Shown in pieces: positions 1-64,000 of a DNA stretch of 64,000 nt (its first letter is position 1; each line of letters begins with the position of its first letter). This DNA is from Neorhizobium galegae (lineage in GTDB: Bacteria > Pseudomonadota > Alphaproteobacteria > Rhizobiales > Rhizobiaceae), in NCBI RefSeq assembly GCF_021391675.1, contig NZ_CP090095.1, positions 811,501 to 875,500 on the forward strand, in the 5' to 3' direction. Under the pieces are notes generated by a model that saw only the letters and a program-made list of their open reading frames with translations, ran no database searches and was not told the DNA's origin. A program made the translations under genes and the position numbers.

Positions 1-26
1 TTGATCCTGCCCGTTCATGCCTATTG

Positions 27-57
27 AAGGCGCCGCCGTTGAGGCCGGCGCCTTTTT
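27..57 (+). terminator. Intrinsic terminator of a gene upstream of the window
   Basis: A perfect 9-bp inverted repeat (27-35 AAGGCGCCG, 46-54 CGGCGCCTT) with a 10-nt loop is followed by a T-run at 53-57. It would end a plus-strand transcript that begins before the window. It lies well before the first gene here. Confidence 0.75.
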
Positions 58-175
58 GCTGTCCCCCATATGCGGCAGAAGAGGTTGACCTCCCGCCCAT
101 TTGCAATAGAAGGGGACCAGGCGTTTTACTGGCTTTTGTCAGTTTTCCTTCCTGTGGCGCCTTCAGGACTAAGCC

Positions 176-1207
176 ATGCCCCTTTCGGAACTGCGCACCT
201 TCGCGCTGACTGCGCTGATCGGCACTGCCGGTGCGCTGATCGCAATTCTCATAGCTTTTCCAGCTCCTTACCTCATCGGTCCGGCAATCGCGATCACCAT
301 TGCGGGGCTTGCCGGGTTGAACCTGGCGGTGCCGGCGCAGGTCCGCAACGCCTGTTTCATCATCGTCGGCGTGTCGATGGGGGCGACCGTGACGCCGGAG
401 GTGATCGTCGCGGCGCGCACCTGGCCTCTGAGTTTTGTCATGGTGCTCGTGGCGGTCGTGATCCTGCTTTATGCAAGCTCGTGGGTGCTGCAGCGGTTCT
501 TCCACTATGACCGGATCACAGCGCTTCTTGCCTCCTCCCCCGGCCATTTGAGCTATGTGCTGAGCCTTGCTGCCGAAACCCGCTGCGACCTGCGTGCCGT
601 CAGTGTCGGCCAGAGCGTGCGCGTGCTGGCACTGACGATTACGGTCCCGTTGATCGTGGAAGTCTTCGATCTCGTCGGCGCCGACCCGGTTCTGGCGCCT
701 CTGGTAATGAGCGCGCCCGTTCTCCTGGTCATGCTCGCCGTGTCGGCGCTGTTCGGCCTTCTATTCATGCGCTGGAATTTTCCGGCGGCGCTGCTGCTTG
801 GCGGCGTCGTGGTGTCGATCGCCACGCACGTGACGGGGTTCATCAGCGGCGGAGTTCCGAACTGGCTGCTGGTCCCCACCTACGTCATCCTCGGTTCGGT
901 CATCGGCACGCGCTTCTGCGGCGTATCGATCACCGAATTGCGCACTTCTTTCGTGGCCGGCGGCGTGGTGACCGTGGTCGTCATCGCGCTTGCGGCGGCG
1001 ATTGCCGGCGGGGTTTCATATCTGACCGGCGTGCCGCTCGATGCGGCGCTGATCGCCTTTGCGCCGGGTGGGCTCGAAACAATGTCGGCGATGGCTGTCA
1101 TGCTGCATGCCGACCCCACCTATGTCGGTGCCCACCACGTGTTGCGGCTGATGTTCCTGTCGGTGCTGATGCCAATCGTGCTGGGCAAGGACGCCCGGCA
1201 GCGTTGA
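176..1207 (+). CDS. AbrB-family membrane protein (putative transporter/regulator)
   Basis: This 343-residue, very hydrophobic protein consists almost entirely of membrane segments and fits the AbrB duplicated-domain family (PF05145), often called ammonia monooxygenase regulator. Its length is normal for the family and it shows two similar halves, each containing a Gly-rich stretch such as FAPGGLETMSAMAVML near the C-terminus. It probably sits in the inner membrane; the substrate or regulatory role is not known. The ATG at 176 follows an AGGA-like ribosome site. The gene is convergent with the TadG-like gene, only 3 nt away, so the two transcripts must overlap at their ends. It is not related to the DNA-binding AbrB of Bacillus. 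Confidence 0.8.
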   Translation: MPLSELRTFALTALIGTAGALIAILIAFPAPYLIGPAIAITIAGLAGLNLAVPAQVRNACFIIVGVSMGATVTPEVIVAARTWPLSFVMVLVAVVILLYASSWVLQRFFHYDRITALLASSPGHLSYVLSLAAETRCDLRAVSVGQSVRVLALTITVPLIVEVFDLVGADPVLAPLVMSAPVLLVMLAVSALFGLLFMRWNFPAALLLGGVVVSIATHVTGFISGGVPNWLLVPTYVILGSVIGTRFCGVSITELRTSFVAGGVVTVVVIALAAAIAGGVSYLTGVPLDAALIAFAPGGLETMSAMAVMLHADPTYVGAHHVLRLMFLSVLMPIVLGKDARQR

Positions 1208-1210
1208 GCG

Positions 1211-2449
1211 TCAGTTGACGAGGCGTACCGATGAAATCTCGGAGCCGGTTCCACCAGCAGCTCCCGTATAGGGTTCGATCTGCCAGTTGGACGAGTTCAT
1301 GATCATGGTATTGACCACCAGCGTAATGAGGTTCGTCTGGTTCGTCGTCGAATTGTAGGTGACGTCGCGGTTCGGAAGATGGATCACTCCCTTGAGAATT
1401 TCGCCATTGGAACCGTTGAAGATGTATTGCTGCTTGCGGGCATTGTTGGCGGCATCGCTGGTCTTTTCGAACATCAGGATGCCCTTGTAGGTGCCGCTGG
1501 TCGGCGCCGATGCGGTGAAGCTCAAGCTGCCATTGGCGCGGATTTCGCTGTCTGTGTCGGGAAAATAGAAGGTCACGCCCTCTGCGACGACCGTCGAACC
1601 GGAATTGATGATCATTCGGCCCTTGATGATATGGAGGCCGGGTTTGAACGTGATCTTCGGCGATCCGTTGAAGGTGGTGCCGCAATGGACGCCTGGAGCC
1701 ATTTCCTGCACCGCTCCGTCCTTTGTGCCGCTGGTAGTGCAGGTGGAGGAGACGGTCGGCTCGGCAATGCTGCCGGCATAGGGATCTCCGGAAACCTTGC
1801 AGCCCGGCTTCAGGTTGCTGAGCGTCCCGCCGTTCTTGATATACTGGGTGCCGGCAACGCAGAAGCTGGCCGTATCGATCGTCGCCCCGCTATTCATGAT
1901 GAAGGCCGGGTTCTGGGTCGAACTGACCTCCACGCCGCATTTCTCCGACTGCACATTCGCGCCTGAATTGATCAGAACCGCCTGCGATGCATTGCCGAGC
2001 ACGTAGATGCATGCGCCTGAAGGCTTCGGATTCCTGTTTGCGATGGCGGTGGATCGGACTTTGACGTCGATGGTGTGGATACCGAGGAGGCCGAGGAAAT
2101 TGGTGGGGACACCTTGGGCATAGGTTCCCGTCAGGCTGCCGTCGGCATTTCCGGCGACGATAAGCGCGGTGTCGAGGTCGGTGTCTTCCGGAACCGTATC
2201 GGTCAGAAAGCGTAGCGCTTCCCGGCGCTGACTGGCGATATCAGGTTTTGCAACGGCGCTGAGCACGGCCGCATCGAGCGCACCCTGCAGCCGACCGCGT
2301 TCGAACGAGGCCTGGGCGAAATCGACCGCGCCGCCGGCGGTGGTCACGAGGACCGGCAGCGCGAGAGCAGTCGCTATCGCAAAATTGCCGCCCGTATCGC
2401 GCAGGATGTGATAAACGCGAATCGCAATAATATTGATGAGTCGCCGCAT
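1211..2449 (-). CDS. TadE/TadG-like pilus-assembly protein
   Basis: This 412-residue protein starts with a short basic segment and one hydrophobic helix (residues about 20-42, ATALALPVLVTTAGGAVDFA), the hallmark of the Tad/Flp TadE-TadG N-terminal domain that anchors the protein in the inner membrane. The following DFAQASFERGRLQGALDAA region is typical of TadG-like proteins. The rest, about 300 residues, is Gly/Ser/Asn-rich with scattered cysteines and is likely periplasmic; no von Willebrand A motif is evident, so it is the shorter TadG type. No other tad genes lie nearby, so it is an orphan relative. About 160 nt of AT-richer sequence upstream separates it from the divergent gluconokinase gene. 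Confidence 0.75.
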   Translation of the reverse strand: MRRLINIIAIRVYHILRDTGGNFAIATALALPVLVTTAGGAVDFAQASFERGRLQGALDAAVLSAVAKPDIASQRREALRFLTDTVPEDTDLDTALIVAGNADGSLTGTYAQGVPTNFLGLLGIHTIDVKVRSTAIANRNPKPSGACIYVLGNASQAVLINSGANVQSEKCGVEVSSTQNPAFIMNSGATIDTASFCVAGTQYIKNGGTLSNLKPGCKVSGDPYAGSIAEPTVSSTCTTSGTKDGAVQEMAPGVHCGTTFNGSPKITFKPGLHIIKGRMIINSGSTVVAEGVTFYFPDTDSEIRANGSLSFTASAPTSGTYKGILMFEKTSDAANNARKQQYIFNGSNGEILKGVIHLPNRDVTYNSTTNQTNLITLVVNTMIMNSSNWQIEPYTGAAGGTGSEISSVRLVN

Positions 2450-2612
2450 GATCGTGGATCTCAGTGGATTGGAGAATGGAATTCGTTTGAAAGTGAGTAT
2501 TTATCGTATTTCCTCTAAGGTTCTCGTAAGAAAATTGGAAAATCCGCGGTTAACCCGAGTTTCCTAATTCGGCCTTGTCGCCTGCTGAACGCGTTATCAA
2601 TGGAAGTCAGTT

Positions 2613-3143
2613 ATGCCCGCAATCGAACTCACGCCCCCTCTCGCAGTCGTCGTCATGGGTGTCAGCGGATCGGGGAAGACATCGGTGGGCGAGCACCTCG
2701 CCGCGCGTCTCGGCTGTGCGTTCGTGGAGGGTGACCGTCTGCATCCGGAGGCGAACGTCGCCAAGATGGCGAAGGGAATTCCGCTGACCGACGACGACCG
2801 CTGGCCATGGCTCGATCTGATCGGCAACGAACTGGCCAGGGCGAGGGGACGGGGCGAAAGCGTGGTTGTCTCGTGCTCTGCCCTGAAGCAGACTTATCGG
2901 GACCGGCTGCGGCGCGAGAGCGGCGGCACGCTCTATTTTGTCTTCCTCACCGGCGACCCCAAGGTACTTGAGCAACGGATGGGCGCGCGCACCGGCCATT
3001 TCATGCCTGCGTCACTGCTTCAGAGCCAGCTTGCGACGCTGGAAAGCCCGGAATATGAGCCAGACGTCGTGACTGTCGACATCGACGCAAGTCTTAATAC
3101 CATCGTCGATAAGGCTTTTGATGGTATTGCTAAGCTCCTGTGA
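2613..3143 (+). CDS. gntK: Gluconokinase
   Basis: The 176-residue product phosphorylates D-gluconate with ATP to 6-phosphogluconate, feeding the Entner-Doudoroff or pentose-phosphate routes in the cytoplasm. A Walker A P-loop (GVSGSGKTSVGEHLA, residues about 13-27) is followed by the family signature EGDRLHPEANVAKMAKGIPL and DDDRWPWL, which bind the sugar. The sequence SCSALKQTYRD is also typical of GntK. Length is normal for the family. The ATG at 2613 gives a product starting just before the P-loop. The gene stands alone, divergent from the TadG-like gene, and no gluconate permease or GntR regulator is next to it. Confidence 0.92.
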   Translation: MPAIELTPPLAVVVMGVSGSGKTSVGEHLAARLGCAFVEGDRLHPEANVAKMAKGIPLTDDDRWPWLDLIGNELARARGRGESVVVSCSALKQTYRDRLRRESGGTLYFVFLTGDPKVLEQRMGARTGHFMPASLLQSQLATLESPEYEPDVVTVDIDASLNTIVDKAFDGIAKLL

Positions 3144-3262
3144 GCATAGATAATAGGATTTAGGCTCTCGTTTTCTCCGATGTTCTGTCTTGTGCATCGG
3201 CCTGGAAAGTATTCTAAAATTTACCGCCCTTCGTGATCCGATGCTCTTCGAGCGTCGTATAA

Positions 3263-3275
3263 ACAAACAGTTTGT
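3263..3275. promoter_or_regulatory. Probable TetR-type operator
   Basis: The palindrome ACAAAC-A-GTTTGT is a perfect 6+1+6 inverted repeat in the leader of the TetR-family gene, about 87 nt before its start codon. Position, size and base content resemble known TetR-family operators, so it is a likely autorepression site. No experimental evidence is available here. Confidence 0.5.
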
Positions 3276-3361
3276 GTTCAAGCAATTCTGCCTTGGGTTA
3301 CCGGAGACTTCACCGGCAACGAGGGCAGCGGTTGACAGGTGTTTGAGGAGACGGTTTGCGG

Positions 3362-4018
3362 ATGCCAGATTCGACGCAAGTACCGGGGCGGGGATCGCTT
3401 CGCCGGGTGCCGAAACAGGAGCGGAGCCGCGAGCGCATCGATGAAATCCTGAAAGTATCCATGGAACTGATCGGCCAGAAGGGCATCGACGCAGTGACCA
3501 TGAAGGAGATCGCCGCCCTCTCGGGCGGGCCTATCGCATCGGTCTATCAGTATTTCCCGAACAAGTCCGCCATCATCGCCACGCTCTACGAGAGTTACGC
3601 CGAAGAGGTTCGTACCCTGGTGACGGAGCAGATCGGAAAGATTACCACGGCAGAAGAAGCGTTGCAGGCACCGGCCGAACTTTTCGATTTGTACTACTAC
3701 AATATGCGGGAAAGGCCCGCGACCCAGGATCTCCTGAATGCCATCCAGGCGGACAAGGCGCTTGCGGACCTCGATATCGCCGAGACCCGCTTTCAGGTCG
3801 ACGTATTTTACAAGGCGACCGAACCTTTCGTTGAGCAGCCTCTGCGAGAAAGTTATGCACAGACGCTCCTGGTGATGTTTCACATGGCCGGCGCCACCCT
3901 GCGGCTGGCTCTCATGATTCCGGAAGACGAAGCCGCCGGAACCGTGGCGCAGTTCAAGTCCATCGTTCGGGCGCAGGCGACCTACTACCTTACAGGCAGC
4001 TTCCCGGTTTCTCTCTGA
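3362..4018 (+). CDS. TetR-family transcriptional regulator
   Basis: A 218-residue one-component repressor. The N-terminal helix-turn-helix reads TMKEIAALSGGPIASVYQYF, the standard TetR motif, followed by a variable ligand-binding domain of about 150 residues. An ATG at 3362 and a TTG at 3356 both follow a GAGGAG site (3345-3350); ATG is preferred by codon, TTG by spacing. It is convergent with the PuuB-like oxidase gene with an 8-nt gap, so the target is not obvious from orientation alone. A perfect palindrome at 3263-3275 suggests self-regulation. The ligand cannot be deduced from sequence. Confidence 0.85.
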   Translation: MPDSTQVPGRGSLRRVPKQERSRERIDEILKVSMELIGQKGIDAVTMKEIAALSGGPIASVYQYFPNKSAIIATLYESYAEEVRTLVTEQIGKITTAEEALQAPAELFDLYYYNMRERPATQDLLNAIQADKALADLDIAETRFQVDVFYKATEPFVEQPLRESYAQTLLVMFHMAGATLRLALMIPEDEAAGTVAQFKSIVRAQATYYLTGSFPVSL

Positions 4019-4026
4019 TCCCTTGA

Positions 4027-5346
4027 TCAGATGCCGAACCGGTCGCGCAACCCATACCACCAGGCGCCGAGCACGGTGAGCGGTACCCGGAAGGTGCGGC
4101 CGCCCGGGAAGGGCAGGTTGGGGAGCGACGACCAGATGTCGAAGCGTTCCGCGTGGCCGGCGACCGCCTCGCCGAGGATTTTGCCGAGCAGATGGGTGGT
4201 GGTCACCCCGTGGCCGCTGTCGCCATGCGAGAAATAGACCTTGTCCGACAGTTTTCCCATATGCGGGATACGCGTCAGGGTGAGCGCGAAGTTGCCGCTC
4301 CAGGCATAGTCCATCTTCACGTCCTTCAATTGCGGAAACGTCTTCAGCATATTGGGGCGGATAACGCCCGTAAGGTCGCTCGGGTCGTGACCGCCGTAAC
4401 CGATGCCGCCGCCGTAGAGCAGCCGGTTGTCCGCAGTGCGCCTGTAGTAGTCGAGGATGTAATTGGCGTCCTCGACGCAATAATTGGCCGGCAGCAGGCT
4501 TTCGATCAGCGCGGCGTCGAGCGGTTCGGTCGCCATCACCTGGCTGGAAACCGGCATCATCCGGCCGCTGATCTCCGGAAACTGTGGGGAGAGATAGGCA
4601 TTGCCGCAGACCAGCACATACGAGGCCTGCACCGAACCCCTTTCGGTCCGCACCACCGGTCTTTCGCCCATGTCGAGGCCGGTCACGCGCGAGGCCTCGA
4701 AGATACGTCCGCCAAGACTTTCGAACGCCGCGGCTTCCCCAAGCACGAGGTCGAGGGGGTGGATGTGGCCGCCGAGCCTGTCGATCATGCCGCCGGCATA
4801 TCGATCGGTCTTCACGTATTTGCCGACCTCGGCCTTCGAGACCATCTCCAGCCCGCCATGGCCGTATCTTTCCCAATCGGCCTTGTGATGCTCCATCTCG
4901 CGGATCTGCTTGTCCGTGAAGGCCGCGAAGAAGCCGCCATGCACGAGGTCGCAGTCTATCCCGTATTTCGCCACCCGACTGCGGATGATCTCGCCGCCTT
5001 CGAGCGACATCGCCCCGAGCTTCACCGCCTTGTCGCGGCCATAACGTCCGGCGATGGTTTCGAGGTCGCGGCTGTAGCCGTTGACGATCTGGCCGCCATT
5101 GCGTCCCGAAGCGCCGAAGCCGATGCGCTCCGCCTCCAGCACCACGACCGAATAGCCGCGTTCGGCAAGTTCGAGCGCGGCAGAAATGCCGGTGAAGCCG
5201 GCGCCGATAATGCAGACATCCGCTTCCGTGCCGCCATCGAGGGCAGGGCGGACACGCTTGTCCTTTGCCGAAGCCGCGTACCAGGAATTCGTGTGGCGGG
5301 GGTTGTCGCTCGTCTTGCCCCGATCTTCGCCGATCATGAAAGCCAT
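4027..5346 (-). CDS. FAD-dependent oxidase, gamma-glutamylputrescine oxidase-like (PuuB family)
   Basis: This 439-residue DAO-family flavoprotein opens with a Y-Y/WYAAS-like segment (NSWYAASAKDK) typical of PuuB, then the dinucleotide-binding motif VCIIGAGFTGISAALELAERG (GxGxxG) near residue 45 and the FAD-anchoring stretch FGASGRNGGQIV. The C-terminal YFSHGDSGHGVTTTHLLGK matches the conserved FAD-binding end of the family. PuuB proteins oxidise gamma-glutamylputrescine; other members oxidise amino acids or amines, so the substrate is inferred. It lies 104 nt downstream of, and on the same strand as, the DadA-like gene, probably in one operon for amine/amino-acid breakdown. Confidence 0.8.
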   Translation of the reverse strand: MAFMIGEDRGKTSDNPRHTNSWYAASAKDKRVRPALDGGTEADVCIIGAGFTGISAALELAERGYSVVVLEAERIGFGASGRNGGQIVNGYSRDLETIAGRYGRDKAVKLGAMSLEGGEIIRSRVAKYGIDCDLVHGGFFAAFTDKQIREMEHHKADWERYGHGGLEMVSKAEVGKYVKTDRYAGGMIDRLGGHIHPLDLVLGEAAAFESLGGRIFEASRVTGLDMGERPVVRTERGSVQASYVLVCGNAYLSPQFPEISGRMMPVSSQVMATEPLDAALIESLLPANYCVEDANYILDYYRRTADNRLLYGGGIGYGGHDPSDLTGVIRPNMLKTFPQLKDVKMDYAWSGNFALTLTRIPHMGKLSDKVYFSHGDSGHGVTTTHLLGKILGEAVAGHAERFDIWSSLPNLPFPGGRTFRVPLTVLGAWWYGLRDRFGI

Positions 5347-5450
5347 CTCACACCATCCGGATATAGGCGTCGCATTCGGCGCCGGTCACGCGCAAGGCAA
5401 ACTCCGACAGTTCCTGCTGTTTGCGGGGCCAGCCCACTTTTCATATAGAG

Positions 5451-6698
5451 CTAGGCGTTGAAGCGCTCCGGACGATAAGCCGAGATGTCGATCAATGTCT
5501 TCTGCCCCGTGATCGCCTCGGCAATCACCTGGCCGGTCACCGGGCCCAGCGTCAGGCCGTGATGTGCGTGGCCGAAGGCGAACCACAGGCCGTCGTGGCG
5601 CGGCGCCTTGCCGATCACCGGCATCATGTCCGGCGTGCAGGGGCGGGCACCCATCCAGGGCTCCATGTCGAGCCGCTCTGCGAGCGGGAAGATGCTGCGC
5701 GCCACCGCTTCGGCGCGTTCCAGCTGAACAGGCGTCTTCGGCGCATCGCGGCGGGCGAATTCCGCCCCGGTCGTCAGGCGAATACCCTGGTTCATAGGGG
5801 CCAGGAAATAGCCGCGCTCCGCATCCATGGTCCAGCCATTGAGCTTGGCATTGCCCTTGGCCGCATAATGCATGTGGTAGCCGCGCTTGACGCCGACCAG
5901 GAAATTGTAGCCGAGCGGTTTCGTAACCGTATCGGACCAGGGACCGAGCGCCACCACCACGTCCTTGGCTTCCACCGTGCCGTCGCCCGCGACGATCCTC
6001 CAGCCGGTCTTGGTCTGCGACAGGCTCTTGGCATCACCCTTCAGCACCCGGCCGCCAAGCTTTTCGAAGAGTGTCACATAGGCGCGGGTCAGCGCCAGCG
6101 GGTCCTTGACCGACCACGGGTCTTCCCACCGCAGGCCGCCGACGAAATCGGTGGATAGGTTGGGTTCCTGTTCGGCGATATCGGCAGGCGAAAGTTCCTT
6201 GAAGGCGACGCCGTATTCCTTGCGAAGCCGCTCGGCCTCGCCGATCTCGCCGTCATGCTTGCCGCGGGTGCGGAACACCTCCGTCCAACCGTTCTTGGCG
6301 ATCAGGTCCTGGGCTCCGGCTTCCTCGATCAGCTCGTTATGGGTCGCGATGGAGTGCTCGATCAGCGGCGCGTAGGCGCGCGCGATCAGCTGGTGGCGGG
6401 TCAGGTTCGAATGCCACCAGTATTTCGCCAGGAACGAGGTGACCGAGGGAATGGCTTTCCAGTGAAAATGCGCGTCGATGCGGTTGTTCAGGGCGTAGCG
6501 CAGGATCAGGCCGAACTGCTGGGGGAAGCCATAGGGCACGACGCCTTCGCGCTGGATAAGACCGGCATTGCCATAGGAGGTCTCCATCCCGGGTTCTTTC
6601 CGGTCGACGAGCACCACCGATTTGCCGCGTCGGGCGAGCTGCAATGCCGTCGAAACGCCGACAATGCCGGCTCCCAGCACGATCGCATCTGCTGTCAT
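5451..6698 (-). CDS. D-amino-acid dehydrogenase-like FAD oxidoreductase (DadA family)
   Basis: Starting at 6698 the product has 415 residues, the usual DadA length. The open frame continues upstream but without homology, and the ATG here sits directly before the FAD-binding N-terminus ADAIVLGAGIVGVSTALQLA (GxGxxG). SYGNAGLIQ and the C-terminal FGHAHHGLTLGPVTGQVIAE are family signatures. It would oxidatively deaminate a D-amino acid, passing electrons to the respiratory chain at the membrane. It is the first gene of a likely two-gene operon with the PuuB-like oxidase. A 234-nt divergent intergenic region separates it from a run of small genes. Confidence 0.85.
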   Translation of the reverse strand: MTADAIVLGAGIVGVSTALQLARRGKSVVLVDRKEPGMETSYGNAGLIQREGVVPYGFPQQFGLILRYALNNRIDAHFHWKAIPSVTSFLAKYWWHSNLTRHQLIARAYAPLIEHSIATHNELIEEAGAQDLIAKNGWTEVFRTRGKHDGEIGEAERLRKEYGVAFKELSPADIAEQEPNLSTDFVGGLRWEDPWSVKDPLALTRAYVTLFEKLGGRVLKGDAKSLSQTKTGWRIVAGDGTVEAKDVVVALGPWSDTVTKPLGYNFLVGVKRGYHMHYAAKGNAKLNGWTMDAERGYFLAPMNQGIRLTTGAEFARRDAPKTPVQLERAEAVARSIFPLAERLDMEPWMGARPCTPDMMPVIGKAPRHDGLWFAFGHAHHGLTLGPVTGQVIAEAITGQKTLIDISAYRPERFNA

Positions 6699-6932
6699 GA
6701 TCTGAATTCCATTTCCAAGTCTTTTATAGTTCGAGGATTTCAAACATGCCGTCCGGAATGCTGCGGCGCAAATGAAAAATCGCGGTTGCATATATGGATT
6801 CCCTATTTCTTCGTCCGCCGCGTCCAATCGAAAGCCTATGGCGCCGTCGCTACCTTCTGGATCGTGCATCGGTTTCGATGCCGGCTCCGCGCGAACAATG
6901 CCGCGGGCCAATCCCAACAAGGAGTGACTGAA

Positions 6933-7112
6933 ATGTTTGGTCGTTTGGGGAGCGTTTACTTCCTGCATCTTGCTGAAGCCAAAGCCCAGCAGCGCCGGCT
7001 GTCGCAGCCAAATCGCCCGGTCGATGCGAATCTCGGCGTCTTCCTGAGGCTCCTCGGCGTCATCGGCCTCGGCCTTTGCGCCGCAGGCCTTGTTTCCGTG
7101 ATGGTGGCTTGA
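6933..7112 (+). CDS. Small predicted membrane protein (59 aa)
   Basis: A 59-residue ORF with an AAGGAG ribosome site (6919-6924) 8 nt before the ATG. The first 38 residues are charged (HLAEAKAQQRRLSQ) and the end is one hydrophobic helix (VFLRLLGVIGLGLCAAGLVSV), so a single-span membrane protein is likely. I do not recognise a family. It is the first of three closely spaced small genes (next start 11 nt downstream of its stop), which suggests one transcript divergent from the DadA-like operon. Confidence 0.6.
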   Translation: MFGRLGSVYFLHLAEAKAQQRRLSQPNRPVDANLGVFLRLLGVIGLGLCAAGLVSVMVA

Positions 7113-7123
7113 GGAGAAACGCG

Positions 7124-7414
7124 ATGAACAAGGCAATGTCGAAAGTCGAACCTCCCTCGCGTGGCGTGCGTTTCACGGTCGGCCGCGATGCCGGCGGCCG
7201 CTGGATTGTCTCCGACCGGGAAGGTCTCATCGGCGGCCTCTTCACCGACCGGGCGTCGGCGGTGCATTTCGCCATGTTCGAAAGCGATCATGAGCCCGGT
7301 GCCGTCTGCTGCGTGCCGGAAGACGTGACCTTGAGCCTCGGGCCAATTTTTGAGACCCCGGTCAGTCGCTCTCCGGCGAAAAGCTCCCACATGAAGATCG
7401 TGGGACGGGCGTGA
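7124..7414 (+). CDS. Small hypothetical protein (96 aa)
   Basis: The start at 7124 is set by GAGGAG at 7111-7116; the open frame extends further upstream but overlaps the previous gene. The 96-residue product is soluble, with a compact central region (GRWIVSDREGLIGGLFTDRA) that looks like a small beta-rich fold, and no catalytic motif. The pattern suggests a rhizobial protein of unknown function. It follows the 59-aa gene by 11 nt and precedes the 54-aa gene by 11 nt. Confidence 0.65.
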   Translation: MNKAMSKVEPPSRGVRFTVGRDAGGRWIVSDREGLIGGLFTDRASAVHFAMFESDHEPGAVCCVPEDVTLSLGPIFETPVSRSPAKSSHMKIVGRA

Positions 7415-7425
7415 GGAGAATGCCG

Positions 7426-7590
7426 ATGTCCAGGGCCATCTACTATATGCGCGGGAATGTCTATCCGCGCTCCCGCCCTTTCGGGAACCCGAACCGCCTG
7501 CGTGCTTCGAACATCATTCTCGGCATGCTCGCAGTCATGCTAATCGTGCTGATCGCCGCTTATGCGATAACCTTCGCGGCTGCTTCCTGA
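7426..7590 (+). CDS. Small single-span membrane protein (54 aa)
   Basis: An ORF of 54 codons with a GAGGAG site (7413-7418) before ATG 7426. The N-terminus is basic and aromatic (YYMRGNVYPRSRPFG) and the C-terminal half is one membrane helix (IILGMLAVMLIVLIAAYAIT). It is the third gene of a tandem set of small genes that sit between the amino-acid oxidase operon and the kdp operon. The function is unknown. Confidence 0.6.
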   Translation: MSRAIYYMRGNVYPRSRPFGNPNRLRASNIILGMLAVMLIVLIAAYAITFAAAS

Positions 7591-7734
7591 GGATAGCCGC
7601 CGCCGGAAAGAACGAAATTCCTATAGGATTTTTATTTCTTTCCTCTGCGCCCTCTCTCGAACCCCTATGCGGTCGCGCCGCATATTAGGGACCGAGAGAT
7701 CGCAGAAGATCATCTCCAAGCCGGAAAACATCAA

Positions 7735-7770
7735 GGTGCCGTCTTTCAGGGATGGCACCCTTTGTCTTGT
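7735..7770 (+). promoter_or_regulatory. Hairpin in the kdp leader, possible attenuator
   Basis: GGTGCCGTC (7735-7743) can pair with GATGGCACC (7751-7759) through nine base pairs, one being G-U, around a 7-nt loop. A T-rich run (CTTTGTCTTGT) follows. The hairpin lies 44 nt before the first small kdp ORF and could terminate or pause the leader transcript. The stem is modest and the tail imperfect. Confidence 0.35.
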
Positions 7771-7803
7771 CCGGCCTCGCCTTAACAACAGGAGTCCAGA
7801 TCA

Positions 7804-7887
7804 ATGTTGGACGTCATTCTACTCGGCACCGCCGTCGTCTTTTTCGGCCTCTGCTTTGCCTATACCCGCGCCTGCGACAGGCTTTGA
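7804..7887 (+). CDS. 27-residue membrane peptide upstream of kdpF
   Basis: A 27-codon ORF (MLDVILLGTAVVFFGLCFAY then TRACDRL) whose first 20 residues form one membrane helix. An AGGAG site (7790-7794) lies 9 nt before the ATG, and the stop is 14 nt before the kdpF start. From position it is likely co-transcribed with kdpFABC and may be an extra small subunit or regulator. It resembles KdpF in size and layout but is a different sequence. Confidence 0.6.
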   Translation: MLDVILLGTAVVFFGLCFAYTRACDRL

Positions 7888-7901
7888 AGGGAGAAGTTCC
7901 G

Positions 7902-7991
7902 ATGATCCTCGATTATGTCCTGAGCGGTGCCGTGACCGTGTTCCTCACCGTCTACCTCACCTACGCTCTCATTCGCCCCGAACGCTTCTGA
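7902..7991 (+). CDS. kdpF: K+-transporting ATPase small subunit KdpF
   Basis: A 29-residue single-span peptide ending in YALIRPERF, the conserved KdpF C-terminus. KdpF stabilises the KdpFABC complex in the inner membrane. A GGGAGAAG ribosome site lies just before the ATG at 7902. It precedes kdpA by 65 nt, as expected for the operon. Proteins this short are usually missed by gene callers, but the sequence is distinctive. Confidence 0.88.
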   Translation: MILDYVLSGAVTVFLTVYLTYALIRPERF

Positions 7992-8056
7992 AAAGAACGC
8001 TTTTGAAAAGAACTGGCGCTTCCAGCCAAGCAGCCGGGTATTGAAAGTTAACCCAA

Positions 8057-9760
8057 ATGACCCTCAACGGATGGCTTCAGATCCTGCTTTTTTGCGGGAT
8101 CATCATCGCGCTCGTCAAACCGCTCGGCGGTTACATGACGCGTGTCTTTTCAGGCGAGCGCACTTTTCTGTCACCCGTCCTCGTTCCGATCGAACGGGGA
8201 CTGTATGCCATGGCCGGCACCAGCGAACGCGAAGACCAGCATTGGACCTCCTATGCCTTCTCGCTGCTGATGTTCAACCTGTTCGGCGTCCTCGTGCTTT
8301 ATGCGATGATGCGCCTGCAGGCCGGCTTGCCTTATAATCCGGCCGGCATGAGCGCCGTTCCGCCGGAGCTTTCCTTCAACACCGCCGTCAGTTTCGTCAG
8401 CAACACCAACTGGCAGAACTATGGCGGCGAAAGCACCATGTCCTATCTGACCCAGATGATGGGTCTTAACGTGCAGAACTTCCTGTCCGCCGCAACCGGC
8501 ATGGCAATCGCCGTCGGCCTGATCCGCGCCTTCTCGCGCGCTTCCGGCAAGGCGATTGGCAATTTCTGGGTCGATATGACCCGCGCCATATTCTACATCC
8601 TGCTGCCGATCTGCATCGTGCTGACGCTGGTCTACGTCTATCTCGGCGTGCCGCAGACGCTCGGACCCTATGTCGAGGCGACGACGCTGGAAGGCGCCAA
8701 GCAGACCATCGCGCTCGGCCCGGTCGCCTCGCAGCTGGCCATCAAGATGCTTGGCACCAATGGCGGCGGTTTCTTCAACGCCAACTCGGCGCATCCGTTC
8801 GAGAATCCCGACAACATCTCCAACATGATCCAGATGCTGTCGATCTTCGCGATCGGTGCGGCCTTCACCAACGTCTTCGGCCGTATGGTCGGCAACCAGC
8901 GCCAGGGCTGGGCGATCCTCGCCTCGATGGGCGTCCTGTTCGTCGTCGGTGTCGGCATCACCTACTGGGCGGAAGCAGCCGGCAACCCGCTGATGCATTC
9001 CTTGGGTCTTGCTGGCGGCAACATGGAAGGCAAGGAAGTCCGCTTCGGCATCGCCATGTCCTCGCTGTTTGCGGTCATCACCACGGCGGCCTCCTGCGGC
9101 GCGGTCAATGCCATGCACGGCTCGTTCACGGCGCTCGGCGGCCTGATCCCGCTCATCAACATGCAGCTCGGCGAAGTCATCGTCGGCGGCGTCGGCGCAG
9201 GCTTCTACGGCATCATCCTGTTCATCATCGTCGCAGTCTTCGTGGCCGGGCTTATGGTCGGTCGCACGCCGGAATATCTCGGCAAGAAGATCGAGGCGAA
9301 GGAAATGAAGATGGCTGTGCTTGCCATCCTCTGCCTGCCGCTTGCCATGCTGGTGTTCACCGCGATCGCCACGGTGCTGCCGTCCGCCGTCGCCTCGATC
9401 GGCACCGCTGGCCCGCACGGCTTCTCCGAAATCCTCTACGCCTATACGTCGGCTGCGGCCAACAACGGCTCGGCTTTCGGCGGCCTGGCGGGCAATACGC
9501 CCTGGTACAACGTGACGCTCGGCATCGGCATGCTGATGGGCCGCTTCCTGGTGATCATCCCGGCACTTGCAATTGCAGGCTCGCTGGTCGCCAAGAAGAC
9601 GGTTCCGGCCTCGGCAGGCACCTTCCCGACCGACGGCCCGCTCTTCGTCGGCCTGCTCGTCGGCACGATCCTGATCGTCGGCGGCCTCACCTTCATGCCC
9701 GCCTTAGCGCTCGGCCCCGTCGTCGAACACCTGGTCATGATCGCCGGCCAGACCTTCTGA
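8057..9760 (+). CDS. kdpA: K+-transporting ATPase subunit KdpA
   Basis: KdpA is the potassium-binding channel-like subunit of the high-affinity KdpFABC pump in the inner membrane. The 567-residue product has the usual length and about ten membrane segments. Filter-type motifs are visible: [15 protein letters not shown] (around residue 115) and [20 protein letters not shown] (around 230), followed by NNGSAFGGL near 470. It is followed after 21 nt by a 50-codon ORF containing a strong hairpin and then by kdpB. Expression is expected to depend on KdpD/KdpE encoded downstream. Confidence 0.96.
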
Positions 9761-9781
9761 GGTACCGAGGGGAGCAATGCC

Positions 9782-9934
9782 ATGAGCATCCGCAAAGCCC
9801 TCCGCAGACAGTCCACCCTTGCCTCGCAAAAGCGAGGCAAGGGTGAGCAGAGCCCCTACGGATCCTATGCAATTTTTATCATGACGGCGGTCATTCTTGC
9901 CGTTGTCCTCGTGATCGAAGTCTTGCGCGGCTGA
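9782..9934 (+). CDS. Small membrane ORF between kdpA and kdpB (50 aa)
   Basis: An ATG at 9782 preceded by GAGGGGAG opens 50 codons. The first 30 residues are basic and polar (RKALRRQSTLASQKRGKGEQ) and the rest is one membrane helix (FIMTAVILAVVLVIEVL). Codons 12-21 coincide with a perfect 14-bp hairpin, so RNA structure and coding overlap here. It may be a real accessory peptide of the pump or a chance frame around a regulatory hairpin; the good ribosome site favours translation. Confidence 0.5.
   Translation: MSIRKALRRQSTLASQKRGKGEQSPYGSYAIFIMTAVILAVVLVIEVLRG
9814..9845. promoter_or_regulatory. Perfect 14-bp hairpin between kdpA and kdpB
   Basis: CACCCTTGCCTCGC (9814-9827) and GCGAGGCAAGGGTG (9832-9845) form a perfect inverted repeat with an AAAA loop. 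No T-run follows, so it is not a canonical terminator. It could protect the upstream kdpFA transcript from 3' exonuclease or tune KdpA to KdpB ratios. The effect is inferred. Confidence 0.6.
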
Positions 9935-9991
9935 TCGACCCTTCGTCGCCTCGATTGACAAGCCAACTCATTTTCAAAGCTGGAGTCTCTT

Positions 9992-12079
9992 ATGAGCCAG
10001 GCAAAATCCGCGAGCATCATGGATACTCGCATCCTCATTCCGGCCGCAGGCGATGCTTTCAAGAAGCTCAACCCGCGGACCCTTGCCCGGAACCCGGTCA
10101 TGTTCGTCGTGGCCACGGTCTCGGTCCTGACGACCGTCCTGTTCCTCCGCGACCTCGCGGCCGGCAACGGCAATCTCGGCTTCTCCTTCCAGATCAATCT
10201 CTGGCTCTGGTTCACCGTGCTGTTCGCCAACTTCGCCGAAGCGGTCGCCGAAGGCCGCGGCAAGGCGCAGGCGGATTCGCTGCGCAAGGCCCGCACCGAA
10301 ACCCAGGCCAAGCTGCTCTCGGGCAGCGACCGCACCCAGTACAAGATGGTCGCCGGTACGAGCCTGAAAGTCGGTGACGTCGTGCTCGTCGAACCGGGCG
10401 ACATCATTCCCTCCGATGGCGAAGTCATCGAGGGCGTCGCCTCGGTCAACGAAGCGGCGATCACCGGTGAATCCGCGCCTGTCATCCGCGAATCCGGCGG
10501 CGACCGCTCTGCCGTGACCGGCGGCACGCAGGTGCTCTCCGACTGGATCCGCGTCCGCATCACGGCTGCTGCCGGCTCGACTTTCCTCGACCGGATGATC
10601 TCGCTCGTCGAAGGCGCCGAGCGCCAGAAGACGCCGAACGAGATCGCGCTCAACATCCTGCTGGCCGGCATGACGCTGATCTTCGTGCTCGCCACGGCGA
10701 CGATCCCGAGCTTTGCGATCTATGCCGGCGGCTCGATCCCGATCATCGTTCTCGTTGCGCTGTTCGTGACGCTGATCCCGACCACGATCGGCGCGCTGCT
10801 GTCGGCGATCGGCATCGCCGGCATGGACCGTCTCGTCCGCTTCAACGTGCTCGCCATGTCCGGCCGCGCGGTGGAAGCTGCGGGTGACGTCGACACGCTG
10901 CTCCTCGACAAGACCGGCACGATCACGCTCGGCAATCGCCAGGCCACCTCGTTCCGCCCGGTCCGCGGCGTCTCCGAACAGGATCTCGCCGATGCGGCCC
11001 AGCTCGCTTCGCTTGCCGACGAAACGCCGGAAGGCCGCTCCATCGTCGTGCTCGCCAAGGAAAAGTACGCGATCCGCGGCCGCGACATGGCGAGCCTGAA
11101 GGCGACCTTCGTTCCCTTCACCGCCCAGACCCGCATGAGCGGCGTCGATCTCGAAGGCTCGCAGATCCGCAAGGGCGCGGTCGATGCGGTGCTCGCCTAT
11201 GTCGGCTCGGGGACGATGCCGGTCTCCGGCAACGCGGCAATCGCCGCCAGCCCGCAATCCGATATCGTGCGCGAGCTGCAGGCGATCGCCGACGAAATCG
11301 CCAAGGCCGGCGGTACGCCGCTTGCCGTTGCCCGTGACGGCAAGCTGCTCGGCGTCGTGCAGCTGAAGGATATCGTCAAGGGCGGCATCCGCGAGCGTTT
11401 TGCGGAACTGCGCCGCATGGGCATTCGCACCGTGATGATCACCGGCGACAACCCGATGACCGCGGCAGCGATTGCCGCCGAAGCCGGCGTCGACGACTTC
11501 CTGGCCCAGGCAACCCCGGAGAACAAGCTGACGCTGATCCGCGAGGAACAGGCCAAAGGCAAGCTCGTCGCCATGTGCGGCGACGGCACCAACGACGCCC
11601 CGGCGCTTGCTCAGGCCGATGTCGGCGTCGCCATGAACACCGGCACGGTCGCCGCCCGCGAGGCGGGCAACATGGTCGATCTCGACAGCGATCCGACCAA
11701 GCTCATCGAGATCGTCGAGATCGGCAAGCAACTGCTGATGACCCGCGGCGCGCTGACAACCTTCTCGATCGCCAACGACATCGCCAAGTATTTTGCCATC
11801 ATCCCGGCGATGTTCCTGACCTTCTATCCGCAGCTTGGCGTGCTCAACATCATGGGGCTCGCCACGCCGCAAAGCGCCATCCTGTCGGCGATCATCTTCA
11901 ACGCACTGATCATCATCGCATTGATCCCGCTGTCGCTGAAGGGCGTCAAATACCGCGCCATCGGCGCAGGCGCGCTGCTTTCCCGCAATCTGCTCGTCTA
12001 TGGTCTCGGCGGCATCCTCGTTCCCTTCATCGGCATCAAGGCGATCGACATGATCATCACCGCGATCGGTCTCGCTTAA
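9992..12079 (+). CDS. kdpB: K+-transporting P-type ATPase subunit KdpB
   Basis: The 695-residue catalytic subunit hydrolyses ATP to drive K+ uptake through KdpA. Visible motifs are the actuator TGES ([11 protein letters not shown]), the phosphorylated Asp in [12 protein letters not shown] (Asp about 306, matching the usual KdpB position), and the hinge [17 protein letters not shown]. Length is normal. A GGAG ribosome site precedes the ATG at 9992. The gene is in the canonical order after kdpA, apart from the 50-aa ORF between them, and kdpC follows after 68 nt. Confidence 0.97.
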
Positions 12080-12147
12080 ATTTCGCGCGTTTTCTTCACG
12101 CGAACCGGCCTCCACTTCGCTTGAAAACGCTTTTCGGAGAAATGACA

Positions 12148-12717
12148 ATGTTCAAGCAACTTCGTCCCGCGATCGTCATGATCGTCGCCACCACGGCCAT
12201 TACCGGCCTCATCTACCCCTTCGCCATGACCGGCATCGCCCAGGCCGTATTCCCCACCCAGGCGAACGGCAGCCTGATCGAGAAGGGCGGAACCGTTGTC
12301 GGCTCGGCCCTGATCGGCCAGGCATTCACCGGTGACCAGTATTTCCACGGTCGCCCGTCGGCTGCCGGCGACGGTTACAACGCCGCCTCGTCCTCCGGCT
12401 CCAACCTCGGCCCCACCAGCGCCAAGCTGATCGACCGGGTGAAGACGGACTACGAAGCCGCAAAGGCCACCAACCCGAGCGCGGACGTGCCGATCGACCT
12501 CGTCACCGCATCCGGCAGCGGCCTCGACCCGCATGTCTCGCCGGAAGCCGCATACTTCCAGGTACCGCGCGTCGCCAAGGCCCGCAACATGGACGAGGCA
12601 GCGGTCCGCGCGCTCGTTGAGGGCCACGTCGAAGGCCGTGAACTCGGGTTCCTCGGCGAACCTGTGGTCAACGTGCTGGCGTTGAATATGGCGCTTGATG
12701 CTCCTATGAGTCGGTGA
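12148..12717 (+). CDS. kdpC: K+-transporting ATPase subunit KdpC
   Basis: KdpC is the single-span periplasmic subunit of KdpFABC. The 189-residue product has an N-terminal membrane helix ([17 protein letters not shown]), then family motifs [27 protein letters not shown] and [13 protein letters not shown], and a C-terminal [13 protein letters not shown] 12148 is preferred over ATG 12142 because GGAG at 12136-12139 is then 8 nt away. A RIME-type repeat follows the gene and separates it from kdpD. Confidence 0.95.
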
Positions 12718-12734
12718 AGTAGCGAGCTGCGTCG

Positions 12735-12862
12735 CCCCCTCATCCGACCCTTCGGGCCACCTTCTCCCCGCTGGGGAGAAGAAAGTTATGCTGCGACGTC
12801 TCCGGTCCTCCTCTCCCCTCGGGGAGAGGGTGGCCGAGCGAAGCGGAGGCTGGGTGAGGGGG
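12735..12862. repeat. RIME-like intergenic mosaic element
   Basis: This 128-bp element has complementary ends (CCCCCTCA at 12735, TGAGGGGG at 12855-12862) and two strong internal palindromes: CTTCTCCCC/GGGGAGAAG (12761-12781, 3-nt loop) and CTCTCCCC/GGGGAGAG (12811-12828, 2-nt loop). Size and twin palindromes match the roughly 130-bp RIME class of the Rhizobiaceae. It fills most of the kdpC-kdpD gap and, as RNA, would fold into a branched structure. Confidence 0.75.
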
Positions 12863-12893
12863 TGTCCCCCACCGACACGAAAGACCAAACCGC

Positions 12894-15599
12894 ATGCCCG
12901 ACGACAGTCGCGAGAGTGAGAACAGACCTTCGCCGGATGCGCTTCTGGAGCATGCCGAGCGTGAGGCGCGCGGGCGGCTGAAGATTTTCCTGGGTGCGGC
13001 CCCCGGCGTCGGCAAGACCTACGAGATGCTGATGTCCGGCCGCGCCCGCAGGGCGGACGGTCTCGACGTGGTGATCGGTGTGGTCGAAACCCACGGCCGC
13101 CAGGAAACCGAGGCCCTGGTCGAGGGCTTCGAGATCGTGCCGCGCAAGGCGATCGACTATCGCGGCCAGCAGCTCGATGAAATGGACCTCGACGCTATTC
13201 TCGCGCGCCGCCCGGCTCTGGTCCTGGTCGACGAACTCGCCCATACCAATGCCGCCGGCAGCCGCCATCCGAAGCGTTACATGGATGTGCAGGAAATCCT
13301 CTCGCAGGGTATCGACGTCTATTCGACGCTCAACATCCAGCATGTCGAGAGCCTGAACGACGTGGTGGCACAGATCACCCGTGTCCGGGTACGTGAGACG
13401 GTGCCGGACAGCATCATCGACCGGGCCGACGACGTCGAGATCATCGACATCACCCCCGACGACCTCATCAAGCGGCTGAACGACGGCAAGGTCTATGTGC
13501 CGACCACGGCGCGGCGTGCCATCGAGAACTACTTTTCCCCCGGCAATCTGACGGCGCTGCGCGAACTGGCGCTCCGCCGCACCGCCCAGCGGGTTGACGA
13601 GCAGCTTTTGAACCATATGCAGGCGCATGCCATTTCCGGCCCCTGGGCGGCCGGCGATCGGGTGCTCGTCTGCCTCGACCACGGCAGGAACGGTGCGAGC
13701 CTGGTGCGGTACGCGCGCCGCCAGGCCGATCGCCTGCGGGCGCCATGGGCTGCATTGCATCTCGAAACGCCGCAATCGGTCAATCTGCCCGAACAGGACA
13801 AGGACCGGCTGGCGGCCAACATGAGGCTGGCCGAACAGCTCGGCGGCGAGACCGTGACGCTGCCTGCGCTGCAGCCGTCGCGCGAGATCATCGCCTATGC
13901 CAACGCCAACAACTTCACCCATATCGTCGTCGGACGCCCGGCCAGACCGCGTTGGCGGCAGATCTTGCAGGGGTCGGTCACTTATGACCTGATCCGCTAT
14001 GCGGGTGATATCAGCGTCCATGTCATCTCCGGCGACTCCAAGGAAGGCGAACCGAAACGCGGCCTGAAGGCGGCGCAGCTGCCCAAGACCTTCCGTTTCA
14101 AGCCTTACGTCAAAAGTACGATCTTTGTGGCTCTTGCGATCATCGCCGGTGCTGCGCTCGACCAGACGCTCGACGTCCGCAACCTTGCCCTCGTTTTCCT
14201 GATGGCGGTGCTGGCGGCAGCGGTGCGCGGCGGGCTGGGACCTGGCCTGTTCGCCTCCGTGGCTGGCGCGCTCTCCTTCAATTTCTTTTTTCTCGAGCCG
14301 CGCTACACGTTTACGGTCCGGGACCCGGAAAGCCTGGTGGCGCTGTTCTTTTATCTTGGCGTCGCGGTCGTCGCTTCCAACCTGACGGCGGCCGTCCAGC
14401 GCCAGGCTGCTGCCGCCCGTCAAAGAGCCCGCACCACCGAAGACCTTTACCTCTTCTCGAAAAAGCTCGCCGGCACCGGCACGCTGGACGATGTGCTCTG
14501 GGCGACCGCCTTCCAGATCGCCTCGATGCTGAAGGTCCGGGTGGTCATCCTGCTACCGGAAAACGGCTCGATCGCCGTCAAGGCCGGTTACCCGCCGGAC
14601 GACACGCTGGTCGATGCCGATATCGCCGCCGCCAAATGGGCCTGGGAGCACAATCGCCCGGCCGGCCGCGCCGCCGATACGCTGCCGGGCGCAAAACGCC
14701 TCTACCTGCCGATGCGCACCGGCCGCGAGGCGGTCGGCGTCATCGGCCTCGACAACGACAAGCAGGGACCGCTGCTGACACCCGAACAGCAGCGGCTGTT
14801 CGATGCGCTGGCCGACCAGGCGGCGCTGGCGATCGAGCGCATCCAACTCGTCTCCGACGTCGACAAGGCCCAGCTCGCCGCCGAGACCGACCGCCTGCGC
14901 ACCGCGCTGCTGACTTCGATCTCGCACGACCTGAAGACGCCGCTCGCCGCGATCATGGGCTCCGCCGGCACGCTCAAGGATTTCGGCGCCGATATTCCCG
15001 AAGAGGCCCGCGCCGAACTGCTGACCAGCGTCGTCGACGAGTCGGAGCGGCTGAACCGCTTCATTTCCAACCTGCTCGACATGACCCGTATCGGCTCCGG
15101 CGCCATGGAGCCGAACTACGCCTTCCATTTCGCCGGCGATATCGTCGGCACGGCCTTGAGCCGGGCCGCGAAGATCGCCTCCGGGCACAGGCTCAGCGTC
15201 AACATTCCGGCCGACATGCCGATGCTCAAGGTCGATCCCGTCCTGTTCGAACAGGTCCTGTTCAACCTGATCGACAATGCCGCCAAGTATGCTCCCGACG
15301 AGACCGTCATCGACATTCGAGGCTGGCAGGACGGCGATTCAGTTCTTATCTCGGTGATGGATGAAGGACCGGGCATCCCGCGCGACGATCTGGAGCGCAT
15401 CTTCGACAGTTTCTACCGCGTTCGGAAAGGTGACCATGTGCGGGCCGGCACCGGGCTTGGCCTTTCCATATGCCGCGGCTTCATCGAGGCCATGGGCGGC
15501 ACGATCAGGGCTGCCAACCGCTCCGATCGTGCCGGTGCGATCTTTACGATCCGCATGCCGGTGCCGGCCGAAATGCCCATTCTGGGAGAACAGGAATGA
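12894..15599 (+). CDS. kdpD: Sensor histidine kinase KdpD
   Basis: KdpD senses potassium limitation and phosphorylates KdpE. The 901-residue protein has the full domain order: N-terminal KdpD domain with Walker A FLGAAPGVGKTYEML and Walker B LVLVDELAHTN (residues about 30-120), a Usp-like domain (about 250-365), four closely spaced membrane helices (DUF4118, about 400-500), a GAF-like region, HisKA with SISHDLKTPLAAIMG (phospho-His about 678), and an HATPase with NLIDNAAKYAP and GTGLGLSICRG. The stop overlaps the kdpE start (ATGA), indicating translational coupling. A RIME-like repeat lies just upstream. Confidence 0.97.
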   Translation: MPDDSRESENRPSPDALLEHAEREARGRLKIFLGAAPGVGKTYEMLMSGRARRADGLDVVIGVVETHGRQETEALVEGFEIVPRKAIDYRGQQLDEMDLDAILARRPALVLVDELAHTNAAGSRHPKRYMDVQEILSQGIDVYSTLNIQHVESLNDVVAQITRVRVRETVPDSIIDRADDVEIIDITPDDLIKRLNDGKVYVPTTARRAIENYFSPGNLTALRELALRRTAQRVDEQLLNHMQAHAISGPWAAGDRVLVCLDHGRNGASLVRYARRQADRLRAPWAALHLETPQSVNLPEQDKDRLAANMRLAEQLGGETVTLPALQPSREIIAYANANNFTHIVVGRPARPRWRQILQGSVTYDLIRYAGDISVHVISGDSKEGEPKRGLKAAQLPKTFRFKPYVKSTIFVALAIIAGAALDQTLDVRNLALVFLMAVLAAAVRGGLGPGLFASVAGALSFNFFFLEPRYTFTVRDPESLVALFFYLGVAVVASNLTAAVQRQAAAARQRARTTEDLYLFSKKLAGTGTLDDVLWATAFQIASMLKVRVVILLPENGSIAVKAGYPPDDTLVDADIAAAKWAWEHNRPAGRAADTLPGAKRLYLPMRTGREAVGVIGLDNDKQGPLLTPEQQRLFDALADQAALAIERIQLVSDVDKAQLAAETDRLRTALLTSISHDLKTPLAAIMGSAGTLKDFGADIPEEARAELLTSVVDESERLNRFISNLLDMTRIGSGAMEPNYAFHFAGDIVGTALSRAAKIASGHRLSVNIPADMPMLKVDPVLFEQVLFNLIDNAAKYAPDETVIDIRGWQDGDSVLISVMDEGPGIPRDDLERIFDSFYRVRKGDHVRAGTGLGLSICRGFIEAMGGTIRAANRSDRAGAIFTIRMPVPAEMPILGEQE

Positions 15600-16288
15600 C
15601 CAATACCGCGGTGCGCGTCCTGATCGTCGATGACGAGCCCCCGATCCGCAAGCTCTTGCGCGTCGGCCTCTCCACCCAGGGCTATGCCGTCAGCGAGGCG
15701 ATGAATGCCAAGGTCGCGATCGATCTCGTCAAGTCCGAGAAGCCGGACCTGATCATCCTCGATCTCGGCCTGCCGGATATGGCCGGCCACGATCTGCTCG
15801 CCAGATGGCGCGGCGAGGGGCTGGATCTGCCGATCGTCATCCTGTCGAGCCGCACCGATGAGGCGGGCATCGTCAAGGCGCTCGAACTCGGCGCCGACGA
15901 CTATGTGACGAAACCCTTCGGCATGAACGAACTCGTCGCCCGCATCCGCGTGGCGCTTCGCCACCGGCTCCAGACCCAGGGCGAAAAGCCGATCTTCCAG
16001 ACCGGCGAGCTTTCGGTCGACCTCGTCAAGCGCATCGTCAAGGTGGCGGACAAGGAGGTCAAGCTGTCGCCCAAGGAATACGATATCCTGCGTATCCTGG
16101 TGCAGCATGCGGGCAAGGTCCTCACCCATCGTTTCCTTCTCGAACACGTCTGGGACGGTTTGACCGACGTGCAGTACCTGCGGGTCTACGTGCGGCAACT
16201 TCGCCAGAAGATCGAAAAGGCGCCGGACCAGCCGCAATACATCCTGACCGAAACCGGCGTCGGTTATCGGCTGCAGGAAGGCCAATAG
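15596..16288 (+). CDS. kdpE: Response regulator KdpE
   Basis: A 230-residue OmpR/PhoB-type regulator that activates the kdp operon. The receiver domain has the acidic pair VDDEPPIRKLL, phosphorylation site Asp56 in IILDLGLPD, and the conserved Lys in YVTKPF near residue 106. The C-terminal winged helix shows KLSPKEYDILRILVQHAGKV and the wing sequence VRQLRQKIE. The ATG at 15596 overlaps the kdpD stop by 4 nt, which fixes the start although the frame is open further upstream. Confidence 0.96.
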   Translation: MTNTAVRVLIVDDEPPIRKLLRVGLSTQGYAVSEAMNAKVAIDLVKSEKPDLIILDLGLPDMAGHDLLARWRGEGLDLPIVILSSRTDEAGIVKALELGADDYVTKPFGMNELVARIRVALRHRLQTQGEKPIFQTGELSVDLVKRIVKVADKEVKLSPKEYDILRILVQHAGKVLTHRFLLEHVWDGLTDVQYLRVYVRQLRQKIEKAPDQPQYILTETGVGYRLQEGQ

Positions 16289-16316
16289 GCCAAGACCCGA
16301 TCAATGGACATGACCC

Positions 16317-16766
16317 ATGAAACTGCGTGACTACCTCCCGCCGGAGAACATCGTGCTCGATCTGGCGCCGCCGTCCAAGGCGATCCTGATCCGGCAACTC
16401 GCCGCGCTTGCCGCCGAACGGCTGGCTCTCGATCAGGGCGAAATCGTCCGGGTGCTGACCAACCGCGAAACTCTGGGTTCGACTGGGATCGGTGCCGGCA
16501 TCGCCATTCCGCATGCGAACGTGAAGGGCCTCGAGCGGAATTTCTGCCTTTTCGTGCGGCTGGCGAAGCCGGTCGATTTCGAGGCGGTGGACGACGAGCC
16601 GGTCGATCTCGTGTTCCTGCTCCTCAATCCGGAAAACCGTCCGGACCACCTGAACATCCTGTCCTGTATCGCGCGACGCGTGCGAGAGGAGGAGGTGGTT
16701 GCAGCCATTCGGCGAGCCAACGGCGTGCAGGACGTTCATTCGCAGCTTTGTCCAGCAAATCCATGA
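16317..16766 (+). CDS. PTS EIIA-type protein (PtsN-like) linked to kdpDE
   Basis: A 149-residue EIIA-Ntr-type domain (PF00359). The phosphorylatable histidine is His66 in GIGAGIAIPHANVK, and the family segments FVRLAKPVDFEAVDDEPVDLVFLLL and HLNILSCIARRV are present. Such proteins are phosphorylated by EI-Ntr/NPr and act as regulators rather than sugar carriers. In E. coli, EIIA-Ntr binds KdpD and stimulates it, so its location 28 nt after kdpE makes a role in potassium control likely. It is probably a paralogue of the chromosomal ptsN next to rpoN, which is not in this window. Confidence 0.85.
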   Translation: MKLRDYLPPENIVLDLAPPSKAILIRQLAALAAERLALDQGEIVRVLTNRETLGSTGIGAGIAIPHANVKGLERNFCLFVRLAKPVDFEAVDDEPVDLVFLLLNPENRPDHLNILSCIARRVREEEVVAAIRRANGVQDVHSQLCPANP

Positions 16767-16878
16767 TTAAAATACGGGTAAGATAATTTAGGCGAAAGTA
16801 AACGACTTCTTCCTAATGTATTTGACTGGCGGGTCGCAACTCCTGAGCCGTCCTGTTGCGTCGGTTTGGGAGAGAGAG

Positions 16879-18786
16879 ATGACTGGTGTAATCAAAATTC
16901 TGCCCTCCAAGACGTTTGTCGCGGTTGCGTTTGCCGTTTTCGGCTTTGTGGGCCTGATTGTCTGGGGAGAATATTCCAGTTGGAAATCCCAGGTTGCTTA
17001 CATCGAGGCGGAGCTGATCCATACGGCCAAGGCGCTGGTGCAGCATGCCGACGATACGATCGACATGGCGAAGTTTCCGCTGGCGGCCGTGGTCACCGAG
17101 ATGGAGGAGGAACGCGATGAGCCTAACATGGCTGCAAAGATCACAGGGTTGATAAAGCGCCAGATTGACACGACCCCCTGGCTCGACGCTCTCTCCGTTT
17201 TCGATGCCGATGGACGGATGATTATAACATCGTCGTCGATCGACGCCAGCGGTATCGATTTTTCGGATACAGAATATTTCGTATTCCACCAATCCTCCGA
17301 CACGCTGGAGCCCGTTTTGGGCAGGCCGTTGAAGAGCAAGTTATCCGGCCAGTGGATATTGCCCGTCACGCAAAGGATCAGCAATCCGGACGGGAGTTTC
17401 GGCGGAGTTGCGCTTGCGACCTTCATCCTCACCGACCTGACCGATTTCTTTCAGGGCTTCGGCCTGGGCAGCGAAGGCTCGTTCCTGTTGGTTCGCCGCG
17501 ACGGCGTCGTGCTGGCACGCGCGCCATTCCTCCAGACACTGCTGGGATCGAGCGTCTCCACCTACGATCTCTTCACGACCCACCTTCGCCAACGACATTC
17601 CGGTTCCTATCACTACGTCTCACCGATAGACGACACGCAGCGCATCGGCGGCTTTTATCAGAGCGAGCACAGCGGCATGGTCGGGCTTGCCTCCGCCTCC
17701 AAGTCCGAAGCGCTGGCGACCTGGATGAGAGGCGCGCGGATACGCTGGGCGTCCTACTTTATCCTGGTGACGATCACCGGTTTCCTGGTTTGGCGTTGGC
17801 GACGCCAGATCATGTTGCGGCAGGCGAGCGAAGCGCTTCTGGTGGCGCGCGAAGCCGAATTCCGGCTACTGGCGGAAGGCTCCGGCGACCTGATCCAGCG
17901 CTTCAACGGCCATGGGATCAGGGAATATCTCTCGCCATCCGTCCGGGAGATATTCGGCGTCGACGCCGAGGCGATGCTCGGCACCCATCTCCTTGAGAAT
18001 CTGCATGAGGACGATCACGACGTCGTCAGCCAGGTCATGGACCGCCTGCGGAAAGGATCGACCAGGGAAAACATGATCGTCCGTCGCAAACGGGCCGACG
18101 GCAAGCAGATATGGCTCGAAACCACGCTGAACAGGCTGCCTGGGGGTACGGGCGGCACCGATATCCGCATCGTTGCCGTCGCACGCGACGTCACGCGCCA
18201 GAAGAGCATCCAGGAGGAGCTGGACGCGCTCGCCAATACTGACGAGCTCACCCAGCTCGCCAATCGCCGCTCCTTCAATATCCATTTCGAAGAAATGGTG
18301 CTGCAGGCCGCACAGAAGCTCACACCGCTTTCCATTCTGATGATCGACGCCGACCGCTTCAAGTTCTTCAACGACACCTATGGCCACGCCTCCGGTGATG
18401 AATGCCTGCGTGCGCTCGCGAATGTAGTGCGCGGTTCGATCCGCCGGTCGAAGGATCTCGCCGCCCGTTATGGCGGCGAGGAAATCGCCGTCCTCCTGCC
18501 GGATACGGATGGCGCCGGCGCGTTGAAGGCGGCGGAAAATATCCGCCTGCGTGTCGCCGGTCTTCGATTGCCGCATGAGAAGAATCTTCCCTGGGGTCAT
18601 GTGACGATCAGCATCGGTACCGCGACCTTCTATCCCGCTGTGGGCGCCAAGCTGACGACTGCGGAACTGTTCGAGCGCGCCGACCATGCGCTTTACCGGG
18701 CGAAGAACAACGGTCGCAATCAGGTCGCGGCTGGCGGGGACGAGGCGATGAGGTCAACCGTCCGGTCGGAAATCAAGTCCGTCTGA
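16879..18786 (+). CDS. Membrane diguanylate cyclase (CACHE-PAS-GGDEF)
   Basis: This protein makes cyclic di-GMP from two GTP. From ATG 16879 (after GAGAGAGA) it has 635 residues; the frame is open 21 codons earlier but lacks a ribosome site. Helix 1 (about 12-30) and helix 2 (about 285-303, SYFILVTITGFLVWRW) flank a periplasmic CACHE-like sensor. A PAS domain (about 320-440) precedes GGDEF with DELTQLANRRSF, IDADRFKFFNDTYGHASGDE and the active loop GGEEI. An inhibitory I-site RSKD lies five residues before GGEEI, so product inhibition is expected. No EAL domain is present. It is transcribed alone. Confidence 0.9.
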   Translation: MTGVIKILPSKTFVAVAFAVFGFVGLIVWGEYSSWKSQVAYIEAELIHTAKALVQHADDTIDMAKFPLAAVVTEMEEERDEPNMAAKITGLIKRQIDTTPWLDALSVFDADGRMIITSSSIDASGIDFSDTEYFVFHQSSDTLEPVLGRPLKSKLSGQWILPVTQRISNPDGSFGGVALATFILTDLTDFFQGFGLGSEGSFLLVRRDGVVLARAPFLQTLLGSSVSTYDLFTTHLRQRHSGSYHYVSPIDDTQRIGGFYQSEHSGMVGLASASKSEALATWMRGARIRWASYFILVTITGFLVWRWRRQIMLRQASEALLVAREAEFRLLAEGSGDLIQRFNGHGIREYLSPSVREIFGVDAEAMLGTHLLENLHEDDHDVVSQVMDRLRKGSTRENMIVRRKRADGKQIWLETTLNRLPGGTGGTDIRIVAVARDVTRQKSIQEELDALANTDELTQLANRRSFNIHFEEMVLQAAQKLTPLSILMIDADRFKFFNDTYGHASGDECLRALANVVRGSIRRSKDLAARYGGEEIAVLLPDTDGAGALKAAENIRLRVAGLRLPHEKNLPWGHVTISIGTATFYPAVGAKLTTAELFERADHALYRAKNNGRNQVAAGGDEAMRSTVRSEIKSV

Positions 18787-18950
18787 CCGCATGCCGCGGT
18801 CACGGCAGCGTTACATCCTTGATAAATGCCAGATTTCGCGCTTGACGCCGGCCCGGAGGGGAATACTAAGAAACATCCCCGCCGACGGCCGTTTGACCGC
18901 CGAACATCCATCCCCATCGTGTTCGCCGCGCGGCGTTCCCAGGTGAATCC

Positions 18951-20411
18951 ATGACAAATCCAAGCTCCAACCGGGCGCTCGTCATTGCGGCCGTCATGGC
19001 AAGCATGGCGATGATCGCAATCGAGGCGACCATCGTTTCGACGGCCATGCCGCAGATCGCCGCCCAACTCGGACAGCTGAACCTCTATAGCTGGGTGTTC
19101 TCCTCCTTCCTGCTGGCGCAGACGGCAATGACCGTGGTGTTCGGCAAGCTCTCCGATATCTACGGCCGCAAGCCGATCATCCTGTTCGGCACGGCGGTCT
19201 TCCTGATCGCCTCCGTTCTCGCCGGTTTCGCCTGGTCGATGCCGTCGATGATCGCCTTCCGGCTGTTGCAGGGCATCGGTGCCGGCGCGATCCAGCCGGT
19301 CATCATGACCGTCGTCGGCGATCTATATCCGGGGGCGGAACGTGGCAAGGTCCAGGGATATCTCGCCAGCGTCTGGGCGCTTTCTGCGGTCGTCGGGCCG
19401 CTGCTCGGCAGCATCATCGTCCACAGCCTGCCCTGGGCCTGGGTGTTCTGGATCAACGTGCCGATCGGCATCATGTCGGCGGTGGCCTTCATCCTTTTCC
19501 TGCACGAAGAAAAACAGACCCGCACGGCATCGATAGACTTTGTGGGAGCGGGCCTCTTTGCCGTGGCCATTTCCGCCCTGATGATCGCGCTCACGGAAAC
19601 CGAAGGCGCCACCGCCTACATGTTCGTTTCGCTGGCGATCTTCCTTGTCAGCTTCGTCCTTTTCATCTGGCAGGAACGGCGCGCCGAGGCCCCGATGGTT
19701 TCCCTCCAGCTCTGGCTGAAGCGGCCGATCGCATTCGCCAATACGGCGGTCTTTCTCGCCAGCATGGCGATCATGGGCCTGACAACCTTCCTGCCCATGT
19801 ACGTGCAGACGGTGCTCAACCGTTCGCCGCTGGTTGCCGGTTTCACGCTGACCATGCTGCTGGTCGGCTGGCCGAGCGGCGGGACCTTCGCCTCGCGGAT
19901 GTTCCCGCGCTTCGGATTGCGGCCGTTGATGATCGCCGGCAGCGTCTTCGTGCCGGTTGGGGCGTTTCTCCTGGTGCTGCTGACGCCGGAAAGCTCGCCC
20001 ATCCAGGCCGGCGCAGGCTCGCTCCTGATGGGCTTCGGCATGGGCCTGCTCAATATCTCCGGCCTGGTGATCATCCAGGAGAATGTCGGTTGGTCCGAAC
20101 GAGGCAGCGCGACCGCCTCCAACGTCTTTTCCCGCAATCTCGGAAGCACGCTCGGTGCAGCGCTTCTCGGTGCCGTGCTGAGCTACGGCCTTGCCAATTC
20201 CGTCTCGGGACCGATTACTTCCGACGAATTGCGCGATCTGTTGCAGGGGGTCGGCGGTGGGCTTGCGGCCGACTCGCCCATCCGGTTTGCGCTTCAACAT
20301 GCGCTGCACATGACCTTCATCGCGATGTTCCTGATCACCGCCCTGATCGTCGTCGCCTGCCTCTGCGTTCCCGGTGTGACGAAGCGCACCGAGGCCGTGC
20401 AGGAAAGCTGA
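18951..20411 (+). CDS. MFS drug-efflux transporter (DHA2/EmrB-QacA type)
   Basis: A 486-residue major facilitator with about 13-14 membrane helices, the DHA2 size. Family motifs are visible: ATIVSTAMPQIAAQL in helix 1 (motif D1), GKLSDIYGRKPII between helices 2 and 3 (motif A), and RLLQGIGAGAIQPV in helix 4 (motif B). It would export lipophilic or toxic compounds using the proton gradient. No EmrA-type adaptor or TolC-like gene is adjacent. ATG 18951 is the first reasonable start. The substrate cannot be inferred. Confidence 0.88.
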   Translation: MTNPSSNRALVIAAVMASMAMIAIEATIVSTAMPQIAAQLGQLNLYSWVFSSFLLAQTAMTVVFGKLSDIYGRKPIILFGTAVFLIASVLAGFAWSMPSMIAFRLLQGIGAGAIQPVIMTVVGDLYPGAERGKVQGYLASVWALSAVVGPLLGSIIVHSLPWAWVFWINVPIGIMSAVAFILFLHEEKQTRTASIDFVGAGLFAVAISALMIALTETEGATAYMFVSLAIFLVSFVLFIWQERRAEAPMVSLQLWLKRPIAFANTAVFLASMAIMGLTTFLPMYVQTVLNRSPLVAGFTLTMLLVGWPSGGTFASRMFPRFGLRPLMIAGSVFVPVGAFLLVLLTPESSPIQAGAGSLLMGFGMGLLNISGLVIIQENVGWSERGSATASNVFSRNLGSTLGAALLGAVLSYGLANSVSGPITSDELRDLLQGVGGGLAADSPIRFALQHALHMTFIAMFLITALIVVACLCVPGVTKRTEAVQES

Positions 20412-20472
20412 GGCTTTCGAGACGCCGCTATCGCCAGGCGGGCGGCGATTAGCGGAATTGTACCCCTGGGTC

Positions 20473-21201
20473 TCAGTTACCGATGCCGGCCTGTGCGACC
20501 AGGATCGGCTTGTCGCGGTAATCGCTCGGGAACAGCTTCTTGAGGTTCTCGATCTTCGGCAGGTCGTTATAGACGATATAGGGATAGGTCGGGTTCTGGG
20601 TCAGGAAGTCCTGATGGTAGGCTTCCGCCGGATAGAAGGCCTTGCCCGGCTCGATGGTCGTGGCAATCGGCGCGCGGAAGACCTTGGCCTTGTCGAGCTG
20701 GCCGATATAGGCCTTGGCGACGCGGGCCTGTTCCTCGCTCGTCGGGAAGACGGTCGAGCGGTACTGGGTGCCGGTATCCGGTCCCTGGCGGTTGAGCTGG
20801 GTCGGGTCATGGGCGACAGAGAAATAGATCTGCAGCAGATGCCCGTAGGTGACCTTCTTCGGATCGAATGTCACGCGAACCGCTTCCGCATGGCCGGTCT
20901 TGCCGTAACCGACCGTCTCGTAGACGGCGGTCTCCTTGGCGCCGCCGGCATAACCGGAGACGGCGTTCTTGACGCCCTCGACATGCTGGAACACGCCCTG
21001 GACGCCCCAGAAACAGCCGCCGGCGAAGATGGCGGTTTCGGTCGCAGCCGTGCTCGCGGCCTGGTCGATCGCGGGGGCGGGGATGGCAATTCCCTCCTCG
21101 GCCGTGGCGCTGGTGGTCGCGCCAAACGTCAGGCCGGCCAGAACCAGCGCCGTGCCGGCAAAGGCGGTGAGGGTATAGGGTGTTTTCGCTCTGTTTTTCA
21201 T
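20473..21201 (-). CDS. msrA: Peptide-methionine (S)-S-oxide reductase, exported
   Basis: MsrA reduces methionine-S-sulfoxide in damaged proteins. The 242-residue product carries the catalytic motif AGGCFWGVQGVFQHVEGV (active Cys near residue 71) and the substrate motif DPTQLNRQGPDTGTQYRS. The first 35 residues form a signal peptide (basic start, hydrophobic core TAFAGTALVLAGLTF, small residues then AEE), so it acts in the periplasm. It follows msrB on the same strand with a 43-nt gap. A cytoplasmic msrA is probably elsewhere in the genome. Confidence 0.93.
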   Translation of the reverse strand: MKNRAKTPYTLTAFAGTALVLAGLTFGATTSATAEEGIAIPAPAIDQAASTAATETAIFAGGCFWGVQGVFQHVEGVKNAVSGYAGGAKETAVYETVGYGKTGHAEAVRVTFDPKKVTYGHLLQIYFSVAHDPTQLNRQGPDTGTQYRSTVFPTSEEQARVAKAYIGQLDKAKVFRAPIATTIEPGKAFYPAEAYHQDFLTQNPTYPYIVYNDLPKIENLKKLFPSDYRDKPILVAQAGIGN

Positions 21202-21244
21202 GGCGGTTTCCTCAACCGAAGTGAATGAAGGATAGGGTGGCGGA

Positions 21245-21739
21245 TCAGGCCGCTACGGCACGGAATTTCATGACCGCGCCATTCATGCAGTAGCGCAGGC
21301 CGGTCGGCTTCGGTCCGTCGTCGAAGACATGGCCGAGATGGCCGCCGCAGCGGGCGCAATTGACGGCGACGCGGACCATGCCGAGCGTCGTGTCGCTCAC
21401 CGTGCCGACGGCGTTGTCGAGCGGCGCCCAGAAGCTCGGCCAGCCGGTGCCGCTTTCGAATTTCGTCTCCGAGGAGAAAAGCGCCTGGTCGCAGCCGACG
21501 CAGGCGAACGTGCCCTTGCGATGCTCATTGAGGAGCGCGCTGCTGCCGGGATATTCGGTGCCTTCCTCGCGCAGGATATTGTACTGCTCCGGCGTCAAAA
21601 GCTTGCGCCACTCGTCAGCCGTATGGGTCACGGGGAAACTGTTTCCGGCCGCCGCAAACGTCGAGCGAATGCTCGCGGCCAGAGGGACTACGGCGAGTGC
21701 CAGCGCGCTGCCGGCCAAGAATATGCGTCTGTTCATCAT
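21245..21739 (-). CDS. msrB: Peptide-methionine (R)-S-oxide reductase, exported
   Basis: MsrB reduces methionine-R-sulfoxide and complements the neighbouring MsrA. The 164-residue protein has the zinc ligands CVGC and CARC and the catalytic Cys in GLRYCMNGAVMKF near the end. The N-terminus NRRIFLAGSALALAVVPLAA looks like a Tat-type or Sec signal, so the protein is likely periplasmic, matching the exported MsrA. It is the upstream gene of a two-gene msrB-msrA operon. Confidence 0.93.
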   Translation of the reverse strand: MMNRRIFLAGSALALAVVPLAASIRSTFAAAGNSFPVTHTADEWRKLLTPEQYNILREEGTEYPGSSALLNEHRKGTFACVGCDQALFSSETKFESGTGWPSFWAPLDNAVGTVSDTTLGMVRVAVNCARCGGHLGHVFDDGPKPTGLRYCMNGAVMKFRAVAA

Positions 21740-21850
21740 GGCGGAACCTCCCGGTCCATAATCTGCTTTCCTGCATGATTACGGAAGAGGTGCGCGATTG
21801 GTTACACACATCGCCGGGAAACACCGAAACGTGATCTCGCGTCGAAAGCC

Positions 21851-21898
21851 AAGGTTCCCGAACCGGGCGAAGGCGCCGACCCGAAGGCCGGGAACCTT
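21851..21898 (-). terminator. Hairpin after the phosphoketolase gene
   Basis: AAGGTTCCCG (21851-21860) and CGGGAACCTT (21889-21898) pair perfectly over 10 bp around a 28-nt loop that itself can fold. It starts 13 nt after the phosphoketolase stop on the minus strand. The T-run is weak, so termination may be partial. Confidence 0.45.
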
Positions 21899-21911
21899 CG
21901 TGGATACGGCG

Positions 21912-24305
21912 TCAGCGCGCCGGCCATTTCCAGTTCTGGATTTCCGGCATGTCCTCGCCATGTTCGCGGACATACCGGGTGTGTTCGCCAAGCTTGCTCT
22001 TCAGCATATCGACCACGCCCGCTGCCTTTTCCTTCAGTCCCGGAACGCGCTCGATGGCCTCGATGGCGAGGTGGAACCGGTCGAGTTCGTTCAGCACCGC
22101 CATGTCGAAGGGCGTCGTAGTCGTGCCTTCCTCGATGAAGCCGCGCACATGGATGTTCTGGTGGTTGGTGCGTTTGTAGGTCAGCCGGTGGATGAGATAG
22201 GGATAGCCGTGATAGGCGAAGATCACCGGGCGGTCGGCGGTGAACAGCCGGTCGAATTCCTCGTCGGGCAGGCCGTGCGGATGCTGGTCCTGGGACTGCA
22301 GGGCGAGCAGGTCGACGACGTTGACGACACGGATCCTTAGGTCGGGGATCGCTTCACGCAACAGGGAGACTGCTGCAAGCGTCTCCAGGGTCGGCACGTC
22401 GCCGGCGCAGGCCATCACCACGTCGGGCTCGACCGCGCCGCTCTCGTTGCTTGCCCAGTCCCAGATGCCGATGCCGGCCTCGCAATGCCGGATCGCCTCG
22501 TCCATGGTCAGCCATTGCGGTTCCGGCTGCTTGCCGGCGACGATGACGTTGACCCGGCCCCAGGTCTTCAGGCAGTGATCGCCGATCCAGAGCAGCGTAT
22601 TGGCATCCGGCGGCAGGTAGATGCGCACGATATCCGCCTTCTTGTTGGCGACGAGATCGACGAAGCCCGGATCCTGGTGAGAAAAGCCGTTATGGTCCTG
22701 CCGCCAGACATGCGAGGTGAGTAGGTAGTTGAGCGAGGAGACGGGCTTGCGCCACGGCAGCTCGCGCGACACTTTCAGCCACTTTGCATGCTGGTTGAAC
22801 ATCGAATCGACGATGTGGATGAAGGCCTCGTAGCACGAGAAGAAGCCGTGCCGGCCGGTCAGCAGATAACCTTCCAGCCAGCCCTGGCAGAGATGCTCGG
22901 AAAGCACCTCCATCACCCGGCCGTCCCGCGACAGGTGCACGTCGTAGGGCTCGATCCTTTCCATCCAGACACGGTCGGTCACCTCGAAGACATTGCCGAG
23001 CCGGTTGGACTCGGTTTCGTCCGGGCCGAAGATCCGGAAGTTGGAATTGATGTCGTTGAGCTTCATCACGTCGCGCAGATATCTGCCGAGTATCTCCGTC
23101 GTCTGGACCATGTCGGCACCTCGCGTCTTCACCGGCACCGCATAGTCGCGGATGTCGGGCACGAGGAGTTCCTTGCGCAGCAGGCCGCCATTGGCATGCG
23201 GGTTGGCCCCCATGCGGCGTTCGCCCCCGGGCGAGAGCGCTCGCAACTCATCCTTCAGCCGGCCATTGCCGTCGAAGAGGTCTTGCGGGTCGTAGCTCCG
23301 CATCCAGTCCTCGAGGATCTTGCGATGGGCGTCGTTCTCGCGGCAGCCGGAGACCGGCACCTGATGGGCGCGCCAGAAACCTTCGACCATCTTGCCGTCG
23401 ACTTCCTTGGGGCCGGTCCAGCCTTTCGGGCTGCGCAGCACGATCATCGGCCAGCGCGGGCAGGCTTCGGGCGCCTTGCCCTCGCGAGCCTGGCCCTGGA
23501 TCGCCCGGATGCGGTCGAAGGCAGCGTCGAATGTGGCAGCCATCTGCCGGTGCATCTTGTCCGGCTCGTGGCCCTCCACGAAGAACGGTTCATAGCCGTA
23601 GCCGCGGAAAAGATGGTCGATATCCTCGTCAGCCATGCGGCCAAGCAAAGTCGGGCTGGCGATCTTGTAACCGTTGAGATGCAGGATCGGCAGCACGGCG
23701 CCGTCGCGGGCGGGGTTCAGGAACTTGTTCGAATGCCAGCTCGCGGCAAGCGGCCCGGTCTCGGCCTCACCGTCGCCGACGACGCAGGCGACCACCAGGT
23801 CCGGATTGTCGAAGGCCGCGCCGAAGGCATGCACCAGCGCGTAGCCGAGTTCGCCGCCTTCATGGATGGAGCCGGGCGTTTCCGGCGCCGCATGGCTCGG
23901 AATGCCGCCTGGGAACGAGAACTGCCGGAACAGTTTTCGCATGCCGGCCGCATCCTCGCCGATCTCGGGGTAGATCTCGCTATAGGTGCCTTCGAGATAG
24001 GTGCTCGCGACCATGCCCGGTCCGCCATGGCCGGGGCCGCAGACATAGATCATGCTGAGATCGCGGTTGCGGATGATCCGGTTGAGGTGCGCGTAAATGA
24101 AGTTGAGGCCAGGCGTGGTGCCCCAATGGCCGAGCAGCCGTGGCTTGATATGCTCCGGCCTCAGAGGTTCTTTCAGCAGCGGATTGTCGAGCAGATAGAT
24201 CTGCCCGACGGAGAGATAGTTCGCCGCCCGCCAGTAGCGGTCGATGAGCGCCAGTTCCGCGGAGCTGATTTCCGGCATGACGGGCGAGGGTGTGTTTGAC
24301 TGCAT
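21912..24305 (-). CDS. xfp: Phosphoketolase (xylulose/fructose-6-phosphate)
   Basis: The thiamine-diphosphate enzyme splits xylulose-5-P or fructose-6-P with phosphate to acetyl phosphate and an aldose phosphate. The 797-residue product has family length and motifs: [38 protein letters not shown], and [19 protein letters not shown] (ThDP/Mg site). The start at 24305 follows a GAAGGAGC ribosome site; the open frame extends 13 codons upstream. Acetate kinase is encoded 75 nt upstream on the same strand, so acetyl phosphate would be converted to acetate with ATP gain. A near-FixK box upstream of the operon suggests low-oxygen control. Confidence 0.95.
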
Positions 24306-24380
24306 CTTCTTGCTCCTTCGAGAGGGCGAGTTGATCGGAAGCATCTGTCGTGAACGGGAAAGGGTGTCCCCGACGCTGGG

Positions 24381-25580
24381 TCACGAAGCGGCGGGGTGAT
24401 CCTTCGCGTGAAGGACGGAAAGGCATTCTTCCGCGATCATCTGTTCTTCATCCGTGGGGATGACGTGGACGGCGATGCGGCTTGCGGCGGTGCTGATCGT
24501 GAGCGCGCTCTTTTCATTGGCGGTTGCATCCAGCTCTACGCCCAGCCACAGAAGTTGTTCCGTGACGCTTTTGCGTATTTGCGGCTGGTTCTCCCCAATG
24601 CCGGCGGTGAAGACCAAGGCATCGAGGCCCCCGAGCGTGGATGCAAGCCTGCCGACCTCACCGGCGATCCTGAGCGTGAAGAGGTCGATCGCCTCCCGAG
24701 CTTCCCTGCCGCCGTCCTCGATGAGTTCGCGGGTATCCCCGCTGAAGCCTGAAACACCTAAGAGGCCGGACTTGTGATAGAGTATGTCCTCCACCTCCTC
24801 GAGCGATTTTCCGAGCGGACCCAGGAAATGCAGGAGAACGCCGGGATCAAGCCAGCCCGGCCTCGTCGCCATCGGAATGCCGTCGAGCGTCGAGAACCCC
24901 ATGCTGGAATCGCGGCTCTCTCCGTGCTCGATGGCGCAGAGGCTGGCGCCGCTGCCGAGATGGGCGATGACGACTTTACCGTCGGCGATATCAGGCGCCG
25001 TCCTGGCAAGCGCGCCGGCCACGTATCGGTAGGAGAGCCCGTGGAAACCGTACCGTTTGATGCCCTGGTCATGATAGGCGCGCGGAATGGCGAGACGGCG
25101 CACGAGATCGGACTGCGTCGTATGGAAAGTGGTATCGAAGGAGCCTGTCTGGAACAGCGCCGGCCGCAGGTGCCTGACCGCCCTGATCATCCGCAGCGCC
25201 TGGGGCTGATGCAACGGCGCCAGCTCCGTCAACGACCGGACCTTGGCGATCGTCTCGGTCGTGAGTTCCACCGGGCCGTCGAAGACGTCGCCGCCATGGA
25301 CGATCCGATGGCCGGCGGAGGTGACTGCATCCAGATCGAAATGCGTGCCGAGTTCCCGGAACACCTCGTCCATCAGCTCGGCAAGATCGTCGCCGGCCTC
25401 GCCCTTGAGCGGCAGCTCGAATTGCTCCGGGCCTTCCTTCAGATGCAGCGTCAGCGGATAGGTGCCGAAGTCGACGACTGCCTTGCCGATCCGCTCCGGC
25501 CTGTTGCCGTCCACCTTGAATATGCCGATCTTCACCGTCGAAGAGCCGGCGTTGAACGTCAGGAGAAGGTTGTCCGTCAT
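24381..25580 (-). CDS. ackA: Acetate kinase
   Basis: AckA converts acetyl phosphate and ADP to acetate and ATP. The 399-residue protein has the N-terminal motif LTFNAGSSTVK, GHRIVHGGDVF, the central GFHGLSYRYVA and HLGSGASLCAI, and the C-terminal FTAGIGENQPQIRKS, all characteristic of the acetokinase family. The start codon overlaps the stop of a phosphotransacetylase remnant (ATGA), so the original pair was pta-ackA. Together with phosphoketolase it forms a short heterolactic-type bypass. Confidence 0.95.
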   Translation of the reverse strand: MTDNLLLTFNAGSSTVKIGIFKVDGNRPERIGKAVVDFGTYPLTLHLKEGPEQFELPLKGEAGDDLAELMDEVFRELGTHFDLDAVTSAGHRIVHGGDVFDGPVELTTETIAKVRSLTELAPLHQPQALRMIRAVRHLRPALFQTGSFDTTFHTTQSDLVRRLAIPRAYHDQGIKRYGFHGLSYRYVAGALARTAPDIADGKVVIAHLGSGASLCAIEHGESRDSSMGFSTLDGIPMATRPGWLDPGVLLHFLGPLGKSLEEVEDILYHKSGLLGVSGFSGDTRELIEDGGREAREAIDLFTLRIAGEVGRLASTLGGLDALVFTAGIGENQPQIRKSVTEQLLWLGVELDATANEKSALTISTAASRIAVHVIPTDEEQMIAEECLSVLHAKDHPAAS

Positions 25581-25807
25581 CGAGGCATCCTTGCGTCAAG
25601 TCGTTTCGCAGCAGCGAGCTTCGCAAGAGCGGCCGACGTGGTTCGAACCTTGGCCAGGTCTGCATGGCTTGTCAGTATGATAGGAACCTCGGCGCCGAGG
25701 ACCAGTCCTGCTGTATCGGTACGGGCGAAATAAATGAGCGTCCGCGGCGAAATCGCTTGGTGGATGATGGCCTCGTAACGGCCGTGATGTCTGAGCATGA
25801 TATCCAC
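25577..25807 (-). pseudogene. Remnant of phosphate acetyltransferase C-terminus
   Basis: This 76-codon frame contains TDTAGLVLGAEVPIILTSHA, which matches the conserved C-terminal stretch of Pta/phosphate acyltransferases (usually AGIVLGARVPIILTSRAD). The preceding 31 residues do not look like Pta, and a stop lies 18 codons upstream, so nearly all of the enzyme is missing. Its stop overlaps the ackA start (ATGA), the coupling expected for a former pta-ackA operon. It may now serve only to couple translation. Identification is from motif memory, not alignment. Confidence 0.55.
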
Positions 25808-25885
25808 GGGATTGACCTGGTTCCTCTCGCTGGGCGCATCAGGGGGCGCTCACGATCTGTGTGGCCCGGAACGGAGCCGCTTTCC

Positions 25886-25899
25886 TTGACGCAGCTCAA
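25886..25899. promoter_or_regulatory. FixK/FnrN-like box in divergent promoter region
   Basis: TTGACGCAGCTCAA fits TTGA-N6-TCAA; one position differs from the stricter TTGAY-N4-RTCAA consensus. It sits 61 nt before the kinase/ATPase fusion gene and 78 nt before the pta remnant-ackA-xfp operon, so it could serve both directions. Confidence 0.5.
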
Positions 25900-25960
25900 T
25901 GTGCCGGCGCCGCGATCCGTGGACTATCGAGCCGGTGCCGTTCAACATGAGGTGCAGCAG

Positions 25961-27475
25961 ATGATGACGGAAGATCAGGGCGCGACGGCAGTCTTTCTGG
26001 CCAACCCGGCATCCTATGGGCTCGCAGGCTCCGTCGAGCGGATGGAGACGCATATCTCCATGATTTTCCTCGTTGGCGATCGGGTCTACAAGCTGAAGAA
26101 GGCGCTGAAACTTCCCTATCTCGATTTCTCGACGGCCGCGATCCGAGAGGATGCCTGCCGCAAGGAGGTCGCGCTGAACAGCGAGACCGCGCCCGGTCTC
26201 TATATCGGCGTGCGGCGCATCACCCGCTCGGACGCCGGTACTTTGGAGTTCGACGGCGACGGGCCGCTGGTCGATGCCGTCGTCGAGATGAGCCGGTTCG
26301 AACAGGGCCAACTCTTCGACCAAATGGCGGCTGCGGGCCGGCTGACGCCGGAGTTGATGACGCAGACCGCCAGGATGATCGCATTTTACCACCGCCGGGC
26401 ACCGGTTGTCTCGAAGGGAGGCGGGGCAGCCAATATCGAAGCCGTTCTCGATATCAACGATGCCGGGTTTGCTACCAGCCATGTCTTCGGCCCGGCGGAG
26501 CTTGCCAAGGTTGGCGAGAGCTTTCGTTCCCGGCTCGTGCAACACGGCGAACTTCTCGACCGGCGGGCGCGGGCGGGCAAGGTCCGCCGTTGCCACGGCG
26601 ATCTTCATTTGCGCAATATCTGCCTGCTGGACGGCAAGCCTTGCCTGTTCGACTGCATCGAATTCAATCTCGGCATCGCCACCGTCGATGTCCTCTACGA
26701 CCTCGCCTTCCTGCTGATGGATCTCTGGCATCGCGGTTTCCCCGACCTCGCCAATCTGGTGATGAACCGGTACTTCGATGAAACCGATGACGAGGACGGG
26801 TTCTGCCTCCTGCCGTTCCTGATGGCGATCAGGGCGGCGGTCCGCGCGCATGTGACGGCGATGCAGGCAGAAGAACCTGGCCAGGACGCCGCCGGGCTGG
26901 CGCGGGAGGCAAGGTCCTATTTCGATCTCGCCCATGTTCTCCTGAGGGTGGTGCCGCCGCGCCTCATCGCGATCGGCGGCCTCAGCGGTTCCGGCAAGAC
27001 GACGGTCGCGGATCATCTGGCAGCGAAGCTAGGCGCCCCTCCGGGCGCCAGGATCGTCGAAAGCGACCGAATCCGCAAAGCCCTGCATGGTGTTTCGGCC
27101 GAGACGAGACTTCCGGTCTCCGCCTATCAGCCCGATGTTTCGGAAAAGGTCTATCGCGAGATGGAAAGGCATGCGGAGCTGATCCTTGCCCAGGGCGGGT
27201 CGGTCGTTGCCGATGCTGTTTTCGACGACCCGGTCAACCGGCACCTCATTGAGGATGCTGCCGCGAGGACCGGGGCAGGCTGCCGGGGTATCTGGCTCGA
27301 GGCCGATCCGGAACTGCTCCTGCAGCGGGTCCGGGAGCGGGCGGGCGGCCCGTCGGATGCCACCACGGACGTGCTTTCCGGTCAACTGGCCCGCAAACCC
27401 ACCAATATAACCTGGCGGAAACTCGATGCATCGAAAGCGCCTGAGGCGATCTCCGCCGCGATCCTGCAGGATTGA
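25961..27475 (+). CDS. Bifunctional aminoglycoside-phosphotransferase-like/AAA ATPase
   Basis: From ATG 25961 (GAGG at 25949-25952) the product has 504 residues. The N-terminal two thirds resemble the aminoglycoside phosphotransferase/COG2187 fold, with KKALKLPYLDFST near the start and the kinase-type catalytic loop CHGDLHLRNICLLDGKPCLF followed by FDCIEFN. The C-terminal third is an AAA_33/zeta-kinase-like P-loop domain with AIGGLSGSGKTTVADHLAAK. The fused architecture is known in many proteobacteria but its substrate is unknown; antibiotic resistance should not be assumed. It is divergent from ackA-xfp and shares the putative FixK box. Confidence 0.8.
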   Translation: MMTEDQGATAVFLANPASYGLAGSVERMETHISMIFLVGDRVYKLKKALKLPYLDFSTAAIREDACRKEVALNSETAPGLYIGVRRITRSDAGTLEFDGDGPLVDAVVEMSRFEQGQLFDQMAAAGRLTPELMTQTARMIAFYHRRAPVVSKGGGAANIEAVLDINDAGFATSHVFGPAELAKVGESFRSRLVQHGELLDRRARAGKVRRCHGDLHLRNICLLDGKPCLFDCIEFNLGIATVDVLYDLAFLLMDLWHRGFPDLANLVMNRYFDETDDEDGFCLLPFLMAIRAAVRAHVTAMQAEEPGQDAAGLAREARSYFDLAHVLLRVVPPRLIAIGGLSGSGKTTVADHLAAKLGAPPGARIVESDRIRKALHGVSAETRLPVSAYQPDVSEKVYREMERHAELILAQGGSVVADAVFDDPVNRHLIEDAAARTGAGCRGIWLEADPELLLQRVRERAGGPSDATTDVLSGQLARKPTNITWRKLDASKAPEAISAAILQD

Positions 27476-27536
27476 GAACCGATGGTTTTCGTTGATCCAG
27501 CGCAAGCGAGGACAGATGGGATCGGCCCCGCGCCCG

Positions 27537-27550
27537 TTGACGCGCGTCAA
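27537..27550. promoter_or_regulatory. Perfect FixK/FnrN-type box (anaerobox)
   Basis: TTGACGCGCGTCAA is a perfect palindrome that fits TTGAY-N4-RTCAA. It is 84 nt before the start codon of the 149-aa acetyltransferase-like gene, a distance compatible with activation from about -41 and a short leader. Confidence 0.65.
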
Positions 27551-27634
27551 TGTCGCTGGCGGTGACGACGCTAAAACTTGAGGTCTTGGGAGCCGGCCCG
27601 ACATGACTTACGGGCCTTCTGGCGGAGAGAGGAT

Positions 27635-28084
27635 ATGGAGACGGATTACGACGTGGGTGTCCTGGACGCGGCGGATGTCTACCGCGCGTTCGCGGTCGTC
27701 CAGCTTGTGATGTCAGGCCTGGATCTGCAGACGTGGGAACGGCTGACCGCCTCGGCCTCGTTGCGTCGCAATTGGCTGGCCGTTACCGACGCACGGGGAT
27801 ATGTCCGCGGCCTTTGCCACGTCTTTGCCCGTGAGCATCCGGTCTACGGACGCCAGCTCGAAATACCGGTTTTTGCATCCATCGGCCTCGCCGATAACCA
27901 GGGTGTCGCGAAACGTCTTTTCGATTTCGCCAAGCTGCGCGCAAAACTGGACGGGTGCGAAAAGGTCCATTTCTGGTCCTCCGCATCGAAGGATTGTTGT
28001 AGCCTTGACACACTCCGGGAAGCGGCCCCCTGGGACGATGGATTGATCTATGATCTGGGCACCGACCGCGGCACCGTTCACTGA
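27635..28084 (+). CDS. Hypothetical protein, possibly GNAT-like
   Basis: The start at 27635 follows GAGAGAGGA; 149 residues. The layout of a hydrophobic strand (NWLAVTDARGYVRGLCHVFA), an extended segment and a helix with an Asn-Gln-Gly turn (SIGLADNQGVAKRLFDFAKL) resembles the GNAT acetyltransferase fold, but the acetyl-CoA loop is not clear, so this is tentative. It is alone on its transcript and carries a perfect FixK-type box upstream, which suggests expression under low oxygen. Confidence 0.6.
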   Translation: METDYDVGVLDAADVYRAFAVVQLVMSGLDLQTWERLTASASLRRNWLAVTDARGYVRGLCHVFAREHPVYGRQLEIPVFASIGLADNQGVAKRLFDFAKLRAKLDGCEKVHFWSSASKDCCSLDTLREAAPWDDGLIYDLGTDRGTVH

Positions 28085-28174
28085 CGGGGCTTGCGGTTAA
28101 GGGTGCCAAAGGGGCTCGCAAGGTCCGGAAGCGATAGACCGCCTCGCAATAGGCGCATCCGGTCTCAACCCGGA

Positions 28175-28438
28175 TCAGCCGAGGTCGGCCGCCGTCAGCG
28201 TATAGGTAGTGCCCCGATTGGGACGATAGGCCTTCATTGCCGCATCCTGGATACTGGACCGGGCGGCATCGAAAGCCCTTAAGTAATCGGCCTCGGACAT
28301 GCCTGTCGCAGTGCTATGGGCGAGTGCCTTGGCTTCCACGAAAAACCTGACCTCGAACATGCCGTCATAACCCAGGAAACGAACGACCTTGCGCGCTTCG
28401 TCGAAACTGCGGCTTCTGTTCGGAAATATCAGGGTCAT
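28175..28438 (-). CDS. DUF1488 family protein
   Basis: An 87-residue protein beginning MTLIFPNRSRSFDEARKVVR and continuing FLGYDGMFEVRFFVEA, which fits the DUF1488 family common in rhizobia. The family has no known biochemical role. The protein is soluble, with no cysteines or membrane segments. It begins a long run of small stress-type genes on the minus strand. Confidence 0.8.
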   Translation of the reverse strand: MTLIFPNRSRSFDEARKVVRFLGYDGMFEVRFFVEAKALAHSTATGMSEADYLRAFDAARSSIQDAAMKAYRPNRGTTYTLTAADLG

Positions 28439-28515
28439 GATGGTTTCAGTTCGAGATGGAAGGCATTTCCTTTGGAAACGGCATTCCGGGGTTTCTGGTG
28501 ATGCGTATTGCCGTG

Positions 28516-28659
28516 TCAGAACAGATCGCGAAGCAGGATGTAGAGAATGAATGCCATGGATATCCCCGGCACGGCCATGCGGAACAGGCTACCGTAGCCT
28601 GCCCGGTGTAATTGCGGGCCTGTCTGGGAAGAAGGTTGGATTCGCCTGATGGAAGACAT
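28516..28659 (-). CDS. Small membrane protein (47 aa)
   Basis: From ATG 28659, preceded by AAGGAGGAGGACAAC, the ORF encodes 47 residues: a polar basic half (SSIRRIQPSSQTGPQLHRAG) and one hydrophobic helix (MAVPGISMAFILYILL). The open frame extends 25 codons upstream but has no ribosome site there. Its 5' leader shares sequence blocks with that of the 84-aa gene at 34898-35152. The function is unknown. Confidence 0.6.
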   Translation of the reverse strand: MSSIRRIQPSSQTGPQLHRAGYGSLFRMAVPGISMAFILYILLRDLF

Positions 28660-28856
28660 GTTGTCCTCCTCCTTGGGGCCAGGGCTCGCGCCCTTGATCG
28701 CAGCGCCCGTTCTGAATCTGCTACCTGCGCTCAATATGGGTCGAACGCGGACAAATACAAGGGGAGGTCTCTCCGCTCCTCAAGAGTTGAGAGATCCGGC
28801 GCAGCCGCATTTCATGTGATCCGGCTGCCTGTTATTGGGCGGCGTAGCGGTGTCGG

Positions 28857-29204
28857 CTACTTGTTCTTCAGAAGCCACATCTTGCCGGCCATGGTGATCC
28901 CATGGGCGGATTCCTCCGCCGGAACATCCTCGTTGAGGATGCGCAGAAGGCCGTATTCCCGCAGTTCATTCAAGGTCGTGGTGGTCAGGAACTTGATCTT
29001 CTGGGGCCGTTCCTTGAACCGGTCGTTCCGCGCATAGGTCACAACCGCATTCAGGTGGGTCCATTTCTTGGCTTCCTGCGGAAACAGATCACCGTCCTTG
29101 GCGAGCTTCAGGCCCCTGATCTGGGTCGGCGTCAGCTCGACGGTCAGCGCGTGCGCCGCAGGCGTCGGGGCGGCGGTTGTTTTGGTGTTCTCGGTCGTGT
29201 TCAA
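28857..29204 (-). CDS. Hypothetical protein (115 aa)
   Basis: This 115-residue ORF starts with TTG at 29204 after an AAGGACC ribosome site. The N-terminus is Thr/Ala-rich and disordered; the rest is charged and helical (TPTQIRGLKLAKDGDLFPQE, LTTTTLNELREYGLLRILNE). The second segment resembles a winged-helix or small regulatory fold, but I recognise no family. It lies between the 47-aa gene and the fatty acid desaturase, all on the minus strand. Confidence 0.6.
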   Translation of the reverse strand: MNTTENTKTTAAPTPAAHALTVELTPTQIRGLKLAKDGDLFPQEAKKWTHLNAVVTYARNDRFKERPQKIKFLTTTTLNELREYGLLRILNEDVPAEESAHGITMAGKMWLLKNK

Positions 29205-29286
29205 TGTTCGGTCCTTGATCGGTACGGAGGTAGTCTTTGTGCATTCGCTGCGCAGGCGGAGGTCCCAGCCTGGCAGATTACATCGG

Positions 29287-30327
29287 TTAAGAAGTCTTTC
29301 TCGCCTTGGCGGCGTCGCGAAACGACAGGAGCCTTTTGCTCTTTTCGTCCCAGAGTACGAGCTTGACGCATTGGATGCTCTGCCAAAGCGTTATGCGGCC
29401 GATGCCGGCAAGTTCGGGATGATCGCGCAGCACCTCGGGCAGCCGGTAATAGGGGATCCGGCTCGACAGGTGATGGACGTGGTGGATGCCGATATTGCCG
29501 GTCAGCCAGCGCAACGCCAGCGGCAGATCGTAGTGGGACGCGCCGTGAAGGGCGGCCTCCGGAAACTGCCATTCCTCGGTCTTCGACCAATGGGTTTCCT
29601 CGAACTGATGCTGGACGTAGAAGAGCCAGACGCCGGCGGCCCCCGCGATCAGCACGATCGGCAGATGGACCAGCAGGAAGGGCACGAGCCCGATCGCCCA
29701 AATCATCAGTGCCGCCAGAACGGCGACCGCGAGATTGGTCGCCATCGTCGAAATCCAGGGCAGGGAGCCCGATTTCATCATTCCGAACGGCAGGCGCTGC
29801 TTGAAGAGGAAAAGCCAGGCGGGTCCGATGCCGAACATCACCAGCGGGTGGCGATAAAGCCGGTAGGCAAGCCGGCGCGACCAGGGCAGAGCCTGATATT
29901 CGTCGATCGTCAGCGTGGTGATGTCTCCGATGCCGCGCTCGTCGAGGTTACCGGCCGAGGCGTGATGGGCGGCATGCGCCCGGCGCCAGTAATCGTAAGG
30001 CGTCAGGGTCAGCACCCCGAGCACTCGTCCGGTCCAATTGTCGAGGCGCCGGCGCGCGAAGAACGAGCCGTGGCCGCAGTCGTGCTGGATCATGAACAGC
30101 CGCAAGAGAAAGGCCGCGGCCGGAAGGACGAGGATCAGCCCGATCGGGTAGCCGAGGAATACAGAAACATAAGCTGCAGCCGAGAAGGCTGCAAACGGCA
30201 GCACCGTGACGAGCAGCTCGAAGGTGCTGCGTCCGAAACGCGGCTGCCGGTATTTCGAAAGAATCTTGAGCCAGGCGCCGATATCGTCTTCGGCAACGGG
30301 CGCAATCGCATGGGCTGTGGCGTTCAT
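29287..30327 (-). CDS. Fatty acid desaturase
   Basis: A 346-residue integral-membrane di-iron desaturase. The three histidine boxes are present: HDCGHGS (near residue 90), HAAHH (near 125) and HVHHL (near 285), with four or more membrane helices between. The pattern fits the omega-6/delta-12 type (FA_desaturase, PF00487), which inserts double bases into membrane lipid acyl chains and raises fluidity at low temperature. ATG 30327 is chosen over the longer frame because homology starts there. Placement near two cold-shock genes supports a cold or membrane-stress role. Confidence 0.88.
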   Translation of the reverse strand: MNATAHAIAPVAEDDIGAWLKILSKYRQPRFGRSTFELLVTVLPFAAFSAAAYVSVFLGYPIGLILVLPAAAFLLRLFMIQHDCGHGSFFARRRLDNWTGRVLGVLTLTPYDYWRRAHAAHHASAGNLDERGIGDITTLTIDEYQALPWSRRLAYRLYRHPLVMFGIGPAWLFLFKQRLPFGMMKSGSLPWISTMATNLAVAVLAALMIWAIGLVPFLLVHLPIVLIAGAAGVWLFYVQHQFEETHWSKTEEWQFPEAALHGASHYDLPLALRWLTGNIGIHHVHHLSSRIPYYRLPEVLRDHPELAGIGRITLWQSIQCVKLVLWDEKSKRLLSFRDAAKARKTS

Positions 30328-30412
30328 GGATATCGATCCACCTTTTTGGCCTCGGCATGCGGCGCGCCCGAAGCGGGATGTGCCTGCACGTCTCAGGCAC
30401 ATGCCTCAAATA

Positions 30413-30793
30413 TCAGCCCTGACGGGCCTTGCGTGCAGCGTAACGACGATCGCGCTCCGCCTTGCGGGCGGCTTCATCGGCGATGACCCGGGCAACCCGG
30501 TCGTTGGTTTCCGCTTGCCGGGCCTCGGCATCGGCCTTTTCATCGGCTTCCGCAGCGGCGGCCAATGCGGCGGCTTCCTGGAGTTGGCGCTCGTTCTCGG
30601 CAGCCTTCTGGGCCTCGCGCTCGGCGCGGCGGGCTTCCCTCGCGGCCGCAATGGCTTCGCGCTCGGCACGGCGTTCCTGCATGGCAGGATCTGTCGGCTT
30701 AGGTGCGGTCGCAAACTTTGCCAAAAGCTCGCGTTTAGCATCCGCTGCGGTCTTGCGGCGCTCGGCAAAGCTGTTGTCGTTCGGGTGTCTCAA
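30413..30793 (-). CDS. DUF6481-type charged coiled-coil protein
   Basis: The 126-residue product is strongly charged and Ala-rich, with a long predicted coiled coil (ERRAEREAIAAAREARRAER and onward) and a basic end (RDRRYAARKARQG). The start NDNSFAERRKTAADAKRELL fits DUF6481 of rhizobia. It uses a TTG start at 30793 with AAGGACG at a spacing of 5 nt, nearly the same context as the TTG-started gene at 28857-29204. Function unknown; nucleic-acid or ribosome association is possible given the charge. Confidence 0.7.
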   Translation of the reverse strand: MRHPNDNSFAERRKTAADAKRELLAKFATAPKPTDPAMQERRAEREAIAAAREARRAEREAQKAAENERQLQEAAALAAAAEADEKADAEARQAETNDRVARVIADEAARKAERDRRYAARKARQG

Positions 30794-30907
30794 TGTATCG
30801 TCCTTGTCAGATTTGAACTTGTCAGATTTGAAATTTTGTGGCCGAGACCAATATCGCGCTTAACGGGAGGCCATGCAGATATTCGCGTCAGCCAGACGCC
30901 TCAACGG

Positions 30908-30934
30908 AAAAAGGCCAGACATACGCCTGGCCTT
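30908..30934 (-). terminator. Intrinsic terminator of the cold-shock gene
   Basis: On the minus strand an 8-bp perfect stem (plus coordinates 30911-30918 AAGGCCAG and 30927-30934 CTGGCCTT) with an 8-nt loop is followed by TTTTT (plus A-run 30908-30912). It lies about 55 nt after the stop of the CspA-like gene. Confidence 0.75.
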
Positions 30935-30988
30935 CACATATCTTTTGCCGCCATGCCAGTACGTCCGTGGTCATGGGAGGCTAAAGTT

Positions 30989-31198
30989 TTAGGCAGCCTG
31001 GAGCTGGCCTGCGGACATCTTGCCCGACTTGCGGTCACGCTCGAGTTCAAAGCCAAGCTTCTGGCCTTCAACGATCGAGCTCATGCCAGCGCGTTCGACG
31101 GCAGAGATGTGAACGAAGACGTCGGCGCTGCCGTCGTCAGGCTGAATGAAGCCGAAGCCCTTGGTGGCATTGAACCATTTAACTGTGCCAGTGGCCAT
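30989..31198 (-). CDS. cspA: Cold shock protein, CspA family
   Basis: A 69-residue single cold-shock domain. RNP1 (KGFGFIQ) and RNP2 (VFVHISAVE) are present, so it should bind single-stranded RNA/DNA and act as an RNA chaperone. The start at 31198 ([14 protein letters not shown]) is the canonical one; the upstream extension of the frame is spurious. About 280 nt of leader precede it, compatible with the long 5' UTR of thermoregulated csp genes, and an intrinsic terminator follows. A second CspA-like protein is encoded at 35448. Confidence 0.93.
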
Positions 31199-31336
31199 AA
31201 CGAACCCTTTCATAGCAACATTGATAAGCCGCCGGGCGACGCACGGCGGGTGTTTCGACTTTTGAGAGGGAAAGTTCGTCAAGAAGCGCAAAGCGCAGCA
31301 AAAACAAAGATCGGCAAACAAAGTATCGATGTCCTC

Positions 31337-31365
31337 TACCTACCGTATCGGGATTGAAGTGTCAA
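31337..31365 (-). promoter_or_regulatory. Candidate promoter of the cspA gene
   Basis: On the minus strand TTGACA (31365-31360) is followed after 17 nt by TAGGTA (31342-31337). The -35 is perfect and the -10 weak. It would give a leader of about 130 nt before the CspA-like start codon. Confidence 0.35.
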
Positions 31366-31482
31366 CTTTTTGTTTTGAAAATCGCGAAATATGCAACCAG
31401 TAGTGGTTTTTGTGGCGGGTGAACGAATATCAGCGGTACCCGCATCAAGGTCTCGCCGGTGGGCGGCCGGCAGCTTGAAGAT

Positions 31483-32298
31483 CTAGGTGGAAGCCGGTAT
31501 TTCTTCGGTCGTCACTTCGAAATACGACAGGACAGCCGGGCCGAAGGCGGTTGAAAGCGCCACGTCCGTGGCGTCCCGCCCTGTCGCCATCAGGATGCGC
31601 CCGATGCGCGGTTTGTTATGGCGGGCGTCGACCGTATTCCAGCGACCGCCGAGATAGACCTGGAACCAGGCGCTGAAATCCATCGGATTGACATCCACCG
31701 GGACGCCGATATCGCCGAGATAGCCGGTGCAGTAACGCGCCGGGATGTTCATGCAGCGGCAAAGCGTGATGGCGAGATGCGCGAAATCGCGGCAGACGCC
31801 CGTGCGATCGGTAAATCCTCCGAAAGCTGTCCGAAGCGGATCCGCGTTCTGATAGTTGAAGGTGATGTGGTTGTGGGCAAAGTCGAGGATCGCCTGCACC
31901 CGCGGCCAGCCGAGAGGGGTCGAGGAGAATGTCTTCCAGGCGAAATCCGCCAGGCGGTCGGTGTCGCAGTAGCGGCTGCCGAGCAGGAAGACCAGCACGT
32001 CGTCCGGCAGGTCCTTGATGTCGTGCTGGAAGGCGTTCTGCGGCACGGGGTCGGGCATGCCGTCGTCGTAGATTTCGAATTCCGTCGAGATCGTCGTCAG
32101 CCCGGGCGGCGCGACGATCCGGCTGCAGGCGTTTCCGAAGCTGTCGAGATAGCTCCAGGCCTCGATCGGCCGGTCGAAGCTCAGTACCTGATCGCTCAAA
32201 AGGTCCGCCCGACGCGAGGGATGGATATTGAGGACCAGCAGCATGGCCGTATCGTGCTGGCATTCATACCCTATGCGAAACCCTGCGCGTATCTTCAT
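31483..32298 (-). CDS. Transglutaminase-like protein lacking the usual catalytic His
   Basis: The 271-residue product belongs to the bacterial transglutaminase-like (PF01841) family. The Cys motif is present (TGVCRDFAHLAITLCR) and the Asp region reads TVDARHNKPRIG. At the position normally HAW, this protein has FSAWFQVYL, with Ser (codon 31672-31674, residue 209) in place of the catalytic histidine that the neighbouring paralogue keeps (THAWCQVYL). It may be inactive, a binding partner of the paralogue, or use another residue. It lies 77 nt downstream of that paralogue, likely in one operon. Confidence 0.8.
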   Translation of the reverse strand: MKIRAGFRIGYECQHDTAMLLVLNIHPSRRADLLSDQVLSFDRPIEAWSYLDSFGNACSRIVAPPGLTTISTEFEIYDDGMPDPVPQNAFQHDIKDLPDDVLVFLLGSRYCDTDRLADFAWKTFSSTPLGWPRVQAILDFAHNHITFNYQNADPLRTAFGGFTDRTGVCRDFAHLAITLCRCMNIPARYCTGYLGDIGVPVDVNPMDFSAWFQVYLGGRWNTVDARHNKPRIGRILMATGRDATDVALSTAFGPAVLSYFEVTTEEIPAST

Positions 32299-32375
32299 GA
32301 TCGTATCCCTATATGGAGAAACTCTGGCTGGAATGGCAGTTCAGCGGCAACGCTCGAATAATCCGGGTGTTCCGG

Positions 32376-33272
32376 TTATCCGTGGAGTTTGACGCTGTGG
32401 TCTTCGGTCGTCACGTTAACCTGCACGGACATGCTGTCGAAATCGCTGTCGTCGCCATCGTAACTTCCCGATAGCGGGACTGCCTGCCGCGGATCGCGCG
32501 CGACACCCACGCGGATCAGGTCGCGATTGCCGACGATACCGTTGGTGGGATCGAATTCCACCCAGCCGGCGCCGGGAAGATAGACCTGGCACCAGGCGTG
32601 GGTCGATCCGCCGCCGAGCGTTATCGATCCGTCGCGGTCGGGCACGTAGATATAGCCGGTGACGAAACGTGCCGCCAATCCGAGCGCCCGCGCCGCCTCC
32701 ATCATCAGCAGCGCGAAATCGCGGCAGGTGCCGCGGCGCAGCTGTAGGGTTTCGAGCGGCGGTTGCGTTCCGTGTTCCGAGCGCCGGGCGTAGATGAAAC
32801 CCTCGTGGAGCGCAAAACACATGGTCATCAGCAGGTGGCCGGTTTCGGTGGGGTGGCCGACCTTGATGAATTGCCGCGCCCATTTGCCGACCCGGTCCTC
32901 TGGATCGGGATAGTGGCGCAGGATCGTCCGCTCCAGATCAAAGGCTTCTTCGGGATCGTATGCGAAAGGATAGGTGAGGGCCTCTTCGTCGATCTGGAAG
33001 TCCATCGCCGCCTGAGGCGTATGGTCGAGGCGGATATTGGTTTCGAACCGCAGTTCGGATGAGGGTTTGGATATCCCGACGAGCGCGACGCAATTGCCGA
33101 AGACATCGTGAATCCAGCGGACATAATCCGGTTTTGGAAAAACGTTGAGCTGGGAACTCAGCAAGGTCTGGTCAAAACTGTCCCGCGGCCTGAACATCAG
33201 CCTGTGTTCGCCGAACTCCACCGGCCTCGTATACCGATAGGAGGTGACATGCCGGACGGAAAATATCGTCAT
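32376..33272 (-). CDS. Transglutaminase-like cysteine protease family protein
   Basis: From ATG 33272 the product has 298 residues and starts TIFSVRHVTSYRYTRPVEFG, the usual N-terminus (bacterial transglutaminase-like N-terminal region). The catalytic triad is visible: Cys in RRGTCRDFALLMMEAAR, His in GSTHAWCQVYLPGAGW, and Asp in EFDPTNG. Family members act as proteases or amidases; the substrate is unknown. It is upstream of a second, degenerate family member in the same operon. Confidence 0.85.
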   Translation of the reverse strand: MTIFSVRHVTSYRYTRPVEFGEHRLMFRPRDSFDQTLLSSQLNVFPKPDYVRWIHDVFGNCVALVGISKPSSELRFETNIRLDHTPQAAMDFQIDEEALTYPFAYDPEEAFDLERTILRHYPDPEDRVGKWARQFIKVGHPTETGHLLMTMCFALHEGFIYARRSEHGTQPPLETLQLRRGTCRDFALLMMEAARALGLAARFVTGYIYVPDRDGSITLGGGSTHAWCQVYLPGAGWVEFDPTNGIVGNRDLIRVGVARDPRQAVPLSGSYDGDDSDFDSMSVQVNVTTEDHSVKLHG

Positions 33273-33449
33273 CCAATCACCGCAAAAGCATTGAGGACGG
33301 CATGCGCTTGGCGCGGGGCGCGCCTTATCGAATCCTGCATGGATAACCGCTATAGCAGGCGCCATGCGACAGCGACAGGAAAAACCGGCCGCAGCCGGTA
33401 AAATACGATAACGCCGAACGCGGCATCGGAACGCCGGATCGGCGCTGTC

Positions 33450-33695
33450 TCACTGGTCCCGGCGCTGCAGCGGATAATCGCCGGCGTCGTAGAGCCTCTG
33501 TATCTGCGTGCTGTCGAAACGGGCTTCTTCGACCTCGAGAATGGACCCGCGCAATAGGGATGCAGGCATCACCTCGATTGCGAAGCGCAGAGCCTCGGCC
33601 ACGGTGTCGAACCTCTTGTAGCCAAGCCTGCTCGTTCTCTTCCAGTTCTTGCACGGGTAGAGCCCCGCGCCGGCATTGTAGTTGAAGGCGGCCAT
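33450..33695 (-). CDS. Hypothetical small protein (81 aa)
   Basis: The 81-residue ORF has AAGGACA before ATG 33695. It starts AAFNYNAGAGLYPCKNWKRT and has a central helix DTVAEALRFAIEVMP. It looks like a compact globular protein common among rhizobia; I know no function. It lies in the stress-gene block with a spacing of about 180 nt to the transglutaminase operon. Confidence 0.65.
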   Translation of the reverse strand: MAAFNYNAGAGLYPCKNWKRTSRLGYKRFDTVAEALRFAIEVMPASLLRGSILEVEEARFDSTQIQRLYDAGDYPLQRRDQ

Positions 33696-33769
33696 GGTGG
33701 TGTCCTTGTGGTCGAGGATAGGTGCGAGGGGATGGTCCGAACGAGCGGCCTCGTCGGAGCGGTCCCGTG

Positions 33770-33952
33770 TCAGGCCGGCTGCAATTGCGACGCGCGCCTC
33801 TGGAGGCGTTCCTGCTTCTGGGCGAGCTTGAGTTCGCGGCTTCTCAGGGCCTGCCTATGGCGAAATTCCTGCAGCTTGGCAGCATTGGAGCCTTCTTCTG
33901 CATCGGGTTTGCGAAACAGATTCTGGGCGGTATTGCGGACGGTATCGATCAT
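33770..33952 (-). CDS. Small charged helical protein (60 aa)
   Basis: From ATG 33952 (AAGG site in the leader) the ORF encodes 60 residues, mostly one amphipathic helix (KLQEFRHRQALRSRELKLAQ) that is likely a coiled coil. The frame extends upstream without a ribosome site, so the shorter start is chosen. It lies 74 nt upstream of the 81-aa gene. Function unknown. Confidence 0.5.
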   Translation of the reverse strand: MIDTVRNTAQNLFRKPDAEEGSNAAKLQEFRHRQALRSRELKLAQKQERLQRRASQLQPA

Positions 33953-34280
33953 TGATGTAACCTTAAAGGGTAGACTGCGGGACGTGACGACGGCCAACGC
34001 AAGAATTCTCCAGCCGACAGGGCGGAGTTCGACGTTCGCAAAATCAAGGGTGTCGCCAAGCAACCGGCAGGGCCGGAAGGATCAGGTAGCCGAAAAGGCT
34101 GAAAACGTGAATCACATATGGCGATATAATGAGTCACTTTCAAGACTTGTCTCAAATACGGATAGGCGGCGCTTGCCATCGGCGGAAATGAGGCCCATCG
34201 TGGATGGTCGGCTGCAACTGGTAAGGGCGCAGCCGCCTGAGGGACCCGAGCCCTAGCCCCGACGAAAAAGGAGGGGCGCG
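33953..34280. other. Intergenic region, no gene found
   Basis: No supported gene was found in this 328-nt stretch. A TATAAT hexamer is at 34125-34130 with no good -35 at the right distance. It separates the minus-strand 60-aa gene from a plus-strand 75-aa gene, so it should hold both promoters. Confidence 0.5.
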
Positions 34281-34508
34281 ATGTCTTCACGATCCTCGCA
34301 TCCGAGTTTCCAGCTTTATTTCCAGAAGATGCTGACCAACAGTCAGCCGGAGGCTGAACAAGCCGCAGAAAACTGCCCGGACGGCCCGGCCCTGCGTGCC
34401 ATCTTCCGGGATATGCTGATCCGGGGGCTACCGCTGGCGGGTTCGGAGATTTGGCTTGACGGCATCCGTGCCACCCGTGTTCCGAAAAAGCGCCCCGGCT
34501 CCAACTAG
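34281..34508 (+). CDS. Hypothetical small protein (75 aa)
   Basis: A 75-residue ORF with GGAGGGGCG just before ATG 34281. It is soluble, with a helical centre (EAEQAAENCPDGPALRAIFR) and a basic tail (TRVPKKRPGSN). I do not recognise it. It is one of few plus-strand genes in this part of the stress block. Confidence 0.55.
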   Translation: MSSRSSHPSFQLYFQKMLTNSQPEAEQAAENCPDGPALRAIFRDMLIRGLPLAGSEIWLDGIRATRVPKKRPGSN

Positions 34509-34608
34509 ATCGGTTTCGGCCTTCCTCGGAAAAGACAATCCGGCATGCGTCGCCACGAAAATCCAGGCGATGCGATCTTCCGCAAGGATAAAGGATAAAG
34601 ACTGCGTT

Positions 34609-34633
34609 GGAGGCGTCGTGGCACGGCGCCTCC
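34609..34633 (-). terminator. Hairpin after the 46-aa basic protein gene
   Basis: GGAGGCG (34609-34615) and CGCCTCC (34627-34633) form a 7-bp stem just after the stop of the minus-strand gene at 34645. There is no T-run on the minus strand, so terminator function is weak or relies on another factor. Confidence 0.4.
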
Positions 34634-34644
34634 TTGTCGAAGCA

Positions 34645-34785
34645 TTACTTCGGCTTCTTGCCCAAGGTAAGGCCGCTGCCGGCGAGCTTGACCTGTGCGC
34701 CTGCGGGCGCGGCCGTCACTGCGGCGGCCTTGTCTTTTTTCGGTTTGCGAGTTTCGCGGTTACTTCGTACCTGGCCTTTAGCCAT
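34645..34785 (-). CDS. Small basic protein (46 aa)
   Basis: A 46-codon ORF with a strong CAAGGAGGACAAA leader before ATG 34785. The product starts AKGQVRSNRETRKPKKDKAA and ends GSGLTLGKKPK. It is Lys/Arg-rich, probably unstructured, and similar in style to other small rhizobial stress-block proteins. The quality of the ribosome site and the biased composition support translation. Function unknown; nucleic-acid binding is possible. Confidence 0.6.
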   Translation of the reverse strand: MAKGQVRSNRETRKPKKDKAAAVTAAPAGAQVKLAGSGLTLGKKPK

Positions 34786-34897
34786 TTTGTCCTCCTTGGG
34801 CGGCGATCGATCGTGGAGAGTGAAGTCATGTTCGGCCGACAGGCATGCAAAGCGTGAAATGACGGATTTGCAAAACCTGCCTTTGCCAGCCGAAGCA

Positions 34898-35152
34898 TCA
34901 AAGCTGCGATAGTGGGGTATCTCTGTGTTTGCTCAACGAAGCCGATATTGCGGCCCCAAAGCTCTTCTCGGGATGATCGCCAAAACGCGCAAGCATGATG
35001 GCAGCCCCCGTTGTGCCGATCCGGCCGGCGACAGGCATGCCGCTTGGCTGCATATGCTCACCGAATTGATGGAGTTCGATATTTTCCCGATACCCGGGGC
35101 CGCTGACGCGGACCAGATTGCGGGAGGTGGACTGAGAGAATTCGGAAGACAT
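34898..35152 (-). CDS. Hypothetical small protein (84 aa)
   Basis: The start ATG 35152 is preceded by AAAGGAGGACGTC, close to a perfect ribosome site. The 84-residue product begins SSEFSQSTSRNLVRVSGPGY and has a Gly/Ala-rich centre (GRIGTTGAAIMLARFGDHPE). I do not recognise a family. Its leader shares the blocks CCCTGGCCCCAA and GGAGGAC plus the first codons ATGTCTTCC with the 47-aa gene at 28516-28659, so the two may share control. Confidence 0.6.
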   Translation of the reverse strand: MSSEFSQSTSRNLVRVSGPGYRENIELHQFGEHMQPSGMPVAGRIGTTGAAIMLARFGDHPEKSFGAAISASLSKHRDTPLSQL

Positions 35153-35447
35153 GACGTCCTCCTTTCATTGGGGCCAGGGCGCGGGAATCCCGAAGCAGCA
35201 GTGCCCTTTATATAGCTGCTGAGGTTGCTATCATGCGCCGGACTTGCGCCAAACGCAATGTGGCAGGTTGCGAGAAATGCCTTGCTCAAGACATAGTTGA
35301 CCGGTAGGGATTACCATCGAAATTGGTTGTCGAGCTTCGTTTACACGCCTTTTGCGTTCGAGCTGATCTTTCCTTTCAAAATCGATCTCTTTTGTCGCCG
35401 GCATATTGCCGGACGGCGACCTGTGTTCGATTGGAAGGACCATCTTC

Positions 35448-35657
35448 ATGAACAGCGGAATCGTAAAATTTTTCAACACCTCCAAGGGTTTCGGTTTTAT
35501 CCAGCCCGCCGACGGGTCGACGGACGTGTTCGTCCATATCTCGGCCGTCGAGCGCTCGGGGATGACCTATCTAGCCGAAGGCCAGAAGGTGAGTTTCGAT
35601 GTCGTGCGGGACAACCGCACCGGCAAGAATGCAGCTGAAAATCTGCAGATCGCTTAA
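35448..35657 (+). CDS. Cold shock protein, CspA family (second copy)
   Basis: A 69-residue cold-shock domain protein with RNP1 KGFGFIQ and RNP2 VFVHISAVE, about as long as the CspA-like protein at 30989 and clearly a paralogue (shared cores KGFGFIQP and [11 protein letters not shown]; differences mostly in the first strand and the C-terminal half). It should bind single-stranded nucleic acid. ATG 35448 is the canonical start, preceded by GGAAGGACC. An intrinsic terminator follows at 35712-35745. The 295-nt region upstream has no other gene and may hold a long leader. Confidence 0.92.
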
Positions 35658-35711
35658 AGCCAAAACCAGCTTCGGGCTCCGGTCACGGATGTACTGGCAT
35701 GGACCGTAAGC

Positions 35712-35745
35712 GGTCGGGAGGCACAATTCCTCTCGGCCTTTTGTT
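35712..35745 (+). terminator. Intrinsic terminator after the second csp gene
   Basis: GGTCGGGAGG (35712-35721) pairs with CCTCTCGGCC (35729-35738) over 10 bp with two G-U pairs and a 7-nt loop, followed by TTTTGTT. It ends 22 nt before the next small gene. Confidence 0.7.
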
Positions 35746-35767
35746 ATTGAATAATGAAAGAATTTCC

Positions 35768-35938
35768 ATGAAAAAGACGGATGCAGAGCAGCAGGTAAAG
35801 CGCGCCCAGCGCCAGGTGGCCAACACCAGCGGCGGCGGCCATCTCGGCGGCACCAACCACGGTCAGGGCTATGACGCCAAGACCTCTTCCGCCAAGGGCA
35901 AGGCCGACAAGGGCCGCAAGACCGGCGGCAAGAGCTAA
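35768..35938 (+). CDS. Small Gly/Lys-rich protein (56 aa)
   Basis: From ATG 35768 (GAAAG upstream) the ORF encodes 56 residues rich in Gly, Lys, Gln and Ser (TSGGGHLGGTNHGQGYDAKT then KGKADKGRKTGGKS). It is probably unstructured. The open frame extends upstream into the csp terminator, so the shorter start is used. The function is unknown; the composition resembles small basic stress or nucleoid-binding proteins. Confidence 0.55.
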   Translation: MKKTDAEQQVKRAQRQVANTSGGGHLGGTNHGQGYDAKTSSAKGKADKGRKTGGKS

Positions 35939-36064
35939 CTATCCAGTGATGCGGGCCGAGGGGCACTTCGGCCCGTTCCCGCGGATCGGATCTGTCCGTT
36001 CCGGGCAAGCCCGCGTCTTCCAACTTCATGCCAGTGATCGCGCCGTCGGCGCACGGAATTTGGA

Positions 36065-36238
36065 TCACTTGCGCTTGGGAGCGACCGGCCCTTTTTCCGG
36101 TTTCTGGGGATGGCCCGGTGCAATGGGATCGCTTGCCGGAAAAGTCTCTTCGAGCGACTCTTCCAGGTAGTCGTCCTGCTCCTTGGCGATATCCTTGGCA
36201 GACGTTCCGGGTGAAGGCGCCCCTTTTTTCATTCCCAT
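36065..36238 (-). CDS. Small acidic-centred protein with FPASDP motif (57 aa)
   Basis: A 57-codon ORF (ATG 36238, GGGAGAT leader) encoding a short protein with a central DDYLEESLEETFPASDPIAP and a basic C-terminus (KPEKGPVAPKRK). The EESLEETFPASDP segment recurs in small uncharacterised proteins of alphaproteobacteria, so it is likely a real gene. No function is known. It is convergent with the 56-aa gene upstream and divergent from the universal stress gene. Confidence 0.6.
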   Translation of the reverse strand: MGMKKGAPSPGTSAKDIAKEQDDYLEESLEETFPASDPIAPGHPQKPEKGPVAPKRK

Positions 36239-36425
36239 TTTCGATCTCCCTGGTTGGTCGAACCGGATAATCCTACTCTCGTTTCTTCGAAGGCAGAAGA
36301 CACGATGGCCTTCTCACGGCTGCTGCGTTTCGGCATGACAAAAGCCTTCCCCATGGCGACGGACGCCATCTCCGATTCTGGCTGATCGGCGGGCGGGCGC
36401 CAGCAGTTTCGAATTATCGCTCCGA

Positions 36426-36439
36426 TTGACGAAGATCAT
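36426..36439. promoter_or_regulatory. FixK/FnrN-like box upstream of the usp gene
   Basis: TTGACGAAGATCAT matches TTGAY-N4-RTCAA at all but the last base. It ends 72 nt before the universal stress gene, a typical distance for activation. Confidence 0.5.
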
Positions 36440-36511
36440 GGCTCGGGCCGGTGCCGATCCTAGACTTTCCTCCATAGGGCCGATCAAGGCCTCATGCAGA
36501 GGAGACAGACA

Positions 36512-37342
36512 ATGTCGTTCAAGACAGTGCTCGCAATGATCGCCAATACGGATCCGACAGCCGATCTCGCGCGCGCCATCGAGATTGCGATCGAACTCGA
36601 AGCCCACCTGTCCGTCGTCGTCATCGGCCTTGCCGTGCCGGCAACCATAGGCGATTTTCCGGCCGGCACGGTATGGCTGGACCAGCGTGACGAGGATCTG
36701 AGACTGCTCGACGGCATCCGGAAACAGGCGGAAAGCGCCTGCAAGACGAATGGGCTGTCGTTCGATGCTGACGTCCTCTATGCGGATAGCGGTTTCGTCA
36801 GCGAGGAAATTCATCGCCGCGCACTTTATGCCGATGTGCTGGTGATCGGAGATGGCGTGCGCAGCGACAGCGCGCTCACCCGGCGGATCGTCGATGGCGG
36901 CGTGTTCGAAGCGCGGCGTCCCCTCCTGCTGGTTCCGAAGGGCCGCAAGACGACGCTGAAACCGCGTCGGATCCTGCTCGCCTGGAATTCCCGGGCCGAG
37001 GCGGCTCAGGCCGCACGCGAGGCGCTGGAGATGATGACCTGGGCCGAAGAGGTGCATGTCGTGCTCGTCGATCCGGACAACTCCTATTGGGTCAGCGGCG
37101 GCGAACCCGGCGCCGACGTTGCTACCTACCTCGCACGCCACGGCATAAAGGTCCGCGTCGAACAGCTGGTAAGCGGCGGCCGGCTGGTGGAGGACGTGCT
37201 CGAACGGCATGCGCTGGAGATCGACGCCGACCTCATCGTCATGGGCGCCTATGGCCATTCGCGGCTGCGCGAACGGGTCTTCGGCGGGGTGACCGCTTCG
37301 ATCCTGAAGGAAATCAAGTTCCCGGTGCTGATCGCCCGGTAA
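36512..37342 (+). CDS. Universal stress protein (UspA family, two domains)
   Basis: The 276-residue protein has two Usp domains in tandem; the C-terminal one carries the ATP-binding-type end IVMGAYGHSRLRERVFGGVT, while the first is degenerate. ATG 36512 follows GAGGAG. Tandem Usp proteins are often induced by low oxygen or stress and this gene has a near-consensus FixK box upstream. A strong intrinsic terminator follows directly. It lies between small stress genes and a CBS-BON gene. Confidence 0.88.
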   Translation: MSFKTVLAMIANTDPTADLARAIEIAIELEAHLSVVVIGLAVPATIGDFPAGTVWLDQRDEDLRLLDGIRKQAESACKTNGLSFDADVLYADSGFVSEEIHRRALYADVLVIGDGVRSDSALTRRIVDGGVFEARRPLLLVPKGRKTTLKPRRILLAWNSRAEAAQAAREALEMMTWAEEVHVVLVDPDNSYWVSGGEPGADVATYLARHGIKVRVEQLVSGGRLVEDVLERHALEIDADLIVMGAYGHSRLRERVFGGVTASILKEIKFPVLIAR

Positions 37343-37360
37343 GACGTGGACACGGTTTTG

Positions 37361-37396
37361 CCCCGTCTCCCGTCAGCCGGCGGGAGACGGGGTTTT
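37361..37396 (+). terminator. Strong intrinsic terminator after usp
   Basis: CCCCGTCTCCCG (37361-37372) and CGGGAGACGGGG (37381-37392) form a perfect 12-bp stem with an 8-nt loop, followed by TTTT. It ends the usp transcript 18 nt after its stop codon. Confidence 0.85.
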
Positions 37397-37518
37397 CGTG
37401 TCCGCGTCCTGCCGCAAATAAGGAAGAGATCAGACGGGTCTGCCGCCGCAGGCCGGAACAAAAATCCGCCCCAGGGGAGCAGACCCGAAGGGCGGATCGG
37501 AAAGAGTCTGCTCGCCTG

Positions 37519-38178
37519 CTATCGAGCGGGCTGCTGCGGAGGCGTTTGTGTGACGACGCCGCCTACGCCGGCAATCCCTGACGCCAGGATGCGTATGGCC
37601 TCCTGCTCCGCATCGGAGGCGATCTTGCCAATGATCTCCACGACCGAATCCCGCACCCTGACGTCGATCCTGTCCTTGCCCAGTCCGAGTTCCGCCAGGA
37701 GCCGCGTCGCGACGGCGAGTTGCAGCGCATCGTCGCCGCGAGCGATCACATCCGGTGTGGCGATCTCGGTCTTGAGGACATCGCGGCGACTGACGATCCC
37801 CACGAGCACCCCATTGTCGAGCACGGGAATACGCTTGACGGCGTGGAGGCGCATCAGCGCGACGATCTCGGCGAGACCGGCTTCAGGCAATACACTGATG
37901 ACCTTGCGGCTCATGCAGTTCTCGACCTTCAAGCCATGCGTCCTGACGTAGTTTTCGAAGAAGGCCGGATCGGCGTCCGGAGCGGCCTTCGGCGCGAGGT
38001 TGAATTCGTGCCGTTTCAGAATGTCTCCTTCGGTGAGCATTCCGCACAGTGTCCCACGATCGTCGATCACGGGCAGGCCGCTTATGTCGTTGTCGATCAA
38101 CATCTGGATCGCGTGTTTGAGGCCGGTTCCGGGGCTGACGTGAACCACCCGTGTGGTCATCAAGTCTTTGGCAAGCAT
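37519..38178 (-). CDS. CBS-pair and BON domain protein
   Basis: The 219-residue protein has two CBS domains (residues about 1-60 and 88-145: DNDISGLPVIDDRGTLCGML and LHAVKRIPVLDNGVLVGIVS), which bind adenine nucleotides, and a C-terminal BON domain (about 150-215, containing VRVRDSVVEIIGKI). Such proteins are found with Usp and cation ATPase genes in low-oxygen regulons. ATG 38178 is the natural start (MLAKDLMTTRVVHVSP). A weak FixK-like sequence lies 69 nt upstream. It is encoded just downstream of the P-type ATPase gene on the same strand. Confidence 0.9.
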   Translation of the reverse strand: MLAKDLMTTRVVHVSPGTGLKHAIQMLIDNDISGLPVIDDRGTLCGMLTEGDILKRHEFNLAPKAAPDADPAFFENYVRTHGLKVENCMSRKVISVLPEAGLAEIVALMRLHAVKRIPVLDNGVLVGIVSRRDVLKTEIATPDVIARGDDALQLAVATRLLAELGLGKDRIDVRVRDSVVEIIGKIASDAEQEAIRILASGIAGVGGVVTQTPPQQPAR

Positions 38179-38247
38179 CCTGCGCTCCTGTGGTTGCGAT
38201 CATCCGTCGCTTCGTCCCGAGCTTCTCCCATCGCCTCCGCGCCGACC

Positions 38248-38261
38248 TTGACATAGCGCAA
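38248..38261. promoter_or_regulatory. Weak FixK-like box upstream of the CBS-BON gene
   Basis: TTGACATAGCGCAA keeps the TTGAC half and CAA end but deviates at two positions of the second half-site. Its location, 69 nt before the CBS-BON start, is the usual one for the other boxes here. It may be a degenerate site. Confidence 0.3.
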
Positions 38262-38283
38262 TCCCGACGGGTGCGGGCGGTGC

Positions 38284-40965
38284 TCAGGCCAAGCTCGTTC
38301 TACGCAGGCGCCATTTGTCCAATTCGGTGACGACCAGGATCGAGGAGGCGGCAAGCATCATCAACGCCCACTCGGCAAACGAGATCGGCGCGAGATCGAG
38401 GGTTTCGCGAAACCAGGGGATATACATTGCCGAAATATGGATGGCCTGGGCAGCGATGACAGTCAGGATCAGCAGCGGGTTGCCGAAAAAATTCAACGAG
38501 AAGATCGATCGGCGCTCCGAGCGGCTGGTGAAGGTCTGGACGTTTTCGAACAGCACGAAAAGCAGCAGCAGCAGGTTGCGCGCCTGCGAAATCTCGTAGC
38601 CCTGATACAGCAGATAGGAGAAGATCGCGAAACCGCCGCCGCCGATGACCAGCGTCGACTGGACGATCCGTCGGATCATCAAACGGTCGAAGATCGGCTC
38701 CTTCGGGCGGCGCGGCGGCCGTGCCAGTTCATCCCCTTCAGGTTTCTCGCCGGCAAGCGCGACATCCTGGATGCCGTTGGTGACGAGATTGAGCCAGAGC
38801 AGCTGCACCGGGAGCAGCGGCATGGGCAGCCCGAGCGGGATTGCCAGCAGGAAAAGCAGCATTTCGGCAGCACCCGTCGCGGTGAGCATGAGGATCACCT
38901 TGCGGATATTGGAATAAGCGGTGCGGCCTTCGCGGATGCCGCTGACGATTGACGCGAAATTGTCGTCGGTGACGACGATGTCGGCGCTTTCCTTGGCGAC
39001 TTCTGTTCCCTTGCGGCCCATCGCCACCCCCACATGGGCGTGTTTCAGCGCGGGGGCGTCGTTTATGCCGTCGCCGGTGACGGCCACGAAGTGGCCGTTG
39101 CGGGCGAGCGACAGCACGATCGCGAGCTTCTGCGCCGGTGCCACCCGGGCATAGATTCGCGCCCGTCCGGTCAGCTCGTCGAGCGTATCCGGACCGGCTT
39201 CCTCGGCCTTGCCGACGTCGGCACCGCTGGTGATCTGATCGGGCAGGAACCGCAACCCAGCCTCCGCGGCGATGGCGGCGGCGGTCTTCGGGTCGTCGCC
39301 GGTCACCATCACCACCGTCACACCGGCCGAGTAACAGTCCTGGATCGCTTGCGGAACTTCCGGGCGGATCGGATCCTGCATGCCGGCAAGGCCGAGGAAC
39401 ACCAGGTCGACCAGGTGATGGTAACCAAAGTTCTCGTCCGAACCGCCGCGGATTTCCCCTTCCGCAAACGCGAGCACCCTGAGGCCACGCTCCGCCATCT
39501 CCTCCTTCTGCCGAAGGAGCGTCTCGCGGTCGATCGGCACGATGCCGTTGCCGGCGTCCATCCGATCCGCCATGTCGATCAGCGTTTCCGCTGATCCTTT
39601 CACGAAAATACGCACCCGCTCGCCCCGGCGATGGAAGGAGGCGGCATATTTGAGGTCCGGCTCATAGGGAATGCGCGCGATCAGCGGGTAATCGTCCTTC
39701 ATCGCCTCCTGCTCGAGCCCGGCCTTGCGGGCGGCGGCCAGGAGAGCGATATCGACCGTATCGCCGACACCTTTCCAGCCGTCCGCCTGGCGGGTGAGAC
39801 CACCCTCGTTGGGCAGAACCGCTGCCTTCAGCAGTCTCCCGGCACGTTCACGCGCCTCCGCCGGGCTGAGGTTAGAGCCCCGGATTTCGCAGGTATCGAG
39901 ATCCATGCCGGCATCGAGCATGAGTTCGCTGCCGTCGGGAAGACGAATATCGGTGACAGTCAGCTCGTTGAGGGTCAGCGTTCCTGTCTTGTCGGTGGCG
40001 ATCATCGTACAGGAACCGAGCGACTCGACCGCCGGCATGCGGCGGACAATGACGTTACGCCTGGCCATGCGACGCATGCTGATCGCCAGCGCGATCGAGA
40101 TCGCGATCGGCAGGCCCTCCGGGATGGCGCTGACCGCAAGTCCGACCGACATCATGAACAGGTCGTCCCAGGCAAGCCCGCGAAACAGGCCAACAGCGAC
40201 GAGGACGGCGGAGGCGATCCCGACGCTCCAGGCGATCATGTTGGAAAAATGCTTCAGCCGGATCATCAGCGGCGGCTGGGTGGTCGACGCCTTGCCGATC
40301 TCCGCGGCGATCCTGCCGATTTCGGTCGAAAGGCCGGTCGCAACCACCAGGCCGGTGCCGCGACCGCGCGTGACGAGGCTGCCCGCAAATGCAAGGCCGG
40401 ATTTCCTGTTCTCGTTCGGCGCCCCTATGGCGGAGAGGGTCTTGCGCGCCGGTGCGGATTCGCCTGTCAGCAGCGACTCGTCGCAGAGCAGGTTATTGGT
40501 CTCGAACAGCTCGATGTCGGCCGGGATGCGGCCGCCGGCCTCGATCCGGACGACGTCGCCCGGAACCAGCAGGCGCGCCTCGATCTCCTGGGTGGTCCCG
40601 TCGCGGACGACGGTCGCAAACGGCTGTTCAAGACTGCGCAAGGCCGCCGCAGCACGGCCGGCGGAATGTTCCTGGATGCCGCCGATCACGCCGTTCAACA
40701 CCAGCACGATGCCGATGAACACGGCATCTTCCGCCTCGCTGACCAGAAGCGAGACTGCTGCCGCGATCAGCAGGATATAGATCAGCGGGCTGCGGAATTG
40801 CGCGAGGAAGATCAGGAACAGGGACGGCGCCTTGGGCTCGGGAAGGCGATTCTCCCCGAATTGCGCCAGCCGCGCGGCCGCCTCGATGCCGCTCAGCCCC
40901 TCGCGGACCATATCGTTCTGCTCGGGTTTACGATGGACGGAGACTGAATTGGCAGGCATAGGCAC
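38284..40965 (-). CDS. Cation-transporting P-type ATPase (P2-like)
   Basis: The 893-residue protein has the N-terminal cation-ATPase region, TGESAPARKT (actuator TGES), the phosphorylation motif CTMIATDKTGTLTLNELTV, the hinge GDGINDAPALKHAHVGVAMG and about ten membrane helices. It resembles the SERCA/PMR-like P2A or P2B pumps (Ca2+ or Mn2+ export) rather than heavy-metal P1B pumps, since no CPx motif is present (the corresponding helix reads SVGLAVSAIPEGLPIAI). A perfect FixK-type box lies 82 nt upstream. The gene is followed by the CBS-BON gene. The transported ion is not proven. Confidence 0.88.
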   Translation of the reverse strand: MPMPANSVSVHRKPEQNDMVREGLSGIEAAARLAQFGENRLPEPKAPSLFLIFLAQFRSPLIYILLIAAAVSLLVSEAEDAVFIGIVLVLNGVIGGIQEHSAGRAAAALRSLEQPFATVVRDGTTQEIEARLLVPGDVVRIEAGGRIPADIELFETNNLLCDESLLTGESAPARKTLSAIGAPNENRKSGLAFAGSLVTRGRGTGLVVATGLSTEIGRIAAEIGKASTTQPPLMIRLKHFSNMIAWSVGIASAVLVAVGLFRGLAWDDLFMMSVGLAVSAIPEGLPIAISIALAISMRRMARRNVIVRRMPAVESLGSCTMIATDKTGTLTLNELTVTDIRLPDGSELMLDAGMDLDTCEIRGSNLSPAEARERAGRLLKAAVLPNEGGLTRQADGWKGVGDTVDIALLAAARKAGLEQEAMKDDYPLIARIPYEPDLKYAASFHRRGERVRIFVKGSAETLIDMADRMDAGNGIVPIDRETLLRQKEEMAERGLRVLAFAEGEIRGGSDENFGYHHLVDLVFLGLAGMQDPIRPEVPQAIQDCYSAGVTVVMVTGDDPKTAAAIAAEAGLRFLPDQITSGADVGKAEEAGPDTLDELTGRARIYARVAPAQKLAIVLSLARNGHFVAVTGDGINDAPALKHAHVGVAMGRKGTEVAKESADIVVTDDNFASIVSGIREGRTAYSNIRKVILMLTATGAAEMLLFLLAIPLGLPMPLLPVQLLWLNLVTNGIQDVALAGEKPEGDELARPPRRPKEPIFDRLMIRRIVQSTLVIGGGGFAIFSYLLYQGYEISQARNLLLLLFVLFENVQTFTSRSERRSIFSLNFFGNPLLILTVIAAQAIHISAMYIPWFRETLDLAPISFAEWALMMLAASSILVVTELDKWRLRRTSLA

Positions 40966-41291
40966 TCCAAATCAAACTGCACCGCCATCATCGGGGAAAC
41001 GGGGCGGGGTTCGATCCTAGAGGATAGCCGGTAAAGTTTGCCGGCAATTGATATCTGTCAACGTGGGAGTGTGTGGTGGTCGCTGCGGCGGTCGCGGATG
41101 GAGCGATGTCAGCGGCACCAAAGCGGTTGAAAAGCTTTCAGGAGATTTCGAAGAAATTTGGCTGGGGAACCTGGACGATAATCCAACGTTGTCCGCAGCC
41201 TTGAAATATCATAACATATTGCCAGGAATGAGCTTATTGGTCTAGAGGTGTTCCGGTTTACTGTTCCGGTAAGCTGCTCCGGGAGCCTTCG
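40966..41291. other. Intergenic region with the backbone-island junction
   Basis: These 326 nt hold the ATPase promoter region and the left edge of the island. A GCCGG-rich inverted repeat (GCCGGTAAAGTTTGCCGGC, 41026-41044) and the FixK-type box lie on the left; GTTCCGGT is repeated near the integrase (around 41250-41270). No tRNA is seen. A 65-codon frame at 41048-41245 begins inside the box and is rejected as a gene. Confidence 0.5.
41048..41061. promoter_or_regulatory. Perfect FixK/FnrN-type box upstream of the P-type ATPase
   Basis: TTGATATCTGTCAA matches TTGAY-N4-RTCAA. It is 82 nt upstream of the ATPase start codon on the minus strand. The box, with that on 27537-27550, is one of the two strict matches in the window. 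Confidence 0.65.
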
Positions 41292-43103
41292 ATGACCAGA
41301 CGTTCAAACCTCATCCGACGCGATGGCGGCACATATTACGCGCGGATCTACATCCCTTCAGATCTGCGAGATCAGTTCCCTAGTGAGGACAAAAAGGTCT
41401 CGTTGCGGACGAAGGATGAAGCGGTCGCAAAGCGACGGCTCAGCTTCGAACTCCAGAAATGGGACGCTGAGTTTGAAGACATGCGCGCTCGTCGCCATCT
41501 CACGGACGAGGATAGAGCCGTTGCGGTCTGGGAGCATTATGAAGCGCGGCTAAATCGAGATACGGAGAAGCGTCGCGCCATGCCGACAGATGCTGATCTC
41601 GAGAATGAGGTCGCACGGGTCTGGCAGCGTATCGATCGCGGCGAAATAAGGTCCGATGATCTTGTGGGTATGATCAACGGGTATGCAGACCTAGAGCTGT
41701 TGAAACGTGCCCGAGAGGATGACGCAAATCTCCGCGCCCGTCGATTGGCGGCTCTGAGGCGAGATTTGGCCACCGGGAGATATATGCTGGTTGATGAGGA
41801 GGTGCGTCAGTTCATAGAGCGGCATCTCTTGCTGGTAGACCACGGATCCGAACAGTTTCGCGAACTTGGCGCCCTGATGATGCGCGCCGACATTGAGGCG
41901 CTTGAGCGAACAGTCGAGCGGGATGTCGGCGACTACTCGGGGAGGCCCAAGGACCCGATCGTGAGGCCAGCCTTCGCCAAGCCACGCGAGACGGCGCCGC
42001 CTGGGCAATCGATCGCGGAACTCTTTGAGGTTTATGCCCGCGAAAACCCTCGCGGCGTCACAGCCGACACATTGGCTCAGGCTCGCCGCGATATCGGGTT
42101 ATTCGTAGACCATGTCGGCTCGACATTGCCCGCGTCAAAGATCGACAAGAAAGCTGTTCGAGAGTGGAAGGCACTTCTAATTCGCTATCCCGTTAAGGCT
42201 GTTGAGACGAAGGTTTTTGAAGGCATGAAGATCGCCCAGATTGTCACCCACAACGAATCAGTCGGCAAACCGGTCCTGAGCGCGAATACCGTGAATCGTT
42301 ACCTTTCCAACCTCGCCGCATTCTGCAGCTGGCTGGTTGGGCATGGATACATTGATGACAATCCCACCGAAGGAATGTTTCTGGCGAAAGACAAACGGAA
42401 GAAGGTCTATCCGTTTACAGTCGACCAGATGAACGCCCTATTCCGGTCCCCTTTGTTCGCGGGGTGTGCGAGTGATGGTTCACCTCGATTCTGGAACAAG
42501 CCGGGGAATGTCAGAATTCGTGACCATCGCTATTGGATACCGTTAATCATGCTTTACTCAGGCGCCCGACCTGGGGAGATTGCACAGCTCAGCCTTGCAG
42601 ACGTCCGAGAGGAACAGCAGACCTGGATCTTCGACATCACTGAAACCTCGGACGATGGCGATGAGGATATCAAGAGACTGAAGAACGACGGCTCTCGTCG
42701 TGTTGTGCCTGTCCACCGAGAGCTAATCAGCCTTGGCTTCCTAGACTACCTCGCAGCAATTCGTGGAGCAGGGCACACGCGAGTCTTTCCGTTAGCAATC
42801 CGCAATGATCGCGGTCAGATGTTATCCGACTTTAGCAGGGATTTTGGGCGTTACCTGGAGAAAATCAACCTCAAGAAAGGGAGGGGATTGTCACTTTATT
42901 CATTCCGCCACGGCGCCTTTGATGCAATGAGACGTGCCGGCTATCTGGATGAGCAGTTCAATTTTATCTTCGGACACGTCAGCAGCGGTAACCGGGTCAC
43001 CAAAGGATACGGTGTGTTGACCCAGGGCATGCTTGAGCAGCGGGCCAAGCTGGTCAATGCTATCGAGTACCCTGGCCTTGAGTTGGAACATTTGCAGCTG
43101 TGA
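41292..43103 (+). CDS. Tyrosine-type site-specific integrase
   Basis: The 603-residue recombinase begins TRRSNLIRRDGGTYYARIYI, a DUF6538-type N-terminal region, followed by a long core-binding part and a C-terminal catalytic domain (about 370-590). Box I Arg is in YSGARPGEIAQL; box II reads YSFRHGAFDAMR, with Tyr where many integrases have His before the Arg-His pair; FGHVSSGNRVTKGYG ends with a candidate catalytic Tyr. It probably integrates and excises the island. Its position at the left edge, reading inwards, supports this. No excisionase gene was seen beside it. Confidence 0.85.
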   Translation: MTRRSNLIRRDGGTYYARIYIPSDLRDQFPSEDKKVSLRTKDEAVAKRRLSFELQKWDAEFEDMRARRHLTDEDRAVAVWEHYEARLNRDTEKRRAMPTDADLENEVARVWQRIDRGEIRSDDLVGMINGYADLELLKRAREDDANLRARRLAALRRDLATGRYMLVDEEVRQFIERHLLLVDHGSEQFRELGALMMRADIEALERTVERDVGDYSGRPKDPIVRPAFAKPRETAPPGQSIAELFEVYARENPRGVTADTLAQARRDIGLFVDHVGSTLPASKIDKKAVREWKALLIRYPVKAVETKVFEGMKIAQIVTHNESVGKPVLSANTVNRYLSNLAAFCSWLVGHGYIDDNPTEGMFLAKDKRKKVYPFTVDQMNALFRSPLFAGCASDGSPRFWNKPGNVRIRDHRYWIPLIMLYSGARPGEIAQLSLADVREEQQTWIFDITETSDDGDEDIKRLKNDGSRRVVPVHRELISLGFLDYLAAIRGAGHTRVFPLAIRNDRGQMLSDFSRDFGRYLEKINLKKGRGLSLYSFRHGAFDAMRRAGYLDEQFNFIFGHVSSGNRVTKGYGVLTQGMLEQRAKLVNAIEYPGLELEHLQL

Positions 43104-43358
43104 CGATTTGTGGGGTTCGTCCTCAATCACCCCGCAGCAATGGCCGTGGCGGCACCGGCGATCCCCGGCGCAGCCTGTGATTGTCGCACTCAGAAACGCA
43201 GCAACGGTTGAACATTGATCCGAACTGGTTCAAGCCTTACAACAATAACCATTTGGAACTTTTGCGGATTCGCGCTTCAGGCCACTGAGTTTATGGAGAG
43301 GATCAATGTTCTGCGTTAGTTGTGACGGCCTGACTCTGGTCCGAGAGACCGCTACCCC

Positions 43359-46300
43359 ATGAAAATCATCGACAACACCTCTCAGCTCCTTGGCGATGAT
43401 CTGAAGGAAACGCTCGGCCGCGGCTCGCGCGTGAAAATCGCAGCATCATGCTTCTCGATCTATGCATATGAGGCCCTGAAGTCCGAGCTTTCAAGAATCG
43501 ACAACTTGCAGTTCATCTTCACGTCGCCAACATTCGTACCTACGGAAGCGACCGATAAGCTGCGAAAGGAGAAACGCGAGTTCTTCATCCCCAAGCCGGG
43601 GCGGGAGAGCAGCCTCTATGGCACCGAGTTCGAGATCCAGCTGCGGAATAAGCTGACGCAGCGAGCGGTGGCGAGGGAATGCGCCGAATGGATTCGCGAA
43701 AAGGCTCGGTTCAAGTCCAACGCTACCCAGGCTGCGATGCAGCCGTTTGCGCATGTGGAGACCAACGGGGCCGGCGTTGCGTACATGCCGATCAGCGGCT
43801 TCACTGCGGTAGATCTAGGCTATCAGAAGGGTAATGCAGTCTCCAACTTCGTGACACGGATGGACGAGCAGGCACATGCCGGGATCTATCTCCAACTTTT
43901 CAATCAAATCTGGAACGATGCTGACAAGTTGAAGGACGTTACCGACGCCGTCTGCGATCACATCGAGTCCGTCTACCAGGAGAACGCGCCCGAGCGTGTC
44001 TACTTTCTGATGCTCTACAATATATTCCGCGAGTTCCTTGAGGACATCAATGAGGACGTGCTGCCGAATGACCGAACCGGCTACCAGGAGAGTATCGTCT
44101 GGAACAAGCTGTTCAACTATCAGCGGGACGCTGCGACCGGGATCATCAACAAGCTCGAGACATATAACGGCTGTATCCTTGCAGACTCCGTCGGCCTGGG
44201 GAAGACCTTCACCGCCCTAGCGGTCGTCAAATATTACGAGCTTCGCAACAAGTCGGTGCTGGTGCTCTGCCCGAAGAAGCTGGCCGACAACTGGCGGAAC
44301 TATAACAGCAACCTCACCACCAATATCTTCGCCAAGGATCGCTTCAATTATGACGTGCTCTGCCACACCGATCTGTCGCGCACGTCGGGTGAGTCGTTCG
44401 GCATTCCGCTGAACCGGGTGAACTGGGGCAATTACGATCTCGTGGTGATCGATGAATCCCACAATTTCCGAAATAACGACGTCTTCAAGGATCGCGAGAC
44501 CCGTTATCAAAAGCTGATGAACAAGGTCATCCGCGCCGGCGTGAAGACTAAGGTGCTGATGCTCTCGGCAACGCCCGTGAACAACCGCTTCAACGATCTG
44601 CGCAACCAGCTCGCACTAGCCTATGAAGGCCAATCGGATGCGCTCAGCAAGAGCCTAAAATCGCAAACCAGCATTGAGGAAATCTTCCGGCGCGCGCAGA
44701 AGGCTTTCAACGAATGGTCAGTGCTGCCTCCGGACGAACGGACGGCTGCAACGATTCTAAGGACGCTGGACTTCGACTTCTTCGAGCTGCTCGATGCCGT
44801 GACCATCGCGCGGTCGCGCAAGCATATCGAGACATTCTACGACACGAAGGACATCGGCAAATTCCCTCAGCGCCGCAAACCGCTGTCGTTCCACTGCCCG
44901 ATCACGCAGCGAGCGGATGTGATGGGCTTGAACGAAATCTTCGGACAGTTGTCGGTATTGAAGCTCGCAGTCTATGCTCCGATCAGCTACATCCTGCCAA
45001 GCCGGCTCAGGAAGTACGAGGAGATCTACGACACCCAGGTAGAGGGTGGCCGTGGAAAACTTCGGCAGGCTGACCGCGAGCGCAGTCTTCAGGCGCTGAT
45101 GACCACCAATCTCCTTAAGCGCCTCGAAAGCTCGGTTGCGGCCTTCCGCCTGACTTTGCTTGCTCTGGGCGGCAACATCACGCGGGCGCTTGACGCCATC
45201 GCCGAGTACGAGACGACCGGGCGTGGTGAAAGCATCAGCGACCATCTGGAGGATATGAGTGATTTCGACCCGGAAGACGATGACCTCTCCGGGCTCGATG
45301 AGTTTACCGTCGGCAAGAAGATGCAGATCAGCCTCGGCGATATGGACTTGCCCTCGTGGAAGCATGATCTCGCGGGGGACCGTGCCCTGATCGACGGCTT
45401 GGTTGCGTCCATGCGGAAGGTGGCGCCAGAGGACGATGCCAAGCTTCAGCATCTGCTTTCTTTGCTCAAGCAAAAAATCGAGGAGCCGCTCAATCCCGGC
45501 AACCGGAAGGTTATTGTATTCACTGCCTTCGCCGACACCGCGAACTATCTTTATGAAAATCTGGCGCCGTTTGCTGATGGCCTAGGCCTGCATGTGGGCC
45601 AGGTCACAGGCTCGAGCTCCCCGAAAACCACGCTCAAAAAGTCCTACGACTTCCAGAGTGTGCTGACGCTGTTCTCACCCCGCTCGAAGGAAAGGTCGGT
45701 CGTTCTGCCTCATGAGACAGCCGAACTGGATATCCTGATCGGAACCGATTGCATCTCGGAAGGCCAGAACCTGCAGGATTGCGATTTCCTGGTCAATTAC
45801 GACATTCACTGGAACCCAGTGAGAATCATCCAGCGCTTCGGTCGTATCGACCGCATAGGTTCGCCCAATGACCAGATCCAGCTCGTCAACTACTGGCCGG
45901 ACATCACGCTGGACGAATACATCAATCTCAAGGAGCGTGTTGAAAACCGCATGGTGATCGCCGATGTCACCGCGACCGGCGACGACAATGTGCTGACCGC
46001 CAAGTCCAGCGATATTGCCTACCGCAAGGAACAACTCAAGCGGATGCAGGAAGAGGTGATCGAGCTGGAAGACGTGAAGGCCGGCATCTCGATTACCGAC
46101 CTCGGCCTCAACGATTTTCGCATGGACCTGCTTAACTACGTCAAGGAACATGGCGATCTGGAGACGGCGCCGTTCGGCATGCACGCCGTCGTGCCGGCGG
46201 CGCACGAGCTTGGGCTGCGGCCCGGCGTGATCTTCGCGTTGAAGAACGTGCATCGTAGCGTCAACATCAACCAGCAGAACAGGCTTCATCCCTTCTACCT

Positions 46301-46649
46301 CGTTTACATCGATGACGATGGCGAGATTATCGCAGATCATACCGAGGTGAAGCGGCTGCTTGACCTGATCCGCAGCAGTTGCAAGGGTCGCGCCGATCCG
46401 ATCCCGGATGTCTGCCGCCTCTTCAACGAGCGGACGGAGAACGGTCGTCAGATGGGACGCTATTCCGATCTGCTCAGCCAGGCGATCCGTTCGATGATCG
46501 AGGTGAAGGAAGAGAAGGACATCGATAGCCTGTTCAGCGGTGGTCGCACGACCGCCCTGACGCACACGATCAAGGGCCTGGATGATTTCGAGCTAATCGC
46601 CTTCCTGCGCGTCGAAGGAGGCCAGCGCATCGAAGGGAGCGTGTCGTGA
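43359..46649 (+). CDS. SNF2-type helicase with PLD-like N-terminal domain
   Basis: The 1096-residue protein starts with about 150 residues resembling the phospholipase-D-like domain seen in some SNF2 helicases (KIAASCFSIYAYEALKSEL), though no clear HKD motif is visible. The motor has Walker A ADSVGLGKTFTALAVVK (about 272-285), DESHNF (about 363), LSATPVNNRF (about 402), then TDCISEGQNLQDCDFLVNYD (about 794) and QRFGRIDRIGS (about 824). It would translocate on DNA using ATP. Its stop overlaps the start of the DUF4391 gene by 4 nt. It is the first gene of the methyltransferase operon; a restriction or anti-phage role is inferred from context. Confidence 0.88.
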   Translation: MKIIDNTSQLLGDDLKETLGRGSRVKIAASCFSIYAYEALKSELSRIDNLQFIFTSPTFVPTEATDKLRKEKREFFIPKPGRESSLYGTEFEIQLRNKLTQRAVARECAEWIREKARFKSNATQAAMQPFAHVETNGAGVAYMPISGFTAVDLGYQKGNAVSNFVTRMDEQAHAGIYLQLFNQIWNDADKLKDVTDAVCDHIESVYQENAPERVYFLMLYNIFREFLEDINEDVLPNDRTGYQESIVWNKLFNYQRDAATGIINKLETYNGCILADSVGLGKTFTALAVVKYYELRNKSVLVLCPKKLADNWRNYNSNLTTNIFAKDRFNYDVLCHTDLSRTSGESFGIPLNRVNWGNYDLVVIDESHNFRNNDVFKDRETRYQKLMNKVIRAGVKTKVLMLSATPVNNRFNDLRNQLALAYEGQSDALSKSLKSQTSIEEIFRRAQKAFNEWSVLPPDERTAATILRTLDFDFFELLDAVTIARSRKHIETFYDTKDIGKFPQRRKPLSFHCPITQRADVMGLNEIFGQLSVLKLAVYAPISYILPSRLRKYEEIYDTQVEGGRGKLRQADRERSLQALMTTNLLKRLESSVAAFRLTLLALGGNITRALDAIAEYETTGRGESISDHLEDMSDFDPEDDDLSGLDEFTVGKKMQISLGDMDLPSWKHDLAGDRALIDGLVASMRKVAPEDDAKLQHLLSLLKQKIEEPLNPGNRKVIVFTAFADTANYLYENLAPFADGLGLHVGQVTGSSSPKTTLKKSYDFQSVLTLFSPRSKERSVVLPHETAELDILIGTDCISEGQNLQDCDFLVNYDIHWNPVRIIQRFGRIDRIGSPNDQIQLVNYWPDITLDEYINLKERVENRMVIADVTATGDDNVLTAKSSDIAYRKEQLKRMQEEVIELEDVKAGISITDLGLNDFRMDLLNYVKEHGDLETAPFGMHAVVPAAHELGLRPGVIFALKNVHRSVNINQQNRLHPFYLVYIDDDGEIIADHTEVKRLLDLIRSSCKGRADPIPDVCRLFNERTENGRQMGRYSDLLSQAIRSMIEVKEEKDIDSLFSGGRTTALTHTIKGLDDFELIAFLRVEGGQRIEGSVS

Positions 46650-47395
46650 CGCTTTACGACTGGCCCCGCGCCAGTGCCTTCGGACGGGTCATCCCCAAGA
46701 ACAAGATCTATGAACATGCGGGTGTCAATACCGCGCTCAAGGACCTGTTCGTACGCGAGGTGGACCAGATTATCTGGTCGCACAAGCTGGCACCGGAAAC
46801 GATCAATCTGCCCGCGACGAAGTCGGTGGCTGAAATCCAGGTGTTTCGGATCACGCAACGGGAAAAAACCCTCAGTACTGAAGCGCTGCGTGCCATCGAT
46901 CGTGCAATCCCGTTTCCATTGCTTTTCGAACTGTCGCATGGCGGCAAGATCAAGCTCGCCGCTGCTTATAAGCGCCCGAGCGACGCAGACAGCATGAAAT
47001 GGGTGTTGGGAGACTATTTCGAGAGCGAGTGGCTTCCAGAGGGTGGGCGACGGTCGGCACTGCCCGTGGCGTTGAACATGGGCGCGCTTTACGAGCAGCT
47101 CATCAGCCCGTTAGTCGAGGAGCAGACCGCCCGGTTGGTCCCCGGCGCGCAAACCGGCTTTGCGGAGGCCTCGCAGTCGTCATTCGCGGCGCCTGATATG
47201 CAGCCACTGTCGCTGGAGACCAAGATCGCCCTGGCGGAGGCGATAAAGGCCACGACCCGCGAGGTCAACCGGATCAAGGCGCGGCTCAGTCGCGAGAGAC
47301 AGTTCAACAAGCGCGTGGCGATCAATGCCGAGCTGCGCGCTGCCAAGGAAGAGTTGAAAAGATTGAGCGGAGACAGGGATGGCGAAGCCGAATGA
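46646..47395 (+). CDS. DUF4391 domain protein
   Basis: The 249-residue protein matches DUF4391 by its start LYDWPRASAFGRVIPKNKIY and internal KSVAEIQVFRITQREKTLST and FPLLFELSHGGKIKLAAAYK. The family is known mainly from operons with helicases and DNA methyltransferases, and its biochemical role is unknown. The last 60 residues form a helical, Arg/Lys-rich coiled coil. GTG 46646 overlaps the helicase stop (GTGA), and the 3' end overlaps the next small ORF, so the genes are tightly coupled. Confidence 0.85.
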   Translation: MTLYDWPRASAFGRVIPKNKIYEHAGVNTALKDLFVREVDQIIWSHKLAPETINLPATKSVAEIQVFRITQREKTLSTEALRAIDRAIPFPLLFELSHGGKIKLAAAYKRPSDADSMKWVLGDYFESEWLPEGGRRSALPVALNMGALYEQLISPLVEEQTARLVPGAQTGFAEASQSSFAAPDMQPLSLETKIALAEAIKATTREVNRIKARLSRERQFNKRVAINAELRAAKEELKRLSGDRDGEAE

Positions 47396-47657
47396 ATCTT
47401 ATCAGTTGGTTTTGGTAGAAAGCTATCGCCCAGACAGTACACCTGGTCTGCACGGGGACGTCCACATCCGTCCTCACCACGGACAGGGTTTTCCGACCAC
47501 AATGCATGTCGAATGTTCGAAGAGCCTAAGCCGCAATTATCCCGTGGGCACTGTGTTCAGGATACGCGCGAAGCTGACCGACCGCGAAGGCTCCGGTGAC
47601 TTCCTTTACAGCTACTTTGGTTGGAAGTTCGAAGTGGTAGAAATTAGAGAGAAGTGA
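47379..47657 (+). CDS. Hypothetical protein inside the methyltransferase operon (92 aa)
   Basis: This 92-residue ORF overlaps the 3' end of the DUF4391 gene by 17 nt and ends 3 nt before the methyltransferase start, so it is embedded in the operon. GGAGACAGGG precedes ATG 47379. It looks beta-rich (YQLVLVESYRPDSTPGLHGD, HIRPHHGQGF, WKFEVVEI), with a pair of histidines. I recognise no family. Its embedding argues for a real, perhaps overlooked, component of the system. Confidence 0.65.
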   Translation: MAKPNESYQLVLVESYRPDSTPGLHGDVHIRPHHGQGFPTTMHVECSKSLSRNYPVGTVFRIRAKLTDREGSGDFLYSYFGWKFEVVEIREK

Positions 47658-47660
47658 TTC

Positions 47661-49676
47661 ATGGAAAAACTGAAGATGCATAGCCTCGATCTGAGCCAGG
47701 ATAACATCACCAAGATCCGCGATCTTTTTCCCGGCTGCGTCACCGAGGCGCGCGACGAGGCGACCGGGCAATTGCGTCTCGCCGTGGACTTCGATCAGCT
47801 TCGGCAGGAGTTGAGCGATAGCATCGTCGAGGGGCCGCAGGAGCGATATAGGCTGGATTGGCCGGGGAAACGCGAGGCGTTGCTGCTCGCGAACGCACCT
47901 GTCGCGAAGACACTGATCCCTGACTACCAAGGCAGCTTGAAATTTGATGAAACAGGGAACCTGTTTATTAATGGGGACAATCTGGAGGCCCTAAAGCTTC
48001 TTCAGGCGACTTTTCTAGGTAAAGTCAAGATGATATACATAGATCCTCCCTATAACACGGGAAGTGACTTCATTTACAATGATGATTTTTCCGAATCTTC
48101 AGAGGAATATCTTGTGAAGTCAAATCAAAAAATGGATGGCGGGATAAGGTTGGTTGCCAACACGGAAGCAAATGGTCGATTCCACTCCGACTGGCTGACG
48201 ATGATTTATCCTCGTATAAAGTTGGCGCGAAATTTACTTTCGGATGACGGAGTAATATTTGTCTCAATCAGTGATGAAGAATCGGCCAACATCAGAAGGC
48301 TATTGGATGAAGTTTTCGGAGAGCAGAATTTTATCGAGACAATCGCAGTGGAAATGTCCACCACCTCCGGCCCCAAGACTGTTAATGCTCAGCAGGGCAC
48401 GATTGTGAAAAATGTTGAGTTCGTCCACGTATTCAGGAAAACTGCAGAGTTTGACAAAATACGCCATACTCCGTTGCTGGATGGTATAGCCTCATTCGAC
48501 ACCCATTATACTGTTTGGATGAACGAAGATGGAACACTCAGCACCCTCGCCGACAAGATGATGGACGACGCATTGGTGGGTGCTGATATCCAGCGCTATG
48601 GCTTCGGTAGCCGGAATAACTTCAGTATAAATAACATTGATAGGTTGCTGGCGGTCTCAGATGCCGCAAAAGCATTTATCGATAAGAACTTGGGAAAAAT
48701 TGCACGTGTGGACAGGCCGCCGGTCTCAACAGCAGGCCAATCTACCGAGGTTGGACGTTGGAAAGCCTATGAGGCAGATCACAGAACATATTTCCTGACG
48801 ACCCTGGCAAACGGAAGCCTTCAGGCATTGATGCCATTGTCTCTGAATTATCGAATGTCAGATGACTATAAACCACGATTTGGAAGAACTGTTATTCGAG
48901 GAGACCTATGGAAGGGATTTCACCAAGACATGGGAAACGTCGCCAAAGAGGGCGATATTGCTTTCTCGAACGGAAAGAAGCCGGTTCGATTAATTAAGCA
49001 ACTTATGAAATGGGCAAATAATACCAAGCACGGTATTGTCCTCGACTTCTTTGCCGGCTCAGGCACGACCGCGCATGCGGTCCTGGAGGCAAATGCAGAA
49101 GATGGCTTCAATCGTAAATTCATCTTAGTGCAGTTGGATGAAGTTCCAGATCAGAAATCGGACGCAGCGAAGGAAGGTTACAAATCAATTGCTGCTCTGT
49201 CGGCGGAACGTGTCCGCCGTGCCGGGAAGAAAATCCTCGAAAGCGATTGCCACCCCGATTGGAACCGAGACGTGGGCTTCCGGATGCTCAACGTAGATAC
49301 GTCGAACATGAAGGACGTCTACTACCGGCCAGACCAACTGAAGCAGAGTGACCTCCTAGACATGGTCGACAACGTCAAGGAAGGCCGGACGGCCGAGGAC
49401 TTGCTGTTCCAGGTTCTGGTCGATTGGGGCGTGGATCTCACTCTGCCAATCCGCCGCGAGACGCTACAGGGCAAGACCGTGTTCTTCGTGGATGACAACG
49501 CTCTGGTCGCCTGCTTCGATAAGGGCGTGTCCGAGGATCTGGTCAAGGAACTGGCAAAGCACGAGCCGCTGCGCGTCGTCTTCCGCGACAGCGGTTTCAT
49601 CTCGGACGCCGTGAAGATCAATGTGGAGCAGATTTTCCGCCAGCTTTCCCCGACCACCGACATCAAAGCGATCTGA
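47661..49676 (+). CDS. Type III-like DNA methyltransferase (Mod, beta class)
   Basis: The 671-residue enzyme transfers a methyl group from SAM to a base, probably N6-adenine. Motif IV is DPPYNTGSDF (about residue 128) and motif I FFAGSGTTAHAVLEAN (about 462) comes later, the beta-class order. The N-terminal MEKLKMHSLDLSQDN and NLFINGDNLEALKLLQ are typical of Type III Mod. The target-recognition region, roughly 48050-49200, is AT-rich (33% GC in 48061-48120) between GC-rich ends (60% in 47761-47820 and 49441-49500), pointing to a swapped specificity domain. It is followed by an AlbA_2 ATPase gene and the Res gene. Confidence 0.92.
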   Translation: MEKLKMHSLDLSQDNITKIRDLFPGCVTEARDEATGQLRLAVDFDQLRQELSDSIVEGPQERYRLDWPGKREALLLANAPVAKTLIPDYQGSLKFDETGNLFINGDNLEALKLLQATFLGKVKMIYIDPPYNTGSDFIYNDDFSESSEEYLVKSNQKMDGGIRLVANTEANGRFHSDWLTMIYPRIKLARNLLSDDGVIFVSISDEESANIRRLLDEVFGEQNFIETIAVEMSTTSGPKTVNAQQGTIVKNVEFVHVFRKTAEFDKIRHTPLLDGIASFDTHYTVWMNEDGTLSTLADKMMDDALVGADIQRYGFGSRNNFSINNIDRLLAVSDAAKAFIDKNLGKIARVDRPPVSTAGQSTEVGRWKAYEADHRTYFLTTLANGSLQALMPLSLNYRMSDDYKPRFGRTVIRGDLWKGFHQDMGNVAKEGDIAFSNGKKPVRLIKQLMKWANNTKHGIVLDFFAGSGTTAHAVLEANAEDGFNRKFILVQLDEVPDQKSDAAKEGYKSIAALSAERVRRAGKKILESDCHPDWNRDVGFRMLNVDTSNMKDVYYRPDQLKQSDLLDMVDNVKEGRTAEDLLFQVLVDWGVDLTLPIRRETLQGKTVFFVDDNALVACFDKGVSEDLVKELAKHEPLRVVFRDSGFISDAVKINVEQIFRQLSPTTDIKAI

Positions 49677-49686
49677 GGTCGCGACG

Positions 49687-51342
49687 ATGCATCAAGCCGA
49701 ACTCGCAACACTGCTCGACCAACTCATCTCGAACTGGGAGAGCGAGGTGGTGGAGTTCAAGCGTGGAAAAGATGCGTTTTCGAGCAGTGAACTCGGTAAA
49801 TATGTTTCGGCGCTGGCAAACGAGGCCAATCTGCGGGTGCGTGAGCGCGCCTGGTTGGTGTTCGGTGTCGAGGACGAGACACGGGTCGTGGTGGGCACCT
49901 CCTACAAGGAGAACCCCGCTCACCTGCAGGCCGATAAGATGCAGATCATCAACGGCACGGGCAGCTTCACGGTTCGTGATATCTATGTGCTGAACCACAA
50001 GGACGGCCGGGTCGTTCTTTTCGAGATCCCGGCTGCGCCGCGCGGCATGGCGATCAACTGGAACGGCCACTACTATGGCCGGGCCAATGAGAGCCTTGTG
50101 CCGCTGGGTCTCGACAAGCTGGACGAGATACGCGCACAGACGCTTGCTACAGACTGGACGGCTCAAGTTGTCGAAGGGGCCACGCTAGCCGATCTCGATC
50201 CGCAGGCGCTAAGAGTCGCGCGCGAGCGTTTCGCTGCCAAGCATGCGAACCGCTCCATTGCAGATGAGATCGCCGGCTGGAGCGATGCGACATTTCTCAA
50301 CAGGGCAAAGCTGACGCAGGATGGCGCGATGACGCGGGCCGCCCTGCTGTTGCTGGGCAAATCCGAATCTGCCTCGAGGCTCAACCCCCATCCGGTGGAG
50401 ATGACCTGGAAGCTCGAAGGAGAAGAGCGCGCCTACGAGCACTTTGGCCCGCCCTTCCTGCTGACATCGTCACAGGTCTTCGCCCGTATCCGCAATGTTC
50501 AGCTCCGACTTCTGCCGGAAAACGAACTGTTGGCCCACGAGGTGGCGAAATACGATCAAAAGGTCGTCCTGGAAGCGCTACACAACTGCATAGCCCATCA
50601 GGACTATGCCCGCCTGGCGCGCGTGATCGTGACGGAGCGACCGGATCGATTAATTATGGAGAATGAGGGTGGTTTCTTCGAAGGGCAGCCCGAGGATTAT
50701 GTTCTGCACGACCACGTGCCACGGCGCTATCGCAATCCGTTCCTGATTCAGGCAATGACCGAGCTGAACATGATCGACCATATGGGTTACGGCATTCAGG
50801 ATATCTATCGCCGTCAGCGCCAGCGCTTCTTTCCGTTGCCGGACTACGACCTCAGCGAGCCCAATGTTGTCCGCCTGACCATTCACGGCCGCATTGTCGA
50901 TGCCGCGTACAGCCAGCTTCTCATGCAACAGACCGGGCTGCCACTGGTAGATGTCCTTGCCCTGGACAGGGTTCAGAAGCAGTTGCCGATCACGGACGAT
51001 GCGATCCGCCACCTGAAGCAAAAGCATCTGATCGAAGGTCGGAAGCCGAATTTTTTCATATCTGCCAGCGTTGCGAATGCGACTTCGCAGAAGGCTCGTT
51101 ACATCAGGACGCGGGCGTTTGATGACCACCATTACGAGGAAATGATTGTTGGATTTCTAAGAGAGTTTGGTCAGGCCTCAAGAAAGGAAATCGACGACCT
51201 TTTGCGCAATAAGCTCAGCGAAGCGTTGAACGATTCGCAAAAGAAAAGCAAAATAGGCAATCTTTTGAGCGGCTTGAGGATTAAGGGTCGGATCCACAAC
51301 ATCGGATCTAAAGCTGCCCCCGAATGGCGCCTTATGGACTAA
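49687..51342 (+). CDS. AlbA_2/Schlafen-type ATP-binding protein
   Basis: From ATG 49687 the product has 551 residues (the frame is open 22 codons earlier, inside the mod gene). The N-terminal AlbA_2/divergent AAA_4 domain shows EVVEFKRGKDAFSSSELGKY and VLFEIPAAPRGMAINWNGHYYGR. A GHKL-like ATPase part follows (ALHNCIAHQDYARLARVIVT, MENEGGFFEG), and the C-terminus looks winged-helix. Such proteins are frequent in defence islands as regulators or effectors. It lies between mod and res, 10 nt after mod, an unusual insertion for a Type III system. Confidence 0.8.
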   Translation: MHQAELATLLDQLISNWESEVVEFKRGKDAFSSSELGKYVSALANEANLRVRERAWLVFGVEDETRVVVGTSYKENPAHLQADKMQIINGTGSFTVRDIYVLNHKDGRVVLFEIPAAPRGMAINWNGHYYGRANESLVPLGLDKLDEIRAQTLATDWTAQVVEGATLADLDPQALRVARERFAAKHANRSIADEIAGWSDATFLNRAKLTQDGAMTRAALLLLGKSESASRLNPHPVEMTWKLEGEERAYEHFGPPFLLTSSQVFARIRNVQLRLLPENELLAHEVAKYDQKVVLEALHNCIAHQDYARLARVIVTERPDRLIMENEGGFFEGQPEDYVLHDHVPRRYRNPFLIQAMTELNMIDHMGYGIQDIYRRQRQRFFPLPDYDLSEPNVVRLTIHGRIVDAAYSQLLMQQTGLPLVDVLALDRVQKQLPITDDAIRHLKQKHLIEGRKPNFFISASVANATSQKARYIRTRAFDDHHYEEMIVGFLREFGQASRKEIDDLLRNKLSEALNDSQKKSKIGNLLSGLRIKGRIHNIGSKAAPEWRLMD

Positions 51343-51406
51343 ACAGTGAACATTTCACGAAAGCGCTACGAGAGCTAAGAAAGAAATCTAAGAAAGCCGA
51401 AGTCCG

Positions 51407-54400
51407 ATGAAGCTCAAATTCAAGGTTCAGCCGTACCAGACCAACGCCGTCGATGCCGTCGTCGATTGCTTCGCGGGCCAGCCCAAGAACGATAGCCTAT
51501 CCTATCGGATCGATCCAGGTCGTAGGGCACAGACAAGTGCATTCGAAGAGGGGTTCAAGAACGCCGACTTTGCTCTCAGTGAGCCGCAGGTCTTGGAGAA
51601 CATTCAAAAAGTTCAACGGCGCCAGAACTTGCCTCTGTCGCAATCCCTGACCGATTTCACCAGCTTCAACAACCGTGGTGAGCGCGTAGCCGTGGCTGGG
51701 GCTTACAAGAAGGACGCGCTTGCCGCGACCCGCGTCCACCTCGACGTAGAGATGGAAACCGGTACGGGCAAGACCTACTGCTACATCAAGACCATCTTCG
51801 AGATGAACAAGCGCTATGGCTGGTCAAAGTTCATCATTATGGTGCCGTCCATTGCGATCCGCGAGGGTGTCGCCAAATCACTGGAGATCACTGCCGACCA
51901 TTTCACCGAAAGCTATGGCAAGAAGGCCCGGTTCTTTATCTACAATTCCAAGCGCCTTCATGAGCTGGAGAGCTTCTCGTCCGACGCCGGCATCAACGTG
52001 ATGATCATCAATATCCAGGCGTTCAATGCGCGCGGTGCTGACAATCGCCGTATCTATGACGAGTTGGACGACTTCCAGTCGCGCAAGCCGATCGACGTCA
52101 TCGCGTCAAATCGGCCCATCATCATTCTCGACGAACCGCAGAAGATGGAAGGCGCGGCGACGATGGAGGCGCTGCCTAAGTTCAAGCCGCTGATGATCTT
52201 GCGCTACTCGGCCACCCACAAGACGCAGCACAGCCGCATCCACCGGCTCGACGCACTCGATGCCTATAACCAGAAGCTGGTGAAAAAGATCGCCGTGCGC
52301 GGCATCCATACGCGCGGGATGGCCGGCACCAATGCCTACCTCTATCTCGAAGGCATTGATATATCCAAGAAGGCGCCGGTCGCCCGCATCGAACTGGAGG
52401 TAAAGCTGGCCTCCGGGGAGATCAAGCGGCAACTTCGGCGCCTGGAGTTTAAGGATGATCTTTTCTCCCGATCCAGCGGCCTTGATCAATATCACGGATT
52501 TACGATCAGCCAGATCGATGCCGTCAGCGAAACAGTCGAGTTCACGAATGGCGTCGTACTTAAGGCTGGAGAGGCCAATGGCAACGTCTCCGAGCGCGAT
52601 ATTCGCCGCATCCAGATCCGCGAGACCATCAAGGCGCATTTCGACAAGGAGAAGCAGCTCTTCTCTCGTGGCATCAAAGTGCTTTCGCTGTTCTTCATCG
52701 ATGAAGTGGCGAAATACCGAGATTACGCTCAAGCAGACGAGAAGGGCGAGTATGCTCGCGTCTTCGAGGAGGAATACAAGCTTCTGAAGGAGGAATACCT
52801 GTCGGAACTGGCGATCGACAACGAGGCTTACCGGAAGTATCTGGCCGGTATCGACGCGGCGGCCACCCACAACGGTTATTTCTCGATCGATAAGAAAACC
52901 AACCGCCTGAGAGACCCGGACATTGCCAAGGCCGGCGATAACAAAGGGCAGTCCGAGGACCCGGACGCCTACGACCTCATCCTGAAAGACAAGGAACGGC
53001 TGCTGTCGTTCACTGAGCCCACGCGCTTTATCTTCTCGCACTCGGCATTGCGCGAGGGGTGGGACAACCCGAACGTCTTCGTGATGTGTATGCTGAAGCA
53101 TAGCAACCACGAGATCTCACGTCGACAGGAAGTCGGCCGTGGACTGCGCTTGAGCGTCGATCAGAACGGCGATCGGATGGACAGCCCTGCAACGGTCCAC
53201 GACATCAACGTCCTGACGGTCGTCGCCAGCGAGAGCTATAGGAACTTCGTCGACGCCTTGCAGAAGGAGATGATCGAAGCTCTCACGGCACGCCCGCGCC
53301 AGGCGAATGAAGAATATTTCAAGGGCAAGGTGCTGCAGACCGAGGACAGAGGCGTCGAGGTATCGCCGGACATGGCCGCAGGTATCGAGTTCTACCTGGT
53401 GCAGAACGGATATGTGGATCGGCAGAAGAACATCACCGAAAAGTACCAGAACGCCCGTCAAAGCGGTACGATTGCAGAACTGCCCGATGATTTGAAACCC
53501 TATACAGACCAGATCCTGGTCCTTGTCGATGGTGTCTTCAACGAACGGCAGTTGCCGAAGCTGCAGGATGACCGCCGTTCCAAGACCAATCCCCTGAACG
53601 ACAACTTTCACCGTAAAGAGTTCCAGGAGCTTTGGGGCAGGATCAACCAAAAGGCCGTCTATCGGGTAGAGTTCGATCCTGGTGAGCTGGTCCGCAAGAG
53701 TGTCAGCGCGCTCGACAGTCACCTTCGCGTGACGCCGCTGCAGTATACCGTGACGAGCGGTATCCAACAGGACGGATTGACCTACGATGCGATCGGAGAC
53801 GGCAAGAGTTTCCGCGAGAAAGAGCAGGCAACCTACCAGGCGCAAACCGTCACTTCACTGGTGAAGTACGATCTGCTTGCCAAGCTTGCCGAGGGCACGC
53901 AACTCACGCGGCATACAATCGCGGAGATCTTGTCGAAAATCCAGCCGGGGGTGTTTGCCCAATTCCAGCAGAACCCGGAACATTTCATCAGCGAGGCGTC
54001 CCGTCTGATCATCGAGCAGAAGGCGACGATGGTCATTGAGCGATTGACTTACGATGCCGTATCGGAGCGGTACGAGACGAATATCTTCACCGCGAGCCAG
54101 ACCGTTCAAGACTTCTCCAGGGCGAGCGAGAAGCTGAAGAAGCACGTCTACGACTATGCCCTCCTCGATTCGGACACCGAGCGCAAATTCGTGGAGAAGT
54201 TGGATACGAGCAACGAAATCGTCGTCTACGCGAAACTTCCCAGAGGCTTCTCGATCCCCACGCCTGTCGGCGATTACAACCCGGATTGGGCGATCTCGTT
54301 CAAGGAAGGTTCGGTCCGACATATCTATTTCGTCGCTGAGACCAAGGGCACCTTGTCATCGCTGAAGTTGCGCGAATTTGAGAGCACGAAGATCGAATGT

Positions 54401-54508
54401 GCCCGCAGGTTCTTCGAGAAGATCGGAAACTCGATGACAACTGACCAGGTAAAGTATGACGTAGTCACCGATTACTCGCGGCTGATGGATGTTGTGAGGA
54501 GCGCGTGA
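51407..54508 (+). CDS. Type III restriction enzyme Res-like helicase-nuclease
   Basis: The 1033-residue subunit combines an SF2 motor with a C-terminal nuclease. Walker A is [18 protein letters not shown] (about 114-131), motif [12 protein letters not shown] (about 241), motif [14 protein letters not shown], and motif [18 protein letters not shown] (about 571). Near the end, NPDWAISF and YFVAETKGT form a PD-(D/E)xK nuclease (about 957 and 977). It should cleave DNA in complex with Mod after ATP-driven translocation or sliding. It starts 64 nt after the AlbA_2 gene and is followed after 25 nt by an Mrr-like gene. Confidence 0.9.
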
Positions 54509-54533
54509 CGTCAGCTATCGAGGAGGTTGACCG

Positions 54534-55445
54534 TTGATCCCGGATTACCAGAGCCTAATGCTGCCTGTGCTGCGTCTCGCTGCCGTGGGTGAAACCCGCG
54601 TTGCTGACGTCGCCGAGCGCCTTGCCGATGACATGGGGTTGACCCCAGAGGAGCGCGACGAATTGTTGCCAAGCGGCCGCCAGCGCGTGCTCCACAATCG
54701 CATTCATTGGGCGAAGTTCTATATGAGCAAAGCCGGACTGATTGCCTCGCCAGCGCGGGGACGTTTCGTTGCGACAGAAAAGGGAAAGACACTTTTAGCG
54801 ACCTCGCCGGAGCGTATCGACGTTGCTGTCCTTATGCGGCACCCTGAGTTTCGCGAGTTTTACAGGAATGAAGGTGGAGGCGCAGAGCAGGAGGCCTTCA
54901 TCGCGAAGTCGCTCGATACCGCTTCATCCCGGACAACACCGGAGGAGCAGATCGACGCTGCCCACGCGGCACTGCAAGCAGCTCTCCGCGACGACCTGCT
55001 TCAGCGTATCATCGCCAACAGCCCGGCCTTCTTCGAGCAACTGATCGTCGACCTCCTGGTTGCCATGGGGTATGGCGGCAGCCACAAGGACGCTGCTGCC
55101 CAGCTCGGTCGCTCCGGCGACGGTGGTGTGGATGGCATCGTGAACGAGGATCGTCTCGGCCTCGATCGCATCTACGTCCAAGCCAAACGTTACGCGCCTG
55201 GCAATCCAGTTGGCCGACCGGATGTAAATGGGTTCGTCGGAAGTCTCGTCGGCCTCGGTGCCAGCAAGGGCGTATTCGTTACCACCTCCACGTTCAGTCA
55301 GCCGGCGCGTGATTACGTCAAGCATCTCGCTCAGCGGATCATTCTCATCGACGGCCAGGAACTGGGCTGTGTTCCGGCGTGCAAATTTGACCCCGTTGGC
55401 GGGGTAATCGGCGTCCAATTTTGCCCCCCCTCAGATTTCATCTGA
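54534..55445 (+). CDS. Mrr-like restriction endonuclease, C-terminally truncated by IS21
   Basis: The 303-codon frame encodes an Mrr N-terminal region (DYQSLMLPVLRLAAVGETRV), a wHTH-like part and a catalytic domain with GRSGDGGVDGIVNEDRLGLD and IYVQAKRY (Asp and Gln-x-Lys of the Mrr fold). Native sequence ends at about 55367 after LIDGQEL; the last 26 codons derive from the left end of the IS21 element, replacing the usual C-terminal segment. Active-site residues are intact, so the truncated protein may keep some activity, but this is uncertain. Mrr enzymes cut methylated DNA; the co-location with Mod is unusual. Confidence 0.75.
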   Translation: MIPDYQSLMLPVLRLAAVGETRVADVAERLADDMGLTPEERDELLPSGRQRVLHNRIHWAKFYMSKAGLIASPARGRFVATEKGKTLLATSPERIDVAVLMRHPEFREFYRNEGGGAEQEAFIAKSLDTASSRTTPEEQIDAAHAALQAALRDDLLQRIIANSPAFFEQLIVDLLVAMGYGGSHKDAAAQLGRSGDGGVDGIVNEDRLGLDRIYVQAKRYAPGNPVGRPDVNGFVGSLVGLGASKGVFVTTSTFSQPARDYVKHLAQRIILIDGQELGCVPACKFDPVGGVIGVQFCPPSDFI

Positions 55446-55466
55446 CCATCCGGCTTTTGACGGCGG

Positions 55467-56978
55467 ATGGAGCGGGAGTTGAAGCGAGTGGATACGATTG
55501 CGCGTGTTCGACGGGCCTTCCATGTGCAGGGCTGGTCGGTGAAGAAGATTGTCCGGGAACTCCACGTGTCGCGCAACACGGTTCGCAAGATTCTGCGTTC
55601 CGACGAGACCGATTTTGCCTATGAACGCGAGCGACAACCGCTGCCGAGGGTCGGAGCCTGGAAGGCCGAGATCGAGCGGTTTCTGGTTGCCAATGAGGGC
55701 AAGCCGTCGCGTGAACGGCTAACGCTGATCCGGATTTACGAGGAGGTTCGGGCACTCGGCTACGATGGCAGTTATGACGCGATCCGGCGATACGCCAAGA
55801 CCTGGGCGAAGAACCGGGGAGCCGTGACGGCGGAAGCCTATGTGCCCCTCTATTACGCGCCAGGAGAAGCCTACCAGTTCGACTGGAGCCACGAGATCAT
55901 TCTGGTCAACGGGGTGACAACGACCGTGAAGGTCGCGCACGTCCGGCTCTGCCACAGCCGGATGATGTTCGCCCGAGCCTATATGCGTGAGAGCCAGGAG
56001 ATGGTGTTCGATGCCCATGACAAGGCCTTCGCCTTCTTCCGTGGCACCTGCACGCGCGGCATCTACGATAACATGAAGACTGCGGTCGAGGCGGTGTTCG
56101 TCGGCAAGGAGCGACAATACAATCGCCGCTTCCTGCAGATGTGCAGCCACTATCTGGTCCATCCCGTTGCCTGCACGCCCGCATCCGGATGGGAGAAGGG
56201 ACAGGTCGAGAACCAGGTCGGTCTCGTGCGCGAGCGCTTCTTCACGCCACGCCTACGGGTCAAAAGCCTGGAGGAGCTGAACGTCTGGCTGCTCGACAAA
56301 TGCGTCGCCTACGCCAAGGCACACCGCCATCCCGAGCAGACCGAGCGGATGATCTGGCAGATTTTCGAGGAGGAGCGCGGCAGCCTGGTGCACTACGTTG
56401 GACCGTTCGATGGCTTCCACTGCGTTCCCGCCTCGGTGTCGAAGACCTGCACGGTCCGCTTCGACAACAACAAATACTCGGTCCTATCGACGGCGGTCGG
56501 CCGCCCTGTTGAGGTTCACGCCTATGCCGAGAAGATCGTCATCAGGCAGGACGGCGTGAACGTCGGTGAGCATCCTCGTTGCTTTGGCCGTGGCGAGGCG
56601 ATCTACGATCCCTGGCATTACGTCCCTGTTCTGGCTCGTAAACCCGGTGCTTTGCGCAATGGTGCGCCGTTCCGGGAATGGGTCTTACCCGCAGCGATGG
56701 AGAAAGTGCGCCGGCGGCTGAAGAGCGTCCATGATGGTGATCGGCAGATGGTCACCATCCTCGGCTGTGTTCCCACCGACGGTCTGGCGGCTGTCGATGC
56801 TGCCTGCCAGGAGGCTTTGGATCACGGCGTCTGCTCAGCCTCGGTGATCATCAACATTCTGGCCCGCAGCCGTGATCCGGCTCCGGCCGCAACCCTGCAA
56901 ACCCCGGATGCGCTGCGTCTGACCCATGAACCGGTCGCCGATTGCGCACGCTATGACAGCCTCAGGAGGGCAAGCTGA
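55467..56978 (+). CDS. istA: IS21-family transposase IstA
   Basis: The 503-residue transposase has an N-terminal helix-turn-helix ([20 protein letters not shown]), a DDE catalytic core with candidate residues in [21 protein letters not shown] and [12 protein letters not shown], and a C-terminal region typical of IstA. It cuts and joins the element ends with the help of IstB. Its stop overlaps the istB start by one base. The gene is intact, so the IS may still move. Confidence 0.94.
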
Positions 56979-57712
56979 TGGAACGCACGCAAGTTCTCGA
57001 ACTGATGAGCACGCTGAAGCTCTATGGAATGCGCAGCGCCTACGACGAGGTCATGGGCAACGGCATCAAACGGCAGCACGAACCGCCGCGCATCGTCGGC
57101 GATCTCTTGCAATCGGAGATCGCCGAGAAGCAGGCACGCTCCATTCGCTACCAGCTCAGCATCGCCAAGCTGCCGCTCGCCAAGGACATCGATGACTTCG
57201 ACTTCGCCGATACGCCCGTCAATGAATCCCTGGTGCGGGAGCTGGCAACCGGCACCTTCGTCGCCGATCAGCGCAATGTCGTTCTCGTCGGCGGCACGGG
57301 AACCGGAAAGAGCCACCTCGCCATCGCAATTGCCCGTGCGTTGATCCGCAACGGAACACGCGGGCGCTTCTTCAACGTCGTCGATCTGGTCAATCGGTTG
57401 GAAACGGAAACGCGTAGCGGCAAGCAAGGGCGGACGGCCGACTATCTCAACCGTCTCGACTTCATCATCCTCGACGAACTCGGATACCTGCCTTTCGCCC
57501 AGGCCGGAGGTCAGCTCCTGTTCCATCTGATCAGCAGGCTCTACGAGCGCACGTCGATCATCGTCACCACGAACCTGGCGTTCGGCGAATGGCCATCAGT
57601 GTTCGGGGACGCCAAAATGACGACAGCACTTCTGGACCGTCTGACCCATCATTGCGAGATTGTCGAAACCGGAAACGAGTCCTGGCGCTTCAAGAACCGC
57701 TCTCAAGGCTAA
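56978..57712 (+). CDS. istB: IS21-family helper ATPase IstB
   Basis: The 244-residue AAA+ ATPase carries Walker [21 protein letters not shown] (about residue 103) and Walker [15 protein letters not shown] (about 165). IstB loads onto target DNA and directs IstA. The start overlaps the istA stop (TGATG). Length is normal for the family and no frame damage is visible. Confidence 0.94.
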
Positions 57713-58087
57713 AGCCGAAGACGATCATCACCCGCACTTGGCCTACCCTCTGCAACCCCGGCCAGCGCCGGGCAGGCCAAGCGCTGATCTACACCACCAG
57801 GGGGGCAAAATTGGATGCCGATAAGGGGGGAATTTTGGACGCCGATTGACAGCTAGCTGTTCGCGTTCTCAAAGGCGCGCATGCGATGCTCGGCTTGCTG
57901 GCAACCGATCCACATTGGCGCAAAGAGAGCTGCGTTATCGCCAATGCGAACAACCTCATCAGAAGCGGCCAACGGGTCAGCCTCAGGCACCGATGCGCTC
58001 TGGTAAATGTTACAGTCCAGGCCTTAGACTGCACGTTGTGCGAATCGAGCATGCAACTCAATAGCGCTAGTCGGGGAGGGCAGAGGA
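57713..58087. other. IS right end and residual sequence before the DUF6361 gene
   Basis: 57713-57851 is the IS right end. The remaining 236 nt contain no supported gene; a short frame on the plus strand (57853 onward, with LATDPHWRKESCVIANANN) may be the tail of a disrupted gene but is not recognisable. A GGGGAGGG ribosome site for the next gene is at about 58074-58081. Confidence 0.45.
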
Positions 58088-59293
58088 TTGGAGCCAGCAT
58101 TTGGTTGGGTAAGTCTTATGCCCAAGGCTTTAGCTCGGGCCCGCGCGCAGCTGAACGAAAAAGGTCAAGGCATACGCGACGAAGTGGGTTTTCTACATCT
58201 CCACCAGCAATACGCTGACCGTTTCTTTCCAGGCACCTCGGTGTTGCACACCCGCCTACGATACGCGCTTTTCGTACCGTGGCAGTTTCTGGACCAATCT
58301 GGCAAATCTTCATCGAGCGCCCAAGATGCGATGAAGCGGGCTGAGATCGGCCTCGCAAAACGGCTGAAGAATAGTGGGGAACATGGTGTCATCGGCGGTC
58401 TCACGTGGCCTCGTTTGGCGGATCAACCGCCTTCCAGCACCTACTGGTCCGCTTTGGGCGCCTGGGGCATTTTGCGGCGCGACGGACGCAATCGCGTTCC
58501 AAACCGTGGGACCGTTCACACCCGCCTCTCTGCCTTACGTCCCACATTAGATGACGAGCACCGCCCGCTCATCGATGTCGAGGCGCCGTTCGTCGGTCTG
58601 CCCCACCCCCCCAAGAACTGGTCGGCCGATGCGCCTCTATCCTTCAATCTAAGAGACGTCGAGCGTGAGTTTCTCCGCGATCGATTAAGCAAAATCCCGG
58701 CGCCTGAGCCTTTCAAACACATGTCCCTTTTCAGTCAGCTGGCCCTCCACGAGATCGACCCACCGTCGTCTCTTTGGCATAAGACGATCATCCAACTTGC
58801 CGGTCCGGACGCTGCGCCTCTCAGGCGAGCGCGCGCGATGGCCGCCCTCGCCGCGATTGGTCGCGGTGTATATGCAGCCCTTGTCGAGGATCGCCGCGAG
58901 CATTTGGATCGTCGTGAGACGCCGCGGCTGCACCGCGCCCAACTTGAGCGGCTGCTCAAGGACCATGGCCCACGCGCGACCTCTGAGCTGAACAGCGCCA
59001 ATCTACATCTGGTCGAGGATGATATCGGCCTCTTGCCGCCTCGACTTCGCACCTTGCTCGCTGAGACGCTGGATTGGGTCCACGAGGGAGCGACTGACCC
59101 GTCGGTTCTGGTCGACGCCTATGAAGCGGCTGAGGGCCGCAAAGGCTTGCGCTCACGACTACCCGATACCGCGAGCGCGCGAGCCCGACGCGCCGAGTGG
59201 GAATCCAGCGACCATCCCGTCGGCTACCCACTCCACTATCGCTGGGGCACGGTGAGCGGACTGCTGTCTGATCTTCGCGGGCCGCGTCCATGA
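58088..59293 (+). CDS. DUF6361 family protein
   Basis: The 401-residue protein starts with TTG at 58088 after GGGGAGGGCAGAGGA. The N-terminus matches DUF6361: FGWVSLMPKALARARAQL, EVGFLHLHQQYADRFFPG, TSVLHTRLRYALFVPWQFLD. The rest is helical, with WPRLADQPPSSTYWSALGAW and no obvious catalytic motif. No function is established. Its stop overlaps the start of the phospholipase-D-like gene (ATGA) and that gene's stop overlaps the helicase start, so the three form a translationally coupled unit. The family recurs in such helicase-PLD settings, suggesting a defence or DNA-sensing role. Confidence 0.8.
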   Translation: MEPAFGWVSLMPKALARARAQLNEKGQGIRDEVGFLHLHQQYADRFFPGTSVLHTRLRYALFVPWQFLDQSGKSSSSAQDAMKRAEIGLAKRLKNSGEHGVIGGLTWPRLADQPPSSTYWSALGAWGILRRDGRNRVPNRGTVHTRLSALRPTLDDEHRPLIDVEAPFVGLPHPPKNWSADAPLSFNLRDVEREFLRDRLSKIPAPEPFKHMSLFSQLALHEIDPPSSLWHKTIIQLAGPDAAPLRRARAMAALAAIGRGVYAALVEDRREHLDRRETPRLHRAQLERLLKDHGPRATSELNSANLHLVEDDIGLLPPRLRTLLAETLDWVHEGATDPSVLVDAYEAAEGRKGLRSRLPDTASARARRAEWESSDHPVGYPLHYRWGTVSGLLSDLRGPRP

Positions 59294-59865
59294 GCGGAGC
59301 AGCGGCTTGGCAGGTGACCAGTTATCTGGACGCGCTGCGTCCACAACCGAGTTGGCAGGCGGACCTAGCGATCATCGCCTCGTATTCAGCCGATCCGATT
59401 TCAATCGTCGCGGCCTTGCTCGCCCTTGTGGGGCGCGACGATGAGGATCGTCCGGCTGCTCGTCGTGATCTCGCCGATGCGATCGAAGCTGCAAGGGACA
59501 AATTCCGAGTTGTCATTCAGAGGGGCCGCCTCGGTAAGATGGCGCGAACACCCCGTCTAACGGGGATCTTGGACCAGTTTTTGCGAGACGTCGCCTTCGA
59601 CGAGCGCCACCAAAGCTGGCATCCTAAAACCGCTCTGGTGAAGGTCTCTTTAGATAAGCACGTCGAGTGGCGCTTGTGGATCGGCAGTCGCAACCTCACG
59701 GCCCAGGAGAACCGCGATCTCGGCTTTGTACTGGTCGCACGGCCCGGCGAACAGGGGCGCCGGATCCCGGGCATTGACAACATTGCTGCTGCTTTGGCCG
59801 AACGCGCAGTGCTTCCCGGCGTTTCAGCGCGCCGGCTAGTCGCTGAGATCGCCACACTCAAGTAG
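59290..59865 (+). CDS. Phospholipase-D-like nuclease, N-terminal half (ends at in-frame TAG)
   Basis: A 191-residue product with the first HKD-type motif: HPKTALVKVSLDKHVEWRLW followed by IGSRNLTAQENRDLG (His-x-Lys and GSxN). It stops at TAG (59863-59865). The same frame continues without interruption for 20 codons to a second half with its own HKD motif, so this is one gene of about 601 codons broken by a single amber codon. PLD-like proteins of this type cleave nucleic acid phosphodiesters using two HKD motifs, so the fragment alone is probably inactive. ATG 59290 overlaps the DUF6361 stop. Confidence 0.8.
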   Translation: MSGAAAWQVTSYLDALRPQPSWQADLAIIASYSADPISIVAALLALVGRDDEDRPAARRDLADAIEAARDKFRVVIQRGRLGKMARTPRLTGILDQFLRDVAFDERHQSWHPKTALVKVSLDKHVEWRLWIGSRNLTAQENRDLGFVLVARPGEQGRRIPGIDNIAAALAERAVLPGVSARRLVAEIATLK

Positions 59866-59928
59866 AAGGCTCCACCGGGCGTTCGGGTAGACCGCCTCCA
59901 AATCAGCACCGGGAAGAGCGAGTGGGCT

Positions 59929-61095
59929 TTGCCGAGCCTGCCCAAAGCAGTCGACGCGCTCACAGTTGTGAGCCCATTCTTGGATGCTGGCTTTCTTCGC
60001 CATGTGGCCAAGACCGCCTCACGTAGCGGGCGCCAACTGCTCTCGACTCGATTTGAAATCGAACGGCTCGCGGCGACCTGCCGAATATTCGGAGACTCTT
60101 TGGCGCTGGATGCGCCTGATTATCCGCCGAGCGCGTTTGAGTCATCGGATCTTGTCCATCCAACGCCCGCCTCTGCGGCAGAGGAGGGCGAGGAGCTCGG
60201 CCGCGGCCTGCACGCCAAACTCTTGCACATCCGCCAAGGCGATCGGCGACGTCTTTGGATGGGTAGCGCGAACGCTACTCAACGCGCCTGGTCCGGGCGC
60301 AACGTCGAGATCATCGCCGAGCTTTCCATCGACGAGTCGGTCGAGGCTGGCCTCATGAGCCTTGTCGCAGAGGCGCGGCCGATCCGGTGGGAAGACGGCA
60401 CTGCGCTGAAAGATGTTGAGGCCCAGAAGGATGAGCTTGAACGCGCACGCGTCGAGGTTTCCGCTCATTGGAAGGGCGAGATCGTGTGGGACAAAGAAAG
60501 CATTCGATTGCGCCACTCATCCATTCTCCACCCTTCAGACACCCGCATCCACCTGGAGGCCGGGCTAATCACCGGCGGTTTGGAGACTTGGCCTGCCGGT
60601 GAAACCGAACTTGATCTCGGCCCCTACCAGACGGCGGACCTGACCGAACTTGTCCAGCTACGGCTGACATTGGGCGACGCAAGCTGCGAGTGGATCATGC
60701 AAGCGCCGGCCACGCCTCCGTTCGGCGCCGAGCGAGACCGAGCAGCCTTTATGAGTTCGATGGGCGCACGTGAGTTCTTGCTTTGGGTGGCTGACACCAT
60801 GCGCGGCGCCTCTGCTCCGCCAGATGAACCGGATTGGACAAACGACGATCCCTCGCGAAGCCGGCCTACTAAGGCGCCGCCGACTTGGATGGCTGATTTG
60901 CCGACCCAAGAAGAGGTTTTCGCCACCTGGTCCCGGTCCCCCGTTATCTACAAAACGATTCAGCACCGAGTCAGCAGATATCTACCGGTGCTTCTCGAGC
61001 ATACGCGAACCATGGATCCTGATGGCCACACGCAACTGCTGTTGTTCGCCCAGATGTGGGCCGTGTGCGAACAAGGTTTGGGGGCGCCGCTGTGA
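59929..61095 (+). CDS. Phospholipase-D-like nuclease, C-terminal half
   Basis: This part supplies the second HKD-type motif, LHAKLLHIRQGDRRRLWMGS with ANATQRAWSGRNVEI, and a beta-rich C-terminal region (about 389 codons). It is in the same frame as the first half, separated by TAG plus 21 sense codons. The TTG at 59929 is the first in-frame candidate start and lacks a ribosome site, so separate translation is doubtful; read-through or a nonsense-mutated gene are the main options. Its stop overlaps the GTG start of the downstream helicase. Confidence 0.75.
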   Translation: MPSLPKAVDALTVVSPFLDAGFLRHVAKTASRSGRQLLSTRFEIERLAATCRIFGDSLALDAPDYPPSAFESSDLVHPTPASAAEEGEELGRGLHAKLLHIRQGDRRRLWMGSANATQRAWSGRNVEIIAELSIDESVEAGLMSLVAEARPIRWEDGTALKDVEAQKDELERARVEVSAHWKGEIVWDKESIRLRHSSILHPSDTRIHLEAGLITGGLETWPAGETELDLGPYQTADLTELVQLRLTLGDASCEWIMQAPATPPFGAERDRAAFMSSMGAREFLLWVADTMRGASAPPDEPDWTNDDPSRSRPTKAPPTWMADLPTQEEVFATWSRSPVIYKTIQHRVSRYLPVLLEHTRTMDPDGHTQLLLFAQMWAVCEQGLGAPL

Positions 61096-64000
61096 GGTTG
61101 GCGCGGGAGTTCCAGACCGCGACCGTGAACGCTGCGCTTGCCGCCTTCGCTACCAAAGGGAGCCGCCGCCGCTATCTGGTGGCCGATGAAGTCGGCTTGG
61201 GCAAAACCGTTGTCGCGCGCGATGTGGTTGAAGCATTAAGCCGTAAGGCCGGTCGCCCCTTGGTTGTCTACTACATTGCCAATGGCTCAGCGGTTGCTCA
61301 CCAGAACAAACCTCGCCTCGTTGAGTTTCTTGAGAAAGCTGAGATGAAGAAGGCGGTTCGAACGCCAGACCGCCTTTCGCTGGTTGCGGTTAGTACGCCG
61401 CCAGACGCGTCGGTCGCCATATACGCCTTGTCGCCCGACACTTCGTTTCCGCGGAATAGTCGGTCGAGCCTGAGCGGAGGAAAGGCGGTCGAGCGCGCCT
61501 TCGTCGGTCAGTTGCTTCAAAGAGCCTACCCGTCCGTGCTTCCCAAGCTGCCGACGAACTTCCTTCAGCTGCAAGCGACCTCAGGATGGTATGGCGCCTT
61601 AGCGGTCGCGCGTAAACGGATCGACGATGCGCCGCCGGGTCTTGTCGCCCGGTATCGGGACGCGCTCCAACGAGAGTTCGCAGAACTGAAGATTTCGGGA
61701 GCGGCGCCATCCTTCGCCGGCCGCCTTGTCGATCTGGCTTTGCTCAATCAACGGGCTTTCATAGGTCGTCTTCGCCGGGCACTTTGCCTCGCGTGTCTGA
61801 TCCATCAGCCGCCAGACATCATCATTTTGGACGAGTTTCAGAAGTATCGCGATCTACTTGAGCGCGAAGAGTCTGTCGATCCGCTGATGGCGCAGCTGTT
61901 GAAGGGCAACGGCAAGAGGCCGCCGGCGCTCCTGCTATTGTCGGCGACGCCTTACAGACTGTTTGCGTCGCGGTGGGAAGAAAGCCAGGGTGTTCAGGCC
62001 CACCGAGAGTTTTTCGAATTGGTCGATTTTCTGGCGGGCGACGAAGTCAAGGTCGAGGCGCAAGCGCGCTTCAAAGCCTTCGGCGATAATCTCCGGCTTC
62101 TTGTGCAGGCCCCCTCAGCAGAGCGCACGCCGCTTATCGTAGAGGCGGCCGCTTTACGAGACCAACTTCAGGCGCTTCTTTCGCCAGTGATCGGGCGGAC
62201 GGAACGCGACGGCTTCACGCGTGGTCACGGCAACCTTGAACCGAACCTCCGTCGCCTGCCGGCCGCTTCAGAGGTCGCTGACGTCGCAGTTTATCGCCAC
62301 CTCGTTCGCTCGAGCGAGCCGAAGCGCAAAGCGGACGCCTTAGCATACTGGTCCTCCGTGCCGCTACCGGCTCAGGCCCTCGGTCGGCGGTATGCAATTT
62401 CTCGGGATCGCATCTTCAAACCCATGCGCGGCTTGACAGCGTTGACGCGACGGCGGCGTGACCAGCTGGCCCCTGTAAAGTGGCCGGATGCGAAATTGAG
62501 GGCCTTGGCGGCTACAGCGCCGGCCGAGAAGCTCGCCCTGCCGTGGATCGCGCCGTCACTCCCATGGTGGGATTTGAGCGGTGCATGGGCTGAGCAAAAC
62601 CAAGAGACCAAGCTTCTGTTGTTCAGCCGATTTAAGGCGACCCCACCAGCCGTCGCCAGCTTGTTGAGCTTCGGTGTCGAAGCGCGGTGGATCGACCGGC
62701 GCGGAGGTTATGAGAAGGCGTACGCTCGACGGAAGATTAAATTGTCAGGCCCGCCTGGTCCAGTTATGGCCGCCTTCCATCCCTCGATCTGGCTTATTCG
62801 AAACACCGACCCAGCGACCGCTCCCGATCTGTCTGGCGCGGGCGTGCGTCGCTGGGTGCGGAAGACGTTAAAAGAGGCGCTGCGTGCGCTCAGGATAGAC
62901 GTCGTCCGCTCGAGCGTGAAAAAACGCAAGCGGCGTCGATCCATCGGCCGTGTTCTCTCCGGGATCGAGCAACGCGCCGGTTTGACCGAGCGCTCCGCAA
63001 ATGCATGGGCGGTCGTTGTCGAGCATGACCGGATGGCCAAGACCTCTGTCCAGGCTTGGCGCGAGGCGGAGCCCGTGAACTGGATATCGCCCCGTGAACT
63101 CGAGGATCTCGTCACCTACGCCATCGCCGCGCCTGGCGTCATTGTCGGGCGGGCGCTGTGGCGTCACGCGGCAGACACGCTCAACATTGACACGTACCCT
63201 TGCGTGGTTCGACTGAGTTGGCAGGGCTTGCGCCCTTACCTCGACAATCCGATATTATTGTCTGCGATTGGTGGCGCCAGCGCCGTCGATGGTATCTTGG
63301 CGGCGACCTTCGCTGGGAATTTGGAGAGCGTGCTCGACGAGCACCTCTGGATCCGGAGTTCCTCCCAAGAAGGCGTCGAGGCGCTGGCCAAAGACCTGCA
63401 ATCGTCGCTCCGTCTCGTCACCGGCGGTTTCAGCTTCCATGCGCTCGGCGAATCCGAGCGATTGCGCCTTCGCTGCCATGCCGCGATGCCATTTGGCGAC
63501 GCTGAGGCGGCCCCGCCCCTTAAGGCTGGCGCCCCAGCCCCAGAGATTGAGGAGGATCTCGGTCCAGTCCGACCTGACGAGATCCGTCAGAGCTTCAACT
63601 CACCATTCTGGCCCTATATTCTAGCGACTACGTCTGTCGGCCAGGAGGGGCTAGATTTTCACACTTGGTGTTCGCGAGTGGTTCATTGGGATCTACCCTC
63701 CAATCCGCTCGACCTGGAGCAGCGGGAAGGACGGATCCAGCGCTATGGCGGCCTCTCCATTCGGCGTCGACTAGGTTCGGTGATGAGAGACGACGTGTTC
63801 GCCGATTGTAAGGCCGCAGCATCGCCCTGGCGTCGCCTCGCCAGCATCGCCGAGGCGCGATTGGCTGAGAAGGGGGGACTGAGCCCGTGGTGGATTCTAC
63901 CCGAGGCACGAGTGACGCGCGAGGTATTTGACCGCCCCTTTGGCCGTGACGTTCATCGCTACCAGGTGCTTCGAGAGCAGCGCTTCCTATATCGGCTGGC
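61092..64000 (+). CDS. Large SF2 helicase, partial at window end
   Basis: A GTG start at 61092 overlaps the PLD-like stop (GTGA). The frame stays open through the window edge, at least 969 codons. Motifs: LVADEVGLGKTVVARDVVEA (Walker A), IIILDEFQKY (motif II), LLLSATPYRLFA (motif III), ATTSVGQEGLDFHTW (motif V) and LEQREGRIQRYGGL (motif VI). These mark an SNF2/DEAD-like helicase that translocates on DNA with ATP. With DUF6361 and the PLD-like nuclease it forms a three-gene module. The C-terminus lies beyond the window, so any fused nuclease is unseen. Confidence 0.9.
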   Translation, partial: MRLAREFQTATVNAALAAFATKGSRRRYLVADEVGLGKTVVARDVVEALSRKAGRPLVVYYIANGSAVAHQNKPRLVEFLEKAEMKKAVRTPDRLSLVAVSTPPDASVAIYALSPDTSFPRNSRSSLSGGKAVERAFVGQLLQRAYPSVLPKLPTNFLQLQATSGWYGALAVARKRIDDAPPGLVARYRDALQREFAELKISGAAPSFAGRLVDLALLNQRAFIGRLRRALCLACLIHQPPDIIILDEFQKYRDLLEREESVDPLMAQLLKGNGKRPPALLLLSATPYRLFASRWEESQGVQAHREFFELVDFLAGDEVKVEAQARFKAFGDNLRLLVQAPSAERTPLIVEAAALRDQLQALLSPVIGRTERDGFTRGHGNLEPNLRRLPAASEVADVAVYRHLVRSSEPKRKADALAYWSSVPLPAQALGRRYAISRDRIFKPMRGLTALTRRRRDQLAPVKWPDAKLRALAATAPAEKLALPWIAPSLPWWDLSGAWAEQNQETKLLLFSRFKATPPAVASLLSFGVEARWIDRRGGYEKAYARRKIKLSGPPGPVMAAFHPSIWLIRNTDPATAPDLSGAGVRRWVRKTLKEALRALRIDVVRSSVKKRKRRRSIGRVLSGIEQRAGLTERSANAWAVVVEHDRMAKTSVQAWREAEPVNWISPRELEDLVTYAIAAPGVIVGRALWRHAADTLNIDTYPCVVRLSWQGLRPYLDNPILLSAIGGASAVDGILAATFAGNLESVLDEHLWIRSSSQEGVEALAKDLQSSLRLVTGGFSFHALGESERLRLRCHAAMPFGDAEAAPPLKAGAPAPEIEEDLGPVRPDEIRQSFNSPFWPYILATTSVGQEGLDFHTWCSRVVHWDLPSNPLDLEQREGRIQRYGGLSIRRRLGSVMRDDVFADCKAAASPWRRLASIAEARLAEKGGLSPWWILPEARVTREVFDRPFGRDVHRYQVLREQRFLYRL

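What the first reader, a model, noticed from the sequence alone, without database searches (positions are those of the whole stretch)
58088..64000. DUF6361 / PLD-like nuclease / helicase triad as a candidate anti-phage module
Three genes overlap by 4 nt each (ATGA at 59290, GTGA at 61092), a sign of obligate co-expression. One is an uncharacterised DUF6361 protein, one a double-HKD PLD-like nuclease, one a helicase of at least 969 aa with motifs I, II, III, V and VI. They sit in an integrase-bearing island beside a restriction operon. Nuclease plus motor plus unknown sensor is the logic of known defence systems, but no methyltransferase is present, so self/non-self discrimination must be different from restriction-modification. 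The role is inferred.
Basis: partly seen in the sequence, partly recalled or inferred. Interest (0 to 1): 0.8.

Follow-up and report, generated by a model that had tools for sequence, protein, structure and literature searches.

The report
Azaca phage-defence operon, nuclease gene interrupted
This is a copy of a known bacterial anti-phage gene trio called Azaca, carried on a mobile island in a soil bacterium, but its middle (nuclease) gene is cut by a stop codon, so this copy is probably switched off.

Summary
The triad is real and already named: it is the Azaca anti-phage system, ZacA (DUF6361), ZacB (PLD-like) and ZacC (SNF2/RapA-like helicase); PADLOC E 4.5e-78, 1.4e-43 and 2.2e-49 (two ZacB pieces), 1.5e-242. 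Papers list its mechanism as unknown. The overlaps are right; 58 of 63 assessable relatives keep an intact A-B-C trio, and 11 of 11 DUF6361-positive genomes in two samples have it contiguous. (2) The island ends at a 17-bp repeat, at 41159 and at the 3' end of tRNA-Gln just beyond the window. (3) IS21 separates the trio from a type III/Mrr block. Hints: ZacB is a two-lobed PLD fold without the HKD aspartate in either motif, as in Tdp1 (recalled); ZacA is all-helical, no solved fold found. Host: Neorhizobium, by one flanking gene.

The parts
41159..41175 (.). left attachment repeat (attL) of the island, 17 bp, identical to the 3' end of tRNA-Gln(CTG) that lies just beyond the window (window-scale 64312-64328)
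   Evidence: longest exact match of the tRNA region in the window, one place only; tRNA-Gln found by ARAGORN; right-flank homology of four same-genus genomes starts exactly at 64312
41292..43103 (+). island integrase (DUF6538 + phage integrase)
   Evidence: Pfam; Phage_integrase is below its curated cut-off (21.2 of 27.1 bits), DUF6538 above
55404..57849 (+). IS21-family element (istA 55467-56978, istB 56978-57712) between the restriction block and the triad; ends approximate
   Evidence: NCBIfam IS21 transposase for istA; inverted terminal repeats; istB named from its place and P-loop, no family search run on it
58088..59293 (+). zacA (DUF6361), 401 aa, TTG start behind a GGGGAG-type ribosome site; the TTG is at the same place in L007, L008 and L009
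   Evidence: PADLOC ZacA 4.5e-78, PF19888, start context
59290..61095 (+). zacB, two-lobed PLD-like phosphodiesterase gene, interrupted
   Evidence: PADLOC ZacB on both pieces; one frame with one internal stop
59863..59865 (+). in-frame TAG stop inside zacB, between PLD lobe 1 and lobe 2
   Evidence: absent from the other 10 of 11 sampled trios and from L007-L009
61092..64000 (+). zacC, SNF2/RapA-like SF2 helicase; continues to 64157 outside the window, 1021 aa in all
   Evidence: PADLOC ZacC 1.5e-242; full length in L004

Best explanation
The triad is an Azaca anti-phage operon (zacA-zacB-zacC) at the tRNA-proximal end of a 23.2-kb defence island integrated into tRNA-Gln(CTG) of a Neorhizobium. 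Most likely mechanism (inferred): ZacC is a DNA-tracking SNF2/RapA-type motor that surveys DNA; ZacB is the phosphodiesterase effector, its two PLD lobes forming one active site; ZacA is a helical partner that holds or gates them. Self/non-self would rest on a DNA structure or replication intermediate rather than on methylation, as in Hachiman. In this copy zacB is cut by a stop between the lobes, so no full effector is made, and ZacC, whose start overlaps the zacB stop, would also be poorly translated; the copy is probably off. Shown: identity, gene order, overlaps, the stop as read in this assembly, the island ends. Inferred: the mechanism and the loss of function. The confidence below is for the identity and the frame as read; I put the mechanism at about 0.45 and 'off in the living strain' at about 0.6.
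Against: No experiment. dN/dS after the stop (0.117 against L009; 0.156 and 0.125 against L007 and L008) is like that before it (0.093; 0.149, 0.149) and that of intact pairs (0.10-0.16), so there is no footprint of long inactivity. The stop may be a sequencing error; among 60 genomes searched, 36 of this genus, only this one has ZacA, so no second copy could be checked. Nuclease activity of ZacB is inferred: the PLD fold also serves lipid enzymes and, by Foldseek's first hit, polyphosphate kinase, with low whole-chain TM scores (0.19-0.33 by query in the rows with E up to 3.8e-05), and the canonical aspartate is absent. The correlation of A, B and C has no control, and shared species history raises it.
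Confidence: 0.9

Rival explanations
1. The stop is a base-calling or assembly error, and this Neorhizobium has a working Azaca system.
For: One lesion in three genes; no relaxed selection after it; ZacA and ZacC fully open.
Against: The assembly looks good (3 contigs, 99.98% complete), but no read data could be seen.
Confidence: 0.3
2. The stop is real but tolerated: lobe 1 (191 aa) and a re-initiated lobe 2 are made as separate chains and pair, or lobe 1 pairs with itself as single-lobe PLD nucleases do (recalled).
For: The stop falls at the lobe boundary; both pieces look to be under purifying selection; an open frame of 388 codons begins at TTG 59929.
Against: That TTG is the first listed start of the second piece and would drop about 22 residues, including the first strand of lobe 2; no clear ribosome site before it (by eye); none of the other 10 of 11 sampled trios has a stop inside ZacB.
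Confidence: 0.06
3. The triad is a kind of restriction-modification or a DISARM derivative that borrows the island's type III methyltransferase.
For: Mod and Res are on the same island; the ZacC helicase C motif resembles DrmD.
Against: The best DrmD match is a stretch of 44 residues; no DrmB profile matched and DrmC only at E 0.0032; the closest relatives sit next to quite different partners.
Confidence: 0.03

Closest known systems
Azaca (ZacA, ZacB, ZacC), Millman et al. 2022 as cited in PMC10952713 and PMC13321033; ZacC named in PMC12278908 (passages seen)
   Same: All three proteins match the PADLOC profiles; order and overlaps as in relatives
   Different: zacB has an in-frame stop in this copy
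Hachiman (HamA nuclease + HamB helicase; PMC12278908, start of abstract and passages seen)
   Same: A nuclease and an SF2 motor with no methylation step: what it may work like
   Different: HamA is a D-E(X)K nuclease (DUF1837) with a Ski2-like helicase; Azaca has a PLD fold, an SNF2/RapA-like motor and a third, unrelated protein
DISARM (DrmA/B/C/D)
   Same: PLD-like protein plus SNF2-like helicase; DrmA and DrmB lie next to Azaca in L007
   Different: No DrmB match and only short DrmA/DrmD helicase-motif matches in the triad, and no methyltransferase in it
SauUSI / NgoAVII R protein (PLD nucleases of ATP-dependent restriction enzymes)
   Same: PLD part found by Foldseek, 205-232 alignment columns
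   Different: TM by query 0.18-0.19; ZacB is a single chain with both lobes, and its helicase is a separate protein
Tdp1 (tyrosyl-DNA phosphodiesterase)
   Different: 10-14% identity; other PLD enzymes tie in Z; ZacB has about 225 further C-terminal residues

Membership tests
Azaca | ZacA (DUF6361-type) protein | tested here: met
   PADLOC 4.5e-78 over 1-397 of 401
Azaca | ZacB PLD-like protein | tested here: met
   both pieces match ZacB, profile 7-182 and 225-581 of 586
Azaca | ZacC helicase | tested here: met
   1.5e-242; 850 bits over 11-1017 of 1019 for the full gene. The profile also rings in 6 of 14 control genomes, so weak matches to it mean little; this one is not weak
Azaca | gene order A-B-C, overlapping | tested here: met
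   overlaps here; same order in 11 of 11 sampled genomes by coordinates
working Azaca system | all three reading frames open | tested here: not met
   TAG inside zacB
working Azaca system | protects cells against phage | not testable with these tools
   no bench work; protection by Azaca in Millman et al. 2022 is recalled, that paper is not held
PLD superfamily | two-lobed PLD fold | tested here: met
canonical HKD nuclease | HxKxxxxD in each motif | tested here: not met
   D at that place in 0 of 69 first motifs and 0 of 70 second motifs found in 70 ZacB
DISARM | DrmA, DrmB, DrmC profiles and a methyltransferase in the operon | tested here: not met
   only short helicase-motif matches to DrmA/DrmD; DrmC 17 bits against a cut-off of 133
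Type III R-M | Mod and Res subunits in the triad | tested here: not met
   Mod and Res are separate genes at 47661-49676 and 51407-54508

The most novel reading that the evidence does not exclude
Azaca does not cut DNA as an HKD endonuclease but works at DNA ends or adducts: ZacB is a Tdp1-type (HKN) two-lobed phosphodiesterase that acts on 3' ends or protein-blocked ends made during phage replication, delivered by the ZacC motor and gated by ZacA, a helical protein with no solved relative found.
Probability: 0.12. Interest if true: 0.6.

Novelty: new member of a known kind. Interest (0 to 1): 0.3.

Why it matters
Azaca's mechanism is listed as unknown in the two papers seen that speak of it. 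The alignments give testable handles: two conserved HxK...GSxN sites without the HKD aspartate, a motor of SNF2/RapA type, and DUF6361 as an all-helical protein found in these samples only inside the trio. The copy here may also be a natural example of a defence system caught at, or just before, loss.

Tried and rejected
Papers (open-licence library only). 'ZacABC' 0; 'DUF6361' 0; PADLOC/Zac/phage defence, 89 papers, 0 uses of Zac in the 20 listed; ZacA/ZacB/ZacC, 504 papers, the 20 listed unrelated; Zac with phage terms, 682 papers, 0 uses in the 3 listed; 'Azaca' as a word start, 190 papers, the 40 listed mostly chemistry; Azaca/phage/DefenseFinder, 229 papers, 3 listed; 'Azaca' with 'phage', 12 papers, all listed, passages seen in seven; Mokosh/phospholipase D/helicase, 37 papers, 12 listed. 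Millman et al. 2022 is not held. No paper on the mechanism of Azaca was seen in these. One of the two papers that call it unknown (2026) also lists Hachiman as unknown although PMC12278908 explains it, so that listing is weak. PMC12839542 (passages) does not mention DUF4391 or Tdp1.

L040 looked like a ZacA fusion; it is ZacA run into an unrelated gene with B and C missing, so most likely a deletion scar or assembly join. The long ORFs of L086 come from starts placed too far upstream. Considered and set aside without a test: recoding of TAG. Rejected: the triad borrowing the island's Mod (see rivals).

Caveats on counts. One search kept the best 80 of 95 loci and starts from ZacA peptides, so it says nothing about B or C without A. 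In 'intact' means by ORF length (A 380-560 aa, both ZacB halves in one ORF, C 950 aa or more); 17 of 80 loci were set aside because the contig ends within 4.9 kb of zacA, some of which also look broken (L032, L033, L061). The genome samples overlap in part. The ZacC and ZacB profiles ring in 6 and 5 of 14 control genomes, ZacA and DUF6361 in 0. Neighbour survey: 11 of 80 loci were dropped as near-duplicates, up to two upstream and one downstream ORF of 170 aa or more were picked (175), and 46 over 700 aa were left out, leaving 129; 8 of the 46 were scanned apart, of which 6 matched PADLOC at 1e-10 (3 of them only by helicase motifs) and 2 matched nothing. PADLOC profiles are redundant and one search counts profiles, not proteins hit. 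ORFs were picked by length in both sets, so some are not genes, and the control is smaller (44). The three dN/dS comparisons share the window sequence.
Full report
WHAT IS THERE. The three genes lie on the + strand: 58088-59293 (401 aa, TTG start), 59290-61095, and 61092 onward to 64157 on the same contig (1021 aa). The 4-nt overlaps ATGA and GTGA are as reported. The middle gene is not open: the frame from 59290 has TAG at 59863-59865 and then stays open to 61095.

WHAT IT IS. PADLOC names the three proteins ZacA (4.5e-78), ZacB (1.4e-43 and 2.2e-49 for the two pieces) and ZacC (1.5e-242). Zac proteins are those of Azaca: PMC12278908 lists 'Azaca (ZacC)' among helicase-bearing defence systems (passages), PMC10952713 puts a PLD-like domain in Mokosh and Azaca, citing Millman et al. 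2022 (passage), and PMC10482375 and PMC12926258 list its mechanism as unknown (passages). That Millman et al. showed protection by Azaca is recalled; the paper is not held. Pfam DUF6361 covers only the first half of this ZacA (64 bits).

HOW GENERAL. A scan of named genomes with a ZacA alignment gave 80 loci, the best of 95. Of 63 with enough contig, 58 have an intact A-B-C trio by ORF length and 5 are broken (L038, L040, L067, L077, L085); 17 run off the contig. Pairwise distances of A, B and C agree at r 0.983 (AB), 0.979 (AC) and 0.989 (BC) over the 58, as expected if the three travel together, though shared species history raises such values. In two partly overlapping samples DUF6361 was found in 7 of 289 and 5 of 398 genomes, the window's own in both, and in 0 of 14 control genomes. 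All 11 distinct positives have ZacB and ZacC, side by side by their coordinates. So in these samples DUF6361 means Azaca. Among the 11, only the window's ZacB has an internal stop; ZacC is interrupted or cut by a contig end in G552, G351, G123 and G088.

THE STOP. It falls at residue 192, a column kept in 69 of 70 ZacB relatives, between the lobes of the predicted fold: helix 180-188 comes before it and strand 198-205 after it. The closest relatives L007, L008 and L009 have one uninterrupted frame of 602, 603 and 601 codons. Against L009, dN/dS is 0.093 before and 0.117 after the stop (0.149 and 0.156 against L007, 0.149 and 0.125 against L008); whole-gene values against L009 are 0.149 (A), 0.109 (B) and 0.119 (C), and intact pairs give 0.100-0.164 for B. 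The lesion is therefore recent, a sequencing error, or tolerated. Of 60 genomes searched, 36 of this genus including this one, only this one has ZacA, so no second copy of the island could be checked. If real, the stop removes lobe 2, and the ribosome-free stretch should weaken zacC, whose start overlaps the zacB stop (inference).

THE ISLAND. A 17-bp perfect repeat lies at 41159 and at the 3' end of tRNA-Gln(CTG) (window-scale 64312), and an integrase gene starts 133 bases after the start of the left copy. In four same-genus genomes (G001, G002, G015, G023) homology to the right flank starts exactly at 64312, and the 13-14 kb fetched from each shows no match to the island; left-flank homology lies about 0.1, 0.1 and 1.3 kb away in three of the four and was not found in G002. 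The 23.2-kb island carries an HKD+SNF2 helicase with a DUF4391 gene, type III Mod, a Schlafen/AlbA-type gene, type III Res, Mrr, IS21, and then Azaca. L009 has Azaca at the same tRNA-Gln, but with a DRT9-like reverse transcriptase and its PolA partner upstream. L007 has DrmA and DrmB upstream. L008 has, some kilobases upstream, proteins of a GTPase-associated system by Pfam, with no PADLOC match for the two proteins tried there. Across loci, 146 PADLOC profiles were matched at 1e-20 among 129 neighbour ORFs; among 44 ORFs from the host chromosome outside the island, none. RepB, a plasmid protein, is also a neighbour in 8 of 129, so not every copy sits in a chromosomal island. Host: the flanking exopolyphosphatase is 98% identical to Neorhizobium proteins; one gene, so the genus is likely rather than proven.

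VERDICT. A well-founded observation of a known system. The extra value lies in the interrupted effector, the exact island ends, and the HKN-like signature.

Noticed in passing
window 43359-47395: A fused HKD+SNF2 helicase (PADLOC C3a139, 6.2e-128) overlaps a DUF4391 gene by 4 nt, ahead of the type III genes: a second PLD-plus-helicase unit on the same island.
   Followed up: partly
window 54534-55445: The last codons of mrr lie inside the IS21 left end (about 55404), so IS21 seems to have clipped the Mrr C-terminus beyond its catalytic domain.
   Followed up: partly
window 49621-51342: A Schlafen AlbA_2 / HATPase_c_4 protein is encoded between type III Mod and Res; the ORF as listed overlaps the end of Mod, but its true start may be further down.
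   Followed up: no
L051 2113-8930; ORFs of the same 1113-aa length upstream in L055-L060, L064, L065 and downstream on the minus strand in L017, L023, L028, L029, L031: A 1113-aa SNF2/ResIII helicase, in several loci with a UvrD/PD-(D/E)XK protein, sits next to Azaca in two divergent Azaca groups and in opposite orientations. Families were checked for L051 and L017 only and DNA homology for some of the others; the rest is by length. A repeated, unexplained partner.
   Followed up: partly
L009 5479-8794: A DRT9-like reverse transcriptase (UG9) and an RT-associated PolA gene precede Azaca at the same tRNA-Gln: the same attachment site with a different defence cargo.
   Followed up: partly
L067, L038, L077, L085, L040: Other decayed Azaca loci: frame breaks or losses in 5 of 63 assessable loci.
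   Followed up: partly
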